Program-made: the position numbers and the translations under genes
NCBI GenBank assembly: GCA_029834535.1
Contig: JAQMWT010000424.1
Location: 56,419-120,418 of the forward strand
Reading direction: 5' to 3'
Length of the DNA: 64,000 nucleotides
DNA from: Chrysophaeum taylorii
Lineage: Eukaryota; Sar; Pelagophyceae; Pelagomonadales; Pelagomonadaceae
In this document: positions 1-64,000 of the stretch, piece by piece
How the letters are laid out: every line of letters begins with the position of its first letter
Numbering within the stretch: the stretch's first letter is position 1
The notes under the pieces: generated by a model
What the model was told of the DNA's origin: nothing
Databases searched by the model: none
The model's input: the letters and a program-made list of their open reading frames with translations, nothing else

Positions 1-8
1 CGCGACGG

Positions 9-44
<36 letters not shown>

Positions 45-83
45 TCTCGCCATGTCTTCTTCTTCTTCTTCTTCTTCTTCTTC
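9..83. repeat. AGT and TCT trinucleotide microsatellites
   Basis: About eleven AGT units (9-43) are followed after 11 bases by about ten TCT units (55-83). Trinucleotide runs of this kind recur through the window, both inside and outside genes. Confidence 0.9.
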
Positions 84-397
84 TGCGGAGGAGGGCTCGG
101 GCGATGCAGCCTCAGGCCCCACCGATCTGAGATACAACAACTACTACTACTTCTATCTGGGGGGCGTCGTCCTCCGCCTCCTCCTCCTTGGCTGCTGCTG
201 TTCGTCGGCGAGAGAGAGCGGCGTCGATCCTCGTGGCGCGGGCGTTTCGCCGGCGGCCGATCATCGCGCGACGACGGCGAAGAGCACTGACTGTGATGAT
301 GATGATGATGATGATCCATGGCCACAGGGTGGAAGCGTGGTTCCGTCCGTTGAGGATCCGGCGGTGGTGGTTGGTTACCAGGAGCAGCAGCAGCAGC

Positions 398-2477
398 ATG
401 ATCGAGGCCAAGGTGATGTTGGACGCGAGCGGGCTGGCGGGTGTGCTCGAGGAGTTTCGGGTGGCGCTCGCGCAGCAGCAGGCCTCGATCGAGCGGCACG
501 AGAGTGCGCTCTTGACGTTTGAGCGCAAAACAAGCTCCGAAGTCGGAGAGCTGCGCGAGAAGTTGGAAGCGCGGCAGGAGGTTGTCGGGTCGGAGCGGCG
601 GCGGCTCGAGGCGAAGATTGCGTCGGCCGTCGAGGGCGTTCGGCAAATCCGGATCGAGTGGACCTTCCACCGCGCCGCGACGAAGATCAACGAGTGGTCG
701 CGGACGAGGTCGCGTCGCGTTAAAGGTCGACGGTTCGAGCGGTGGCGCGAGGTCGCTCGTCTCGAAAGTGCGAGGGAAAGGCGGCGGCAAGGGGTCGTGC
801 GGCAGGTCGTCGCGCGGCTCTCGCACCGGCAGACGGCGCTCGCGATGGACCGGTGGCGCCCCGAGTGCCGGCGGCGGCTCGGACTCGCGAGAATTTTCGA
901 ATCTTTGGTCTCGCGCCGGAGCCGCGCCTTCCGGCACTGGTGGGAGGCGGCGATCATGGTGCCGCTCGAGGAGGCCAACGCCGAGCATGACGCGGCGGCG
1001 GCGGTGTGCGAGGCGGCGACGCGGCCGTACGCGACGGCAGTCGCGGCCGCCGCAAACCGAGGCTGCTTGGAGAGACCGCGTTCGCGCTCCGGGCCTCGAC
1101 GGTGATAGCTCGCGTGCTGGATCGGCAGGCGCGCCGAAATGTGAGCGACGAGTCGTCGGCTTTTGACGCGCGCGTCTTTGCGCTTCTTCACAGCTTTCGC
1201 GACAGCGCGCGCCGCGACTTGGAGACCTACGTCGACCGCGCCGTCGCTTCGTCGGGCGACAGCGCGCGCCGCAACTTGGAGACCTACGTCGACCGCGCCG
1301 TCGCGACCGAACGCGAGCGCTCCCGCCGCGAGTCGGAGGAGGCTATAAATCATCGCGTCGAGGAGGAGGCGAGGGCGGAGGATTTTTTTTCGGAGGTCGC
1401 CTCGAAGATCGAAAGCGCGACGAGCCGAGAGACGCGCGACGCCGAAACTCGATGCCTCGAAGGGTCGCGCCGCGATATCGAGGCCCTCGAAGAGCGCGTC
1501 GACGAGAAGGTGGCAGCCGCCGCGGCCGCCGACGACGCGAGCGCTACGGCGCTCGCGCGCGCGCTCTCGAGCCACTCGACCCGACGCGCGAGCCGTGCCG
1601 TCGGTCTCGCCTCCGACGTCCGCGTCCTCGGGGACGCAATGCGAAACCAACTCGAAGACATCCGCGACAGGATCGACGCGGCGCCCCCGCGGCCCGACCC
1701 CGCGAGGGTGGCAGAAACGGTGTCGGGCGCCTACGAAGGAAGACCTGGCCGCGAACGCGAAGCGCGTCCCGCTCGTCGCGTCGCACCTCGCAATCCTCGC
1801 GGCGACCTTCGCGAGGGCGCTCGCGCGGCACGCGGCAGCGAAAGCAAACCTCGAACAGCTCGCGCGCCTCGCGACGACCGCGCGACGGAATGCGGCGTCG
1901 ACGCCGTCGCCGAGCGACGCTCCGAGATCGTTGCCGCGTTTATCGCCGACCTTCGGGCGGCGTGCGTCGCGCAGAGGCCGCACGCCGGCGCGCTCCGCCT
2001 CGAGGCAAGGGTCCGCGTCTGCAAGCGATTCGCTACGATCGTCGATGCCGCGCTCTCCGTTTACGACCAGGTCGTTTCGGACGCCAAGACCTTGCTCGGC
2101 CGGGTGCCCGTCCGCGTCGCCTGCAACCGACCGCTCCCCACCAAGCACCGCTTCTTCTTCGAGTCGACGTTCGAGGCCCTGCGCGCGGCCGAGGGACCGC
2201 CGCCGCCCGCGCGCCCCAGTTCGGCGGCATCGGGCCCCTCAAGTCTTCGTCTTGGTCGTCGTCGTCGTCGTCGTCGGATCGCGCGACCAAGATCCTCCTC
2301 AAGACCCTCGGCGCCCCGCCGCCCCACGGCGCCGCGGCTGTCGACGCCCTCTGCTGCTGCGACTCCCCCCTCGACAATGATCCTGTGGCTCGGCATCGCA
2401 ACGCCTTTCCCCCCGGTGCCGCAAGGAGGGTCATCGTCACGAAGCTTCCCCCGGGATCTGGCCGGGCGCTTTTTTAG
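398..2477 (+). CDS. Coiled-coil protein with Sfi1-like repeats, reading frame discontinuous
   Basis: Not assigned to a named family. From the ATG at 398 (an upstream ATG in frame at 188 gives a low-complexity leader) the protein is Arg/Glu/Ala-rich and helical. Between about 700 and 960 it has tryptophan-centred helices such as RRFERWREVA, LAMDRWR and FRHWWEAA, spaced 30-40 residues apart, which resembles Sfi1/POC5-type centrin-binding repeats. The best coding frame changes at about 1070 (frame 2 to 1) and at about 2215 (frame 1 to 3), where it ends in TAG at 2475-2477. A stretch at 1735-1890 reads better in frame 2 although frame 1 stays open. No GT-AG intron explains these shifts, so they are real indels, assembly errors or a decaying gene. 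A 678-codon antisense frame over the same bases is treated as a GC-driven shadow. Confidence 0.45.
1201..1314 (+). repeat. 57-bp in-frame tandem duplication inside the coiled-coil gene
   Basis: Two adjacent 57-bp copies (1201-1257 and 1258-1314) each encode a 19-residue block around R-[DN]-LETYVDRAVA. They differ at only a few bases, so the duplication is recent and keeps the frame. Confidence 0.85.
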
Positions 2478-2482
2478 AAAAA

Positions 2483-3463
2483 ATGGAAAAGGGAAACGCG
2501 GCTGCACAAGCCGGCGACTTCGAGAGCGCGATCCGGCACTTCCGGACGGTCCCCGAGAGCCCCCAGGCCCTCGAGTCGGCCGCGCAATGCTTGATCATGG
2601 TCGGCGACGACCAAGGAGCGGTCGAAGCGGCGCGGCAAGCGGTCGAGCTCGCCCCCGAATGGGGTCCTGGGTGGGTCACCCTCGGGCGCGCTGCCCTCAA
2701 CCTGCGGCACTTCGGCGACGCCGTATCGTGCCTGCGCCGCGGCGCGGCCCTCGGAGGAGGAGAAGAAGAAGAAGAAGAAGAAACTGATGACCTCGAGACG
2801 GCGACGCTTCTTGCCCGAAAAGCGTCGGAGAAGATCGCGAGCGTCGGGGGCGTCGCGGTGCGCCTGCAGGAGTGGCGCGACGTCGAGACGACGGGCGCCG
2901 TGATCTGGGAGTGCGGCGTCGTTCTCGCGCACTTTCTCCGGAAGGAGGAGGTCGCGGGTCGGCGCGTCGTTGACCTCGGCAGCGGCTGCGGCGTCGTCGG
3001 CCTCGCCGCCGCCGCCCTCGGCGCCCGCGCCGTCTGCACCGATCAGCGCGACGTGGTCGAGGGCGTCCTGAGGGCCAACGTCGAGAGAAGCGGCCTCTCG
3101 GCCGTTGCAAAGGTCTTCGACTGGACCGACCCCTACTTCTTCTTCCGAGAAGAAGAAGAAGAAGAAAAGTTTCCTGTCGTCGTCGCCGCGGACGTCGTCT
3201 ACCGCGACTCCTCCGCTCGCCCCTTTGTCGAGGCCCTCGCCCACGTCCTGCACCCCCAGGGCACAGCCTACCTCGCCCACAAGAGACGACGTCCGCACGT
3301 CGACGCCGCGCTCCTCGACGCCCTCGACGACGCCTTCCTCGTCCACGACATCCCCTACGACCAACACCCCCCCGCCCACCGCTCCCCGACGATCTCGATC
3401 TTTCGGATCACCTGGCGTCGTCTCGTCGATAGGTGCGGCGATGCTCGACATAAACAACACTAG
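2483..3463 (+). CDS. TPR-containing METTL21-type protein methyltransferase
   Basis: A 326-residue protein. Residues 1-90 form TPR-like helices (SAIRHFRTV..., AVEAARQAVELAPEW). After a poly-Glu run comes a seven-beta-strand SAM-dependent methyltransferase of the METTL21/family-16 lysine methyltransferase type: a Trp-containing segment (TTGAVIWECGVVLA), SAM motif I VDLGSGCGVVGL (about residue 168) and the post-motif VVVAADVVYR (about 233), matching the family's D-x-x-Y signature. Family members methylate lysines of chaperones or translation factors; the substrate here is unknown. The ATG lies 5 bp after the preceding TAG. The stop codon overlaps that of the opposing apyrase gene. An internal poly-Glu run (GAA repeats at about 3150) sits in the catalytic domain. 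Confidence 0.85.
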   Translation: MEKGNAAAQAGDFESAIRHFRTVPESPQALESAAQCLIMVGDDQGAVEAARQAVELAPEWGPGWVTLGRAALNLRHFGDAVSCLRRGAALGGGEEEEEEETDDLETATLLARKASEKIASVGGVAVRLQEWRDVETTGAVIWECGVVLAHFLRKEEVAGRRVVDLGSGCGVVGLAAAALGARAVCTDQRDVVEGVLRANVERSGLSAVAKVFDWTDPYFFFREEEEEEKFPVVVAADVVYRDSSARPFVEALAHVLHPQGTAYLAHKRRRPHVDAALLDALDDAFLVHDIPYDQHPPAHRSPTISIFRITWRRLVDRCGDARHKQH

Positions 3464-5157
3464 GCGGGCGAGGCGGAAACGCCGCCGCCGCCGCCGCCGC
3501 CGAGGACGGGCTGGTATTTTTGGTAGAGGCGGGGCCAGGACCTGTTGCGCGATCTTTCGGGCGTTTTCGTCATAAAAGTGGTCGTCCGCTGGGGCGAGTG
3601 GGCGCGACGAGGGTAGATGACGTCGTCGGCTTTAAAATCGTGGTCGATGATGGTAGGATCCTTTGGTGGCGACGTGGGCGTCGGGGTCTTTCCTCCCCAG
3701 CGACGCTTCGGGTCGTCGCGCTTCCTTTTGGTCGATCGTTTTCGTCGACGCGCGACGTAGACTACGATTAAGAGGAGCGCCAGGAGGGCGCAGAGGAGAG
3801 GACGCCACCAGTCGTCGAAGACATGTCGTCGTCGTCGTCGTCGTCGTCGACGCCTGCGTGCGTCGTGGAGCACGACGCCGAGCGTCCAGTCGAGGTCGAC
3901 GGCGCCGACCTTGGTCGCGACGGAGACGACGTTCGGCAAGTCGGTCGGCAGGCCGAAGACGGACGCGAGAAGGATGTCGACGTAGGCGAGATCGAAACAG
4001 CGTCGAGGGAGTTCGGCCCGGCGCCTCTCGGCGTTCCCGAGCGCGCGGTCCCACCTGCCGCCGGAAGCGGCTAGAGATTCGAGCTTTTCGGAGGGCGTCG
4101 AGCATAGGAGTCTCGCGCCCTCGCGGACGGCGTCGAGCGACGGCGCCGGCCAGTCGCGCTCGATGCGGTCCAAGACGAGCTCCGAGCCGTTGAGGTGTCT
4201 GAGGACGCTGGGGAGGGTCACCCAGGCGTAGTAATAAGACGAGGTCGCGACGAGCTTGCTCTCCTCGCTAATCTTCTCGTCGTCGGCCCGAAACCGCGGC
4301 GACCGGATCGCGGCCCGGGTGGTGGTCCCGACCCCCCCGAAGAAGAGCTCGGGGAGCGCGCAGGTCAAGTTTCTACTCCTGCGGCACTCGGCGATCCCCA
4401 GAAGCTTGGATATCGCACGGGCGCAGCTCTCGAAAGCATCGGACGACCCGCCGCCGCAAGGATCGTTCGCGCCGATTTTCGCGTACCGGCTCGCGACGCG
4501 TTCGACGCCGTACCCCAGGAAAGTCGCGACCCGGAAGTCGGCGCTCGTGACGCGCGAACCCAAGCCCTTGACGGGCACGGCTATCTGCGCGCTCGCGCCC
4601 CCGAGGTCGAGCGCGCCGAGCAGGTCGTCGTTACCCCGCCTCGTCCCTCGCGCGTCCACGACGCCAAACGCGTAGTTCACGGCCAAAGCGGCGAAGTAGG
4701 CTTCGTCCTCGCCGCTGATCGTCCGCACGTCGTCGCGCCGCGTCGCGAACCCGCGAACGGCTGCGTACGCTCTCGCGTACAACGCCGACGCGTCCGACTC
4801 GGGAATCAACCGCATGCCCGCCGTCGCCAAAATCTTAAACGGCGTCGCGCCACGGTGCGCCTCGGGGACCCTTTCCTTCGCGTAGGTCACCAGGGGCTCG
4901 ATGTACGCGCCGAGCACCTCCGCGTTGGCACCCACCATCGCAGCCAGCCCCGGGGTGGCCTTGGGCCCCTTCGACCCGACCACCCTGCCAACTGACGAGC
5001 TCTCGTACACGTACACGCGGCACCCCGTCGACCCCGCGTCTACCACAACGCTGTACCGCGTGAGACCGCGCAAGTTCTGGTACTTTTTGCTACCGCCGGC
5101 GCCGCTGGTGCTGGTGGTGATGATGACGACGACGACGACGACGCTAAGCAGTCGCAT
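3460..5157 (-). CDS. GDA1/CD39-family apyrase (NTPDase), membrane-anchored
   Basis: A 565-residue ecto- or endomembrane nucleoside tri/diphosphatase that hydrolyses NTP/NDP to NMP. The apyrase conserved regions appear in order: DAGSTGCRVYVY (from residue 40), ILATAGMR, ISGEDEAYFAAL, LDLGGASAQIA and a C-terminal VDLDWTLG. The N-terminus (MRLLSVVVVVVIITTSTSG) is a signal peptide or anchor. A second hydrophobic segment (LLCALLALLLIVVYVA) follows a poly-Arg run near residue 440, leaving a basic cytosolic tail of about 100 residues that ends in a Gly run. No intron is visible. The start is 80 bp from the divergent ATG at 5238, so both genes share a very short promoter region. Confidence 0.92.
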   Translation of the reverse strand: MRLLSVVVVVVIITTSTSGAGGSKKYQNLRGLTRYSVVVDAGSTGCRVYVYESSSVGRVVGSKGPKATPGLAAMVGANAEVLGAYIEPLVTYAKERVPEAHRGATPFKILATAGMRLIPESDASALYARAYAAVRGFATRRDDVRTISGEDEAYFAALAVNYAFGVVDARGTRRGNDDLLGALDLGGASAQIAVPVKGLGSRVTSADFRVATFLGYGVERVASRYAKIGANDPCGGGSSDAFESCARAISKLLGIAECRRSRNLTCALPELFFGGVGTTTRAAIRSPRFRADDEKISEESKLVATSSYYYAWVTLPSVLRHLNGSELVLDRIERDWPAPSLDAVREGARLLCSTPSEKLESLAASGGRWDRALGNAERRRAELPRRCFDLAYVDILLASVFGLPTDLPNVVSVATKVGAVDLDWTLGVVLHDARRRRRRRRRRRHVFDDWWRPLLCALLALLLIVVYVARRRKRSTKRKRDDPKRRWGGKTPTPTSPPKDPTIIDHDFKADDVIYPRRAHSPQRTTTFMTKTPERSRNRSWPRLYQKYQPVLGGGGGGGVSASPA

Positions 5158-5237
5158 GATTATGATGATGATGATGACCGTTTTTGCAAATCAACGAATC
5201 CATTTCTTTTTCCGGAACAGTCTATAATAATAATAGT

Positions 5238-5690
5238 ATGGACCAACCACAACAACAACAACTAGAAGTCGAATTCGAGTTCGGGACCGTGCCCAGCGCC
5301 TACGCCTCGGTGGCCGTCTCCTCCTCCACCACTGCCCACGCCCTCGTCACGCTCTCCCCGCCGGGAGACGACGCCTTCGAGACGAGGGTTTTCTTCTCGC
5401 CGTCCCTCGGCCTCGATTCCCGGACCAAGGCGAACTTTGAGGAGGAACTCCAACTTCTCCTGCACCGACTCCTCCAGACCCGAATACCAAACGATGCCGG
5501 CATCCTCGTCGACGTCTTGGCCTTCAACCTCGACCTCGGCGACCTTTCCCTCCTGGCCGACGCGGTCAAGCAAGCCTTCGACGCGGCGCCGTCTCGACCG
5601 CCGCAAACCACGACGACGACAAATACTAATGTGGAGGGTGGGGACCACCACCGACGACGGGTGGGGACCACCACCGACGACAAATACTAA
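5238..5690 (+). CDS. Short protein, possible RNase PH-fold fragment, truncated by minisatellite
   Basis: Starts MDQPQQQQLEVEFEFG and runs 150 codons; the last 28 or so are translated minisatellite. The first 120 residues alternate strands and helices (SAYASVAV, AHALVTLSP, an acidic helix from FEEELQLLLHRLL, then ILVDVLAF). This order loosely resembles the first half of exosome RNase PH-like subunits (MTR3/RRP41 type), but no invariant residue is decisive. The conserved second half is absent downstream. Either the repeat interrupts a real gene or lies in an intron whose 3' exon I cannot find. A TTG-initiated upstream extension in frame is not needed. Confidence 0.5.
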   Translation: MDQPQQQQLEVEFEFGTVPSAYASVAVSSSTTAHALVTLSPPGDDAFETRVFFSPSLGLDSRTKANFEEELQLLLHRLLQTRIPNDAGILVDVLAFNLDLGDLSLLADAVKQAFDAAPSRPPQTTTTTNTNVEGGDHHRRRVGTTTDDKY

Positions 5691-6850
5691 TGTGGAGGGT
5701 GGGACCACCACCGACGACAAATACTAATGTAGAGGGTGGGACCACCACCGACGACAAATACTAATGTGGAGGGTGGGACCACCACCGACGACAAATACTA
5801 ATGTAGAGGGTGGGGACCACCACCGACGACAAATACTAATGTGGAGGGTGGGACCACCACCGACGACAAATACTAATGTAGAGGGTGGGGACCACCACCG
5901 ACGACAAATACTAATGTGGAGGGTGGGGACCACCACCGACGACAAATACTAATGTGGAGGGTGGGACCACCACCGACGACAAATACTAATGTAGAGGGTG
6001 GGGACCACCACCGACGACAAGTACTAATGTAGAGGGTGGGGACCACCGCCGACGACAAATACTAATGTGGAGGGTGGGGACCACCACCGACGACAAATAC
6101 TAATGTGGAGGGTGGGACCACCACCGACGACAAATACTAATGTAGAGGGTGGGGACCACCACCGACGACAAATACTAATGTAGAGGGTGGGGACCACCAC
6201 CGACGACAAATACTAATGTGGAGGCTGGGGACCACCACCGACGACAAATACTAATGTGGAGGGTGGGACCACCACCGACGACAAATACTAATGTAGAGGG
6301 TGGGGACCACCACCGACGACAAATACTAATGTGGAGGGTGGGACCACCACCGACGACAAATACTAATGTAGAGGGTGGGGACCACCACCGACGACAAATA
6401 CTAATGTGGAGGGTGGGGACCACCACCGACGACAAATACTAATGTGGAGGGTGGGGACCACCACCGACGACAAATACTAATGTGGAGGGTGGGACCACCA
6501 CCGACGACAAATACTAATGTGGAGGGTGGGGACCACCACCGACGACAAATACTAATGTGGAGGGTGGGGACCACCACCGACGACAAATACTAATCTGGAG
6601 GGTGGGACCACCACCGACGACGTACTAATGTAGAGGGTGGGGACCACCACCGACGTTGACGCATACAAAATAAAACCACCACCGACGACAAATACTAATG
6701 TAGAGGGTGGGGACCACCGACGACAAATACTAATACACCACCACCGACGACAATACTAATGTAGAGGGTGGGGACCACCACCGACGACAATACTGGGTGG
6801 GACCACCGCGACGACAAATACTAATGTGGGGGTGGGGACCACCACCGACG
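5621..6850. repeat. 37/38-bp minisatellite array
   Basis: About 30 head-to-tail copies of a unit beginning AAATACTAATGTRGAGGG and ending ACCACCACCGACGAC. Units are 37 bp (GGTGGGACC) or 38 bp (GGTGGGGACC) and vary GTGG/GTAG at one site. The order of variants recurs about every 151 bp (38+37+38+38), so there is a higher-order repeat between about 5870 and 6440. Each unit holds the small inverted repeat GGTGG-GA-CCACC. Short open frames on both strands here are translated repeat only. Confidence 0.95.
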
Positions 6851-7075
6851 ACAATGTGTGGAGTGCCACCGACGACGAAGTTGCCAATGTAACGCTGGAG
6901 ACCACCGTCGACGACACACACTAGATGTAAGGGTGGGACTCACTTACTAGGACCGGGTTTTCACCACCGACGACAAGTACTAATGTAAGCAGATGGCGAC
7001 GTCGACGTCTACTGGGTCCCACCACCGACGCATACAATACATGTGACCACCACCGACGACAATTATGTGATGGGG
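6851..7075. repeat. Degenerate edge of the minisatellite
   Basis: Scattered partial units (CACCACCGACGACAA...) are interrupted by unrelated bases and become unrecognisable near 7075, the expected decay at the edge of a tandem array. Confidence 0.75.
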
Positions 7076-7175
7076 ACCACTTTTTGTAGAACGGCCACAC
7101 GGTCGTGTGGCCCCCCTTTTGTCGCGCATACAAATACACGCCTTCCTAGCCCCGAAGAAGTGGTAATATTTTACC

Positions 7176-7234
7176 CACTATATATGGGGCACTCGCACAC
7201 AGGGGTATATATAGCCCCGGGCACTCGCACACAC
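7176..7234 (+). promoter_or_regulatory. Candidate core promoter of the subtilase gene (duplicated TATA block)
   Basis: A roughly 32-bp block is repeated twice, each copy with a TATATA run followed by GGCACTCGCACACA. The second TATA is at 7206-7213. If the hAT element (2908 bp) and one 8-bp target copy are removed, this TATA would lie about 101 bp before the subtilase ATG at 10223, a normal spacing. The assignment is an inference from position and motif. Confidence 0.4.
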
Positions 7235-7305
7235 CAGGACCGGCATTCCTACCCTCACCTTTTGTTACCACCTTCTTATTACCACCTTCTTCTTGAACTA
7301 ATAGT

Positions 7306-10213
7306 CAGCGTTGGGAATTCACTTCAGCAAGTGAACGTGAACCACTCCACCAGCCACGCAATATTGGTGAAGTGATTTGAAGTGAACACGTCACCCTACG
7401 TGGCCATCGTGAACCTTTGTGAAGTGAACGCCACTTTTTTTTTTTTTTTTTTATAAAGCCAGCGTCGGTCCCTGCCGCGCCCCGTCAGTTCCGTGCCCCC
7501 CGCGCGCTATTGCATAGGTCTGATGCTCTTAGATTCATTCGCGTTTTGGGGCGAAGGAGGAGTTGCCGTGGATGGGGTTCAGTGTTTCTTACTTTAGGCG
7601 ATGTGAACGACCTCGGTATCTTCGTCTGGTTCTTCCTCATCAACCACCATCTCCAAAGAGTCTTCGCGGATGGAGATCCCGGCGTTTTTGAAAAACTCGG
7701 TCTCGTGTCCGAGGTCCCTGTACTTAATCCGGGCCGCCGCAATGAAATTCTTGTTCATGCGTAGTAGGGCAACTATGTTCGTCTCGTCCGCGCCGAGCAA
7801 CGTGTTTCCCTCGGTCAGGACAAGATTTCCAATGCTCAGGCAGCGCTCACAGTAGCTCTGCGCGCCATGTGTACGAATTGAACCCTTATAGGCTCTCTCC
7901 ATGTCCGGAAGGAACCCATACTGCACCTTGGTGAGCGGTCGATACAGCTTTCCAACGTCGAGCACAGCCAGATCTGTGAAGCCGACTTCATCCTTCTTCT
8001 CAAGTTCAGGATAATGCTCTTTCCAGTTGAGCGATCTCGAGAGCCTGATCCATTGAGTGAAGACCTGTTCAAACTCCACATTGAAATCGGGCATCTGGTT
8101 CTCAGGCATAGCAAAAGAAGGCACGTCGCCACTAATGTCGTCCCAAGCGTCGGGTGCGTCGAGTGCCGCCAAGAGATTGCGGGCAGGCGCAGGCTCGGAG
8201 GGCGGCGCTGGCTCGGAAAAAGTCTTTGCCTTTTCGTGGTGGAATGCAGTCCGTGCGTAAATCACATATTCTTGCGTGAGCAACTTCCTGGCCTGAGCTC
8301 TCTGATTGGACGACAGCTGCCGGCAGTTGATAGTCCGAAAGTCAAGAAGGAAGGTAATCAGCTCGCGATCGTTGAATTCGTAGTTGAAGTGACGCACGTA
8401 GTTTTCACTATTCCCGCAAAACCGACGCTCACATTCGAGAATAATAGCCCGTTCAAGACAGATTTTGTCGGTCTCGCTGAGGTCGTCAACATCTTACGTG
8501 GCATGGATTTCGCAGTTATGTTCGGGAGATCAATGACTTCTAGCGTCCCAGCTCGCAGAGACTCGATCATGTTGTGCTTGATCAATGCGGCGCAAGCCCC
8601 CAGGTATAAGTGCTCATGTTGCACGAAAACAACGGCCTCGTCCGTTATAGCAAAAATCGCCTCGAATTCAGCCAACGCCACCCATTGCTCATCACTGATT
8701 GTCCAGGGTAGTCCAATGTTGGTAGCCGTGTACAGTTTAAGCACGCGGTGCATACGCAGCAAGGAACGAATAAGTTGGTATCGCGCCCGGAACCTCGTCA
8801 TATTGAGGTCGAGCTTGAGCTTCGGCGATTTCCCCCGGCTGTAATGGCAAAAGCGCATGCAGATCCTTCAAACATGTGCCGTAAGAAAAGTACTTGGCTC
8901 CATCGTGGGCACTGTCAGCAGCTCGTGGCCAGCTGGGAATGGAGTGATCACCTGCTTGCCTCGGGATCGTGTCAAGTCGCCACATGCCGCTGCCGAGATT
9001 TTTGAGATATCATGCATGTCACATGCTTCGACCTCAACAAAAAATTCTTCGGCGACGCCAATTGCAGCCCGGTCTTGAACAATGGTTGCGGCCGCCAAAT
9101 CGATGTCGATTCCCGCACGCGCCGCGACCACAGAACGGAGCAGAGAAGCCGTGCCGGAATCGGTTCCGTCGTCAGCTGGAACGAGGCCCACGCACACCGT
9201 CTCAACGCCACTCCAATCGGGCCAGATGAAGGATAGGCCAATGGCCTGTCGCTTGAACTCATCCTTGAGTGTCCCGCCGTCATGCAGCACCTGGGCGAAT
9301 GGATTGCCGAAAGCCGCTTCATAACACTCCGTAACGACGTGCTTCAAGATTCGAACAAAGCAACGATATTCAGCGTCCACCCATTCAAACAGCGCCTTTC
9401 GAGTCATGAACGGGCATTGCCTTTCCCGCCACCGCCGCGGTAATACGCCTCAATTAGGTTGCGATGATCTTCGTCGTCGAAGGTGCGCTTGGAAATCCGC
9501 TGCGACGTGTACACGTAGTGCCGAGCCGAGAACGCCATCTGGGAAGAGTGCTTTGCCTGGCTGGGCATGGCCATGAAGTATCTCGTAATATCCGATTTAC
9601 CCTTCGAGGCTGCCACAACGCCCACGGCCGTCATAACGCCCTCCTTTTTTTGGCTGTCTTCTGTTTCTTAGTGAGCTGTTGACATCCCAGCTCGTCGAAT
9701 CCTCCTCCGGATGCGCAGCCTTGAAGTGGGCTCCAAGAGGGCTTGGTCGTCTGCCACGTGCCTTTCTTGAAGTCTCTCGTCACCTTCAGGCGCTCCCGGC
9801 ACCGGATACACACGTGCGTCGCCTTCCCACTGACGCGGCCAGGATGATTTTCCTTCAGTCGACGCAAGCAGTCCCACCACACCTTGGAAAAACCTGGGTG
9901 TTCGTCCACTTTTGCCGGGTGTGTTCCACGTCACAACATCGACGTCGCAATCGGCTCGTTCTTGTGAACTTCCTCTTTCTGTTCCGCGTTTAAATTCCTC
10001 CTCATCATCATCAACATTATCCTCCACCTCCAGGTAGCGCGGCTCGACTTCGCTCATCAGACGGGGTCCCGGTCAGGCCGTCAGCCAAAGCGAATGAACG
10101 TGAAGTGAACATTGGACTTCGGACGAAAATTTTCAGTGAAGTGAAGTGAAGTGAAGTGAAGTGGACCAAATTCAGTGAACCTAGTGAAGTGAGCCCAGTG
10201 AATTCCAACGCTG
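7306..10213 (-). mobile_element. hAT-family DNA transposon with terminal inverted repeats
   Basis: The left end CAGCGTTGGGAATTCACTT (7306) and the reverse complement of the right end (ending 10213) match over CAGCGTTGG-AATTCACT, a hAT-type TIR. Subterminal regions are packed with AAGTGAAC/GTGAAGTGAAC motifs, including six GAAGT repeats near 10140, as in transposase-binding regions. The flanking octamers CTAATAGT and GTAACAAT agree at 5 of 8 positions, so the 8-bp target duplication is decayed. The interior holds a minus-strand BED-finger/hATC transposase. Confidence 0.88.
7594..10057 (-). pseudogene. hAT transposase, several frameshifts
   Basis: Read from ATG at 10057: an acidic N-terminus, then a BED-type zinc finger (VWWDCLRRL, HVCIRCRERL; about 9800-9900), the conserved PFMTRKALF-W segment at about 9400, a catalytic-core region (LPWTISDEQW, 8700) and the C-terminal hATC dimerisation motif (SYCERCLSIGNL...GADETNIVALLRMN; about 7740-7860). 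Frame changes occur near 9910, 9650 (an A7 run), 9415, 8865 and 8490, with ATGA overlaps between successive frames at 9631 and 9404. One-base homopolymer changes could explain some of these; otherwise the element is inactive. Confidence 0.8.
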
Positions 10214-10222
10214 GTAACAATC

Positions 10223-13200
10223 ATGAATCTCCACAATCTTCTCCTCCTCGCGTTGTCGGTGCGCGCGTGGCCAGTTCATCTGGCTCACGAAGAGGTGTTC
10301 GGCGCGTCCCCCTCCTTCAAGGCGAGGACGACGGAGTACCACCACGAGCTCGAGGCGACCCCCCAGAAGCGTGGCGTGTGGCTCGTGGGATTCGAATCGG
10401 CCGCTGCCGCCCGCGAGCACGCCGAGTGCGTGCGCCGGGCTCTTGGCGAGCCGGCGCGTGGCAAGCTCGCAGCGGAGAATCATCGCAAGATCTTCGCCGC
10501 GCACGTCGGAGGGGCGGACGCGGCGCGGCGTTCGAGCGAGTGCGCCGGCGTCGAGACCGTCACCCCGCTCGCGCCCGAGTTTAGGTACCTGAAGAAGCCC
10601 GCGACGATGGTTTTGAAGAAGAAATCCGTGAGAAAAACAGAGGAGATGCCCCTCGAACTGGTCGTCGACGTGGAGCAAGACGTCTCTCAAATCGTCGCGA
10701 CGGCCGTCGAGGCTTGGTTCGAGCGCGAGACGAAGACTAACGCGACCCCCTGGGCGTCCAAGGCCATGGATGTCGGCAAGCGCACGCTTGTCGTGCGGAA
10801 CTGTCCGCGCGAAAGAATCGACGATCTCGCTTCCGTTCTGGTCGCCGTCGACGGAGTAATCGCCGTCGCGGCCGAGCAGAGGCCGCGACGCTACAACTAC
10901 AACGCGCGCTGGATCGTCGAGACGAACGATCCCTCCAGCAAAGCAACCCCCCTACACACCGACATGGGCCTTTCCGGCGAAAACGTCGTCATCAACGTCA
11001 ACGACGACGGCATCGACGTCTTCAGCTGCTGGTTTCGCGACGACGACCTGCCGATCGTCGAGGCGTCGCTCGAATCCACCGCGGCGCTGACCGTATATTT
11101 CGACGACTATTATTACTATACCCCAGACTTGAACTCGGACCTCTACTTCTACGACAACACCGACCACCGCAAGATTCGGTACGCGTTCTGGCCCTTTTAC
11201 GATCCGATATCAAACCCCGACGAGTTTTCGTACAACCCGGGGATGCACGGGTCGCACGTCGCCGGCTCGGCGCTCGGCAGTTCCCCCGCGTTCCGCCGCG
11301 TCTCCACTGACGACGTGGTCGACTATACGGGCGACGGCATCGCGCCCGACGCGAAGATCGCCTTTCTCGACATGTCGCCGCTCGACGACGACGACGACGA
11401 CGAGTCCGAACGACGGCGTCGTCGAGAAAAAAAAAAAAAAAATAGACTCGTGATTTTTCGTAACGCTCGGCTCACCAAGCGCGCAGGGACGATTTGTACC
11501 CGCCTGCGAACTTCGACGACGTTCCGCTCGCGCTAACCTACGACCTTGGCGCACGCATCAGCAGCAACTCCTGGGGGTCATCGTACGTATTCGTTCAACG
11601 AGGAGGGAGGGAGTGACTGTTGCTTCTGCTGCCGCAGGTCGGGGGAGTACGGTTCGAGATCGGCGCAAATCGACGACTTTTGCTTCAAGAACCAGGACAC
11701 TCTTGTCCTCTTCGCCGCCGGAAACGACGGTCACGATCCAAATACGATCGGGAGCCCGGGCGTCGCAAAGAACGTGCTGACCGTGGGCGCCTCCGCGAGC
11801 TACGATATCGCCGGCCTCGACGCGGCGTTGGCAGCCACGCAATCGCCGACGCCGTCGACGATCTTCCCATCTCGCCAACCAACATCATTCGAAACCGATG
11901 GCAGCCTCGCGAGCCAATCGAGCTTGTCGGGGACGTTGGAAACTGGGGACTCTTTGCGCTTCGAGATCGCAATCGACGAGACGATCGCCGCCGTCATCTC
12001 GACGTGCGGCTCCGACTTCGACACCACGCTCGCACTCTGGGGAGTTCGCGACGACGGCCAGGATTCGCGTCTTCTGTACAACGACGACGACTGCGGCGAC
12101 TGCTGCGGCGAGAATCCTTATACTTCGCGAATCACCTCGACATTCTCGAACGACGACCGCTACTACGTCGTCAGATTCAGAGTCGTCGTGCTTCTTTTTT
12201 AGCGAACGATTTCCGCGCGCGCAGGTCCTTTCTGGTTTCGCCGGCGGCGGCGGGACTTACGAACTGAGTCTTACGGAGACGACGCCATTTCCCACCTATT
12301 CACCGACGCCTTGGACTCCCGTTGGCACCGTTGGTGACGGCGACAGCGTGTCTGGGACACTGGGGTACGACGAGTCTCACTACTTCCGAGTCTCCATCGA
12401 AACGAGCGAGGCGACAACCATCTCCGTGTCAACGTGCGGCTCGTCGGACTTCGACACGATTCTAAGGCTGCTCCTTCGTGACGATGATGGCCAGTTTTCC
12501 GAAGTCGCGTACGACGATGATTGCTATTGCTGCGACACCAATTATTTAGCGTCAGAAATTACCGCGCGGCTTGCCGCCGACGGGGACTATTACGTCCAAG
12601 TATCTGGTTTCGGCTTCAGCGGCGGGACCTACGAACTGAGTCTTACGGTGGCCACGCCGTCTCCCTCAAACTCGCCAACGCCTTTTCAGTCCGATGGTAC
12701 GCTCCGCTTGGGTGAAAGTGTGACCGGGACTCTGGAACCAAATCAAAATTTGCGCTTTGAACTCGTGGGCGACATCGACAGCGAAATCAACGTCGTCGTC
12801 TCCACCTGCGGCTCGGATTTTGATACAGTTCTTGGACTCTCCACTCCTGGTCAGTCTGCAAGCGACGACGACGACGACTACTGGGACGACGACAACGACG
12901 ACTGGTGGGACGACGACAACGACGACTGGTGGGACGACGACGACGACTACGACTGGGACGACGACGACTACTACTGGGACGACGACGACTACGACTGGGA
13001 CGATGATTTCTTCGATAATTCTTACCTGGTTTTCAACGATGATTGCAACTGTTGTGAAAGCAATTCGTTGGCATCGGAGATCGTCGCAACTCTATCCCCG
13101 GGCGAAGCTTACTTCGTCTCCCTCTCGGGTATCGGGGGTGACGGAGGCTCGTACGTAATCACCACAACGTACAACGAAGCGACGCCGGGACCAACACCGG

Positions 13201-15582
13201 AAATTTCGACGCTTGGCCTCGATGAGGTTGCCACAACGTACATGACTGCTGGAGGCACTCTCCGCTTTGAGGTCAATCTCGACTCGACGGGGCCAGTAAA
13301 CGAGAAAGTCCGCGTCACGACGTGCGGCTCGGCTTTCGACACCGTGCTCTCCCTCTTGGTGGTGTCAGACGAAGGTTCGTTCGAGACTGTCGCTTCAAAC
13401 GATGACTGCTTTTGCTGCTCCGCGGACAGCGACAAGGGCTACTTGCAGTCGGGCATCGAAACAATGCTCGAGAGCGATAAGACTTACGTGGTCGTCGTCG
13501 AGGGAAAATCATCGTTCGATGCTGGAATAGCATACGTCTCGATGAGATTGCCAGCCGCGTCGACCAAGACCGCCGTCTCGACGCCAGACGTGGTCGACTT
13601 CTCAAGCCGCGGCCCGACCACGGACGGCCGCATCAAGCCGGACATCGTTGCGCCCGGCATCAAACAGAGTCAAAGAATTTTGTCATCCCATTTCCTGGGT
13701 TGTGCTCACACCTCTAGACCGGCATCTCAGGCGACAACATTTACTCGGCTAAGTCTGCCCCTGCTGCGGCGACAGAAACGTGCGAACTGACCCCAATGTC
13801 TGGCACTTCGATGGCCACGCCAGTCGTCGCGGGCCTGGTCGCTCTGCTCCAACAGTATTTCAGGTCAGCTTTGGCTATTTGATGACTATTCGGCAGATGC
13901 ATGCGTACAGCGATGGCTACTATCCGACAGGAGTCGCTGGCGCCAACGCGCCTATGATCCCCATGGGCACCGCGCGGCGCCAAAAAAAACTCCGCGCGCT
14001 CACGAGAAGTTTGAGTACCTCGCAGGCGCCGCGCTCAAGGCGCTCATTATCGCTGCCGGGCGTTACATGAACGGTACCGAAGCCAACCGGATCACCTCTA
14101 CGTATTCCAACTTTCCGACGTTTCCAAATTACGACCAGGGCTTCGGCCTCGTCGAGACCCGCGCCCGGTCCTTTTTTCCAACAACTTGCGTGCCGCCACC
14201 TTTTTTTGGCATATTTCAGGTCGTGCTCAGTCAGGTTTTCAACCAAACCTCTGTCTTCGTCGATGGAAACTATTCTGACATGGCGTGGGTGAATGCAACG
14301 GACGACGTCAAGACGTACGAGTTTGTCGTGGAGGACGCGGCGACATCGGCGGACCGCGAGCTGCGCATCGTTTTAAGCTGGCACGATCCGCCGTCCTCTC
14401 TCTTCGCGTCGAGTTCATTGCTGCTCAACGATCTGGACCTCGTCGTCGAGTCCGCGAACGGTGACATGTTTTACCCAAACTTTGGCGATCCAATCGGCGA
14501 CCACGTGAACAACGTCGAGCGCGTCGTCATAACAGATCCTCTGCCGGGCGTCGCCTACACGGCGACCGTTTCTGTGACGTCGCTGTCCGAAGCCCAGCCC
14601 TTTGCACTCGTCGCAGCAGGGCCGTTCGTCAAGACTGCAAGTCTCTATCCCAATCTCGCAGGGGCTTGCGTCGACGACGCCGCGTGGTACAAGAAGGCGA
14701 GTTCTCAACTCGCATTTGCCTTTCCAACAGGAATTCAGGGTGATCCAGCGAAAGACTGCTCCTGGGTGTCCTCATTTGTGCCGGCGCGCTGTGCCGTCAA
14801 AGGCGAAGACGACACCTGGGCATTTTCGAGCTGTCCGCAAGCTTGTGACGCCTGCAAAGACGCGCCCTGCGCGGGTGACTCCACGAGCTGGTACTTTGGG
14901 TCTACACCAAGCCGTGACTGTGCGCATCTTGTCCTAAACTGAATTTATAGACGCCTACGCAGGCAGCTGGGTCGCCGATGCCGGCGGAAATAGGTGCCCC
15001 AAGATAGGCAACGACGGCACTTTCGCCTTCGAAGCGTGCGTTCGCTTTCATCGTACGAGAGCGCCAATGATCTCGCAGCTGCCCTTTTGCGTGTCAAACG
15101 TGCTCTTACGACGGTTGCAAGGATTCTTCCGAATGGTCGAAACCTGATGAGCCCAGCAGGGATTGTGCTTGGGTAGGGAGAATTACTACGCGTCGCGGCG
15201 ACCGGATTCCTTGATCGCAGGTCGCTGAGGCCAAATCAAATCGCTGCATCGTTGTCGGTGCAGACGGCACCTACGCCTATGAGTCGTGCAAGGCCTCGTG
15301 TGCAGCGTGCTACGAGGCGATCACCGGCTCGGAGTGCGCCAATAGCGCCAGTTGGGTGTGTCGTTTGAGTTCCGCGTCAAGCTGACCGGCGCGCGCGCAG
15401 TACAAGCGAGGTGACCCATCAAAGCACTGCGACTGGATTTCGTCTTTTGTCCCAAAACGGTGTGTCGTCAAGGGGGATGACGATGAGTGGGCCTTCGAAC
15501 AATGTGCGTGCTCTGCATCAGGATAGATTGCGCGAAATTGCAAATGTTCACTCCAGGCCCGGTGGCGTGCGACACCTGTTGA
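10223..15582 (+). CDS. Secreted multidomain S8 subtilase with inserted PPC-like domains (13 exons)
   Basis: My splice model: 10223-11403, 11487-11582, 11638-12169, 12225-13668, 13731-13863, 13911-13966, 14026-14150, 14220-14923, 14967-15035, 15079-15172, 15221-15355, 15401-15503, 15557-15582. It gives 4698 bases with every phase consistent and 1565 residues. Order: signal peptide (MNLHNLLLLALSVRA), prodomain, catalytic Asp (INVNDDGID, about 262), His (HGSHVAGS, about 342), SSNSWGSSSG, AAGNDG, four pre-peptidase-C-like repeats (STCGSDFDT signature), FSSRGPTTDGR, catalytic Ser (SGTSMATPVV, about 1111), a Kp43-like DGYYPTG segment, then four Cys-rich repeats (DC-W...RC..G.DG...C.x3.C.x2.C). Introns are 43-83 bp; those at 13967 and 14924 start with GC. 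The intron at 14151-14219 is 69 bp and leaves the frame open. Substrate unknown. Confidence 0.85.
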
Positions 15583-15760
15583 AAGCTCATCCCCATCATC
15601 CAAAGAGAGACATCCCATGGACAGCCGCCAGGACTGTCAATGAAAGGTCATACCCTTCCAAAGAGAGGTATCCTCCCGTGGACAGCATCAGGACTGTCAA
15701 TGATGAAAGCTCATCCCCATCCAAAGAGAGATATCCTCCGATGAAAAGCCCCGAGGTTAT
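15583..15760. repeat. Three imperfect about 60-bp tandem copies after the subtilase stop
   Basis: CCAAAGAGAG recurs at about 15599, 15658 and 15720 within longer shared blocks (TCCTCCCGTGGACAGC and AGGACTGTCAATGA). The array lies in the presumed 3' flank. Confidence 0.7.
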
Positions 15761-18700
15761 ATTTTGTCAAATCCGTTTCTCTTGGCATGCAATTGATCGT
15801 AATTGATCGTTCCACTTGTCAGAAGGCTCTCAGTCACAGCACCACGGCTCCCGCTTACCTCCTCCACAAGCACCATTTTCAAGCCCGTAATTGGTCTGGC
15901 CCTTATAGCGTCAGCACATGCCACGACATTAGGTAGGTTTACCCCTTATATTCTGTCGCGCGTGAGACTCGGAGATGGCACCCACGAGCCACCATTGCCA
16001 CCAGACTGGACACCGGACACTTGAGGAGGGGCGATTGTCACTCTTTCGGGGAATCAAGACAGAGCCGCATCGACTGGGGTTCAAGAGAGACGGACTCAAG
16101 AGAAAGGGGGACGGACTCAAGCGAACTGTGTGGGGTATTAGTTTGACACATTATCCCAACGTAGATGAGAGGCAAATGAGGCGTTCGGGGGTGTCAGCTT
16201 CGGGTTTTCACAGAGGCTCGCAAGGTTGAACTTCTTCCTTGCGTGAAGTGCAACCGCCGCATGCGTCCTATCAAGGAGGCGGGCGCCGTTGCGCTTAAAC
16301 ATTCAGTTGTGGCGCATGCCCGGCTTGATCGGCACCGAGCGCATTTGCGAATGCAGCTCGAGCTGGTGGAATCTGGGCACTGCCAATGGACACTCAGCAC
16401 GGGTCACGGTTGCACAAGGCGGACGAGCGCCTCGTGTTGGTGCGCCGTTTCAACATGGCTGGAGGCGCCGGGCGTTTCTGGTAGCATGTGACAGCTCTAG
16501 ATGACACGAGTCCTAGCGCGCCACTACCGGCCGAGAACGGGAGACTTGAAGTGTGACAGCTTCCGGATTTCGGCCCGTGGATTTTGCCCTGGTGGGCAGG
16601 TACGCCGATCGAACGTCGACCTTGCGGCTGACGGTGTCACGGATGAAATCGCCACTGTCCTTTACGACATGCCTTGCAAGCCTAAAAGTGGGTCTTCTCA
16701 CACCTGAAAAGCGGGGCCGGTGTTGGTCCTCTCGGGGCTCGGTCAAGACACGAGGGTTCTCCGGCGTCGAAGTCGTCATGGTCAAGCGGCCTCATCAGGA
16801 GCAACACGAAAAACTTCAGCTTCTTCTCAATTCCGCCCGCACTACTCGCCGTCACATATCCCCTGAGTTGTTCCGATTCCGAATGTCCTCGGAAATCCTA
16901 GTGTCGAGATGTCACGTCCCATCACTCTTTTTTTTCAGACGTCATCGTTAGAGCGTACTGGGCGGTGATCATCACATTACAACTGTCTGGGGGCGCAGCG
17001 ACTTCTCCGGTCTTGTAGCCCACCCCGCGGGCAAACAGGCCGGCCACCACGGCCGCTGCCCATTTGGGGCGAGGGTAAAAGTCAAAGCTTAATGTATCTC
17101 GATTCTATCCCGACATCTCCTACACGTCCAGATGGCATTCTAATAGTAAGAGGGGCATTTATTCAGCATAAAATATGCCGCGACGTGCAGCCACGCCGCA
17201 TGGGATGGCGATAGTGGTAGTGGTAGTGCAAGTGCAAGAGGCGGCTGCTGTATGGTTGTACATTTGTTGTGCGTGCGTGCCATGGCGACATTAGGCATGT
17301 CCATGCAGCAGGGATTATGTGCCCTTGCAGCAAGGATTACGTCACATGGCCACGTATACTGTTGAGTTGATTTTGCGCGGACAGCATGTGATGTTGGTGA
17401 TATGGCAAGATCTGCTGATTGTGGTGCGCTGGCTGCTGGTAGTTGTACGGGGGGGCTATCTGTTGGTGGTGGTGGCGTGGCTGTGGCGTCTGCCGAAGCT
17501 GCTGTTGGTGGTATGGTGGCTGCGGACGTAGCCATGCGGCCATGGTGCTGGCGCTGATGCAGATGTTTATGCTGCTGGTGCAGCAGATGTTGGAGCTATC
17601 CGCTCTGGTAATGGAGTTGTTTGGTCTGGAGTTGCTTGATTTGTTGTTCAAAAGTGGGGCGGCGAGAGAGGCGGCGGAATCTTCCGATAGCGTTACGTCG
17701 ATGTTAGTGGCGGTGGTCGTTCTTGCTGTGTTGGTGTCAATCGTGCAGTTATTTCTGTTGCGGAAGTGGCTGCTTCTGCTTGAACTGCTGGTGGCCGCAG
17801 GTAGCACAGATAGCGGTGGCTCTGGGTGCTGTTGTTGTTGTTGGTGCTGTTGTTGCTGGCGGAAGCTGCGGCTGGAAATAAATAGTGGACAGCTGCTAGT
17901 GAGATGACGGCTGCGTTCGCGGCGGCAGTTGTTGCTGCTATTGTAGCTCTTGCTGCTTCGGATGCTCTTGCAGATGTTACTGTTCTTGCGGCACGTGTTT
18001 CTTTCTCGAGCATGCATACGCATCTTGGAAAAAATTAAGTGTATGACGTTGTGAGCGCGTCGAAGTGCACTTTACGCGCCGAGCGTAATTGGGGCTTCGT
18101 TGCGCGACTATGATGCGGCGGTCGTCTGCTATGCATTGATTGTGGCACCCCCTCCTGGCCGCAGGCGACCACGAATCGCCACTCTCGGAGTATATATCTT
18201 GCTCGAAGGAGCGCGCATCTTGCGCACATTAACATGTGAGAACGCGCCCCGGCGGAGAAATACACGTCGCGCATCGAGCACAACGCTGAGTCGTAACGAA
18301 TGAATATCATCATCTTGCATCGCGCCGGAAGCAGATGCGCTGTTGCCAAAGTGCTTTTCGCGACTTCATATTTGCGAACTACGTCATCGTCTGCGTCGAA
18401 GGTTGCTTTTCGGAGATAATTTGCACACGCGCGCGACAAAACTGCGCCCCATAGTAGGGTGATTCAATACATAGTTGAGGATTCAGTGGCAGTTACTGCC
18501 AGTATCATCAGCTGCCGGAGAGGTATTCATGCCGGCATTGATTTGTTGCTCGCAACGCGGAGTTCAGTAGTCTCTTCAATCAGAGGCACCGCGGTGTCGA
18601 TGAATTCTTGCGCCTGTCTCGTGCGAGCGTGCTGAATTCAGCCGCCGTCACATAGCTTCCGGCGATTTTGATATTCAGCCAGGGCTACACGAGTCAATAT

Positions 18701-19988
18701 TGACTGGTGGTTAATACTCCCTTTCGCCCTACGCGCCGCTGGCGCGCGTCGGCTGCTCTGTGCGCAGAGGGGTCTTGTCGTCTCGACGGGAACATTGAGC
18801 TGTCTGCCTGGGTGCCGGGTGCCAGCCGAAGAATGCTCACTACGCAGTGCACGAGCATCCACGAATTGTACGTGAAACATCCCTTTGCATTCTCCGACCA
18901 AAAAACGTCCGAAGCCACGAGAGCATCGTTGACTATAGAAACAGGGAGACGAACCTTGCTCAGCGATTTACCGTTTCGGTTGCGTCGGCGACCGTGCATG
19001 CGCACGAACATATCCAAAGCCAGCATCCCGCATGTTGATGTATGCATTTTTTCTGTCCTAGATCGAGAGGTTCGAAGGTCGGAGGCCGTCGTCTTAGGTC
19101 AAAGTCGACATAGTGAGCAGCAAAACTGAGGGCGGGCCCGTTTGCCCGCGAGGATTGTATTGCCGAGCAGCAAGGTTCCTGGTGGCATCCGTTAAATTTT
19201 GACTCTCAGTCCCACTCCGATACCCCCCGCGTAACGCATTGGTGTCGCGTATCCTTAGCAGCTTGGAGTCCCGCGCGTCGTTCTCCCGCTAATAATGTCG
19301 TCTCCAGGGCCGCGACAACGAACGCCTTGTTCGTGCCTCGAGCTCTCCTCTTCGACCGCTATGAAGACTTCCTTAGCGAGGCACGTCGTCGCACGTTCTC
19401 GATGCCACTTCTTGTCACAGCGCATTCCATTGCCGACATCTCATCTGTTGGCGTGTCATCGTGGCTTACATCTTGACTGATTTGTTGTGTCTGGGCCTCC
19501 GAGCGCGGCGCTGAGCACGGTAAGTCCGTTGTTTCCGCAAGGGCCGCCGGCGCATCGATGACGAGCGCGCCCAAAAAGATTATATGTTTGATGATAACCC
19601 CAGTCAGTTTTTACATTAGGGCAAGCGCTAGCGCATCATGTTGCAGCCGAAAATTTTGCATTGGCAGCAGCTGGCGTCGCGAAATCTTGGGAGCCGGAGC
19701 AGGATCGAGTCGGACACACTTATTATTCTCGGCGCGCTCGGTCGCGCCCCGACAAATTATTGTTTCTAGATGAAGGGAGGGGGACAAAGTAAAAAAAACC
19801 AAGGGGCGTGGTTGTATAGTCGCAGATGATGGAAAACGACATTAAAACATTAAATACGGGAGAGCCCCTCAAAGACGAAGCGGCACGACGAGAAAGGAAG
19901 CGCGAGCGGGGCATAGATGGAGTCGCCACATGGCGAGAGAGTGGGAGGGAGGAGCCGTGGTCGGTCGGCCGGTCGGTCGGTCGGTCGG
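15761..19988. other. Gene-poor interval, no recognisable gene
   Basis: No frame here shows a family I recognise. A CTG/TTG-rich patch at about 17200-17900 gives a Gln/His/Ser-rich minus-strand frame (17337-18023, 228 codons) and a Leu/Trp-rich plus frame; both look like translated low-complexity DNA. GC content is lower and stop codons are denser than in the neighbouring genes. A GGTC tetranucleotide run touches the end of the next gene at about 19967-19990. Confidence 0.6.
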
Positions 19989-20621
19989 TCAATAGTGAGA
20001 GGTATGGTCAGCGGCGACATAGTCCTCGAGATCGTCGTCATAAAAAGAATTAGACGACGAGTGTCTGAGCGCGAGGTCGTCCTCGGGGTAGTAGGCATAG
20101 CTGTAGGAGGAATAGGCATAGCTGTACTGTGAAGAGGAGGCGTTCGACGAGGAAGAGGTGCCGTCGTCGTCGCGGGCGCCAAAGACGGACGGCGCCACGC
20201 CAACATAAACAAGGAGAAAGTAGACGCCGACCGCGATAGCCAGGGCAGCGAGGAAAAAGCAACACGATATGAAGTAACCAGAGAGGTCGGAGGACGCCTT
20301 AACGCCAACGGTCCCTTTTCGTCGTTTGTGGTGGCGGCCCCCGGGCTTTCGCCTGGGAGTCTTTTTTTTCGGCGCGCGCTCGACCTCGTCGGGCTCAAAG
20401 TAGCCACGGTCCTGCGGGCCCGCCTCGAGCTCGGCGCGCTTGAGGGCCATCTGAATCACTTCTGGCGGGCATTCCTTCGATTCGAGGAAGGCGATGCGTC
20501 GCTCGAGCGAAGCCGACGCAACTTTCGCGTGTGTCAGGAATTTGTACGCGCGCTCGACCTGCTCGTCGAACTCGGTGTCGGGAATCAAGGGTGTCCCCTC
20601 GTCTTTTTCGTCCCCCTTCAT
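19989..20621 (-). CDS. Pex14 N-domain-like single-pass membrane protein
   Basis: 210 residues. Residues 17-65 (VERAYKFLTHAKVA, LERRIAFLESK and PPEVIQMALKRA) match the N-terminal three-helix domain of peroxin 14, which docks the Pex5 import receptor at the peroxisome, including the Ala/Phe helix-1 pattern and the R-x-x-F-L-x-x-K/E stretch. A basic linker (KKKTPRRKPGGRHHKRRK) precedes one membrane segment (about 115-145, ISCCFFLAALAIAVGVYFLL). The tail is Ser/Tyr/Asp-rich. Ordinary Pex14 has coiled coil after the membrane segment; none is seen here, so this may be a paralogue or a short divergent Pex14. It is transcribed in the same direction as the GH3 gene 293 bp upstream. Confidence 0.65.
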   Translation of the reverse strand: MKGDEKDEGTPLIPDTEFDEQVERAYKFLTHAKVASASLERRIAFLESKECPPEVIQMALKRAELEAGPQDRGYFEPDEVERAPKKKTPRRKPGGRHHKRRKGTVGVKASSDLSGYFISCCFFLAALAIAVGVYFLLVYVGVAPSVFGARDDDGTSSSSNASSSQYSYAYSSYSYAYYPEDDLALRHSSSNSFYDDDLEDYVAADHTSHY

Positions 20622-20832
20622 CGAGACATCGCCTCACCAAAACCACTCGCTCCTTGCCGTCGTCAATAGGCACTTCCCGGAACCATTCCTATATAGCACT
20701 TTTTTCGCTATTATCAGCCGTTTCCCGTTGGTGGGTGGGCGAATGATTATTGGTTAGCGTTTCTTGTCAGGGGTGGTGAGATTCGTTTGTTCGCGCTCCT
20801 TTTTCTTCTTTTTTTTTAAAGATGGAGGGGGG

Positions 20833-20876
20833 CACAAACGAAGGAACGAAGGAAGGAAGGAAGGAAGGAAGGAACG
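20833..20876. repeat. GGAA tetranucleotide microsatellite
   Basis: GAAGGAAGGAAGG... with a few interruptions lies in the short gap between the Pex14-like and GH3 genes, next to a T/A-rich run. Confidence 0.85.
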
Positions 20877-20914
20877 GACGTCTGTCTTGGAGTCGGTTCG
20901 AGTCGGTCGGTATC

Positions 20915-23162
20915 TCACTCCGAGGAGGCGCTTTGATTTGAGGGTATGTGGAGTTGGGCAACGAGGATGTCGGCGTCGTCGTTGCCGGTGGTGAGGATGA
21001 TGTCGTAGTCCCCCGGGAAGAGGGCGCGGGTGCCGGCGGAATCGACGAGCGCGAGGGCAGTTACCGGGATATCGAAGCGGACGTCGGCGGCGCGGCCAGC
21101 CCCGAGTCTGAGGCGGTCGAAGTCGATGAGCTGCTTGAAAGGGAGCGGGGCGTCGGTGGCTGGTCGGGTGGTGGGTCGGAAGTAGACCTGGACGACCTCG
21201 TCGGCGTCGACGGGTCCGAGGTTGGAGAGGCGGGCGTCGACGCGGACGGCGGCGGTGTTTTTCGAGGAAAGGTCCAAGCGGAGAACGGGGGAAAGGCGCG
21301 ACAATTGAAAGGTGGCGTAGTTGAGTCCGCGGCCAAAGGGAAAGGTGATGGGACCGCCGTAGTATCGGTAGCCTCGGTTCTTGAAGGACATGTTGGCTAC
21401 GTCGACGACGTCGACGTAGCTCGCCGGGTAGAGGGTGTAGGGAAGCTTGCCAAATTTGCCGTCGTTGTCGCCGTAGAGGGCGTCGACAATAACCGATCCG
21501 GGGTCGAGCCCAACGCCCGGGATGAAGGCATCGATGAGGGCGTCGACGCCGTCGATCCAGTCGTCGACGCTATACTGGTTTCCCATCACGAGGACGGCGA
21601 CTTTCGGGACGTCGACGGCGGCTGCTACTGCTTTGACGAGATAAGGCTGGACGCCCGGGAGGGAAATGTTGCGGAGGTCCTCTGTTTCGTCGACCGTTTC
21701 GAGGCCGGCCCCCAATGCGAAAACGACCGCGTCGGCCTCGAGGGCGGCTCGGACGGCGTCGGCGACGTAGCTCTCGTCGTCCGAGGTGATGTTCCGCGCG
21801 CCGGGGGCCGAGAAGGCGGGTTTGAGGGACTCGTTCAAGGTTCGCACGCAGTCGTAGTCTCCCTTGTAGCCGCCTCCCATAAGGCTTCCCGCCACGCAGG
21901 GGCCAATCGTAATGGGTCCGACGAGCTCGTCTCTGACAAAACCCAAGGGACCGATCAGAGCTATTTTCGCGTCCTTCGCGAGCGGGAGCGCGCCGTCGTC
22001 GTTCTTGAGGAGAACGAGGGACTGGGCCGCAACGTCGCGGGCCGCCGCGGCCCTGTCCTCGGGATAGTCCGGAAGCGTCAGATTGTCGTCGTCGTCGAAG
22101 AGGCCGACGTCGAAGAGCGGTCGCATCGCGTTCCGGAAGGCGGCCTCGACGACCTCGCGGGTCGTCTCGCCCGCCTCGATAGCCTCGGGGATTGCGTCGT
22201 AGGTGTGGCCACAATCAAGGTCGGTGCCGTTGTTGAGCGCGAGGGCCGAGGCCTGGGCGTCGGAATTTGCCAAACGAAAGTCGTCGACGAGGTCGCCGAC
22301 GGCGTCGCAATCGGATTCGACGAAGCCGCGCATGCCCCACTCGTCTCGCGCCAGCGACGCGAGACCGGAATTCGCGCAGCTCGGGCGCCCGTTCACAGCG
22401 TTGTAGCTGCACATGTACGCCGGCGCCCTGGCGTCTCTAATGGTTCGCTCGAAGGGGATCGCGTACGAGTCGGTCCAATCGAACGCCGAGACGATCGCGT
22501 TAAAGCTCTTGCGACCGTCGGTCTCGTAGTCGGCGTTCGTCTCGAGATCGTACGCCGCAAAGTGCTTGACTTCTGCGACTACCTTGGAGGCCTCGAGCCC
22601 CCGCACCACCCTCACCCCGAACTCGGCGGTCAGGTACGGGTCTTCCGACGCCGCCTCGTCCGACCTTCCCCACCGCGGATCGCGCATCAAATTCACCATC
22701 GGGCACCGGACGCTCGGTCCGACGGGCCTTTCGGACTTGGCGAGCCCCCCGCGCATCGCCCAGAGCCGCGCCTCGACCCCGATCACCCGTCCCATCGCCT
22801 CGAACGCGCTCCTGTTGAACGTCGCGACCACCCCTTGAGAAATGGGAAAGTACGTCGGAATCTGGACGGATCCGTCGTACTCCAACGGGTACGCCTCGAG
22901 CCCGCGCACCGCCTCGACGCGGTAGTTGAACTCGGGCAGCCCGATTTCTTCCACAGAGGGCACCACGCCGTCCGACTGGAGCCGTGCGGCGAGCTCGCTA
23001 TTCGACAGTCGCCCCGAGAGGTCCAGGAGACGCGCTTCGGTCGACAGATTCTTCCAACAATACGGCAAGGCCCGCGCGCTCGCGTTCAGGCACCCCTGCC
23101 CATAGTACGTCGTCGCAGCACTCTTTGAAGAAGAAGAAGAAGAAGAAGAAGAAGAAGAAGAA

Positions 23163-23193
<31 letters not shown>

Positions 23194-23212
23194 ACAACAA
23201 CATAATAATCAT
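20915..23212 (-). CDS. Glycoside hydrolase family 3 (beta-xylosidase/beta-glucosidase type), secreted
   Basis: 765 residues. A signal sequence (MIIMLLF plus Ala run) is followed by a poly-Ser tract encoded by GAA/TTC repeats. The GH3 barrel domain contains NLMRDPRWGR, SEDPYLTAEFGVRVVRGL, VKHFAAYDLE and the nucleophile segment RGFVESDCDAV (Asp near residue 300). The second sandwich domain has AAQSLVLLKNDDGALPL. The end is a fibronectin III-like domain (VVQVYFRP). The plant/fungal beta-xylosidase subgroup (SYNAVNGRPSCAN) is the closest fit. It should release terminal xylose, arabinose or glucose from oligosaccharides in the secretory path or outside the cell. Its ATG is only 13 bp past the stop of the DZIP1-like gene, so its promoter must overlap that gene. 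Confidence 0.92.
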
Positions 23213-23225
23213 TCCGATGTTGTGA

Positions 23226-25325
23226 TCATAGGGGTCTTCTTAGTTCCGTTAAGAGCTCGGCGCGCTCTTCAACGGCCGCCTCGAGCCGCGCTATGGCCCT
23301 CGAAACGCTCGACGGGAGCCCGTCGCACACGGCGCTGAGGTCGCGCCGCACCCGCGATACCATATCCTCGTCCAACCCCGGGCACTTGTCGACGGCCTCG
23401 ACGAGGCTAGCCAGGGCCTCGACGCGCACCTCGAGCTTGGCGACCTCGGCCTGGCTCAAGCTCGACAAACCATCACCACGCGACCGCCACCTCGCCTGCC
23501 GCGCGCTCACGCCGTCCTCGATGCGGGCCGCGCGGACGCGAGCCTCGGGGGACCTCGCAATCTCGCCGGCGCACCGACGGATTTCCGCCAGCTCGGACGC
23601 TCGTGCCTCGGACGCCGGTTTCGCGCGCCGCGACACCTCGCACGCGCAATCCCCCGCATCGCTCGCGTTCCGGAGGTCTGCGATGGTACCCAAGTCCAGC
23701 CCGGTCGACCGCCGCTTGAACCGGAGCCGCTCCGGCTCGACACTGCTGTCGATCTCCGATGCCACCGCCTCGAGCAGATCCTCCGCCGCGTCGTCCGCCT
23801 CCACCTCCACTTCGACCTCCGACAGCACACCATCCTCGTCGTCGTCGTCGTCGAATTCCACCAGCACGCACCGCAGCGTCCACGACAACGCCGCCGCCTC
23901 CTCCTGGTGCTTGGGTGACGCCGGACGACTTGCCGGCCGGCTCTCGTCCTCGAACTCGAGTACGGGGGGAGCCTCCTCGTCGCGCTGCGGCGGCGCGACG
24001 GGCTGTGCGGGGGGCGTCTCCAGCGTGTTGACGCTCCTGCTGGTCGTCTTCACTACCATTGGCGGCGGCTGCTGCTGCTGGAGCTTGTCGACCAAGGCGA
24101 CCATTCGCTGCTCGAGCCTCTCCATCTGTTCGCGGAGACGGCGCTCGGCCTCCTCGCGGTTCTCGGTAGTGGACGCCTCCCTGGCATCGGCCGCCCGGGG
24201 AGTCTCGTCGTCGTTCCGAGGAGGCATCCGCCCACAATCGTCGTCGTCGTAATCGTCGTCGTCGTCCTCCAAGGGGCCGGCAAAGCACCGCGGAGTTTCG
24301 CGGCTCGCGGTGCTCCGGAGCGACGAGAGCTGCGTCTGCAGCTGGACCGCCATCTCCGAGCGAATCGAGGCCTCGAGCTCGGCGATTCGACGGTCGAGGA
24401 AATCGCCATCACTCACAGGCTTGCTGGGCTCGCACGACAGGACGAGGAGCGTGTCGCCGTGCTCGACGCCGGTGCTCGCGAGGACGACGTCCGGCGCGAG
24501 CTCCTGGCCCCGGTGGACGAGCCTCACGTCGCCCGGGAGCCGCGCGCACAGGTCGCCGGCTGTGGCGTCAAATCCGACGACGTGGCGCGTGCACGCGCCC
24601 GTCGTCGACGAGAGGTAGAGCGTGAGCTCGGCCCGGCCCTGTCGAGCCGGACGCTCGACGACCACCCGGGGCTCTTCGTCCTCGTCGGACGGCTCGGACG
24701 GCTCGGAGGGCGGCGCGCGCAGCTTCTCCCTTGTAGCGCGGTGCACGCCGGAGTGGTGGTGCATGTCCCTCGAAGAGGAAGGGCAGCGCTTCGCGTTCGC
24801 CAGCAGCGACTCGTAGGTGCGCATCGCGGCGCGCTTCGCCTTGGTCTCGGCCTTGAGCGCGTGGAGGCGCGCGTCGTGCTCCTTGATCTTGAATTTGTAG
24901 CGCTGGATGCGCTCGTGCGCGGATCGGCACTTAGTCTTTGACCTCTCCAACCCCTCGGCCAAAACATCCTGGACGTTAAGAAGATACTCGATCGTGAGCT
25001 GCGCGAGGCGAAAGATCTTAACAAAGGCCGCGTCACCGGGCGTCAATCCGAGAGGCCGTGTCACCGACTTGGAGATGTCGCCGTAGGTTAGCACCTCCAA
25101 GTGCTGCTGGAGCGCCTCAATGTCCACTTCGCGCTGGATACGCTCGAGGTCCACCGACGCGATCACCTCGAGGTCGATCGCCTTGTACCGCTCGGCGAAG
25201 TAGAAGCTCCGCGAGGCGAGGAGGTCCCCCGCGCAGTCCCGCTGGTCCTCCAAGCTGTTCGGCGCGCCGTGGCCCACGTACTTGGATTCGAGCGGCGGGA
25301 TAGACGACGACTCATCGCAAGACAT
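23226..25325 (-). CDS. DZIP1-like N-terminal domain fused to ubiquitin-like domains
   Basis: 699 residues. Residues about 40-170 match the DZIP1/Iguana N-terminal domain: YKAIDLEVIASVDLERIQRE, IEALQQHLEVLTYGDI, and KIFRLAQLTIEYLLNVQDVL followed by coiled coil. DZIP1 proteins act at ciliary appendages and the transition zone. The C2H2 finger that normally follows is degenerate (CPSSS...MHHHSGVH). A ubiquitin-like fold follows at about 245-315 (AELTLYLSS...RLVHRGQELAPD...GDTLLVL). After acidic and coiled stretches a second possible one lies at about 500-590 (RCVLVEFDDD...ERLRFKRR). The C-terminal helical region resembles a bundle. The fusion is unfamiliar. A TTTATAAA sequence lies 21 bp before the ATG, too near to serve this start comfortably. 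Confidence 0.75.
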   Translation of the reverse strand: MSCDESSSIPPLESKYVGHGAPNSLEDQRDCAGDLLASRSFYFAERYKAIDLEVIASVDLERIQREVDIEALQQHLEVLTYGDISKSVTRPLGLTPGDAAFVKIFRLAQLTIEYLLNVQDVLAEGLERSKTKCRSAHERIQRYKFKIKEHDARLHALKAETKAKRAAMRTYESLLANAKRCPSSSRDMHHHSGVHRATREKLRAPPSEPSEPSDEDEEPRVVVERPARQGRAELTLYLSSTTGACTRHVVGFDATAGDLCARLPGDVRLVHRGQELAPDVVLASTGVEHGDTLLVLSCEPSKPVSDGDFLDRRIAELEASIRSEMAVQLQTQLSSLRSTASRETPRCFAGPLEDDDDDYDDDDCGRMPPRNDDETPRAADAREASTTENREEAERRLREQMERLEQRMVALVDKLQQQQPPPMVVKTTSRSVNTLETPPAQPVAPPQRDEEAPPVLEFEDESRPASRPASPKHQEEAAALSWTLRCVLVEFDDDDDEDGVLSEVEVEVEADDAAEDLLEAVASEIDSSVEPERLRFKRRSTGLDLGTIADLRNASDAGDCACEVSRRAKPASEARASELAEIRRCAGEIARSPEARVRAARIEDGVSARQARWRSRGDGLSSLSQAEVAKLEVRVEALASLVEAVDKCPGLDEDMVSRVRRDLSAVCDGLPSSVSRAIARLEAAVEERAELLTELRRPL

Positions 25326-25928
25326 GACGCCGCAAAACTGCTGCGTTTATAAAGTTCGGGCCGTTGTGGATGGATGGACAGTCCATTCATTCATTCATTC
25401 ATTCACGGGGGGGTAGAATTAATTTTTTGATACAGAAGCACTGCCTTGTCGCCCCCCCCTACTAGGTATATGTATATGTGTCCAGAACGAAGAAGTTGAA
25501 GGAGAGGACTAACTAACTAACTAACTATCTCCCAAGCGCATTGGAGCCAGGCCGGATCGACAGGAGCCAGTCCGCGGAATCACGGGCCTGTAGTAGACGA
25601 GGAGCGCCGAAAGGTCGGTCGGCGGAGAGTGACCATCAAGCTTGTCGCCATGCGACGAGGAGACCGCGATGTGACTGAAAACCAACTCGTCGATAACCCT
25701 CCGTCTTCGCCCCCCGGCCATACCACCGCGAACGTTCCGGCTGCCAGCCAACCGGCCCGGCCCGCCCGGGAGGCGAATAGGTGCGCACCCCCCACGCCGG
25801 GAGTTCGTTGAAGAAGAGGGTCTTCATGAAAACCGCAAGGCCCGTGCACGGGGGGGGGGGGGCGGATTTCGGATTTCGGATTTCGGATTTCGAAAGATTT
25901 CGAAAGATTTCGAAAGAAAAACTACGTC
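25326..25928. other. Intergenic region with microsatellites
   Basis: Holds ATTC repeats (about 25384-25405), a G/C homopolymer pair, AACT repeats (about 25509-25527), a G12 run near 25850, and GGATTTC then GAAAGATTTC repeats (25862-25918) ending 10 bp before the gyrase stop. No coding signal seen. Confidence 0.7.
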
Positions 25929-28622
25929 TCAATCATCATCGAGGTCGAGGAGGTCCGGGGGGACGACGGAGACTTGGGCGACCTTGTCGTCGCCGTTGAC
26001 TGTTTGTTGTTCGGGCGAAGTGGGTGAGTTTGGACGCTGGACCAAAACGCCCGTGGCCGCTCTCCCCTGGATAGAAATGGTGTCGGCTCGGGTCCTGACG
26101 ATGAGGCCTCTCTTGGTGGAAATGACGACCTCGTCCCCCGGGCGGCAGCAGCAGAGTCCCGCGAGGGAATCGTCGTCGGTTTTAAACTTTGAAATTTGCA
26201 TGCCCATGGTGCCGCGTTTGGTAATTTTGAGGTCGCGGATGTTGAGGCGCTTGCCGTAGCCGGCAGCGGTGAGGACGAGGGCGTGCTCGTGGGCGTCGGT
26301 GTTGTCGCAGACGTCCATCGCGACGATCTCGTCGTCGTCGTGTTTTAGTTTCATGGCGCGAACGCCGCGAGTTTTCCTGGAGGTAGGCGTGAGCTGCGTG
26401 GTGGAAAATCTGGCGAATTGTCCGGATTTCGAGGCGACGATGATGGTGTCGTCGTCGCCGCAGAGCTTGACCCAGCCGACGGCGTCGCCGTCGTTCAAGG
26501 TTAGGGCGATGAGGCCCCGAGCGCTCATCGATTCGGTAAAGACGTCGAGGGGCGTCTTTTTGATGAGGCCCTTGCGCGTCAGGATGACGAGGTAGTTCTT
26601 GTGGTGCTCGGGAGCGGACGAAACGGCGACGACGCCGCTGAGCCTGGGCTTGGCCTGGATGCCGGGGATGACGCGCGGGAGCGGGACGCCCTTGGCCTGA
26701 CGGGTGGAAGCGGAGAGCTTGAAGGCGCGGACACCGTAGGCGACCCCCGTCGAGGCGATGCAGAGGAGGGTGTCGTGGTCGTGGCAGGAGAGGACGTGGT
26801 CGAGGCGGGTTCGACTCGCCGCGGCCGACTTGCCGCGTCCGCCTCGGGCCTGGGCTCGAAACTCGTCGAGCGGGACGCGCTTGATGTAGCCGTCGCGGGA
26901 GACGAGGATGGCGGACCTCGAGTTTTCGATCACGTCCTCTTCGCGCGCTCCAAGGATGGCGTCTGCGACGATCTCGGTGCGGCGCGGGCGCGAGAACTCG
27001 GCTTTGACGGCCTCGACCTCTCGGATAATCTCGTCGTAGACGGCGGCGTCGACCGTCAAGAGTTCCCGGAGGGATTTTACCTCGGCCTCGAGGGCCGCGT
27101 GCTCGTCGTCGAGTTTTGCACCCTCGAGATTCGTCAGCCTCGAGAGCTGGAGCCTCAGAACGGAGTCGGCCTGCGCGTCCGAGAGGCGGCGCCCCGAGAG
27201 CGGCGGGTTCTTCGAGGTCAACGCGGCCTTGGCGTCGGCAGGCGTCTGCGAGGTCCGGAGGACCTGGAGCAGCGCGTCGGCGTTGTCGCGGGCGATCTGG
27301 AGGCCCTCCACGACGTGCATGCGACGCGCCTTCTCGCGCTCGTTGCGCTCGGCGCGGCGGCGCACGCATTCGAACCGAAACGCGAGCCACGCGTCGAGGA
27401 TGCGCTCGAGGGTCATCTTCGCCGGCTGGCGCCCGTCGGCGTCGACGGCGACGACGTTCGCGGCAAAAGACGTCTGGAGCCGCGTGTTCTGGAACAAGGC
27501 GGCCCGCACGAGCTCGGGGTTGGCGTCCTTCTTGAGCTCGTAGACGACCCTCATCCCGTCTCTCCCCGACTCGTCTCTGAGGTCGGCGATCCCCTCGAGC
27601 TTTTTCTGGTCGACGAGGCTCGCCGTCTTTGCCAGGAGTTCCGCCTTGGGAACCTGGTACGGCAGCTCGGTCGCAACGATGACGGGCCGGCCCTTTTTTG
27701 TAGTTTCGAGGTGGGTGCGCGCGCGAACGACGACGCTCCCTTGTCCCGTCGCGTACGCGCTCGCGACGCCGTCGAGGCCCATGATGAGGCCGCCGGTAGG
27801 AAAGTCGGGGGCGGGCAGGAAGCTTCGCAGCTTTTCGAGCTTGAGCTTCTCGCCCTTCTTCCTTGCCGTTGCCAGCGCGAGCGTCGCGTCGCACACCTCG
27901 CCCAGGTTGTGGGGCGGGATGTTCGTGGCCATGCCTACGGCGATTCCCGACGCGCCGTTCACCAACAAAAGCGGGACGCGCGAAGGGAGGACCCGCGCCT
28001 CGCTCTCCGAGCCGTCAAAGTTCTTCACCAACGGCACGCACAGCTCCTCCGACACCGAGAGATCTTGCGGGTTGAGCAGAGCTTCGAACGCGAACCGCGT
28101 CAGCTTGCACTCGGTGTATCGCATCGCCGCCGCCGGGTCCGCGTCCACAGACCCAAAATTCCCGTGCCCGTCGATCAGTCGCTCCGACATCACGAAATCC
28201 TGGGCCATGCGGACGAGCGCCTCGTACACGGACGCGTCGCCGTGCGGGTGGTACTTTCCCAGCACCTCGCCCACCACGCGCGCGCACTTCCGGTACTGCG
28301 ACCGCGGCACGAGCCCGAGGTCCCGCATCCCAAACAAGATGCGCCGGTGCACGGGCTTCAGTCCGTCCCGCACGTCGGGCAACGCGCGACCCAGCAACGT
28401 CGAAAGAGCGTACCGCATGAACGACTCGGACATCTCTGTCTCGAGCGACACCGAATCCACGCCCGACGGCAACGGCGGCGGCGGCGGCGACGCTGCAAAT
28501 CCCGCCGGCGACGACGGCATTTGTGTCACGACCCGTTTCTTCTTCGCGAACCCCCGCACGGCCGGCACGAGCAGCCCGCGGACGCTCCGGACCCCCGCAA
28601 ACAGCACGACCACCGAGATCAT
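25929..28622 (-). CDS. gyrA: DNA gyrase subunit A, probably organelle-targeted
   Basis: 897 residues from the ATG at 28622; a longer open frame begins only at TTG. Gyrase A cuts and passes DNA for organelle chromosome supercoiling. Seen: MRYALSTLLGRALPDVRDGL, KYHPHGDASVYEALVRMAQDF, GNFGSVDADPAAAMRYTE with the catalytic Tyr, ILDAWLAFR, and a GyrA box QARGGRGK at the start of the C-terminal beta-pinwheel, which distinguishes gyrase from topoisomerase IV. The first 60 residues are a hydrophobic segment (MISVVVLFAGVRSVRGLLVP) then basic RGFAKKKRVV, fitting a bipartite plastid or a mitochondrial presequence. The partner gyrB is not in the window. No intron. Confidence 0.93.
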   Translation of the reverse strand: MISVVVLFAGVRSVRGLLVPAVRGFAKKKRVVTQMPSSPAGFAASPPPPPLPSGVDSVSLETEMSESFMRYALSTLLGRALPDVRDGLKPVHRRILFGMRDLGLVPRSQYRKCARVVGEVLGKYHPHGDASVYEALVRMAQDFVMSERLIDGHGNFGSVDADPAAAMRYTECKLTRFAFEALLNPQDLSVSEELCVPLVKNFDGSESEARVLPSRVPLLLVNGASGIAVGMATNIPPHNLGEVCDATLALATARKKGEKLKLEKLRSFLPAPDFPTGGLIMGLDGVASAYATGQGSVVVRARTHLETTKKGRPVIVATELPYQVPKAELLAKTASLVDQKKLEGIADLRDESGRDGMRVVYELKKDANPELVRAALFQNTRLQTSFAANVVAVDADGRQPAKMTLERILDAWLAFRFECVRRRAERNEREKARRMHVVEGLQIARDNADALLQVLRTSQTPADAKAALTSKNPPLSGRRLSDAQADSVLRLQLSRLTNLEGAKLDDEHAALEAEVKSLRELLTVDAAVYDEIIREVEAVKAEFSRPRRTEIVADAILGAREEDVIENSRSAILVSRDGYIKRVPLDEFRAQARGGRGKSAAASRTRLDHVLSCHDHDTLLCIASTGVAYGVRAFKLSASTRQAKGVPLPRVIPGIQAKPRLSGVVAVSSAPEHHKNYLVILTRKGLIKKTPLDVFTESMSARGLIALTLNDGDAVGWVKLCGDDDTIIVASKSGQFARFSTTQLTPTSRKTRGVRAMKLKHDDDEIVAMDVCDNTDAHEHALVLTAAGYGKRLNIRDLKITKRGTMGMQISKFKTDDDSLAGLCCCRPGDEVVISTKRGLIVRTRADTISIQGRAATGVLVQRPNSPTSPEQQTVNGDDKVAQVSVVPPDLLDLDDD

Positions 28623-28928
28623 CTCATAAATGAACTCGAATAATAATAATAATAACCCTTCCTTCAATACCGACCGACGACGGACGGTATGGGGTTTTTT
28701 TTTTTAAGGCTTTAATAATTAAGTTTCAGTAATAATAAATAATAACTAACCATATAACCCTCCCTCGAGAACAGACGAACGAAAGAAAGAAGAATGCACT
28801 AGTTGTATCATCAGCGCCAGATGGCCGGTCGCCCTCGCACGTTCCTTCTTCGTCTCCTGGCGTAAGCAACAACGAGAAGAGGTCTTCTTCTTCTTCTTCT
28901 TCTTGTTCTTCTTCAGCTTGGCGACAAG
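28623..28928. promoter_or_regulatory. Divergent intergenic region of gyrase A and lactate permease
   Basis: 306 bp, AT-rich in the first half (TAATAATTAAG, AATAATAAATAATAAC) with TAA/TTC repeats. A TTC run (28883-28917) ends 12 bp before the permease ATG. No defined element beyond these tracts. Confidence 0.45.
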
Positions 28929-30668
28929 ATGGCCGGGTTCTGGGACGTGTTTTTCGGGCTCGCGCCCATCGGACTCCTGATCGCGCTGACGTTCAAGGGA
29001 CTCCCGACGAGCACGACGCTGCCCGTGGCTGCCATCGCCTTGTACCTGGTCGCGTTGATATATTTCAAATACGAAGCGAACCTGATGAATGCGTACGTGG
29101 TGAAGGGGCTCGGCGACTCTTTGACGACAATCGCGATTGTTTTCGGCGCGATCTGCCTCTTCGAGGCGCTCAAGATGACGGGAGCCCTCGACTGGCTCAC
29201 GTCCAAGCTCCGCGAATTTTCCCGCGGCGCGCAGGCCGCCCAGGTCTTTCTGATCGCCTGGGCTTTTGCGTACCTGATCGAAGGGTGCAGCGGCTTTGGG
29301 ACCCCCACGGCCCTCGCGGCCCCGCTATTGGTGGAAATGGGCTACGACCCGCAAGCCGCCGTCGTCTGCTGTCTGGTCATGAACACGCTCGCGACCCCGT
29401 TTGGGGCGGCCGGGACCCCGATCTGGTTCGGGCTGGACGGCCTCGCCGACGACGACAACCTCCAGATCGTGGGCTTCTGGGCGCAGGCTGTGTGCCTGAC
29501 GGCCGCGCACGCTGTCCCTCTGCTCGCGGCCGCGGCGCTCGTTCCCGCGTCCGCGCTCGCATCGAGCTGGCGCACGATCGCCGTATGCATCTATTCGTGC
29601 GCGGGCGTCGCCTTCGCCGTGAGCGCGTTTTCCTACGAACTTCCTACTCTTCTGGGAGGCGGCGTCGGCTTGGTCGTCTCGGCGCTCTACGTCAAGACGA
29701 CCAACACGCCGCCCGACAAATTCCTGAAGGAAATCGTCGACTCCCTGCGATCGGCGACCGGCTCTTTCCGCGACCGCGCGCTCGCGCGACGAGAGCCTAC
29801 GCGCGTCGACGAAAAAGACGACGATCGTCCCGCGCCCGTCGACTTGGTTAGGGAAGAGAGCCTCATCACGATGGAGATCGAGGAAAACCCTCCGGACGAC
29901 GACGAGGAGAACCCTCCTCCTACCTGGAAGTACGTATTTCCTTTAGCGATGGTCGTCTTCTTCCTGACGCTCACTCGGTTTCCTATTATCGACATCAAGG
30001 ACGAGCTCAAATCGCAGCGACCCAAGGCCAGGGTGCGCCTCGGGTCCCTCGGTGAATTCTGGCTCTCGTCGGCTTTAGTGGTCGGCCTCTCCGACGTATA
30101 CAGAGAGCCGGTGTCCACGACCTTTGAAATCCTCTACGTCCCCGCCTTCCTCCCCTTCTTTATGGTCTCCGTCGCGACGCTCTACGTCTTTGGCATGATC
30201 AGTCAGACCCCCCTCCTTTTGAAAAAAACCTGGGCTCGTACCGCCTCCGTCATCCTCCCGATTGCCTCCGCCCTCGTCCTCGCCTCTCTCATGCGAGCCG
30301 GCGTCGCCGCCGACCTCTCGAGACCAATGATGTCCTCTTTTGGCAAAGCGGGCTGGATTCTTGTCACCCCCCTCTTCGGGGTCTTGGGCAGCTTCTTCTC
30401 GGGGAGCACCACCGTCTCTAACCTCACCTTTGGCTCGATCCAACTCCTCGCGGCCGACCGCCTCGGTCTCAACAAACTCCACCTCCTCGCCCTCCAGACG
30501 GTCGGCGCCACCATCGGCAACTGTATCTGCCTCCAAAACATCATCCAGGCCAAGGCGGTCGTCGGCCTCACGACCCTCGAGTCGGTCTTCATCAAACACA
30601 CCTTCAAACCGGCCCTCCTCTTCGTCGGCTTCGCCTGGATCTGGGGCTTCATCCTCCTCGCTCTCTAG
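28929..30668 (+). CDS. LctP-family lactate permease
   Basis: 579 residues, about 12 hydrophobic helices. The signature AYLIEGCSGFGTPTALAAPL, followed by MNTLATPFGAAGTPIWFGL, identifies the lactate permease family (LctP/LldP, TC 2.A.14). Near the end, FFSGSTTVSNLTFGSIQ and NCICLQNIIQAKAVVGL are also family hallmarks. It imports lactate or related 2-hydroxy acids with protons across the plasma or an organelle membrane. A hydrophilic acidic loop (about 275-335, rich in Asp/Glu/Pro) splits the two halves. The family is chiefly bacterial; the gene has the same GC-rich codon use as its neighbours, so any transfer is old. Confidence 0.9.
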   Translation: MAGFWDVFFGLAPIGLLIALTFKGLPTSTTLPVAAIALYLVALIYFKYEANLMNAYVVKGLGDSLTTIAIVFGAICLFEALKMTGALDWLTSKLREFSRGAQAAQVFLIAWAFAYLIEGCSGFGTPTALAAPLLVEMGYDPQAAVVCCLVMNTLATPFGAAGTPIWFGLDGLADDDNLQIVGFWAQAVCLTAAHAVPLLAAAALVPASALASSWRTIAVCIYSCAGVAFAVSAFSYELPTLLGGGVGLVVSALYVKTTNTPPDKFLKEIVDSLRSATGSFRDRALARREPTRVDEKDDDRPAPVDLVREESLITMEIEENPPDDDEENPPPTWKYVFPLAMVVFFLTLTRFPIIDIKDELKSQRPKARVRLGSLGEFWLSSALVVGLSDVYREPVSTTFEILYVPAFLPFFMVSVATLYVFGMISQTPLLLKKTWARTASVILPIASALVLASLMRAGVAADLSRPMMSSFGKAGWILVTPLFGVLGSFFSGSTTVSNLTFGSIQLLAADRLGLNKLHLLALQTVGATIGNCICLQNIIQAKAVVGLTTLESVFIKHTFKPALLFVGFAWIWGFILLAL

Positions 30669-31362
30669 GCTTCTTTTGACGCGACAGACTCTCTTCCCGA
30701 TTTTTTCTCCTCGCGACGGCGGCGGGATTATTGATGTCTTGACTCTCTCCCCGTTTTCCTTTGCTTAATAACGGCGGCAAGGTGTGTGGGAGATCGTCGC
30801 ATTATCAACCGCGTCTATATATGACCACCACCTTGTCATTTTTTTTTTTTTCCCGAGTTGCTCAAGCTGCTGCTGCTGCTGCTGCTGCGAAAGCGCAAGG
30901 GCCACGCGCTGGGGGCAGCTCGTTTCTCGAGCAAACTAGTCCTGCGGGGGGCGGGTTGAGGCGGGCGGCTTGTGGCGGGCGAGCGGGAACGCCAGCTTCT
31001 TCTTCTTAGGGCTTACCCTACCTCTTACGGCGGCTTACCCCACCTCCTTTTCCTTACCCTCCTTGGACGTCACCTCCATAAGGAGTCTCTTTTACCATCA
31101 TAAACGAACGATCTCCCAGCCTTAAGTGATAAAGAGGTCATGGCGGCGAGTGACTGTTGTGGCGACGAGCGAGGTGTACCCCCGACTACCTACCTCGAAG
31201 TGCACGAGAGCGCAGACGTGTCTAGGTGAGCCCCCCCGGGCTAATAATGATAAGTGTGGTGAGTCACTCGCAACGGCGGAAAACAACAAGAAGGGCTCCT
31301 TTCCTTTCCTTTCCTTTCCTTTCCTTTCTCCGGCCTTTCCCCAATAATAATACAACATCGCC
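30669..31362. other. Intergenic region before the copia array
   Basis: Contains a CTG7 run (30866-30888), a T12 run and a TTTCC pentanucleotide repeat (about 31300-31330). No gene recognised. Confidence 0.6.
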
Positions 31363-31460
31363 TGTTACAACTGGAATGGGGCGTTAGACTTGCGATAAGG
31401 GAATGACGTTGGGATACTAGATACGTGGTGCAGAGGTAAGTGTCATAGCTTCGTCACACA
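31363..31460 (-). repeat. Copia LTR 1 (3' LTR of element A)
   Basis: 98 bp, TG...CA. Differs from LTR 2 at scattered positions (for example GTTAGACTTGCG against GTTACTCTAGCG). Confidence 0.8.
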
Positions 31461-31582
31461 GGTGCTGGAAAAGAAAGAAAAGGAAAAAAGGGGTCCTCAC
31501 ACAGGTGCTGGAAAAGAAAAACGGAGAAGGAAAAAGGGGTAAGTGAGACGCTCACAGAGGAGAAGCTTTGAGGAGGACGTCA

Positions 31583-31793
31583 CCCTTCGTCGCACATACG
31601 TCCGGCGGCAGCATGCGTACGACCTACGGGCGGGGCCCGTCCTCTCTTCGCCTGCCCCACGCCTCGGCGATGACCCCGACTAGGTCCCGCGTACTTATCT
31701 CCGCCCGTCAGGCACATCCCTCGTACCCCACAAACCCACCCACACCCTTCATGCTCCCCACACACACCCCCCTCTTAGCAGTCGACATTTAAA
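31583..31793 (+). mobile_element. 5'-truncated LINE 3' end inserted in copia A
   Basis: 211 bp nearly identical to the reverse complement of 50980-51185, ending CTTAGCAGTCGACATTTAAA. GACGTCA lies on both sides (31576-31582 and 31794-31800). It is absent from the corresponding site of element B (about 36772). The LINE itself also has GGACGTCACCC at the left junction, so that side may be microhomology. Confidence 0.85.
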
Positions 31794-31845
31794 GACGTCA
31801 ATAGAGGCATTGTGGCAGAAAGAAACAGAAGAGATCAGGGCGAAG

Positions 31846-34800
31846 TCACGACGTGAGGTAACGAGCACGATGCCGGAGGAAGGAAGGAGCTTCCGTACTG
31901 CGGGTGAAAATATCGCTAAGGTTGTCAAGACGAGGAATGTGTTGGAGATCAATGATGCGGTTGCGATGATATTCGGCGGTGCTATAAAAACGAATGTGAA
32001 TATGGCGGGTGCGCCGTGTAAGACATTGGAGACGGACTTGGGTGACGGTGGTGCTATTATCGACATACATTGGTACCGTGTGACGAGGGAGATCAATGTC
32101 ATCAAAAAGTTTGAGAAGCCAAGAGAGCTCCGCAGTAGCGGCGTAAAGAGCGAGCAATTCAGCTTCAAAAGAAGAGCGAGCAAGTAGGTACTGCGAGCGG
32201 GAGCAGTAGGCTATCATAGAGCCAGCAAGGAGAAAACAAAATCCAGTTGTGGAGTGGCGGTCATCAGGGTCGTCGGCCCAGCTGGAGTCGGAATAACCAC
32301 AGAGACGAAGGGTAGAATCGCGACCAAGAATAAGGGCAAGATCCTGAGGACCGTTGAGATAACGCAGAGTGTGGGATAAAGCGTGCCAGTGGGGTTTACC
32401 AGGATTGTGTAAAAAACGCGCACACTGATTGACGGACCAAGTGATATCAGGGCGAGTCATAATGGAGATAAATAAAACACAGCCAACAATACGACGAAAA
32501 GGGATGCGCGCCATGAAGATGTGATCTGGAGAACCAGGAGCAGGACAATCAGCCGCAGAAAGACGAAGACCTTTGGGAGCGGGAGTCAGTTCAGGTTTAC
32601 TGTTGATGAAGCGATGTTCGGTAAGGATTTCACGGATAGCATGGGATTGGTCAAGAGTGAGTGTTCTCCGAGGGCGATCACGCGTAATGCGAAGACCAAC
32701 GTAAGTGGTGAGATCAAGCTCATTGACGTCAGTGAAGGTTCTGAAACGGAGGAAGAAGGCTTGGTAATGGCCAATGCAATGACGAGGGTGCGCCACAAGA
32801 AGATCATCAACGACAAGAACGAGACGTAGGACAACGGTAGAATTAAGCACGAGCTTGTAATGACAAGTGTCACCAGATCCGCGGACGAAGCCACAATCAT
32901 TGACAAGGAAGCGTTCCAAATAAAGCCACCAATTACGACAAGCTTGTTTGCAACCATACCAAGAGTGACGGAGCTTGTAAACGATTTTGGAACCATCGGT
33001 GGGTTGGCGAGGAGCATAGCCTTCGGGTGGCCAGACATAGATGACTTCGTCAATGGGAGCTTGGATAAAAGCGGAGCTGACATCCAACTTGTGCAAATCC
33101 CAGTCATGAACAGCGACAAAGGTTAGAAAGAAACGGATCGTGACGATGTTAGCAACCGGCGAGTAGGTGTCGTGATAATCAATGCCGTGAACCTGGGTGT
33201 AACCGCGGACAACGAGGCGAGCCTTGTACGATTTGAAGCGGCCAGAGTCATACTTCTTGCGGGGGATCCACTTGAGGGTACAAATGTTGCCAGAAAAAGT
33301 CGAAGGAAGGCGAACAACATCCCAGCAACCAAGCTGACCAAGGGAGTGATATTCTTTGGCGATGGCTTGCAACCAGCCAGGACGCTCAGGATTGGTTTGA
33401 GCTAAAGCATCACGTAAATGGGTGGAAGTAACGGTTGACTCGTCAATGTATGAATACTGAGAGGTTTCTTCGGAAGCAGAGTAATAAACATGTGCATGGG
33501 GATCAACAAGGGTGTTAGCTAAACAAAGGGGAAGGAAGGCATAATGAACTAACAAACGAAAGCTAGCATAAGAGACATACAAAGAGTGACAGGATGAAAC
33601 AGAAGCGACAGAGGAAACAGAATCGACACTGTGACAGGATGAAACAGAATCGACATTGTGACAGGATGAAACAAAATCGACATTGCGTTGTTGACAAACG
33701 CCAGTAACATTGCGTTGTTGACAAACGCCAGTATGAAAGTTTGTTGGTTTTTGTAATGCGCTTTGGTCGACTTTGCGCGGTCGGCCCCGTTTGGCTCGAC
33801 GTAATGGTGCACATTTCGTATTGTCTTTTGACGGTTGTGGTATTGTTTGAGGGGTGATCAGTCCCGATAAGACCGGCTCCTGAGCATCAAAAACAGAAGA
33901 CAAGGGAGCAACGGCGGAAGATAAACGAGGGTCGTAAAAAAATAAGTCAGGAAAACGAGAATCCACAAGAGGCGGAGGAAGGTGTTGAGAGGACAGAGAC
34001 TTACGCAGAGCAAAATTTTCGTCAAAAACAACGTCAATCGAGGTGTGGATGACGGGACCAGTGGCGCGTTGAAGCAATATGCGATATCCAGGGCCTGCAG
34101 AGGGATACCCAATGAAGATACCTGTTATAGCTTTGGTAGGCAATTTGTCGCCAGTAAGAATTGCAGCAGGACAGCCCCAAACACGAAGAAAATCGACACG
34201 GGGGAGAGTTTCATGTAGCATTTCATATGGCGTCATATATCCAGGGTTAGAGACGTTTGGCATGCGCTCAGAGATGAAGTCAGCCGTTTCCATGGGCCAA
34301 CGCCAAAAATCAGGTGGACTGTGCGCATGCACCAAAAGAGCGCGAGTAATATCAGCAGTGGCGCGATGAGAGCGTTCCACAACACCAGAAAAAGCGTGCG
34401 CCTGTGAAGTTTTGGACTGAGCTGCAGGAGCACGTTTGAGAGCGATGTTGTTGCCCAGACAGAAGGTTTCGAATTGGCCCATAAGAGAGCGGTCACGATC
34501 GGTGTAGATGAGGGCAATGCGATATCCAAATGGGCGAACCACGGTAGACAGAAAAAGTTCGAGTTGACGAGCGTTCGTAAGTGCATCGTGTCGTGGAGCA
34601 AAGTAACGTGTGCGGCGGATCATCGACAAACGTGAGGACCGCTCGGTCTTGATAAATGAAGGATGGGACGCCTGCAAACATGAGATCGGCGTGGATAATA
34701 AGGTAGGCCGCAACGGCACGTGGACGAGACAAAGGCTCGGAGGCAGGAAGCGAAGTGGAAGCGGAAGCATGTGCTTTACGTAGGCCAACATGCGCAGCAT

Positions 34801-35014
34801 GCATTTTACCTAGAGCACAAGCAGGACAAAAAGAAAGAGACGCGGAGCTCGGGAAAAGCGGTGCGCCAACAGCGAGAGAAGACAAACGTTGGATATAAGA
34901 GGGACTGTAGTGACCAAGACGAGCATGCCAAAGGTCGAAGGTAAGTTGAGTGCGTTGAGACACAGCGGGAAACGCACAAGGGTCATGGACGCGAGGGCAA
35001 GAAGAAAATGCCAC
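31846..35014 (-). pseudogene. Copia A pol: integrase, reverse transcriptase, RNase H
   Basis: An upstream frame (35014 to about 34630) has the pre-integrase HHCC region (LWHARLGHYSP...FCPACALGKMH) and the first integrase aspartate (IIHADLMF). A one-base shift near 34630 leads to the 984-codon frame with the second Asp (IYTDRDRSLMG) and Glu (GVVERSHRA). Reverse transcriptase follows (YKARLVVRGYTQ, DVSSAFIQAP, active site LVLVVDDLL where YVDD is usual) and RNase H (YSDSSWADDPDDRHSTTG, SRSSFEAELLAL). The single frameshift and the mild active-site change suggest a recently dead copy or a sequencing indel. Confidence 0.88.
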
Positions 35015-35659
35015 AAAAGGTGAAAGAAACGAAGTCCGCGTAGGGCGCAGCGGTCGTATTGCCGATCCAACAGACGATCAAAAGAAGACCACAGCGACGA
35101 AGCAGGGGAATAACGTGATGCGCTTGGCGGTGACGTAAAATGCGTTGCGGATGAGCAGGGCCAACAGCCTGAATTGTGTGGCAATCGTAACCAACTTGCT
35201 CAAGGGCATGATCCGAAAGAATCCGTTTGTCACCAAGGCCCGGAGAAATGAGGGTATGCGGGAACGCGACATGGATACCATGAGGGGCGGAAAGAGTGGG
35301 TCAGGAGGGGAGATGGTAGTGGAAGGTGGGACAGAGGTTGTGGTGGAGGGTGGCAACGAAAGAAGCGGCGGAGAGGGCTGAGATGGGGGCAAGAGTGGGA
35401 TGGGGGCGGAAAGATAGTTTTGGTAGAATGGTGGATGGGGCCGAGGTGGGTATTGGGGATTGAGTCGAGGTGGATAGTGGGGATTGGACCGAGGTGGGTA
35501 TTGAGGACGAGGGCGAGGGCGGACGGTGGCTTGTGAGAGCAAATAGCGCTGGCGCTTACGACAATCTTTCTGGTGATGGCCAGGAATACCACAAAAGTGA
35601 CAAAGGTCAGTAGGGCGTGGGCGCTTGCGATGGAAACCACGGGAAAATGAAGGCGAAGG

Positions 35660-36463
35660 TCAGTTACGGAAAGATGGGCGAAAAGATGGGCGAGGGCTAG
35701 AACGTTGTTGGGAGCGCAAAGCATTGAGGCGATGAAGGCATTTATCAGAAGGATGGTTGGTACGACCGCAAAAGTTGCAACGTTCACGATAGCGGGGACT
35801 TTCACGGAGCGTAGCATGGACAAGCGCAGACTTGGTCTGAAGATAATCGAAAACTCTACTGTTGAGGCGATCAACGAGACCATCATATGTGCGCAGTTTA
35901 GGGTCAAGTGCAATGAGATCCTTAGACAAGATCGAGTCGGGGATTTTCGTCTGAAGCAATTGCAATCTAAGAGTGTCAGGGAAATCTTGATGATGCCGAG
36001 CAACTTGAACACCAGTGATGAACTTGTTAAGAAAAGACTCAAGTTCATCGATATTGTTGCATACCAAGGAATGCAAGGAAGCAATTGCAGACTGAGCGAC
36101 ACGATCTCCATGGCCCATGTAAACATCGGTAATGCGCTTGTAAAGCCGCGTGAAGTTCATATCGCGGTTTTCACGGATATCCGCACGACCAGTATCATGC
36201 ATTGGTAGCGCCATGAACAATGCAGAGTACCAACGTTGCTGCTTAACACCAAATTCTTCTTCAGAGCAGCCAGAGGCGGAAATGCTAGTCCAAGTGTCGT
36301 TGGTCAAGATAATGCGATCACCGGTGGAAATGATCATGTTTTCCAGGCGCCGGGTCCATTGGTGAAAAAGATGTCGCTCACCGCTGAAGGCATCAAGTTT
36401 TTGCGAAAGCTTGCTATCTTTAATTTCGATCGAGGACATGACAAACGATAACGAACCGAACAC
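35660..36463 (-). CDS. Copia A gag with zinc knuckle
   Basis: 267 codons. A helical capsid-like region (LFHQWTRRLENMI..., MYMGHGDRVAQSAIASLHSL-like pattern) is followed by the zinc knuckle CNFCGRTNHPSDKC (C-x2-C-x4-H-x4-C) and a basic tail. The stretch 35015-35659 between gag and pol should hold the protease. It shows a Pro-rich tandem peptide (YPPRxNPxYPPR, about 35400-35520) but no clear DSG motif. Confidence 0.8.
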   Translation of the reverse strand: MFGSLSFVMSSIEIKDSKLSQKLDAFSGERHLFHQWTRRLENMIISTGDRIILTNDTWTSISASGCSEEEFGVKQQRWYSALFMALPMHDTGRADIRENRDMNFTRLYKRITDVYMGHGDRVAQSAIASLHSLVCNNIDELESFLNKFITGVQVARHHQDFPDTLRLQLLQTKIPDSILSKDLIALDPKLRTYDGLVDRLNSRVFDYLQTKSALVHATLRESPRYRERCNFCGRTNHPSDKCLHRLNALRSQQRSSPRPSFRPSFRN

Positions 36464-36532
36464 GTAGCAATGAACTGAAGCCGAGGAGGAGTCGACGTGA
36501 AGTCAAGCACAGGTTCGATCGGAACGAACGAA

Positions 36533-36549
36533 CGCTGCACGTGCTACCA
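36533..36549 (-). promoter_or_regulatory. Primer-binding site of copia A
   Basis: Immediately inside LTR 2 the minus strand reads TGGTAGCACGTGCAGCG. The leading TGG pairs with a tRNA CCA end and TGGTA is shared with initiator-Met-primed copia elements. Which tRNA is used is uncertain. Confidence 0.5.
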
Positions 36550-36649
36550 TGTTACAACTGGAATGGGGCGTTACTCTAGCGATAAGAGGGGATGACGTAG
36601 GGATACTGGATACGTGGTGCAGGGGTAAGTGTCATAGCTTCCTCACACA
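36550..36649 (-). repeat. Copia LTR 2, shared by elements A and B
   Basis: 100 bp, TG...CA. It serves both as the 5' LTR of A and the 3' LTR of B; no second copy separates them. Confidence 0.8.
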
Positions 36650-38451
36650 GGTGCTGGAAAAGAAAGAAGAGGGAAAAAGGGGTAAGTGGTCCTCACACAG
36701 GTGCTGGAAAAGAAAGAAAAGGAGAAAGGGGTAAATGAGACGCTCACAGAGGAGAAGCTTGAAGGAAGACGTCAGGAAATGCATTGTGGCAGAAAGAGAC
36801 AGGAGATGTCGGGCGAAATCACGAGGTGAGGTAACGAGCACGAAGCCGGAGGAAGGAAGGAGCTTCCGTACTGCGGGTGAAAATATCGCTAAGGTTGTCA
36901 AGGCGGGGATTGTGTTGGAGATCAATGATGTGGTTGCGATGATATTCGGCGGTGCTGTAAAAGCGAATGTGAATATGGCGGGTGCGCCGTGTAAGACATT
37001 GGAGACGGACTTGGGTGACGGTGGTGCTGTTATCGACATACATTGGTGCCGTGTGACGAGGGAGATCAAAGGCATCAAAAAGTTTGAGAAGCCAAGAGAG
37101 CTCAGCAGTAGCGGCGTAAAGAGCGAGCAATTCAGCTTCAAAAGAGGAGCGGGCGAGGAGGTACTGCGACCGTGAGCAGTAGGATATCATAGAGCCAGCA
37201 AGGAGAAAACAAAAACCAGTAGTGGAGTGGCGGTCATCAGGGTCGTCGGCCCAGCTGGAGTCGGAATAACTACAGAGACGAAGGGTAGAATCACAACCAA
37301 GAACAAGGGCAAGAGCCTGAGAACCGTTGAGATAACGCAGAGTGTGGGATAAAGCGTGCCAGTGCGGTTTACCAGGATTGTGTGAAAAACGCGCACACTG
37401 ATTGGCGGACCAAGTGATATCAGGGCGAGTCATGACAGAGATAAACAAGACACACGGAGAATACGACGAAAAGGGATGCGTGCCATGAAGACGTGAGCAG
37501 GGGAGCCAGGAGCGGGACAATCAGCCGCAGAAAGATGAAGACCTTTGGGAGCGGGAGTCAATGCTGGTTGACTGTTGATGAAGCGATGTTCGGTGAGGCT
37601 TTCACGGAGAGCATGGGGTTGGTAGATAGCGAGCGTGCGTCGTGCGCGATCATGCGTAATGCGGAAACCAACGGAAGTGTGGTTGCTGGGAAAGGGGAGC
37701 GTCTAGGGTAGGTCAGTTGGAAGAGTCTGAGGTCGTGGCTGACGACGCGGCGGATAGCGCAACGGTAGTGGTTGTGCATGCCATCGAAATTGATTGTTGT
37801 TGAACTTCTCAAGGGTACAACCACATTCATCGGTACGAAACGCGAGACGATAAAACAAAGTCAGTAAGTCTTGAAGCACGATGCACGTAGTCAAATGCGA
37901 GGACCCACTCGAGGGTGCGTCGGATCAGGTACAATGCCGAGCAACTTGAACTCCGGTGATTGGTACAATGCCGAGCAACTTGTATACTCCGATGATGAAC
38001 TTGTTGAGGAAGTTCGCTACGCGATCCCCACGGCCCATGTAGACATCGGTAATGCGCTTGGAAAGTCGCGTGAAGTTCATGTCGCGGTTTTCATGGATAT
38101 TCGCGTGAAGTTCATGTCGCGGTTTTCATGGATATCAACGTTGTTGCTTGACGCGAAATATTTTTTCAGAGCAGCGAGATGCTGAGATGCTAAGCCAAGT
38201 ATCGTTGGTCAAGATAATGTGATCGCCGGTAGAGATGATCATGTTCGCGAGACGACGTGGCCATGGGTGGAAAAAAAAAATGTCACTCACCGCTGAAGGC
38301 ATAAAGTTTTTGCGAAAGCTTGCTATCTTTAATTTCGATCGAGGACATGATAGACGAGAACGAACCGAACACGTAGCAATGAACTGAAGCCGAGGAGGAG
38401 TCGCCGCGAAGTCAAGCACGGGCTCGACCGTGGAGAACACCTGCTGCCTGA

Positions 38452-38546
38452 TGTGACAACTGGAATGGGGCGTTACTCTAGCGATAAGGGAATGACGTAG
38501 GGATATACGTGGTGCAGGGGTAAGTAAGTGTCACAGCTTCCTCACA
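38452..38546 (-). repeat. Copia LTR 3 (5' LTR of element B)
   Basis: 95 bp beginning TGTGACAACTGGAATGGGGC. It lacks a few bases of the GATACTGGATACGTGG segment and has a doubled TAAG. Confidence 0.78.
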
Positions 38547-38665
38547 CCGCCCGTTGAAGTTCAACGACCCAGAGAAACGATCGTTTCTTCGAGGTTTTCG
38601 GAAGGAAGGAAGGAAAGAAACACTTCGCAGCTTTTAGAAGTGTGCTCCCTCGGTGATTGTTGATC

Positions 38666-38902
38666 ATGGTGGTGATGGACTATGGCACGCTCGAGAGCGG
38701 CGGCAGTGTCGTCCGCAGCACCACCAACGATTATTCATGCCGACGGCGATGGTTGATTTCCGCTTTCCTCTTGCTCGGCCCGGGCCTCCTCATCGCTGCT
38801 GCGAGTTACCGCGTCTACTCCGTGCACTGCCCCTGCGGCACCCCCTGCAACATCTTCTGCACCGCCGTAGTGGACCCCCCCGCGCTCTACTCGAGTCCCT
38901 GA
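38666..38902 (+). CDS. Small Cys-rich membrane protein, unknown
   Basis: 78 codons from ATG 38666 (a second in-frame ATG is at 38675). A polar N-terminus and a CRRR stretch precede one membrane helix (WLISAFLLLGPGLLIAAASY). A tail with four cysteines (CPCGTPCNIFC) and PPALYSSP follows. The hydrophobic span flanked by basic residues, and a good codon pattern against stop-rich surroundings, support a real gene. No family recognised. Confidence 0.5.
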   Translation: MVVMDYGTLESGGSVVRSTTNDYSCRRRWLISAFLLLGPGLLIAAASYRVYSVHCPCGTPCNIFCTAVVDPPALYSSP

Positions 38903-39072
38903 AACAAACAAACTAACTAACTCACGACCGACCGATCGTCTGCGGAACGAGCTAGCCCGCAGACTATTATCGCGGCGCGCCCGCCCAGGTCGACGATTCG
39001 CAAAAAACGCAGCTCTCTTCTTATCATAATAAATAACATGTGCAAAACAAAAAGGGGAGCAGCCTGTCCTGT

Positions 39073-39771
39073 CTACGACCGCCGTCGGTGGTGGTGGAGG
39101 GCCCCCGCGGCTCCGGCGGCAGCGAGGGCAACCCCGGCGAGGGGGGCGCCCGCGAGGGCGACCCCCATGCCCAAGGTCGCCGCGACCACGACACCCGAGG
39201 TGCGATTCTTCTCGTTTCGGGGGAAGGCGCGACCGAGGCGCCGTTTGATGCGAGTCTTCGCGCGGTCGGAGGCACTGGAGAGGCGCCTCGCCAGAATTCT
39301 CGTCGCGTCACCAAACCTGTAGCCGTCGGGGCCCTCCCTCCCCGCGAGCTGCTTCCAGGTCGGGCGCCAGAGATCGGCGTGCGCTGCGGCGTAGTGCTCG
39401 CTGAGCGCGTCTTGAGTGGCCGCGACCATCAGACACTCCGGACAGACGAATCCCGAGACCGTACCGTCGCACAACTGAAGCAAGTCCTGAAGACTCGGCG
39501 CTTCTGGGACCGGGGCCTCGTCGAAGTCGTCATCGGGCTCGTCGAGCAACGCCCGGAGTCTCGCGGCGTCGGCGGCGGCATCTGATAAGATAGCCTCCGC
39601 CTCGTCGTCGTCGGACCCCGAGGAGGACGCGGTGTCGTGTCGCAGCAACGTCGCGAGGGGAACGAGCCTCGCGCTCTTATCCTCCTCTGGGATAACAAAG
39701 CTCGCGGCGGGAACCTTCGGCCGGTCGATGGTCGGCATCCACGACCCTCGAAACGTCCGGGATGCGTCCAT
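39073..39771 (-). CDS. Protein with EEA1/rabenosyn-type C2H2 finger and C-terminal membrane anchor
   Basis: 232 residues. After an acidic region, residues about 108-132 read GFVCPECLMVAATQDALSEH then YAAAH (C-x2-C-x12-H-x4-H), like the N-terminal Rab5-binding fingers of EEA1 and rabenosyn-5. A basic helix (DRAKTRIKRRLGRAF) precedes a Gly/Ala-rich hydrophobic C-terminus (about 195-225) that could anchor it in a membrane. There is no FYVE domain or long coiled coil, so it would be a minimal tail-anchored relative. Role in endosomal traffic is inference. Confidence 0.62.
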   Translation of the reverse strand: MDASRTFRGSWMPTIDRPKVPAASFVIPEEDKSARLVPLATLLRHDTASSSGSDDDEAEAILSDAAADAARLRALLDEPDDDFDEAPVPEAPSLQDLLQLCDGTVSGFVCPECLMVAATQDALSEHYAAAHADLWRPTWKQLAGREGPDGYRFGDATRILARRLSSASDRAKTRIKRRLGRAFPRNEKNRTSGVVVAATLGMGVALAGAPLAGVALAAAGAAGALHHHRRRS

Positions 39772-40070
39772 CTCTCGTGATTATATGATGTGTTCCACCC
39801 TTACCACCACCACCACCACCAAGAACTTGATAATAAAAAAATCGACGTTGTGAAAACACAAAAAAAACGCAACGGATAGTAAGTCATAGGAGTAATGACG
39901 TCACGTTCAACGTGTGGGGTGTATTTTTGTTGACGTCGTGTCGTCGGTTTTCTGAAAGAGAGAAAGAAAAAAATGGGACCCAGGAAGCCAACGGACAATA
40001 AGCATATGCGTATGGCGACAAAATCTAGTAAGGGTCCGAGCACCTGGTAGCGTCGAGTCGTGAGAGAATA

Positions 40071-41060
40071 ATGTCAGGCCTGCGGAGCGACGAGGAGAAT
40101 CAGGGGCTCGTGACCGAGGTGAAGAAGCAACAACCCGAGCAGCCTCGATATGGTCCGATGGCGTACGCGTCCCTCGCGTTGCTCGCCGTGCAAAATTGTT
40201 CGGCTGTGTTGATCATGCGATGGACGCGCGCGACCCCCGGGCAAAACGACTACAACACGCAGACCGCGGTGGTGATGCAGGAGGTCCTGAAGACGGCCGT
40301 GTCTTTGGTATTGGTATTGTGGGAGCGCGGCGAGATCTCGTCGACATTCCGGAATGTTCCAGAACTCCTCAAAACCTCTGTGCCCGCTTTGTTGTATTTG
40401 GTGCAGAACAACCTCCAATATGTCGCGATCTCGAATCTCAACGCGGCGACCTACCAAGTCACCTACCAGCTGAAAATTCTGAGCACGGCGTTGCTCTCGG
40501 TGTGCCTGCTCGGACGACAGCTCTCGCGGAGAAAGTGGGCCGCGCTGGTCGTATTGACCGTGGGCGTGGCTGCCGTCCAGCTCTCCGAGCTGGGGGACCA
40601 CCACAAGACCGCCGGAGGGGGAAACGGGATCCTCGGGTTGAGCGCGACGATTCTCGCGACGCTTTCTTCGGGCTGTGCCGGCGTCTACTTCGAGAAAATA
40701 CTCAAGAGCCGGTCCGACCTCACCCTCTGGCAACGCAACGTCCAGCTCGGCCTCTACTCGATCCTCATCGGCCTCTCGGCGCTCGCCCCTCAGCGCGCCG
40801 TCATCAGGGACGCCGGCTTCTTCGCCGGCTACACGAGGCTCACCGTCGTCAACCTCGCGGTCCAGAGCCTTGGCGGCCTCATCATCGCCGTCGTCATCAA
40901 GTATGCCGACAACATTCTCAAAAATTTCGCCACTTCGCTATCTATCATCGGCTCCGTCGTCTTCTCTGCCCTCTTCCTCGGCCAGTCCCTCTCCTGGCTC
41001 TTTCTCCTCGGCGTCGCCTGCGTCAACTACGCCATCGCCCTCTACGCGAGTGGCGGGTAG
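40071..41060 (+). CDS. Nucleotide-sugar transporter, SLC35A type
   Basis: 329 residues with about ten membrane helices. LYLVQNNLQYVAISNLNAAT, YQVTYQLKILSTALLS and GGLIIAVVIKYADNILKNFA are highly characteristic of the UDP-galactose/UDP-GlcNAc/CMP-sialate antiporter family (SLC35A1-A3) of the Golgi membrane. It exchanges a cytosolic nucleotide sugar for luminal NMP. Substrate cannot be read from the sequence. A basic/Gln N-terminus (KKQQPEQPRYGPM) faces the cytosol. No intron. Confidence 0.93.
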   Translation: MSGLRSDEENQGLVTEVKKQQPEQPRYGPMAYASLALLAVQNCSAVLIMRWTRATPGQNDYNTQTAVVMQEVLKTAVSLVLVLWERGEISSTFRNVPELLKTSVPALLYLVQNNLQYVAISNLNAATYQVTYQLKILSTALLSVCLLGRQLSRRKWAALVVLTVGVAAVQLSELGDHHKTAGGGNGILGLSATILATLSSGCAGVYFEKILKSRSDLTLWQRNVQLGLYSILIGLSALAPQRAVIRDAGFFAGYTRLTVVNLAVQSLGGLIIAVVIKYADNILKNFATSLSIIGSVVFSALFLGQSLSWLFLLGVACVNYAIALYASGG

Positions 41061-41075
41061 TGTTCTTATTACTGC

Positions 41076-41192
41076 CTGCCTGCCTGCCTGCAAAAAAAAT
41101 AGATGTCGCCGCCGACGACCGCAAGAAGAAGTTCTCGGCGTGCGTTAGGGAGGGGAGGGGAGGGGAGGGGAGGGGAGGGAGGGGAGGGCCCC
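41076..41192. repeat. TGCC and GGGGA short tandem repeats
   Basis: TGCCTGCCTGCC (41076-41091) and GGGAG pentamers (about 41150-41185) ending in runs of C and G lie in the 199-bp gap between the transporter and TBC genes. Confidence 0.85.
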
Positions 41193-41259
41193 CCCCCGGG
41201 GGGTAAAATAATAAATAAACAAAGTCGCTTCTATCGTTGTTTCATCAAACAAATAAATC

Positions 41260-43269
41260 ATGAGTCCACCACCACCACCAGAGCGACGCGACGTGCTGAG
41301 CCCGTTGCTGGTCGAGTCGGTCGCTTGGAGCCTCGCGTTCGTGCGGCTCGAGGAGGTCGCGCGGATCGCGCGGTGCTCGCGGCGGCTGCGGTCGGCCCTC
41401 GCGGAGCTCGGTGCGGGGGCGTCGTCCGAGGTGCGGCGGGCGTGCCGGTTGCGGGTGGTGGGTGCCAAGGCGCGGGTCCGGTGGTGGGCGAGCGTGGTGC
41501 GCGTCGAGGAGGCGCGGCGCGCGATGCTGAAGCGGGACCGGGGTTATCGCAACGTTGGTCTGTTCGAGCGGTGCGCCGGGCTCGACAAGGCGCGCGGCGG
41601 GCTGGAGCGATTGTCGTCGCGCGGCACCGAGGGCGAGATTCGGCGGGACGTCGCGCGGACCTTTGCCACGCGAAAGTTCTTCGCCTCGGCGCAGGGCCAG
41701 GACCTCCTCGCCGACGTCCTGGTGGCCCTGGCGACGGCCCACCCCCAGACGGGATACTGCCAGGGTATGAACCTGGTCGCGGGCGCTTTGTTGGAAGTGC
41801 ACGCGCGGGGCGGCGACGTGCGTCCCGAGCCCGAGGAGGGAAACGAGGAGCCCGAGTTTGAGCAGCAGATCTCGCCGTTGGCCGCCCGCACGGCCCAGCG
41901 CGCCGTGTTCTGGCTGGTGTCGGCTTTGTGCGACGCGCGCAAGCCGAACGACGCGCGGTCGTCGTCCTCCAAGGCGACGGACAACAGCCTCGAGCTCCGC
42001 GAGCTGTGGCGGCCCGGCATGCCGCAGCTCAAGCTCCGCGTCTACCAGTTCGACCGGCTCGTCGCGAGGTTTCTGCCGCGGCTCCGCGCTCACTTCCGCG
42101 AGATCGGGCTGGCGCCCGACGTTTTGGCCTCGCAGTGGTTTTTCACGCTGTTCGCGTACGCCTTGCCGGCCGACTGGCTGCCGCGGACGTGGGACGTGAT
42201 ATTCGCCGACGGCTGGAAGGCGGTGATGCGGCTCGCGCTGGCGCGGCTGTCGTTGGCGGCCGAGGAACTTCTTTCGTGCGGACTCGAGGACGCGGGCAAG
42301 TACATGCGGGACCGGTCGCGGCTCGCGCGGTTTACCGTCGAGGCGCTCGTCGAGGCGAGCTTTGGGTTCAAGGTGACGCGAACGACGCTCGCCGAGCTCG
42401 CCGAGCAGTTCGGGCTCGCGCTCTTGGAGGAAAGGTGCTGCGACCCCGTCGCCGACGACGGCTGGCTCCGGCGCTACGGAGGGCAGGGCGACGACCTCCT
42501 CGCCGACGCGCCGGCGAGGGCGCTCCGGTCGCGCCTCGCCGAGCTCGACGAGACGACCAAGCGCGACGCGGCGGCTCTGCGGGCTCGAGTCGAGCGCGTC
42601 GAGCGCGACGGCGCCGAGGCGCGCGTCAGGGTCGAAAAGGCTACGGCCGCGCTCCGCGACAAGCGCCGCCTCGTCGGCGAGCTCGTCGACGCCAAGCGCC
42701 TCGCCGCGGCAGACGCGGCGCGCCTCGTCCTCGCGCTCGGAGGAGGAGGCGACCGGGACGACGACGACGACGACGTTTTGGTCGTCGTCCCCCCCCAAAG
42801 CAACAGGATGAGACATCGGGGGTTCCTCGGCTCGCCCAAGCCCAAGACGGCGGGCTTCCGGCCCGTCCCCTTTTCGACGTCCTGCCTCCCGTCCGACGAC
42901 CGCGTCTTTGTTAGGGACGAGCTCCGCGCGGCCCAGCAACGCGCCGCGCGCGCCGAGAAGGACCTCCGCGTGGCAAGAGACAAGCTCTCGTCCGCCGCGC
43001 GCGACTTTGTGGTTGCCCAGGCGGACCTCGACGAGGCCCGCGAAAGGAAGCGCGCCGTCGAGCTTCAGCTCGTCCACGTCGTCACCAACGCGACCGCACG
43101 ACGCCGCGGCGTGCTGACCGAGGTCGTCCAGGGCGCCGACACGCCGGACCTCAACCTCGTCCGCCGCTTCACGGAGAACTTCCGCCGCGCCCGCGGCGTC
43201 TCGGCCCCGATATCCGCGCCAAAACTCCCCAACGCCGCCGCCCGACGCACCTTCTCAGACCGCGCATAA
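41260..43269 (+). CDS. TBC-domain Rab GTPase-activating protein
   Basis: 669 residues. An F-box-like helical segment (about 14-55, RLEEVARIARCSRRLRSAL) comes first. The TBC domain (about 90-400) has the Arg finger IRRDVARTF and Gln finger GYCQGMNLVAG, both intact, so GAP activity is expected. SQWFFTLFAYALP and WDVIFADGWKAVMRLAL are also typical. The C-terminal half is coiled coil (LDETTKRDAAALRARVERVE, later REDELRAAQQ-like region). A TBC plus coiled-coil layout as in EVI5/GRTP proteins fits. The Rab partner is unknown. Confidence 0.9.
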   Translation: MSPPPPPERRDVLSPLLVESVAWSLAFVRLEEVARIARCSRRLRSALAELGAGASSEVRRACRLRVVGAKARVRWWASVVRVEEARRAMLKRDRGYRNVGLFERCAGLDKARGGLERLSSRGTEGEIRRDVARTFATRKFFASAQGQDLLADVLVALATAHPQTGYCQGMNLVAGALLEVHARGGDVRPEPEEGNEEPEFEQQISPLAARTAQRAVFWLVSALCDARKPNDARSSSSKATDNSLELRELWRPGMPQLKLRVYQFDRLVARFLPRLRAHFREIGLAPDVLASQWFFTLFAYALPADWLPRTWDVIFADGWKAVMRLALARLSLAAEELLSCGLEDAGKYMRDRSRLARFTVEALVEASFGFKVTRTTLAELAEQFGLALLEERCCDPVADDGWLRRYGGQGDDLLADAPARALRSRLAELDETTKRDAAALRARVERVERDGAEARVRVEKATAALRDKRRLVGELVDAKRLAAADAARLVLALGGGGDRDDDDDDVLVVVPPQSNRMRHRGFLGSPKPKTAGFRPVPFSTSCLPSDDRVFVRDELRAAQQRAARAEKDLRVARDKLSSAARDFVVAQADLDEARERKRAVELQLVHVVTNATARRRGVLTEVVQGADTPDLNLVRRFTENFRRARGVSAPISAPKLPNAAARRTFSDRA

Positions 43270-46200
43270 TTTATTATTATTATTATTATTAATAACCAGG
43301 GAGGCCAACAAGGAATGGTCGTTACTCTCGGCTCCTCTTCGGCGAGGATATGACGAGACAACGGTGAAAAACAGACTTGAGACTCACGCGGGTTGTGCGA
43401 TGTTTCTACTACTACGAGATGCGAAAAGGATGTGATCTCGGGCTCGTCCTCGTCAGTGCCTACGCACCGGTCGTTGATGCCTCTGCTAGGGCTTTGGCGT
43501 TTCTTACGTCTTTGATCATTTAATTGCCGCTCTGCAACAACAGAAACGGCATATCGGTGGTGTGGATGGGAACGCCATCCTTGATTGGCGCGTGGGCTGA
43601 TTTGGACCACAGACAAGTATATTGTCCACATTGTGTCCTGAAAGTGAATGACGCGAGCCGCGGGATGTGCGCCTTTCTCGCTAAGAGGGAACTGGCAGCA
43701 CCTATCACCTTCTTCGTCAAACCAAACCACGGGCCATTCATCGGTACATTTTTTTGTCGAGTTTGCCTTCGAACTCGTCGTCATCGTTGACCATCCATCG
43801 TCTAAAGCCAGATATTTTTTGTTCCGGATGGAGGTTTCACTGAGAGCCTTTTCCGGACTCTGATCACCGAGCACTCAGGTGCATCCTCCGAATCCAGTTG
43901 CGACTCGTGCGGCTTATCCCAAGAACCCCACTTTCCCAGCCTAGACAACTAACCGCTGAAAGAATTTAATTTAAATCTCTCCGTTCTTGCGGCCACTTTA
44001 TGGCGTGGCGCGCATAATAACTACCTACCGCAATGTAGAAACGACACCGCCCGACGCGGACGCTGGCTCTGTATACTCCGACTTGGAGACAGCGGCGCGA
44101 GTGACGGATTCTGCCATGCCGAACCGCCACCCGACGTAACCAACCGCATCCTTGTGAAATCCCATTTTTATTTACCCTCGCATTTCCCGTTCGTATTCAC
44201 CGTTTTAGTAAGCTTCAACGTCGCCGAGATGACGAAGTTTGACAAGTAGTTCGGACCTGTCGCGAAGCCATACCCGAGGTGTCCGCATCGTCGTCGTCGT
44301 CGTCCCGTGTGGAGACTTTGAAGACCACTGAAAGTTGATGGCCCTGTGTCGGAGGGTATCGTTCGCGCCATGCTCGTCTCGGCGACATCACCTCGCAGCT
44401 GTGCCCATAAAGAGCGATGCGACGAAAGTGAACCCGGATGTTGATAGTTGCGATTTGCGATCGTATGGTGCAAAGGACGAGGTTGTCGCGCGACCGATGT
44501 ATATTTCCCATTTTATTGGCCGTGTTGCGTCAAATACGAGCGAGCGCGAGCACCACGCGGCGTCGCCCGTTTGCGACCAATCCGACCGACCGACCGACAT
44601 GCTGGGTCCCTGTGCCTGCTGGATGCGCCATTCTATGGCCCCGGAGTCACGCGAGAGAAGGGGCCCAAAATGTCGGTTTGGTTTGCTTGGTTTGTGGGAG
44701 CCTGCGTTGGTTCTCTTTTTCCTACGGCACATCAACACTTTTGTCGTTTTTTTTTTGTTGCGTCGGTGTCCATGGTTTTTTTTTTTGGTGCACATTCTCT
44801 TCTCTACGGAGCCTTGCTCGAGAGACCTCCGATCTCCACCCACTCCGGAGGAAAGGTTATTGCAGGGCCCTTTTTTTCCCGTTGTCGAGGATGAGCGCGA
44901 AGGATTGATCGCACCCAAGTAATTTTTTTTCTCTGCTGGGGGGGGGAGGGTGGATATTGCGAAACCTACGCGCGTTTTCGCCGATTCCCGTCGCTTCTGT
45001 CTATGTGCTCTCTTTAAACCCACCCGATCGCGCTTTAGAGCGAACGACTATCTTTTCCCTTCTTGTCTTTGCCGTGCCTCAAAAGTCAGTCTCGTTCGTG
45101 GCTCCCTTCCTTCTTGTTGCCCATCTCTACTTCCTCCTTATCATCAATTTTTCATTCCCCACCACCTCTAGGTGGGGTTTGTGTAGCTCGACCACAACAT
45201 TAGTTCGGACAGGGTGCTGGAAGGGGGCGGCGGTGGATAATGGGGACCGGCCGGTCATTTTTTTTTTAAACTCTCGTATGGCCTCGAACGCGGCGACGGA
45301 ATTAGAAGCGTCGTATCGTATCGTAGCGACGACGACAACAAAAAAACGGGTTCCACGTCCCGACCGGCGTGACCTTTCGTGCGCCTAAGACAAACTAAGT
45401 CCATTTTGCCCTTGTTGCCGCGACCCTCGCGGACTCCTCGATGTCGGCGGCCTACGCCTCTATTTTGGCTGCCACGGATACCGCCGCCGACTGCAGACGA
45501 TCCCCTCGATGAACCCTCGTCACACGGGCGAGTTAATCCCCCCCCCCCCCACGTCCCTCTTCGCCGGGAGACAAGGACCCCGTTGTCACTTAAAATACCC
45601 TACCTTCTTCCTCGGTGCCATCGCTCGCCAGAAATTTTTATTCCCCGTCACCGGTGCTCCAGGCGCTGTTCGCGGCTTTTTACATATCCCGTCACGTCGC
45701 CTTGTACTTTGTGCTAAATGTTTTTCCTGGTCGCGAGTCGTCGTTGTTGTTGGTGGTGCTGGTGTGTGTGCTTCATCCCCCCCTAGGGATAGGATTAGAG
45801 TACATGGTGGGGGGGGTGATAGTAGTGGTAACGTGACTCTCACCTCATCACTGCCCCCTAGGGGTAGGATTAGGGTACATGGTGGGGGGGGTGATGGTAG
45901 TGGTAACGTGACTCTCACCTAATCATTGGATGTGTTGCAAATGTCCTATATGCTACGGTGTTTCTCTTTAAACCTTGCTGTGCCTTTGAAGCACCGCTCA
46001 TGATCACAGTGTTTACCGGTATTTCTATATTTCAAATGTGTTGCCGTGCGAGGATCTAGGGGCCCGTTCGCAAGTCCCAATCTCGTTATCACCACCCCCC
46101 CATTCTTTATTTTTTTAACGGTCTACCAATAATACCATGTTGCTAACCCCAATACAGTTGGCATATCTTCACCGCCCGTTGGAGATTCAACGTTGGTGTC

Positions 46201-47450
46201 AAACGGAGCAACCGGAAGCTTGGTGCCGTGAAAACCTGCTGACTCTCCCGACGCGATCGACGCCCTCTGCGACGCATTGCATCATCCTGGGCAACGACGA
46301 CGCACTCTCGACATCTATCTAGGGTGGCGACGAACCTTCCGTCATCTTCGGCTAACTTTGCAAACTGCACACACGTCCGCCTCGCGGCCGGAGTCTATAT
46401 ATCATTTACGGCTCGCTGTGCGATCGCCTTTCCCGAATACTGGGCAGATTCCGACCCGTGGTGGCTTCGCCGCCGAGCCACGGGTAGGCTTGGTCGTCTA
46501 TTTTTTTCAACCACCTAGATCGCCACTTCGAAAGCGCTGGCTTTGAGCGCGTGATCACGGACGCCGAGGATGCGTTTTTTGCGTGCTCTAATGCGGACGA
46601 CGGCGAAGGGGGCGTACGCTGGCTGCGGACGCGCCGGCGGCAGGAGGCTTATTCTGGGCGCTGGCCGGCCGCAGCTCGAGGACCTCGCACAGTGCTTGCG
46701 CCCTTCGATCCTTCATTTTTCCTTCCTCGTGTTCTCGCTCCGTTCCTCGTAGTCGAGTCGCGCGATTTAGGGGTCGCTGCTCCGCAACCCTTTCAACGTC
46801 TCGCACTTGAGCTCGTCGAGCGTGTTCATCTTCCTCGTCTCGGCCTCGCGAGACTTGGTGGCCTCGTCGTTGGGCCTCTCCGCCTCGTCCACGCGCTTCT
46901 CGAACATCTTTACTTATAGCGCCGCCGCCGCCACCCATGTGTCTGCGCACACCTCGATGCCGGGCCCGCCCTTCTTATCGGCTTGGCGATGACGATGTCG
47001 GCGAACTGCACAATAGTCTCTCAGGTTGACGGCCTCGAGCGTCGGTCGAAATTTTGGCATATAAAACCAGGAGTTTAAATTGGAACCAAAGGACTTTAAT
47101 AACGTTGTCTGTCTGTCGCGCGCACTAAGAGTCGTTCGTTTATTGCCGTCGCATACGAAAAAAAAATCTAGTGGTTCAACAACGAGTACCCCGCGATTGC
47201 GGCCCGGCGGACGTCGCACGGTGCACAAATAAACGACGAGGAGAAGAACATCGAGTCCGTCTGTCCCTCTTTCTTCCACTATTATCGTAATTCTTATTAT
47301 TACATACATAAGGATACTCGTCGAGGAACAATAATTCTCCAAGTTCTCAATTACATCATACCAAGGGTACTACACACACACCACGCACACAGAGCCCGCG
47401 CAGGCCCACCCAAAGAAGGTCACCACGGACCGACCGACCGACCGACCGAA
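43270..47450. other. Gene-poor interval
   Basis: 4.2 kb without a recognisable gene. A minus-strand frame at 43065-43874 has a plausible composition in its first 150 codons (for example WPVVWFDEEGDRCC) but no homology I know. Minus-strand bases 46920-46780 encode a short charged helix (MFEKRVDEAERPNDEATK) ending in a stop, perhaps a gene remnant. GACC repeats (47430-47450) abut the next ATG. Confidence 0.5.
45779..45928. repeat. Two 75-bp tandem copies
   Basis: CCCCCTAGGGRTAGGATTAG ... GGTAACGTGACTCTCACC is present twice with 75-bp spacing and few differences. Confidence 0.85.
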
Positions 47451-49370
47451 ATGGGGAACGAGCAAGTCCTCGCCCGGCATAGCGTGGAGGAGATAAAGGA
47501 GAAGAAGTGGCGGCGGAAAAGGGGCAAGGCGTGGCTGAGGTGTTCGGGGGCCGAGAAGCTGCGGTCCGAGTGCGCGGTGAGCTTTGGCGAGTACGCGAGG
47601 CTCGAGGAGACGGACAGGTGTTTGTTCGGCGAGGCCCTGAAGACCATCGAGAAGGACGTCCCGCGGACGATGGCCGCCTCGTTCACGGAACCGACGTGGC
47701 GCGAGTTGTTGCGCGAACGGGAAATCGAGCGCGGAGGCGAGTCGATCCGGGAGGAAATGAGCCGGGTGTGCGTGGCGTTCGTCCGAAGAGAAGGTCGCGG
47801 CGACCACCGCGCCTGCCGCGGGTACACCCAGGGCATGACCTTCGTGGTGGCCATCCTGTTGCTCTTCGTCGACGAGCCGAGCGACGCTTTCTGGCTCCTG
47901 GCGGCGCTCGTCGAGCGCGTCGCGCCGCGGGACTTGTACTCGGAACCGCCGGCGGCGCTCGCGGGCACGGCCGCCGAGGCGGGCGTAGTCCGGGCACTCC
48001 TCGCGCGCCTCCCCGCGAGCCGGCGCGAAGACGACGAGGAGCGCGCCCGGACGGCCGAGATGCTCGCGGTGAAAATGGCCGTGCCCCTCCTCGTCGACTG
48101 CGCTTCGGCGCCGGTCGCGGTCGCCGTCTGGGACACCGTCTTCGTCGATAAGACGTTCGACCTCGTCGCCTGCGCCGTCGCGGCGACCATCGAGGTGGTC
48201 GCCCGTCGACGCGCGACCGAGCAGCGACCGCGACTCCATCGACAACCTTTGTTGTGCGCCGTCCTGCAGCACCTCTCCAAGCTCGTTCCGCCCCTGGCGA
48301 CGTGCGAGGACGTCGAGGAGGCGGCCGCGTCGCTCGCGTCGGCCGACGCGGCCGCGATCCGCGCCGAGACCCGGTCGGCCATCGCCAAGAGCTGGCAGGA
48401 GCGGCTCTCGGACCTCTCGAACCTCGGGTTCACTTTGGCCCAGCTCGAGGAACTCCGCGACGAGTTCCGGCTCCTCGCCAAGGGCGACCATCGCCTCAAC
48501 AGATCGCAGCTCCTCGACCTCCTGGCCTCGGCGAAGGTGCCCCTCTCCTCCACGGCGACCGACCGCGTTCTGGACGTCGTCGACGTCGACGCCGACGGCT
48601 CGTTCGACTTCAAGGAATGCGTCTGCTGCCTCTCGTCGCTTTCGGCCGGCACCGTTCGCGAACGTCTCTCCTTCATGTTCGCCATCTACGACGCCGACAA
48701 CTCGGGTTTCCTCGAGATTAGAGAGGTCGTCGATCTCGCGAGAGTCCTCCCGACGGCCGACCTCGAGACCCGCCTCCGGGCTCTCGACCTCGACGGCGAC
48801 GGAAAAATATCCAGGGAGGAATGGCTCCTCGCGGCCACCTCGAGTCCCGACCTCCTAGACGCGCTCGGCGTCGAGGACCCCCCGGAACGCGAACCGGTCT
48901 TTTCGCCCCTCCGCGCCCTCGACCGCCGCGCCTCGGCAGATTCTTTTTTTCGCGACGACGACGACCACCCCGCCTCTTCTTCTTCTTCTCGGACCGACCA
49001 CCCCGCCGCCGCCGCCAACTCGACGACGGCCGTCGAAACTATTAGACGCGTCAGGTCCGTCGACATCTCGAGACCAGACGACCCCCCCGCCGCGGCCGCC
49101 GCCGCGGCCGCGCCTTTTTTCTTCCAACAAACCACTATTAAATCACCCAGACCCAAGACCCTCCGCCGCCAGCAAAATTTTCGTAGATCCCTCTTCAAGC
49201 GCTGCGACGCGATCTTCAAGCGATGCTGTTCCAAGACAACCACCTCCTTCCGACCATCCTCTGACGAATCCCGCGCGCCGTCGTCCTCGGAAGATGACCG
49301 ATCCTCGCTCTTTCGAGCCGACGAGCCCCGTCTCACGGCGCGCGTCCTCGCCTACGACGTCTCTCATTGA
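47451..49370 (+). CDS. TBC-domain Rab GAP with three EF-hands
   Basis: 639 residues. The TBC domain (about 20-290) keeps the Arg finger IEKDVPRT and Gln finger YTQGMTFVVAILL. Three canonical EF-hand loops follow: DVDADGSFDFKE (about 380), DADNSGFLEIRE (about 418) and DLDGDGKISREE (about 452); a first, degenerate hand may lie at FRLLAKGDHRLNRS. The C-terminus is Ser/Arg-rich and disordered. TBC plus EF-hand is known from TBC1D8/9-type proteins, implying Ca2+-sensitive Rab inactivation; the GRAM domains of that group are absent. It starts MGNEQVLA, but residue 6 does not fit the N-myristoylation consensus. Confidence 0.9.
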   Translation: MGNEQVLARHSVEEIKEKKWRRKRGKAWLRCSGAEKLRSECAVSFGEYARLEETDRCLFGEALKTIEKDVPRTMAASFTEPTWRELLREREIERGGESIREEMSRVCVAFVRREGRGDHRACRGYTQGMTFVVAILLLFVDEPSDAFWLLAALVERVAPRDLYSEPPAALAGTAAEAGVVRALLARLPASRREDDEERARTAEMLAVKMAVPLLVDCASAPVAVAVWDTVFVDKTFDLVACAVAATIEVVARRRATEQRPRLHRQPLLCAVLQHLSKLVPPLATCEDVEEAAASLASADAAAIRAETRSAIAKSWQERLSDLSNLGFTLAQLEELRDEFRLLAKGDHRLNRSQLLDLLASAKVPLSSTATDRVLDVVDVDADGSFDFKECVCCLSSLSAGTVRERLSFMFAIYDADNSGFLEIREVVDLARVLPTADLETRLRALDLDGDGKISREEWLLAATSSPDLLDALGVEDPPEREPVFSPLRALDRRASADSFFRDDDDHPASSSSSRTDHPAAAANSTTAVETIRRVRSVDISRPDDPPAAAAAAAAPFFFQQTTIKSPRPKTLRRQQNFRRSLFKRCDAIFKRCCSKTTTSFRPSSDESRAPSSSEDDRSSLFRADEPRLTARVLAYDVSH

Positions 49371-49860
49371 CGGGCTTGGACTCTCTTCTTCTGCTCTTTT
49401 TTTTACTACACAACTACAATTTTTCCTGCCTGCCTGCCTGCCTGCCTGCCTGCTGCCGTTTCCGGGCGCCGGCTCGTTGTCTCGCCGCGACGATGGTACC
49501 AGTCGTCTTGCTCGAGCGGCGCGTCGATCAAAAACGTCGACGGCCGCCGCCGTTGTTTAAAACGCGCCGCGGGACCGCGGATTCGTTCGCGGCTCGACGA
49601 AAAAAAATACGCGGCTCGCTCGCGACCTAACTTGCCGGCAATTCGATCCCCTTCCTCGGCCTTCTTTTTTGCGTCGACGTCACAACAACGTACGTCCGAG
49701 GCGGCGACTCTTCTTCCGAGTAGAAAGAAGCCGCTGCCTCTGGTCGCGGATGCGGATCCTCGTCCTCGCTGCTTCCCCTAATAAAGGAGGCCGCTCTCTC
49801 GCGACGATCCGCGTCGTGGCGAGATTCGCTTCGCCTCGGCACGCACCGCGCATTAACTAA
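49371..49860. other. Intergenic, TGCC microsatellite
   Basis: TGCC repeats at 49426-49453. No gene is supported; short frames on both strands look like GC-rich noise. Confidence 0.6.
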
Positions 49861-50859
49861 CAACAAGTGCAGGCCAATAAGTTCGCCAGTAAGTTCACCT
49901 AGTCCCAATCTCTAACCCCAGTAAGTTCACCTGGTCCCAGTAAGTTCACCTGGGACCCAGGAAGTTCACCTAGTCCAAATCTCTAACCACAGTAAGTTCG
50001 GTATAAACCCACTCGTGCTCACACCACTCCTTCGAGCTCGTCGCTGTCGCCTCCGCCAATCTAAGCTGCTTCGATCCGCACACGCCGCTAACCTTTCAGT
50101 TTACTCTATAACCCCCAGTAAGCTCACCTGGTCTCAGTAAGTTCACCTGGTTACTCAGTTCACCTAGTCCCAATCTCAAACCCCAGTAAGTCCACGTGGT
50201 CCCAGTAAGTTAACCTATAGTGCGCGTGTAGACGCCGGGAGGGGGCTTATCGGTATTGCGCAGCACGTGTGGGGTAGGGTGGAGTCGCCGACCCAGAAGA
50301 GGATATCCTCGGGGTTGCCCATCGACAGAGAGCCGCTTAGAGCTGGACGTGACAGAAGACGGGCTTGTGGGCAAGAGGACGCCGACCTCGCGGGGCGTCT
50401 GGCCCTGGCTCTTGGTGATCGTTTGGCGTCGGCGGGCCTTAAGGGATACAGGTTGGAGGAGCCTCGGTGACAACGACACGATCGATCATGTATCTGGTAC
50501 CGTTGCAGTGGCCGTGCGACGGGTCGAGGTTGCGAAGACTTTAAGCTCGCGATCAAAGTCAGCATGCCGTTGGTTGTCGGGGAGTCGAAAACTCGACTGT
50601 AAAGAGCGAGGCGTCGTCTTCCGACCCAACCTAGTCGGCCGAAAAGAACTCCGACGCCTCGTCTCCGGGAAAAAATGCCGCGGTCATGCGCGCGTTGTCA
50701 GCATCGACAACATCGTTTCGACGGGGCGTGAGAATGGCGCGCTGAAAGAGCCGCCGCGGGTCGTGGAAACAGTCTGCGAGGTCGCCGTAGACGGCTTGGA
50801 GGATCAATGCCTGCCTGGCTCGCGGGCCTACCTGATCCTTACCCTAAATCGGGGGACAA
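49861..50859 (-). mobile_element. Left arm of inverted repeat: decayed Helitron-type PIF1 helicase end
   Basis: About 1 kb that is the inverse of 52796-53807. The outer 350 bp carries many CAGTAAGTTCACCTGG/TAG repeats. Read on the minus strand, the inner part encodes PIF1-like helicase residues VYGDLADCFHDPRRLFQRAI, LTPRRNDVVDADNARM and, near 50430-50350, a KSQGQTPREVGVLLP segment, with stops between. PIF1 helicases of this type belong to Helitron rolling-circle transposons. Confidence 0.75.
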
Positions 50860-50973
50860 ACATCCTTCATGCTCCCCACACACACCCCCCTCTTAGCAGT
50901 CCTAACTACTAATCGACAGATGTTTGACAGTTTGTCTGTTTCAATGTTTGTCTGTTTGTTTGTTTGTTTGTCT
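50860..50973. repeat. Short inverted LINE 3' end and TTTG-rich tail
   Basis: 50860-50899 is a plus-oriented copy of the last 40 bases of the LINE found inverted at 50976-51020, so the two could pair as a hairpin across an 80-bp TTTG/TCTG-rich spacer. Confidence 0.75.
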
Positions 50974-52795
50974 TTAAATGTCGACTGCTAAGAGGGGGGT
51001 GTGTGTGGGGAGCATGAAGGATGTGGGTGGGTTTGAGGTGTATGAGGGATGTGCCTGACGGGCGGAGATAAGTACGCGGGACCTAGTCGGGGTCATCGCC
51101 GAGGCGTGGGGCAGGCGAAGAGAGGACGGGCCCCGCCCGTAGGTCGTACGCATGCTGCCGCCGGACGTATGTGCGACGAAGGGTGACGTCCTGCTGGGAT
51201 CGGGCGGCCTGGGTGGGGTTCCCCGAGGCGGCGACATGGGTGAGGGCGGTGAGGGCACAGCGAGCCCGGCCTAATGCGTTGGCGATCCCCCACTCACGGT
51301 AGATGCGGCGAGTTTGGGCCGCCTTTGCCTCTGTGAAGTTGGCGCAGCCGCTTGTCACCCAGGTTCGCGCAGCGATGCGCTCTGCGCATGTTTGGGCGAG
51401 AGCGTGGCACGCCGCGCTGGCCTCACCGAAGGCACCAAAGACGAGGCCGGCGACGGTGCCGTAGCTACGTAGCCGCTGTTCGACAGGGCCCAAGAAGCCA
51501 GGCGGTGGTGCTGTACCCGGCTGGGGGATGATGGCGTCGATGCCGCGGGCGTGAGCGAGGTATTCGGAGTGGACTTGCGCTGCGCGCCGATCGACAGGCG
51601 ACGGGTGGGAGGGATGGAGGGCGTGGGCGGTGTACAACGAACCCCAAGCGAGGGTTTTGATGTCGTAGAGTTGCTCCTTGTTGTCGAGCGTGGTGAGGAT
51701 GTCTGGGACGACTTGACGTCGGGCGAGATTGCCTCGGTACCGGCCGTAGAGGCGCGTGCGAATGGTAGGGGCGACGACGTCAGCAAAGATGCCGAAAACC
51801 TCGGACAGGGCTGGGATGCCGGCCTCTTTGACGCTGCCGTGGACGCAGTCGAGCTGGCCGTCATGCCAGGTGGTCCGCGCTCCTCCGCGGTTGACAAGGT
51901 TGGCCTGCGTGAGAAGCACCTTGCCGTGAGCGTCGAGAACGACGTCAGTGCCCAGAATGCGAGTGCCCACGAGGCCCAAACAAGCTGGAGAGGGGTAGCC
52001 AAAGTACTGGGCACACATCTCAGCCCAGCAGCGGTTGGGGATTTGAAGGGCGGAGCTGGGCCACGAGCTGATGAACGTGGTCGAGAAGCGATCCCATGAG
52101 GACGCCGCTACTCGAAGTGCTTCGGTGATGGGAAGGGTGGCCGCAAGGCGCTGGAGTGCAGTGGCCCGAGCTGTCTCGCGCTGGGAGGTTAGAGCACGGA
52201 GGTTAGAGCACGCTGGAGTTGGGGTATGAGCACGGGTGTCGAGATGGTGGGGTCGACGAGGACGCCCATGGAGACGAATTCGTGGGAGAGAGGACCGTCG
52301 ACGAGATGAACGTTGGCGGGGTCGCCGGAACCAGCGCCGCCGTGGGAAGCCAGCGTGGTACGGAGATCAGCCCGAAGTCCGTCCCACGCAGTCTCGAGTG
52401 CTCGCCCCAGGCGGCAACCGGATGCGAGGAGGTGGTGCCAACGGTGCAACTCGTTACCTGTGCGAAAAGAAGTGGCACCCAGGACCGAGGCGAGGCGGGG
52501 GAGGTAGCCAGGGACCTCCACGGCACCCGTAGGATCGCGAAGGTCGACGAGGTGTGGGAGGGCCTGGGCCGCCGTGCCAACAAAGGCGGCGGGGCTGAGG
52601 TCGGCGCAGGAGCGAATGCCGCCACCCCCACTTCGAGCAGGAAGACGGAGGCGTTGGAGGACGATGCCGGTGGAGTCAAAAACCTGACGCGGATCTGCGC
52701 CAAGTGTTGTGGCGACGAAGCTGAGGACGGCAACGTCGAAGCGGCGGAGCGCGCTCAAGGCATTGGTGGGGTAGCAGTGTTGCGTGATGTAGTTT
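50974..52795 (-). mobile_element. 5'-truncated non-LTR retrotransposon with restriction-like endonuclease
   Basis: Minus-strand coding starts abruptly at the Helitron arm (52795). The first part resembles the region after the reverse transcriptase in algal LINEs (RLPARSGGGGIRSCADLSPA then AFVGTAAQALPHL). The second (52018-51083) has a PD-(D/E)xK-like site (VVPDILTTLDNKEQLYDIKT) and GPVEQRLRSYGTVAGLVFGA, as in elements that cut target DNA with a C-terminal restriction-like endonuclease. A tandem 14-bp duplication at about 52184-52211 (GGAGGTTAGAGCAC twice) breaks the frame between the two parts. The 3' end is CTTAGCAGTCGACATTTAAA. Confidence 0.75.
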
Positions 52796-53807
52796 GTTTG
52801 TCCCCCGATTTAGGGTAAGGATCAGGTAGACGCGCGAGGTAGGCATTGATCCTCAAGCCGTCTACGGCGACCTCGCAGACTGTTTCCACGACCCGCGGCG
52901 GCTCTTTCAGCGCGCCATTCTCACGCCCCGTCGAAACGATGTTGTCGATGCTGATAACGCGCGCATGACCGCGGCCTTTTTTTCCCGGAGACGAGGCGTC
53001 GGAGTTCTTTTCGGCCGACTAGGTTGGGTCGGAAGACGACGCCTCGCTCTTTACAGTCGAGTTTTCGACTCCCTGACAACCAACGGCATGCTGACTTTGA
53101 TCGCGAGCTTAAATTCTTCGCAACCTCGACCCGTCGCACGGCCACTGCAACGGTACCAGATACATGATCGATCGTGTCGTTGTCACCGAGGCTCCTCCAA
53201 CCTGTATCCCTTAAGGCCCGCCGACGCCAAACGATCAACAAGAGCCAGGGCCAGACGCCCCGCGAGGTCGGCGTCCTCTTGCCCAAGCCCGTCTTCTGTC
53301 ACGTCCAGCTCTACGTGGCTCTCTGTCGATCGCCAACCCCGAGGATATGCTCTTCTGAGTCGACGACTCCACCCTACCCCACACGTGCTGCGCAATACCG
53401 ATAAGCCCCCTCCCGGCGTCTACACGCGCACTGTAAGTGAACTTACTGGGACCAGGTGAACTTACTGGAACCAGGTGAACTTACGGAGGTTAGAGATTTG
53501 GGACTAGGTGAAATTAGTGACCAGGCGAACTTACTGAGACCAAGTGAACTTACTGGGGTTTTTAGAGTAAACTCAAAGGTTAGCGGCGTATGCGGATCAA
53601 AGCAGCTTAGATTGGCGAGGGTGAGAGGGACGAGCTCGAAGGAGAGTGGGGTGAGGGGACGTGAGCACGAGTGGGTTTACGGCGAACTTACTGGGGTTAG
53701 AGATTGGGACTAGGTGAACTTCCTGGGTCCCAGGTGAACTTACTGGGGTTAGAGATTGGGACTAGGTGAACTTACTGGCGAACTTACTGGCCTGCACTTG
53801 TCGACAT
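52796..53807 (+). mobile_element. Right arm of inverted repeat: decayed Helitron-type PIF1 helicase end
   Basis: Mirror of 49861-50859. On the plus strand it keeps the helicase C-terminal motif TINKSQGQTPREVGVLLPKP and VQLYVAL (about 53240-53320), aligned to PIF1's QGQT...GVYLP...QLYVALSR. The outer part again has the GTGAACTTACTGG repeats and ends CTTACTGGCCTGCACTTGT. Internal stops and frameshifts mark it as dead. Confidence 0.78.
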
Positions 53808-53937
53808 TTAAAGACAAACAGACAGACAAACATCTGTCGATTAGTAGTAAGGATAATCAATCCTTTGGCTGAAAACGAGTTGAGAGGCGCAGACTTTATG
53901 TTTTTTCCAGTACCCATACATCTGCTTTTTTTGATAT
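53808..53937. other. LINE tail remnant and unassigned spacer
   Basis: Starts GTCGACATTTAAAGACAAAC and continues with ACAGACAAAC repeats to CTGTCGATTAGTAGTAAGG, matching the inverse of 50905-50990: a tiny LINE 3' end abutting the arm. The rest is unassigned. Confidence 0.6.
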
Positions 53938-54202
53938 ACAAGTGCAGGCCAGTAAGTTCACCTAGTCCCAATCTCTAACCCCAGTAAGTTCACCTGGGAC
54001 CCAGGAAGTCCACCTAGTCCCAATCTCTAACCCCAGTAAGTTCGCCGTAAACCCGCTCGTGTTCACGTCCCCTCACCCCACTCTCCTTCGAGCTCGTCCC
54101 TCTCACCCCCGCCAATCTAAGCTGCTTTGATTAACCTTTGAGTTTACTCTAAAAACCCCAGTAAGCTCACTTGGTCTCAGTAAGTTCACCTGGTCACTAA
54201 GT
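53938..54202. repeat. Third partial copy of the arm terminus
   Basis: ACAAGTGCAGGCCAGTAAG onward repeats the outer 265 bp of the left arm in the same orientation, then stops at GGTCACTAAG. The helicase part is absent. Confidence 0.8.
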
Positions 54203-54495
54203 GCAGAGAAATCTGCTGCCTCTTACCCTTATCCGTCCGTTGAGAACGTGGTCTCTTCCTTACCCTTTCTTCTTCCTTTCTACACAACCAAATAGTCCTC
54301 TGATTCGTGCTTACACGCATCATCATGGTCTAGCGCGTCCCTAGGTATTGCAGAGAAATCTGCTGCCTCTTACCCTTATCCGTCCGTTGAGAACGTGATC
54401 TTTTCCTTACCCTTCTTCTTCCTTTCTACACAATCAAATAGTCCTCTGATTTGTGCCTACGCTCATCATCATGGTCTAGCGCGTCCCGAGGTATG
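54203..54495. repeat. 147-bp tandem duplication
   Basis: Two copies (54203-54349, 54350-54495) starting GCAGAGAAATCTGCTGCCTC and ending with TAGCGCGTCCC; they differ at about ten bases. Confidence 0.85.
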
Positions 54496-54956
54496 TAGCA
54501 CTATACACTTAACCTTTCTCGTGTATTGCTAGATGCCGCCTGCCGTGATCTGAGGATATAGGGAACATAACCGTTCATTCCCCGAATTGACCTTCCAGAC
54601 GTTCACGATGAGACGGGATGGTTTCCCAGGTGACTTACCACTGCTTGCTAAATGCTCTGCAGGATATGGGCCCAGGCGGGTCCCTGAGAAACCATGTGGT
54701 AAAACGTGCACGTAGCCTATGGGTTTTGAACAGTTACCGCGCCAGCCCAGCCTCGCCATGTGACACGCTTGTCAATACATCGCCATTACCATTAGGCTGT
54801 ATATAATATCTTTTTGCACACGTGATCGTGTAACCTTGTGTGCACCTGTTCATAGTATCGTATTGTCATGTCAATGTTGATGTGTGTGTAATTGGCTAGC
54901 CTGTACTCTTGCACACATGTTATGGAATATTTTGGGTTCGTCCACTCGTACATTCC
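54494..54956 (+). repeat. Candidate 5' LTR of copia C
   Basis: Begins TGTAGCACTATACAC and ends GTACATTCCA. It is followed by TGGTAATGCACTTAACAGG, a possible primer-binding site starting TGG. A TATATAAT sequence lies at about 54791-54799. The partner LTR lies outside the window, so the limits are unproven. Confidence 0.35.
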
Positions 54957-55243
54957 ATGGTAATGCACTTAACAGGCTCCTTGAGAGCACCAAAACTAAC
55001 CAGCTGCCTGAGTGACTGCGCTTAGCGACACTACTCTGGACTCACAGCTTGCACAGTCGTCATATAGACACATTTTCCATCGAAAAAATCGATGAGTGTA
55101 CATAGACACCGATAGACAGACCCCCTTAGAATGTCTAGACAGTGTCAACTGCGTGACTGAACCCACAGGTTCCCCGTCAACTGCTATGGCAGAACACGCA
55201 CGCAGCACGAGCCGCACCCAAGGCGATCACAGGTACGGATATA

Positions 55244-57565
55244 TTGAAGCTCGAAGCTCCTGTAGTTGAGTTTCTTAACGATGGAAATCGATTTCAGCTT
55301 CAGACTCGCAAGGTATCCTTGCAAATCAAGCACATTAAGCAACTGTTACGGTCCAGTCATGCCGATGCCTTCCTCGAGTACGACTCGACGAAGCATATAC
55401 TCGGTCATGCAAGGACTACGAGATCCTCCGGAATCAAATTCTCGATCGCGTTTTCCTGGAATGGAAGACCGATAGGGCTGCTGATCTCCGTTTAGCTATT
55501 GATGAATTGCCCCCTGAGTATCAGGAATGGCATTTCACCAACGAAGCTTTCCCCCCACTTACCTGATGCAGAAGTAGCTCAGCTAGCTACTGTCTGTTAC
55601 GACTATGAAGTCAAGGCATTACGTCCTGAAATCAATGCCCGTTTCTTAGAAGAGGAACGAATCTTAAATCGCGCGCACCCGAAGGCATTAGCTTTCGACA
55701 CCCGTGTTCGTACCCCTGTTACCATGTTTTCGTTAACTGCTGCTGACTGGCACACTTATCAGAAAACGTATGCTACATTCTTGCATAGTTACTTCAATCT
55801 TGAAAGTGTTGGAAAACCAGCACTTGCGGCCTGGCCCGCCATCAATGAGATATACAACAAAAGCTATTTACCCAACAAGGCTCGAGCTATTATGCTCATC
55901 GCCTTTAGTCACTACGAGTCTGTTACGACTACTGATGTGTCTTACTTGAAACAGCAATTTAACTCTGTTGTTTATAATCCTAACTGGTATGTCCATGTAT
56001 TTATCGAAGCTGTCCTAGCATTTAGGCAAATCTCTTACCAACTTAACCAGGAAGAGACTGACCTTCAATTCGACTTTGGCACTCTTTGCAGGAAAATCTA
56101 TGAAGAGATACATCGGCACTATGCCGATAATACCAGCAACAACCGTTATGATCGTGGTTGGGTAGATTGGTGTTATATGTATGAAACCCGATCTTCATCT
56201 CGGCCTGTGCCAGAAGCTGAACGATTGTGTCACCCTACCAACCCTAGCTACATTTTAGAATACGCATTAGACCTATACAATGTAGTATCAAATGGGTCGA
56301 ACAAAAGACGCTTAGAACGCCCTGTTTCTTGGCAACCCTATGTCGAAGGTTTATCATCTCAACCAAAGCCAAAGTTACTACTTACAAACACTTTGGATTC
56401 AGCAGACAAAAGTCTGACTCAAACTGCTAACACACTCGCCTTCATCACTTCGTCCCAACCTGGTACATCTTCCACGTTTAATGCTAGACGCTTGCGTAAC
56501 TCTAATGATGCTCGCCAGCCTTTCTCTCGCAGCGATTTATCGTATTATCGTTCTGGTGATTCTTACGTCACCAAGAAAACTGCTGGACAGTCCCATGACC
56601 GTCCAATTTACCCCCGCACTTTTGACAGGTCCTCTCGGTCTAACATGAAATTATTAGATCGAACAAACCACACCTTAAACACCCTGCGAGAACAGTGTAG
56701 TGAACTTACGAAGCGTGTGACAGATAATGATACCACGGCTCAGCTACAACTGAATATTAACAAGTTATTTGAGACTCTATTACAATCAGCTGACATTCTG
56801 TCAACGACATCGACCAAGGACAACCGTAGTTTACTTCGTCTAAACGAACAACTCATGTTCGTAGAAGACATCATTTATGATGTGGACGTTCATCTATCCT
56901 CGACCGAAAAGTCGTTAAACTACGTGGAGCCACAACACCATACTGTTGTTACTGCTCCCACCCCAAAGGCAACTCCTCCTACTACAGACACGAAGAATGC
57001 CCCCAACACACAGGGTAATCCTTCCAATATTGTGCCTAACCTCTTTACTGCTTCCGCCATCTCGGCTTTACCACCAGCGTTACTGTCCTCGCTATCTTCA
57101 CAGGTCCAATCTGCCCTCAACTTACCACCACAAGCCGAAACCAAAAGGGATGCCGATCATACTTCGCTATCGTCATTTGATGAAAAGCACGGCATGGCTG
57201 ATGATGCTGACGAACCATCACCACCTGTTCAACCGATTATTATTCCAACGAACCTGCTATTGCTGGAGAACGTCTTCACGGCCAGCCTCTCCTCCACTTG
57301 CACACATTCGGAAAACGCCTTCCTCACCAACTACATGAAGGTAAACAGTGTCTCTCCACATTGCTCTTTTCTATATTTTGACTCTTGTGCTACCATCTCA
57401 TTGATGTCCACTTACGATTTTTCAATACCCAACCATATTATTCCACTGGACTCCAAATACGCGCCGATTGTTATTCAAACCGCCACTGGACAACAACGTG
57501 CCTCACACATGATGTTGACACGTAACATTGCTGTTCCCCTACCAGATCATCCACAAGCTGGCTGA
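55244..57565 (+). pseudogene. Copia C gag and protease
   Basis: Two frames joined by a shift near 55470, then 688 codons. The first part is helical gag (YEILRNQILDRVFLEW, ELPPEYQEW; later WHTYQKTYATFLHSYF, AWPAINEIYNKSY). A long polar linker follows. A protease-like site FDSCATISLMS lies at about 57375-57407, where the active-site Gly of D-S/T-G is replaced by Cys, followed by VIQTATGQQ. No zinc knuckle is seen. The STEKSLNYVE motif at about 56901-56930 lies just before the protease region. Confidence 0.7.
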
Positions 57566-57956
57566 CCGACATCTCGCTATCCTGAGCACGCTCGAGTGGA
57601 ACCAGACGAACCTGACCACTGTGTTCAATGATCGAGCTGAGCCAAAGCTTAGCGCTGTCACGAGCCGCATAGACAAAGATGTACGTATTCCCATACACTA
57701 CACAGCAGCTAATTTACCTGCTCTCCCTTGTCTCACTTACAACATCGCTCGCGACAAGCAGCTCGAACTTCGTTCCCTCGCATTTCCCCTCAAGCGATAC
57801 CATGAAAACAGGGATCTACTGGCATACTACAACTACCTACTCCAAAGAGTTTTACCAGATCGCCCGTGGATTCGCCCTTTGGTTCTCAATCTTCGGAAAC
57901 AGAACAAGTTTGTTCAGCAAAATACGCAGCCATTAACTTGACTACTCTCACGCCCA

Positions 57957-58582
57957 GTGTTTCTCTCACAAGAGTCCAATCTCCGCAAACCCTCTGTCAT
58001 GTTACTTTGTTCTGGTTTGTCAACTCCGGCGTTCCTGTCTCAAGCCACTAATGACTTAGGCTTAAATATCAATGTAAAAGTTGTTGTTGAGTCTGATGAT
58101 ACGCTTGTTCGAATGTTACGCCACCGTTTCCCTACTGTATTATTATTTGAATCTCTCCCCGCCTTTATTAACCATCTTCACCTAATTTCACCAGAGGAAA
58201 GGCGCACATTCTATTGTGATATAATTGAGATCACTCCTCCCTGCACGAACAGGAATCTACTAAAGCAGCATAAGACAGAAGACTTACACAGCCTGCTGGA
58301 CGATTCTCTTTTCGACAGCATGCTGTCTGTCATCAAGTTACTCCAGCCCTTGGTACTACTGGCTGAGATGACGCCTGCATAAGTACTGTCATCAAGACCA
58401 CATCACAGTGGCCAACCTTATCCATGCTACACTTGATTACTGTGTCGATGTTGTTGATAGGTTCCCGACCTACATCTGTGGCGACTACCAATCTAGAGAA
58501 AGATGGATATGCATCGCACGCAGGTATTCTACTGGGCCAATTAAAATATTGTCGTGGCTATCCTCCATCCACGCCCCTTCCT
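57957..58582 (+). pseudogene. C5 DNA-cytosine methyltransferase domain inside copia C
   Basis: Frame 57957-58376 then, after a one-base slip, 58378-58578. Motif I VMLLCSGLSTPAF (58 kb; compare LFDGIATG of DNMT3-like enzymes); SAM-pocket acidic segment VKVVVESDD; motif IV ITPPCTNRN with the catalytic Cys codon at 58242-58244; motif VI LLAEMTP in place of ENV; DHITVANLIHATLDY; motif VIII GDYQSRERWICIARR (QxRxR, Q codon at 58489). Spacing of the catalytic Cys to QxRxR is about 82 residues, as in the family. Motifs IX-X (GNSV) were not found; they may lie in the frame-broken part downstream. It would methylate cytosine in DNA. With the frameshift and a later stop it is probably inactive in this copy. 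Confidence 0.75.
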
Positions 58583-60012
58583 AAAGATCGTGGATGATCT
58601 ACAAGCTATTCAAGCGCCTTTGGCTACCTAAACACGTATCCAAAGACTGGATCCGGGTGTTCCCCGATCCTCCATATATCCCCGTTCCTAAAACGTTTGC
58701 ACCTTACTCTCGCACAGGTTCTGCTCAGCTTACTATGGCTGACCTTGAATCCCTCAATATGTTACTGCTTCGCCTTCACTCACAACAGGCTCATGAGCAA
58801 CGTACTCACTCTGTTCAATCCGAGTGTACTTATCATCAGCTGTGCTTTAAACGCTCCTCTATGGAGCCACTACCCAATGCAACCTACCCTATACATGTCA
58901 AGGTTTTTACAATCCTCTATAACTTGTTTGCCAGCTTACACACTAACTCACCCACTCCTGTGTCCTATTACATAACCGTTTTCGAAACTAACCAACCGTC
59001 ACACAGGTTACTACTTACAACCTCATCAACATCACACGACTCCCACTTCTTAACTGGTGGCCACCACTCTGACGGCAACCTCACCATAGAGAACGCCACC
59101 ACCAAATATCATGCTCTATTGACGCGTTTGGAAGCACGTATACGTTCACTGCTTCCGACATTCCCGCGACGCGACAGGTCCATATATTTGGAGCCGTTTA
59201 TGGGTTATTGGGATAGTCCAAGCCCTTCCCAAGTTGGTCTGCTGCCACCCATGGCACCGCCATACCAAAGCTCTTGTCCAGATGCTCTTGTGATGCCTGG
59301 CTGCCTTACTACAAGGCCACCGACAATTCTTTCGACTACAAAGATTCTCATTTTGCTCTGGACTCTCTACTCCAGACCTCCCATCACCCACCGTCCATCA
59401 CGGCTCACGCTTCACCTTATCAACCGCCACTGCTCTTGTCATCTGCAAATCACCGCAAACTTGTCCACGCATGACCTGTCCTCGTCTTCTGCTTACTGAG
59501 CGCAGCTCGACTTTCCTGCTAATGGCCATCCCGACAGCACCTCTCCGACTCACAAGTGTTATGCCTCTCATCAACTTCGATCATTTGCTCTGGAAGATCA
59601 CCACTTATCTCATAGTCGCTATATAGGTACCTTCGTGGAAGTGACCGCAAACTCAGCTCTAAAATCCACTCCATGCTTGCTCCATTGCCACCGTCCGAGG
59701 GTATGCCAATATTATTTTACTCGACCCTCGCAACGGGAAATTACGCTACCCCACTCGACCGGAGTTGATTCGTGCTAACAACCACACCAAACAACAGGAA
59801 TCTTTCCTCTTGTCTCTACGCCATGACCTTTGCTGTGACATGCTCAGCAATGCTCTGCCTGCCGGTACGTACAGCACTCTGTACAAGCACCTTTCGCTCC
59901 TCGTTGCCGATATTAAATCCCTTATGTTGGACCCTACCTTCCAACATACTGCTGCCGTGACGAAGAAATCCTATGTATCCAATTTCATGACCGTTGATCA
60001 AGCTTCCACCAC
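58583..60012 (+). other. Unassigned internal part of copia C
   Basis: Open frames at 58594-59499 and 59765-60052 continue coding-like composition (for example WLPKHVSKDWIRVFPDPPY, RSIYLEPFMGYWD) but match no domain I can name. By position it could hold the methyltransferase target-recognition end plus a linker to integrase. Confidence 0.5.
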
Positions 60013-61474
60013 GTGCAGCACAGATACCTTGTCTTTGGCACAATCTTTATGATGTCTATTTCCAGCAACTGCTTGACCGAAATGTCGTTAAACTATATAT
60101 CTTCGTCCTACGAAGATACTCTCGTTACTCGTGATGATGAGGATGCACCTCCAAGTGACCCTGCTGCGCACCAGGATGACGACGCACCGCCTTCCCCTGC
60201 CTTAGACACCGAACTCAAGTTCGATGTTCGGCGCAAACGGCATATTCCCGCTCATCCCATTCCTCGTAAGTCCCTCGCACACGGATCCACCGAATATCTC
60301 AATGCCAAAGAACGTGCCAATCGCTTCCACCGGGTGCATCACTGCCCCGACAACGTCGCTGCCAAGGCCCCCAACGTACTTGCTCGCCCTGGATTCTCTG
60401 CTTCTGACATACCATATCGCGACTTATGCACCGACTGCATCGCACACAACAAGCGCCACCCGCACAAGCATTTCAATGCGACCAAGCCTTCTTTGAGCAA
60501 ACTCACAAAGCCGGCGAAGTCTGGGCGTGCGACGGCGGCTATGTGACCATCCCATCCGAATGGGGAGGCTTCACACATATCATCGTCTTCAAGGAACTCA
60601 TTTCGAAATTTCTCTTGGTGTACTTTACACGCACCACCAACGCCACGGAGTTCACTCAAGCTCTGGATTTTGTGTATGACTTCTGTCGTACACAACTCAA
60701 CGTGCACATGCGCACCCTCTACTCCGATGCCTTCAAGCCCTACTTTAGCCAGCACATTACCTCCCCGTACCGCGTCGATAAGGGCATTCAACTCATCGCT
60801 TTCCCGCCGTACATGCACCACTTTAACTTTGAAGTTGAGTCCGCCATCGGTTTCATCGCCCCGCCTCCTCAACTCGCCTTCGTTCTCTCCTTAATGCTCA
60901 CTATCGTGGCGCCAAGATCGTGGAACCAGCCATCATGTTTCCGTGGGCGGTGATACACACCGTTCAAAGCTACAACCTTCTCCCGAACGCCACGCTCGAG
61001 CGCATTCATCATGCTATCCTGAGTCCGCAACAGCTACTCTACAACCAACTCAACACTCCCCAACATGACATGCTCAAGATTTTGGCGCTGAATGTTACCT
61101 TCTATTGGAGCCCCATGAACACCACAAGTGGGAACCGTGCCGCCGCAAATACTTATACATCTGTTGCGCCAACGCGCAAACCCGCTCGTCTCCCCACGCG
61201 TCGACCATCTGCTGACGTCGTCCTCAACCCTGAAAACGGACAAATTCGTGTTTCGTCCAAGCTGCAATTCCTCTACATGCTTCAGCATCCTACTCCTGAT
61301 CCTGAACTTGCTCCTCCGCCTCACGCTCCTCCCGCGCCTTTCTCGCTCACACCCCACGCCGCTATCCAAGACCATGTCATTCAGAGGGGGACACGGACTA
61401 CTCATCCTCCGAGGGGGCACTCCCACCTCCTTCAGCTCTTCGTCCCCTGCTCCTGCCTCTTCTCCCTCTTCTGA
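60013..61474 (+). pseudogene. Copia C integrase
   Basis: HHCC pre-integrase (FHRVHHCPDNV ... LCTDCIAHNKRH, about 60325-60450). After a shift comes the rve core: first Asp in WACDGGYVTIP (60531), second in LYSDAFKPY (60726), Glu in FNFEVESAIG (60837). The following frame has the post-core helix FPWAVIHTVQSYNLLP and SPQQLLYNQL. The LTEMSLNYIS motif (60070-60099) lies before the HHCC region. Confidence 0.82.
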
Positions 61475-62159
61475 CACCTCGCCGACGATTCTGGCTCTAT
61501 GTCACCGCCGCCCTTGCTTCCTTCTTACAAAGACCTTTTGCACAAGATGACCTCATTCTTGTCCCAGGTTCCAAACAGCCCAACACCCGCAAGGCAACTT
61601 CTATGAAAATATCCAAGCCCGGCTGCAAGCGTCTACTATTGGTGCTTACAAAGCCGCTGGTGGCAAACTCGCCGATTTCCGCTGGGATCTTCGCCACCAC
61701 TTCCTTACGTTCAAGTCTCCCGCCCTCTCCGCCCTTCATATCAATGGTGGTATCCGCTGGTCTGCTATCTGCTCAGAGGGGGAACATGCGTTGTTAGCTC
61801 GTCTTCTCCCGTTGCGTACTGACTTAATTGCCCGCTACCCGCACGTCGATGGTCACTTCGCCCACGCCAAGTGCGCATCCAGCATCCCAGCTGCAACCTT
61901 TCTAACTGCTGATGGTTCACCTACGTGCCCCATTCATCGGCCCCTTTTATCTGCGTTCACTGAGCACGCTGCTGCCTTTGGCACTTCTTCCTTACAATAT
62001 GCACTTACGTACCTGGCGCCGACCAGCTTTATTGATCACAACTCCTCCGAGTTTGGCGCTACTTCTGCATCTCTGGCTGACTTGGAGGAATACCTTCTGG
62101 TCTCTACAGAGTTTATTACCCAGGTCTTACACCGACCCTACTATCCATATTCAACTGGA

Positions 62160-63919
62160 ATCTGCCTCTACTACTCCTACTGACGCTGTTTCCGCTTATC
62201 CCGAAGTTGCGCACACTGCCTCGACCGCAACGTCGCTAAACTATAATTCACCAGCCACTGTTGGTCCTGACGAATATAAGGTCCAAGAAGCGGACGTTTC
62301 CATTGACGAATATAAACTCAAGTGCCTCCACGGTTTGTCGCCTGAAAACAGGCACGCCTACCTCAAGGCCATCGCCAAGGAACTCCACGACATTATCCGC
62401 TTTGGCTGCTTCAAACTTTCCTTACCCGACGGTGTCTCTCGTTCTATTGACAGCAGGATGGTGCTGAAGATTAAAACAGACTCTGCAGGCAATACGTTAA
62501 GCACAAGGCTCGCCTCGTGCTACGTGGCTTCCTAGCATCTCTTGGCGCCGATTTCTTTGGCACCTTCAGCCCCATGGCCACCATGACCGCAATCCGGGTA
62601 CTACTAGCTATTGCAGCATACAAGCAATTGCCTGTCTACCATGCAGACGTCCCGAACGCCTTCGTTCAGTCGGACATTGATGCCAACGTCTATGTTCAGT
62701 TACCAGACGGCATCAAGCTTATCGACCCCGATGACGCTAAGTACAAGGGCCGACGTCTACCGAAACTGCTGAAGTCACTTTAGACTTCGGCAATCACCAT
62801 CTCTTTGGAACAAAGAGATAGACGGCTTCTTCCGTAGCCTTGGCTACAAACGCCTGCATTCGGACTCTTGCCTATATGCTCGAGTATCCGCACATGCTAA
62901 GTTCGTCGTATGCAGTCTGTCTGTAGACGACATTGTTATTGTGTCCAATGACGACCCTCTCTGTAATTGAACTACAGGATGCCCTCCACAAACGGTATGC
63001 TGTGAGCAGTTTGAACCCGTCCATACCCTTTGGCAAGCTGGTGTTCATGCAAGTTGCCTGCAGACCTGACTTCGCAAGCCTTGGCAGATGTTCGCGTGGT
63101 ATGCATGCACCCACGTATGTTCACGTCCAAATGCTAGAGCATTTGCTTCTACTCAAGAAGCCGGAAAACCGCTCACTTCGCCTCTGGTTCCATCCTAAGG
63201 TAATGCCATTGAAGCTCACCTTCGCACTGTCTCCGCTAATCGAATTGATCTATCCACTGTGGTCGACTACCAACCGCAGGATGTATCTACTGGACAGTTT
63301 GACCCCTTAGTTGCCATGGTTGACGCTGACAACGCCCCTTCCTTAGCACAGGAAGATAGGAAATCTACCACCGGGTTTGTCTTCTATCTTTTCAACTGGC
63401 TTATTGGTTGGAAAAGCAAACTTCAACCGATTGTCTCCTGCTCAACTCACGAAGCTGAGTTGATTGCCCTCAGTATTTGTGCTGATGAAGCTGTTTGGCT
63501 ACGCAAGCTGCTGTTGGAACTCTCCTTTGTCGTCAACCCCACCTTCTACGTCAACAATTCTAATGGTGAGAACACCGCTGACCCTGTTGACTTCGATGAC
63601 AATGACAACCCAACTGCTGAAGATATGCGCTTCATCAGAAGCCTACCTCTCTTGTCTGACAATGCTGCCGCTGTTCACCCCTCTAATAACCCAGATGGGT
63701 CCTCATAACCCAGATGGGTCCTCTCGATCCAAGGCACTGTCAACCAGATGGTTTAAAATTCGTGATTACATATCGCTTCAGAAAATACGAGTCCATCAAG
63801 TTCCCGGCAAGCTAAACGTGGCGGATGGTTTTACAAAGCCACTTGCTGCTGAGTTCTCCACCTTTCGCTCTCTACTCGGTATGCATCATGCCTCTGACGA
63901 CAATCCTTTACAGGATTGA
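62160..63919 (+). pseudogene. Copia C reverse transcriptase and RNase H
   Basis: STATSLNYN (about 62220-62247) precedes AIAKELHDIIRFGCF and SRMVLKIKTDSAG. After a shift come KHKARLVLRGF, YHADVPNAFVQSDIDANVYV and, at about 62905-62945, the active site SLSVDDIVIVSND (SVDD for YVDD). RNase H follows: VDADNAPSLAQEDRKSTTGF, ISCSTHEAELIAL-like segment, and WFKIRDYISLQKIRVHQVPG with TKPLAAEF at the end. At least four frameshifts. It stops at 63917-63919. Confidence 0.85.
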
Positions 63920-64000
63920 AGATGCCTAACCCTAGTGACCGCAACGTCGTTTAACTGTCCCCTAGCCCTGGCCTACCTTCTTTTGCCAGAATTTTTTTGT

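Follow-up and report, generated by a model that had tools for sequence, protein, structure and literature searches.

The last 9 kb of the window, by which we mean the whole stretch of 64,000 nucleotides analysed here, are occupied by a Ty1/copia element on the + strand, the window itself being the end of contig C424 in a genome of 70.8 Mb. The element represents a Ty1/copia family (family A) whose pol starts with a divergent, selectively maintained cytosine-5 methyltransferase (C5-MTase) domain, which may methylate the element's cDNA or its insertions. This reading is probable as a whole, and its parts differ in strength. Judging from its sequence, the MTase domain is likely to be a functional enzyme, and self-methylation of the element's cDNA or insertions is a plausible, still tentative, role for it.

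Architecture of the copia element

The window copy is broken, with several reading-frame changes. Its gag and protease part (55157..57565, + strand) is split between frames 55157-55495 and 55496-57565 and includes a protease-like DSCAT (57380-57394, + strand), which we take to be a DSGAT-type copia active site; the gag/protease frame 55496-57562 gave no Pfam match in a search of window pieces. Comparison of copies reveals a conserved in-frame TGA (57939..57941, + strand) immediately 5′ of the MTase frame. The first half of the C5-MTase domain (57942..58382, + strand) carries motifs I, II, IV and VI, the last as EMT, and the second half of the catalytic domain (58383..58594, + strand), which lies in another frame in the window copy, carries motif VIII. 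A C-terminal continuation of the MTase region (58585..59499, + strand) may comprise a target-recognition region and motif IX/X-like elements, as judged by eye only. Further downstream on the + strand lie the integrase core (60408..60953; PF00665, E 3.3e-4, 21.3 bits, under the 32.6-bit cut-off), the copia reverse transcriptase (RT; 62475..62783; PF07727, E 1.7e-18, 67.5 bits, over the cut-off) and an RNase H-like end of pol (63199..63919, frames 63199-63708 and 63464-63919), the last recognized by eye, with no Pfam match for 63199-63705. The integrase thus stands upstream of an RVT_2 RT, in the Ty1/copia order, with the RT over the curated cut-off and the integrase under it. These two matches confirm the identification as a copia element made in an earlier interpretation of the same DNA (the sequence-only reading).

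A search of 50000-64000 for long terminal repeats found nothing of 40 nt or longer repeated between the two ends of the element; the window stops at the contig end. Nested direct and inverted repeats at 50000-54500 adjoin the element (arms of 308 nt at 99% and 184 nt at 98%). Two other features of the window deserve mention. The − strand at 31846-36439 carries another copia element, in which no MTase was noticed and which serves here as a control. At 25929-28622 lies a gene, presumably nuclear, whose product resembles DNA gyrase subunit A, a hint of an organelle with bacterial ancestry, for example a plastid.

The methyltransferase region is a repeated part of pol

In the window copy, the first half of the domain displays a motif I-like LLCSGLS (SGLS at 58011-58022), a motif II-like VVVESDD (E at 58089), a motif IV ITPPC (PPC at 58236-58244) and a motif VI LLAEMTP of the LLAEMTPP type (AEM at 58362-58370), in which EMT stands instead of ENV. 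Motif VIII (GDYQSRERW, with QSRER at 58489-58503) is out of frame with the others, a frame shift having occurred between 58371 and 58480. The two halves are contiguous in natural copies such as L002, L011, L014, L016 and L018, and L002 carries all the MTase motifs in a single 478-aa frame.

The initial 146 residues encoded by the MTase frame recur at no fewer than 150 genomic places, window included (150 of 817 candidates were scored), all with E <= 3.7e-74 and 88-100% identity, some of them with an internal stop. Family A loci were read in 30 rows that represent 29 distinct places, window included, one place being present twice. Motifs I to VIII fall within one uninterrupted frame in most of these 29 places; L025 stops earlier, and a deletion in L021 fuses the MTase to the integrase. 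Repetition of the stretch at at least 150 genomic places, together with the same motif order in two remote relatives described below, places the motifs beyond chance. In three copies, the MTase and a PF00665 match share the same open frame (L011, E 5.3e-4; L013, E 0.0015; L014, E 1.5e-5; all under the cut-off), and PF00665 reaches E 0.059 in L012 and gives no match in the searched piece of L016. Since the frame of L011, L013 and L014 runs from the MTase into the integrase match, the MTase belongs to pol and is not an insertion into one copy. The position between protease and integrase proposed by the sequence-only reading is therefore upheld, both in the window and by these shared frames, and so is its EMT-type motif VI, whose Glu is present in 29/29 copies.

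Homology to C5-methyltransferases

Among the matches listed in protein searches, two remote relatives were found: P0001 (MMETSP transcriptomes, 41% identity), a predicted complete ORF with 4 member sequences that begins with Met, and P0002 (ENA, 38% identity). Both present the motifs in the same order as the element, with APC replacing PPC in one of them. An alignment of five rows (P0001, P0002 and three natural copies) shows SGLS, ExD, DIxEITxPC, LAEMTPPH and GDxQxRxRW common to all, and the window piece carries SGLS, ExD, DIxEITxPC and LAEMTP. A protein search with the family A alignment returned P0001 and P0002 only, among the best 8000 candidates by shared words, and none of the pattern matches to relatives was confirmed in viral_contigs (0/77) or genome_contigs (0/23).

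It is through these relatives that the link to known enzymes is made. P0001 matches PF00145 with E 4.4e-4 (20.2 bits, below the 22-bit cut-off) and P0002 with E 6.1e-5 (23 bits, above it), and the two match a PHROGs DNA methyltransferase family at 3e-8 and 4.6e-7, respectively. A profile built from P0001, P0002 and the window piece has two cytosine-specific MTases as its top matches among solved structures (E 0.0047 and 0.027), the next being unrelated (E 0.28). The element's own sequence had no Pfam match in five natural copies or in the window pieces, no match to NCBIfam MTase models for three natural copies, and no MTase in a phmmer search of the PDB; the PHROGs match of L002 is weak (E 0.017, a single family listed, no stretch passing by itself). 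The C5-methylase profile match that the sequence-only reading had called for in a consensus of intact copies is, for single copies, absent from Pfam searches and present in their remote relatives, and the C5-methylase domain itself is borne out by the PF00145 and PHROGs matches of those relatives. On this sequence evidence, the element domain is almost certainly homologous to C5-MTases.

A second copia family with a related methyltransferase

A genome search with PF00145 returned 124 match rows, among which no recognisable family A was found and from which the window contig was absent. A family B-like profile range characterizes 56 of the rows, and 13 such loci (L033-L045) were read. PCQHLS and SKxRY occur in the printed frame of 12 of the 13, L040 being a downstream part only. 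Motif VI is ENV in 11 of the 12 readable loci (ENA in L037), QxRxR is absent and replaced by SKxRY in 12/12, and GGLHQEGF is visible in 7 loci. By its sequence, then, family B is closer to the canon at motifs IV and VI and departs from it through the loss of QxRxR.

Family B is also a copia family. L050, situated downstream in the frame of a family B copy (C314), contains a copia RT (PF07727, E 1e-28); L050 is also matched by the integrase piece of family A (28% identity over 106 aa, E 2e-10). In an hhalign comparison (probability 93.4%, E 2.4e-7), the MTase profile of family A is collinear with that of family B over 208 columns, motif facing motif, and family B itself matches PF00145 at about 1e-8. 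The RT of family A is closer to that of family B (49% identity over 74 aa) than to that of the MTase-less window copia (31846-34800; 36% over 83 aa). Given the MTase alignment and the closer RT, the simplest reading of the sequences is one old MTase capture in a common ancestor of families A and B. A protein search with family B gave nothing at E <= 1 among the best 8000 candidates by shared words.

Substrate, catalysis and selection

Carried by a retrotransposon, such a domain could have RNA rather than DNA as its substrate. DNMT2 methylates tRNA, and pol products act on both RNA and cDNA. An RNA methyltransferase would act on the genomic RNA of the element or on its primer tRNA, aiding RNA stability, packaging or priming; we consider this unlikely, although the domain is encoded in pol and the signs of CpG decay are equivocal. 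The window element has a CpG observed/expected ratio of 0.92, and the median for the MTase region is 0.78 (30 rows). Elsewhere in the window the ratio is 1.33, the MTase-less window copia has 1.09, and family B and C loci have 0.99-1.31. The CpG depletion that the sequence-only reading suggested looking for is thus present in mild form, but has no clear specificity to MTase-carrying elements, in view of the value for the MTase-less copia. Transition differences among 24 family A copies are asymmetric: C before G gives 0.042, the second lowest of eight contexts, and G after C gives 0.088, the highest, the other six contexts ranging from 0.039 to 0.065. The two-sided excess expected from heavy CpG methylation was not found among these copies, and CpG decay gives self-methylation no clear backing; another target context, an RNA substrate or little deamination would fit the pattern equally. 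In the sections of PMC5890265 considered here, RNA methylation is also offered for a LINE-type enzyme that was inactive on DNA in yeast. Against an RNA substrate stand the names of the matched families and of the two best solved structures, all DNA or cytosine-specific MTases, with the reservation that superfamily profiles cannot separate substrates.

Equally improbable, in our estimation, is a loss of catalysis, the domain with its EMT and changed motif I being retained to bind nucleic acid or to act as a scaffold within the particle. The Asn of ENV is Met in all five alignment rows. Motif I is SGLS, with a single G, in 28/29 copies and SALS in one, whereas the canonical C5-MTase motif I, an FxGxG-like SAM site, has two. 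The five natural copies without a Pfam match and the disappearance of QxRxR from family B point the same way. Yet motif II ExD is kept, and family A retains the catalytic Cys of motif IV in 29/29 copies, the Glu of EMT in as many and QxRxR in 28/29, in a favourable sample of best-match and long-frame copies, window included; P0001 and P0002 also have the Cys, and QARER at motif VIII. The sequence-only reading had made its case depend on conservation of Cys and QxRxR between copies, and on these counts both are conserved. The ENV of 11 of the 12 readable family B loci (again excepting L037) likewise argues against decay of the active site.

Between two family A subfamilies, pN/pS is 0.10 for codons 16-205 (23 × 5 copies, 115 pairs, pooled; median dS 0.48, dN 0.033) and 0.26 for codons 206-300, indicating weaker constraint on the latter. 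Within the larger subfamily (253 pairs), the corresponding values are 0.22 and 0.37. For family B, 5 copies compared in 10 pairs give dN/dS values of 0.07-0.15, with dS above 1 in some of them. The copies in these comparisons are related and were selected by quality of match or length of frame, which means that the samples are not independent; even so, such sequence-derived pN/pS and dN/dS ratios would not be produced by neutral decay alone.

That a copia-specific linker merely resembles a methyltransferase by chance can be given almost no credence, for although neither Pfam nor NCBIfam yields an MTase match for the element itself, its relatives match significantly in two libraries (PF00145 and PHROGs) and its profile is collinear over 208 columns with a family that itself matches PF00145.

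A gypsy-like family and host-like enzymes

Of the PF00145 rows, 63 of 124 have the profile range of a third family (family C), which matches the start of the profile only (E 0.0014-0.0114 in the genome search) and of which three loci were read; the remaining 3 rows are C57 and two of C260. L046, L047 and L048 contain VVMLFSGAGGSTLGL or a similar sequence and SPPC, with SRxRLL in L046 and L048 and ENV in none of the three. PF00145 matches L046 with E 1.7e-5 and L048 with E 4e-9. Adjoining L046 are a gag-/protease-like frame (L049, judged by eye, no Pfam match) and an RT (PF00078, E 1.3e-5, 25.5 bits, below the 29.6 cut-off). By eye, and from sequence, family C thus appears to be a gypsy-like element with its MTase between the protease-like part and the RT. 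The family C MTase profile does not match that of family A (0.3%) or family B (0.1%), and no single origin is therefore claimed for all three families. Searches of solved structures with the profiles of families B and C gave nothing (E <= 0.01 and <= 0.1).

Two further C5-MTases are host-like. L032, a 2086-aa frame, has 7r76 as its best solved match (E 4.7e-128), an entry listed in the PDB as DNA repair protein Rad8 and which we take to be Cryptococcus DNMT5; L031 has DNMT2 as its best solved match (E 3.9e-39). DNMT5 is a maintenance enzyme. On the presumption that 7r76 is indeed DNMT5, this enzyme and the MTase of the element share the C5-MTase superfamily, but here DNMT5 is represented by the host-like L032 and, compared as profiles, it and the element's MTase match only weakly (6%, E 0.0063).

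A conserved TGA, 20-nt repeats and a possible route to self-methylation

The TGA preceding the MTase frame is present in 26/29 distinct copies (27/30 rows). The codon that follows it in these 26 copies is CTA in 19, ATA in 3, ATG in 2, CTG in 1 and CCA in 1. TGA-CTA is a leaky stop context; since P0001 begins with Met, translation restart after the TGA is also possible.

A 20-nt motif, GACCGnAAnGTCGnTnAACT, occurs four times in the window, with 0 expected, each time within the element and at a domain border. It reads TxxS[LF]N[YC], and T-x-x-S-L-N-Y lies in an open frame at three sites. All four repeats are on the + strand: the first (T-E-K-S-L-N-Y, 56902..56921) before the protease, the second (T-E-M-S-L-N-Y, 60075..60094) between the MTase region and the integrase, the third (T-A-T-S-L-N-Y, 62223..62242) between the integrase and the RT, and the fourth (63937..63956), which would read T-A-T-S-F-N-C, 3′ of the pol stop, the last two being described from the window only. 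Repeat 1 is exact in 27/29 copies and was not found in L014 and L025. Repeat 2 is present in 18 of the 19 copies extending that far (not in L021, which has the deletion), plus L002, and 17 of these 19 are identical. The 20-nt repeat was not found in family B and C loci. Sliding-window DNA conservation did not single out the repeats (site 1, 210/1128 windows equal or more conserved; site 2, 172/1277), for which reason their exact recurrence alone is claimed; we think that misaligned copies blurred this test.

If the SLNY sites are protease cleavage sites, the MTase would be a separate mature protein. A possible sequence of events can then be proposed, in which the MTase domain would be made at the gag-protease/pol boundary marked by the conserved TGA, freed by the element's protease at the repeated SLNY sites and carried in the particle. 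There it might methylate de novo the element's own cDNA, or later the new insertion. A DNMT5-type maintenance enzyme of the host could keep these de novo marks, and new copies would then acquire an inherited chromatin state.

Relation to known elements and implications

The element combines the features of a retrotransposon-encoded DNMT, namely a DNMT-like domain in a retroelement frame, many copies and purifying selection. Precedents from dinoflagellates and a charophyte alga, invoked by the sequence-only reading, are indeed published, but in the portions of PMC5890265 considered here they are LINE and DIRS elements in Symbiodinium and Gypsy in Klebsormidium, not Copia, and Symbiodinium Copia 'lacks any DNMT domain'. 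According to the same portions, a DIRS-type retrotransposon DNMT can methylate CG de novo, and an enzyme of the LINE type left DNA unmethylated in yeast, with RNA methylation offered as an alternative. KnitGypsy-Dnmt3 of Klebsormidium nitens, as presented there, resembles the present element in being of LTR type, in encoding its DNMT domain within Pol and in showing purifying selection; it is a Gypsy of the Dnmt3 clade, not a Copia. SymbioDIRS-Dnmt3 and SymbioLINE-Dnmt (same portions of PMC5890265) share with the present case many copies, conserved key residues and more than one element class per genome, but they are DIRS and LINE elements instead of Copia.

According to a 2025 paper (PMC12344493), which cites PMC5890265, 'LTR Copia and DIRS' elements harbour DNMT3 members; Copia may have been written there in error for Gypsy or may reflect an observation of that paper's own, and this is the sole statement found against novelty in Copia. 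The sections considered of PMC9998398, PMC12477816 and PMC11453091 do not mention a Copia-borne C5-MTase; those of PMC12477816 describe a DNA transposon with a protein comprising ParB and an N4-cytosine or N6-adenine MTase. An orchid Ty3/Gypsy with an m6A RNA demethylase domain (PMC9289625) is another LTR retrotransposon that gained a nucleic-acid-modifying enzyme, albeit with the opposite chemistry and another substrate. Measured against open-licence full texts, DNMT-bearing retroelements are known, and what appears new is a Copia with a divergent MTase, in a genome where three or more retroelement families carry an MTase.

Cytosine methylation is usually something that hosts do to transposons. 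The strong selection recorded in the sequence of the MTase-like domain raises the possibility that epigenetic marks are written by the element and do not only silence it. A broader reading of the sequences, which we regard as doubtful, extends this to a genome in which the host-like enzymes that can be named are of DNMT5 and DNMT2 type. Most of the C5-MTase-like sequences found sit in retrotransposons of at least three families, two related copia and one gypsy-like, and new methylation might come mainly from these elements. They would mark their own new copies, host maintenance would keep the marks, and the pair would shape which insertions are tolerated; the EMT copia enzyme would represent an undescribed branch of the superfamily. 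In only 70.8 Mb, a Copia clade has retained a divergent MTase and a gypsy-like family carries another, and the question at stake is what an element gains from its own DNMT. Because MTase-carrying and MTase-less copia elements lie in the same window, that gain is directly testable.
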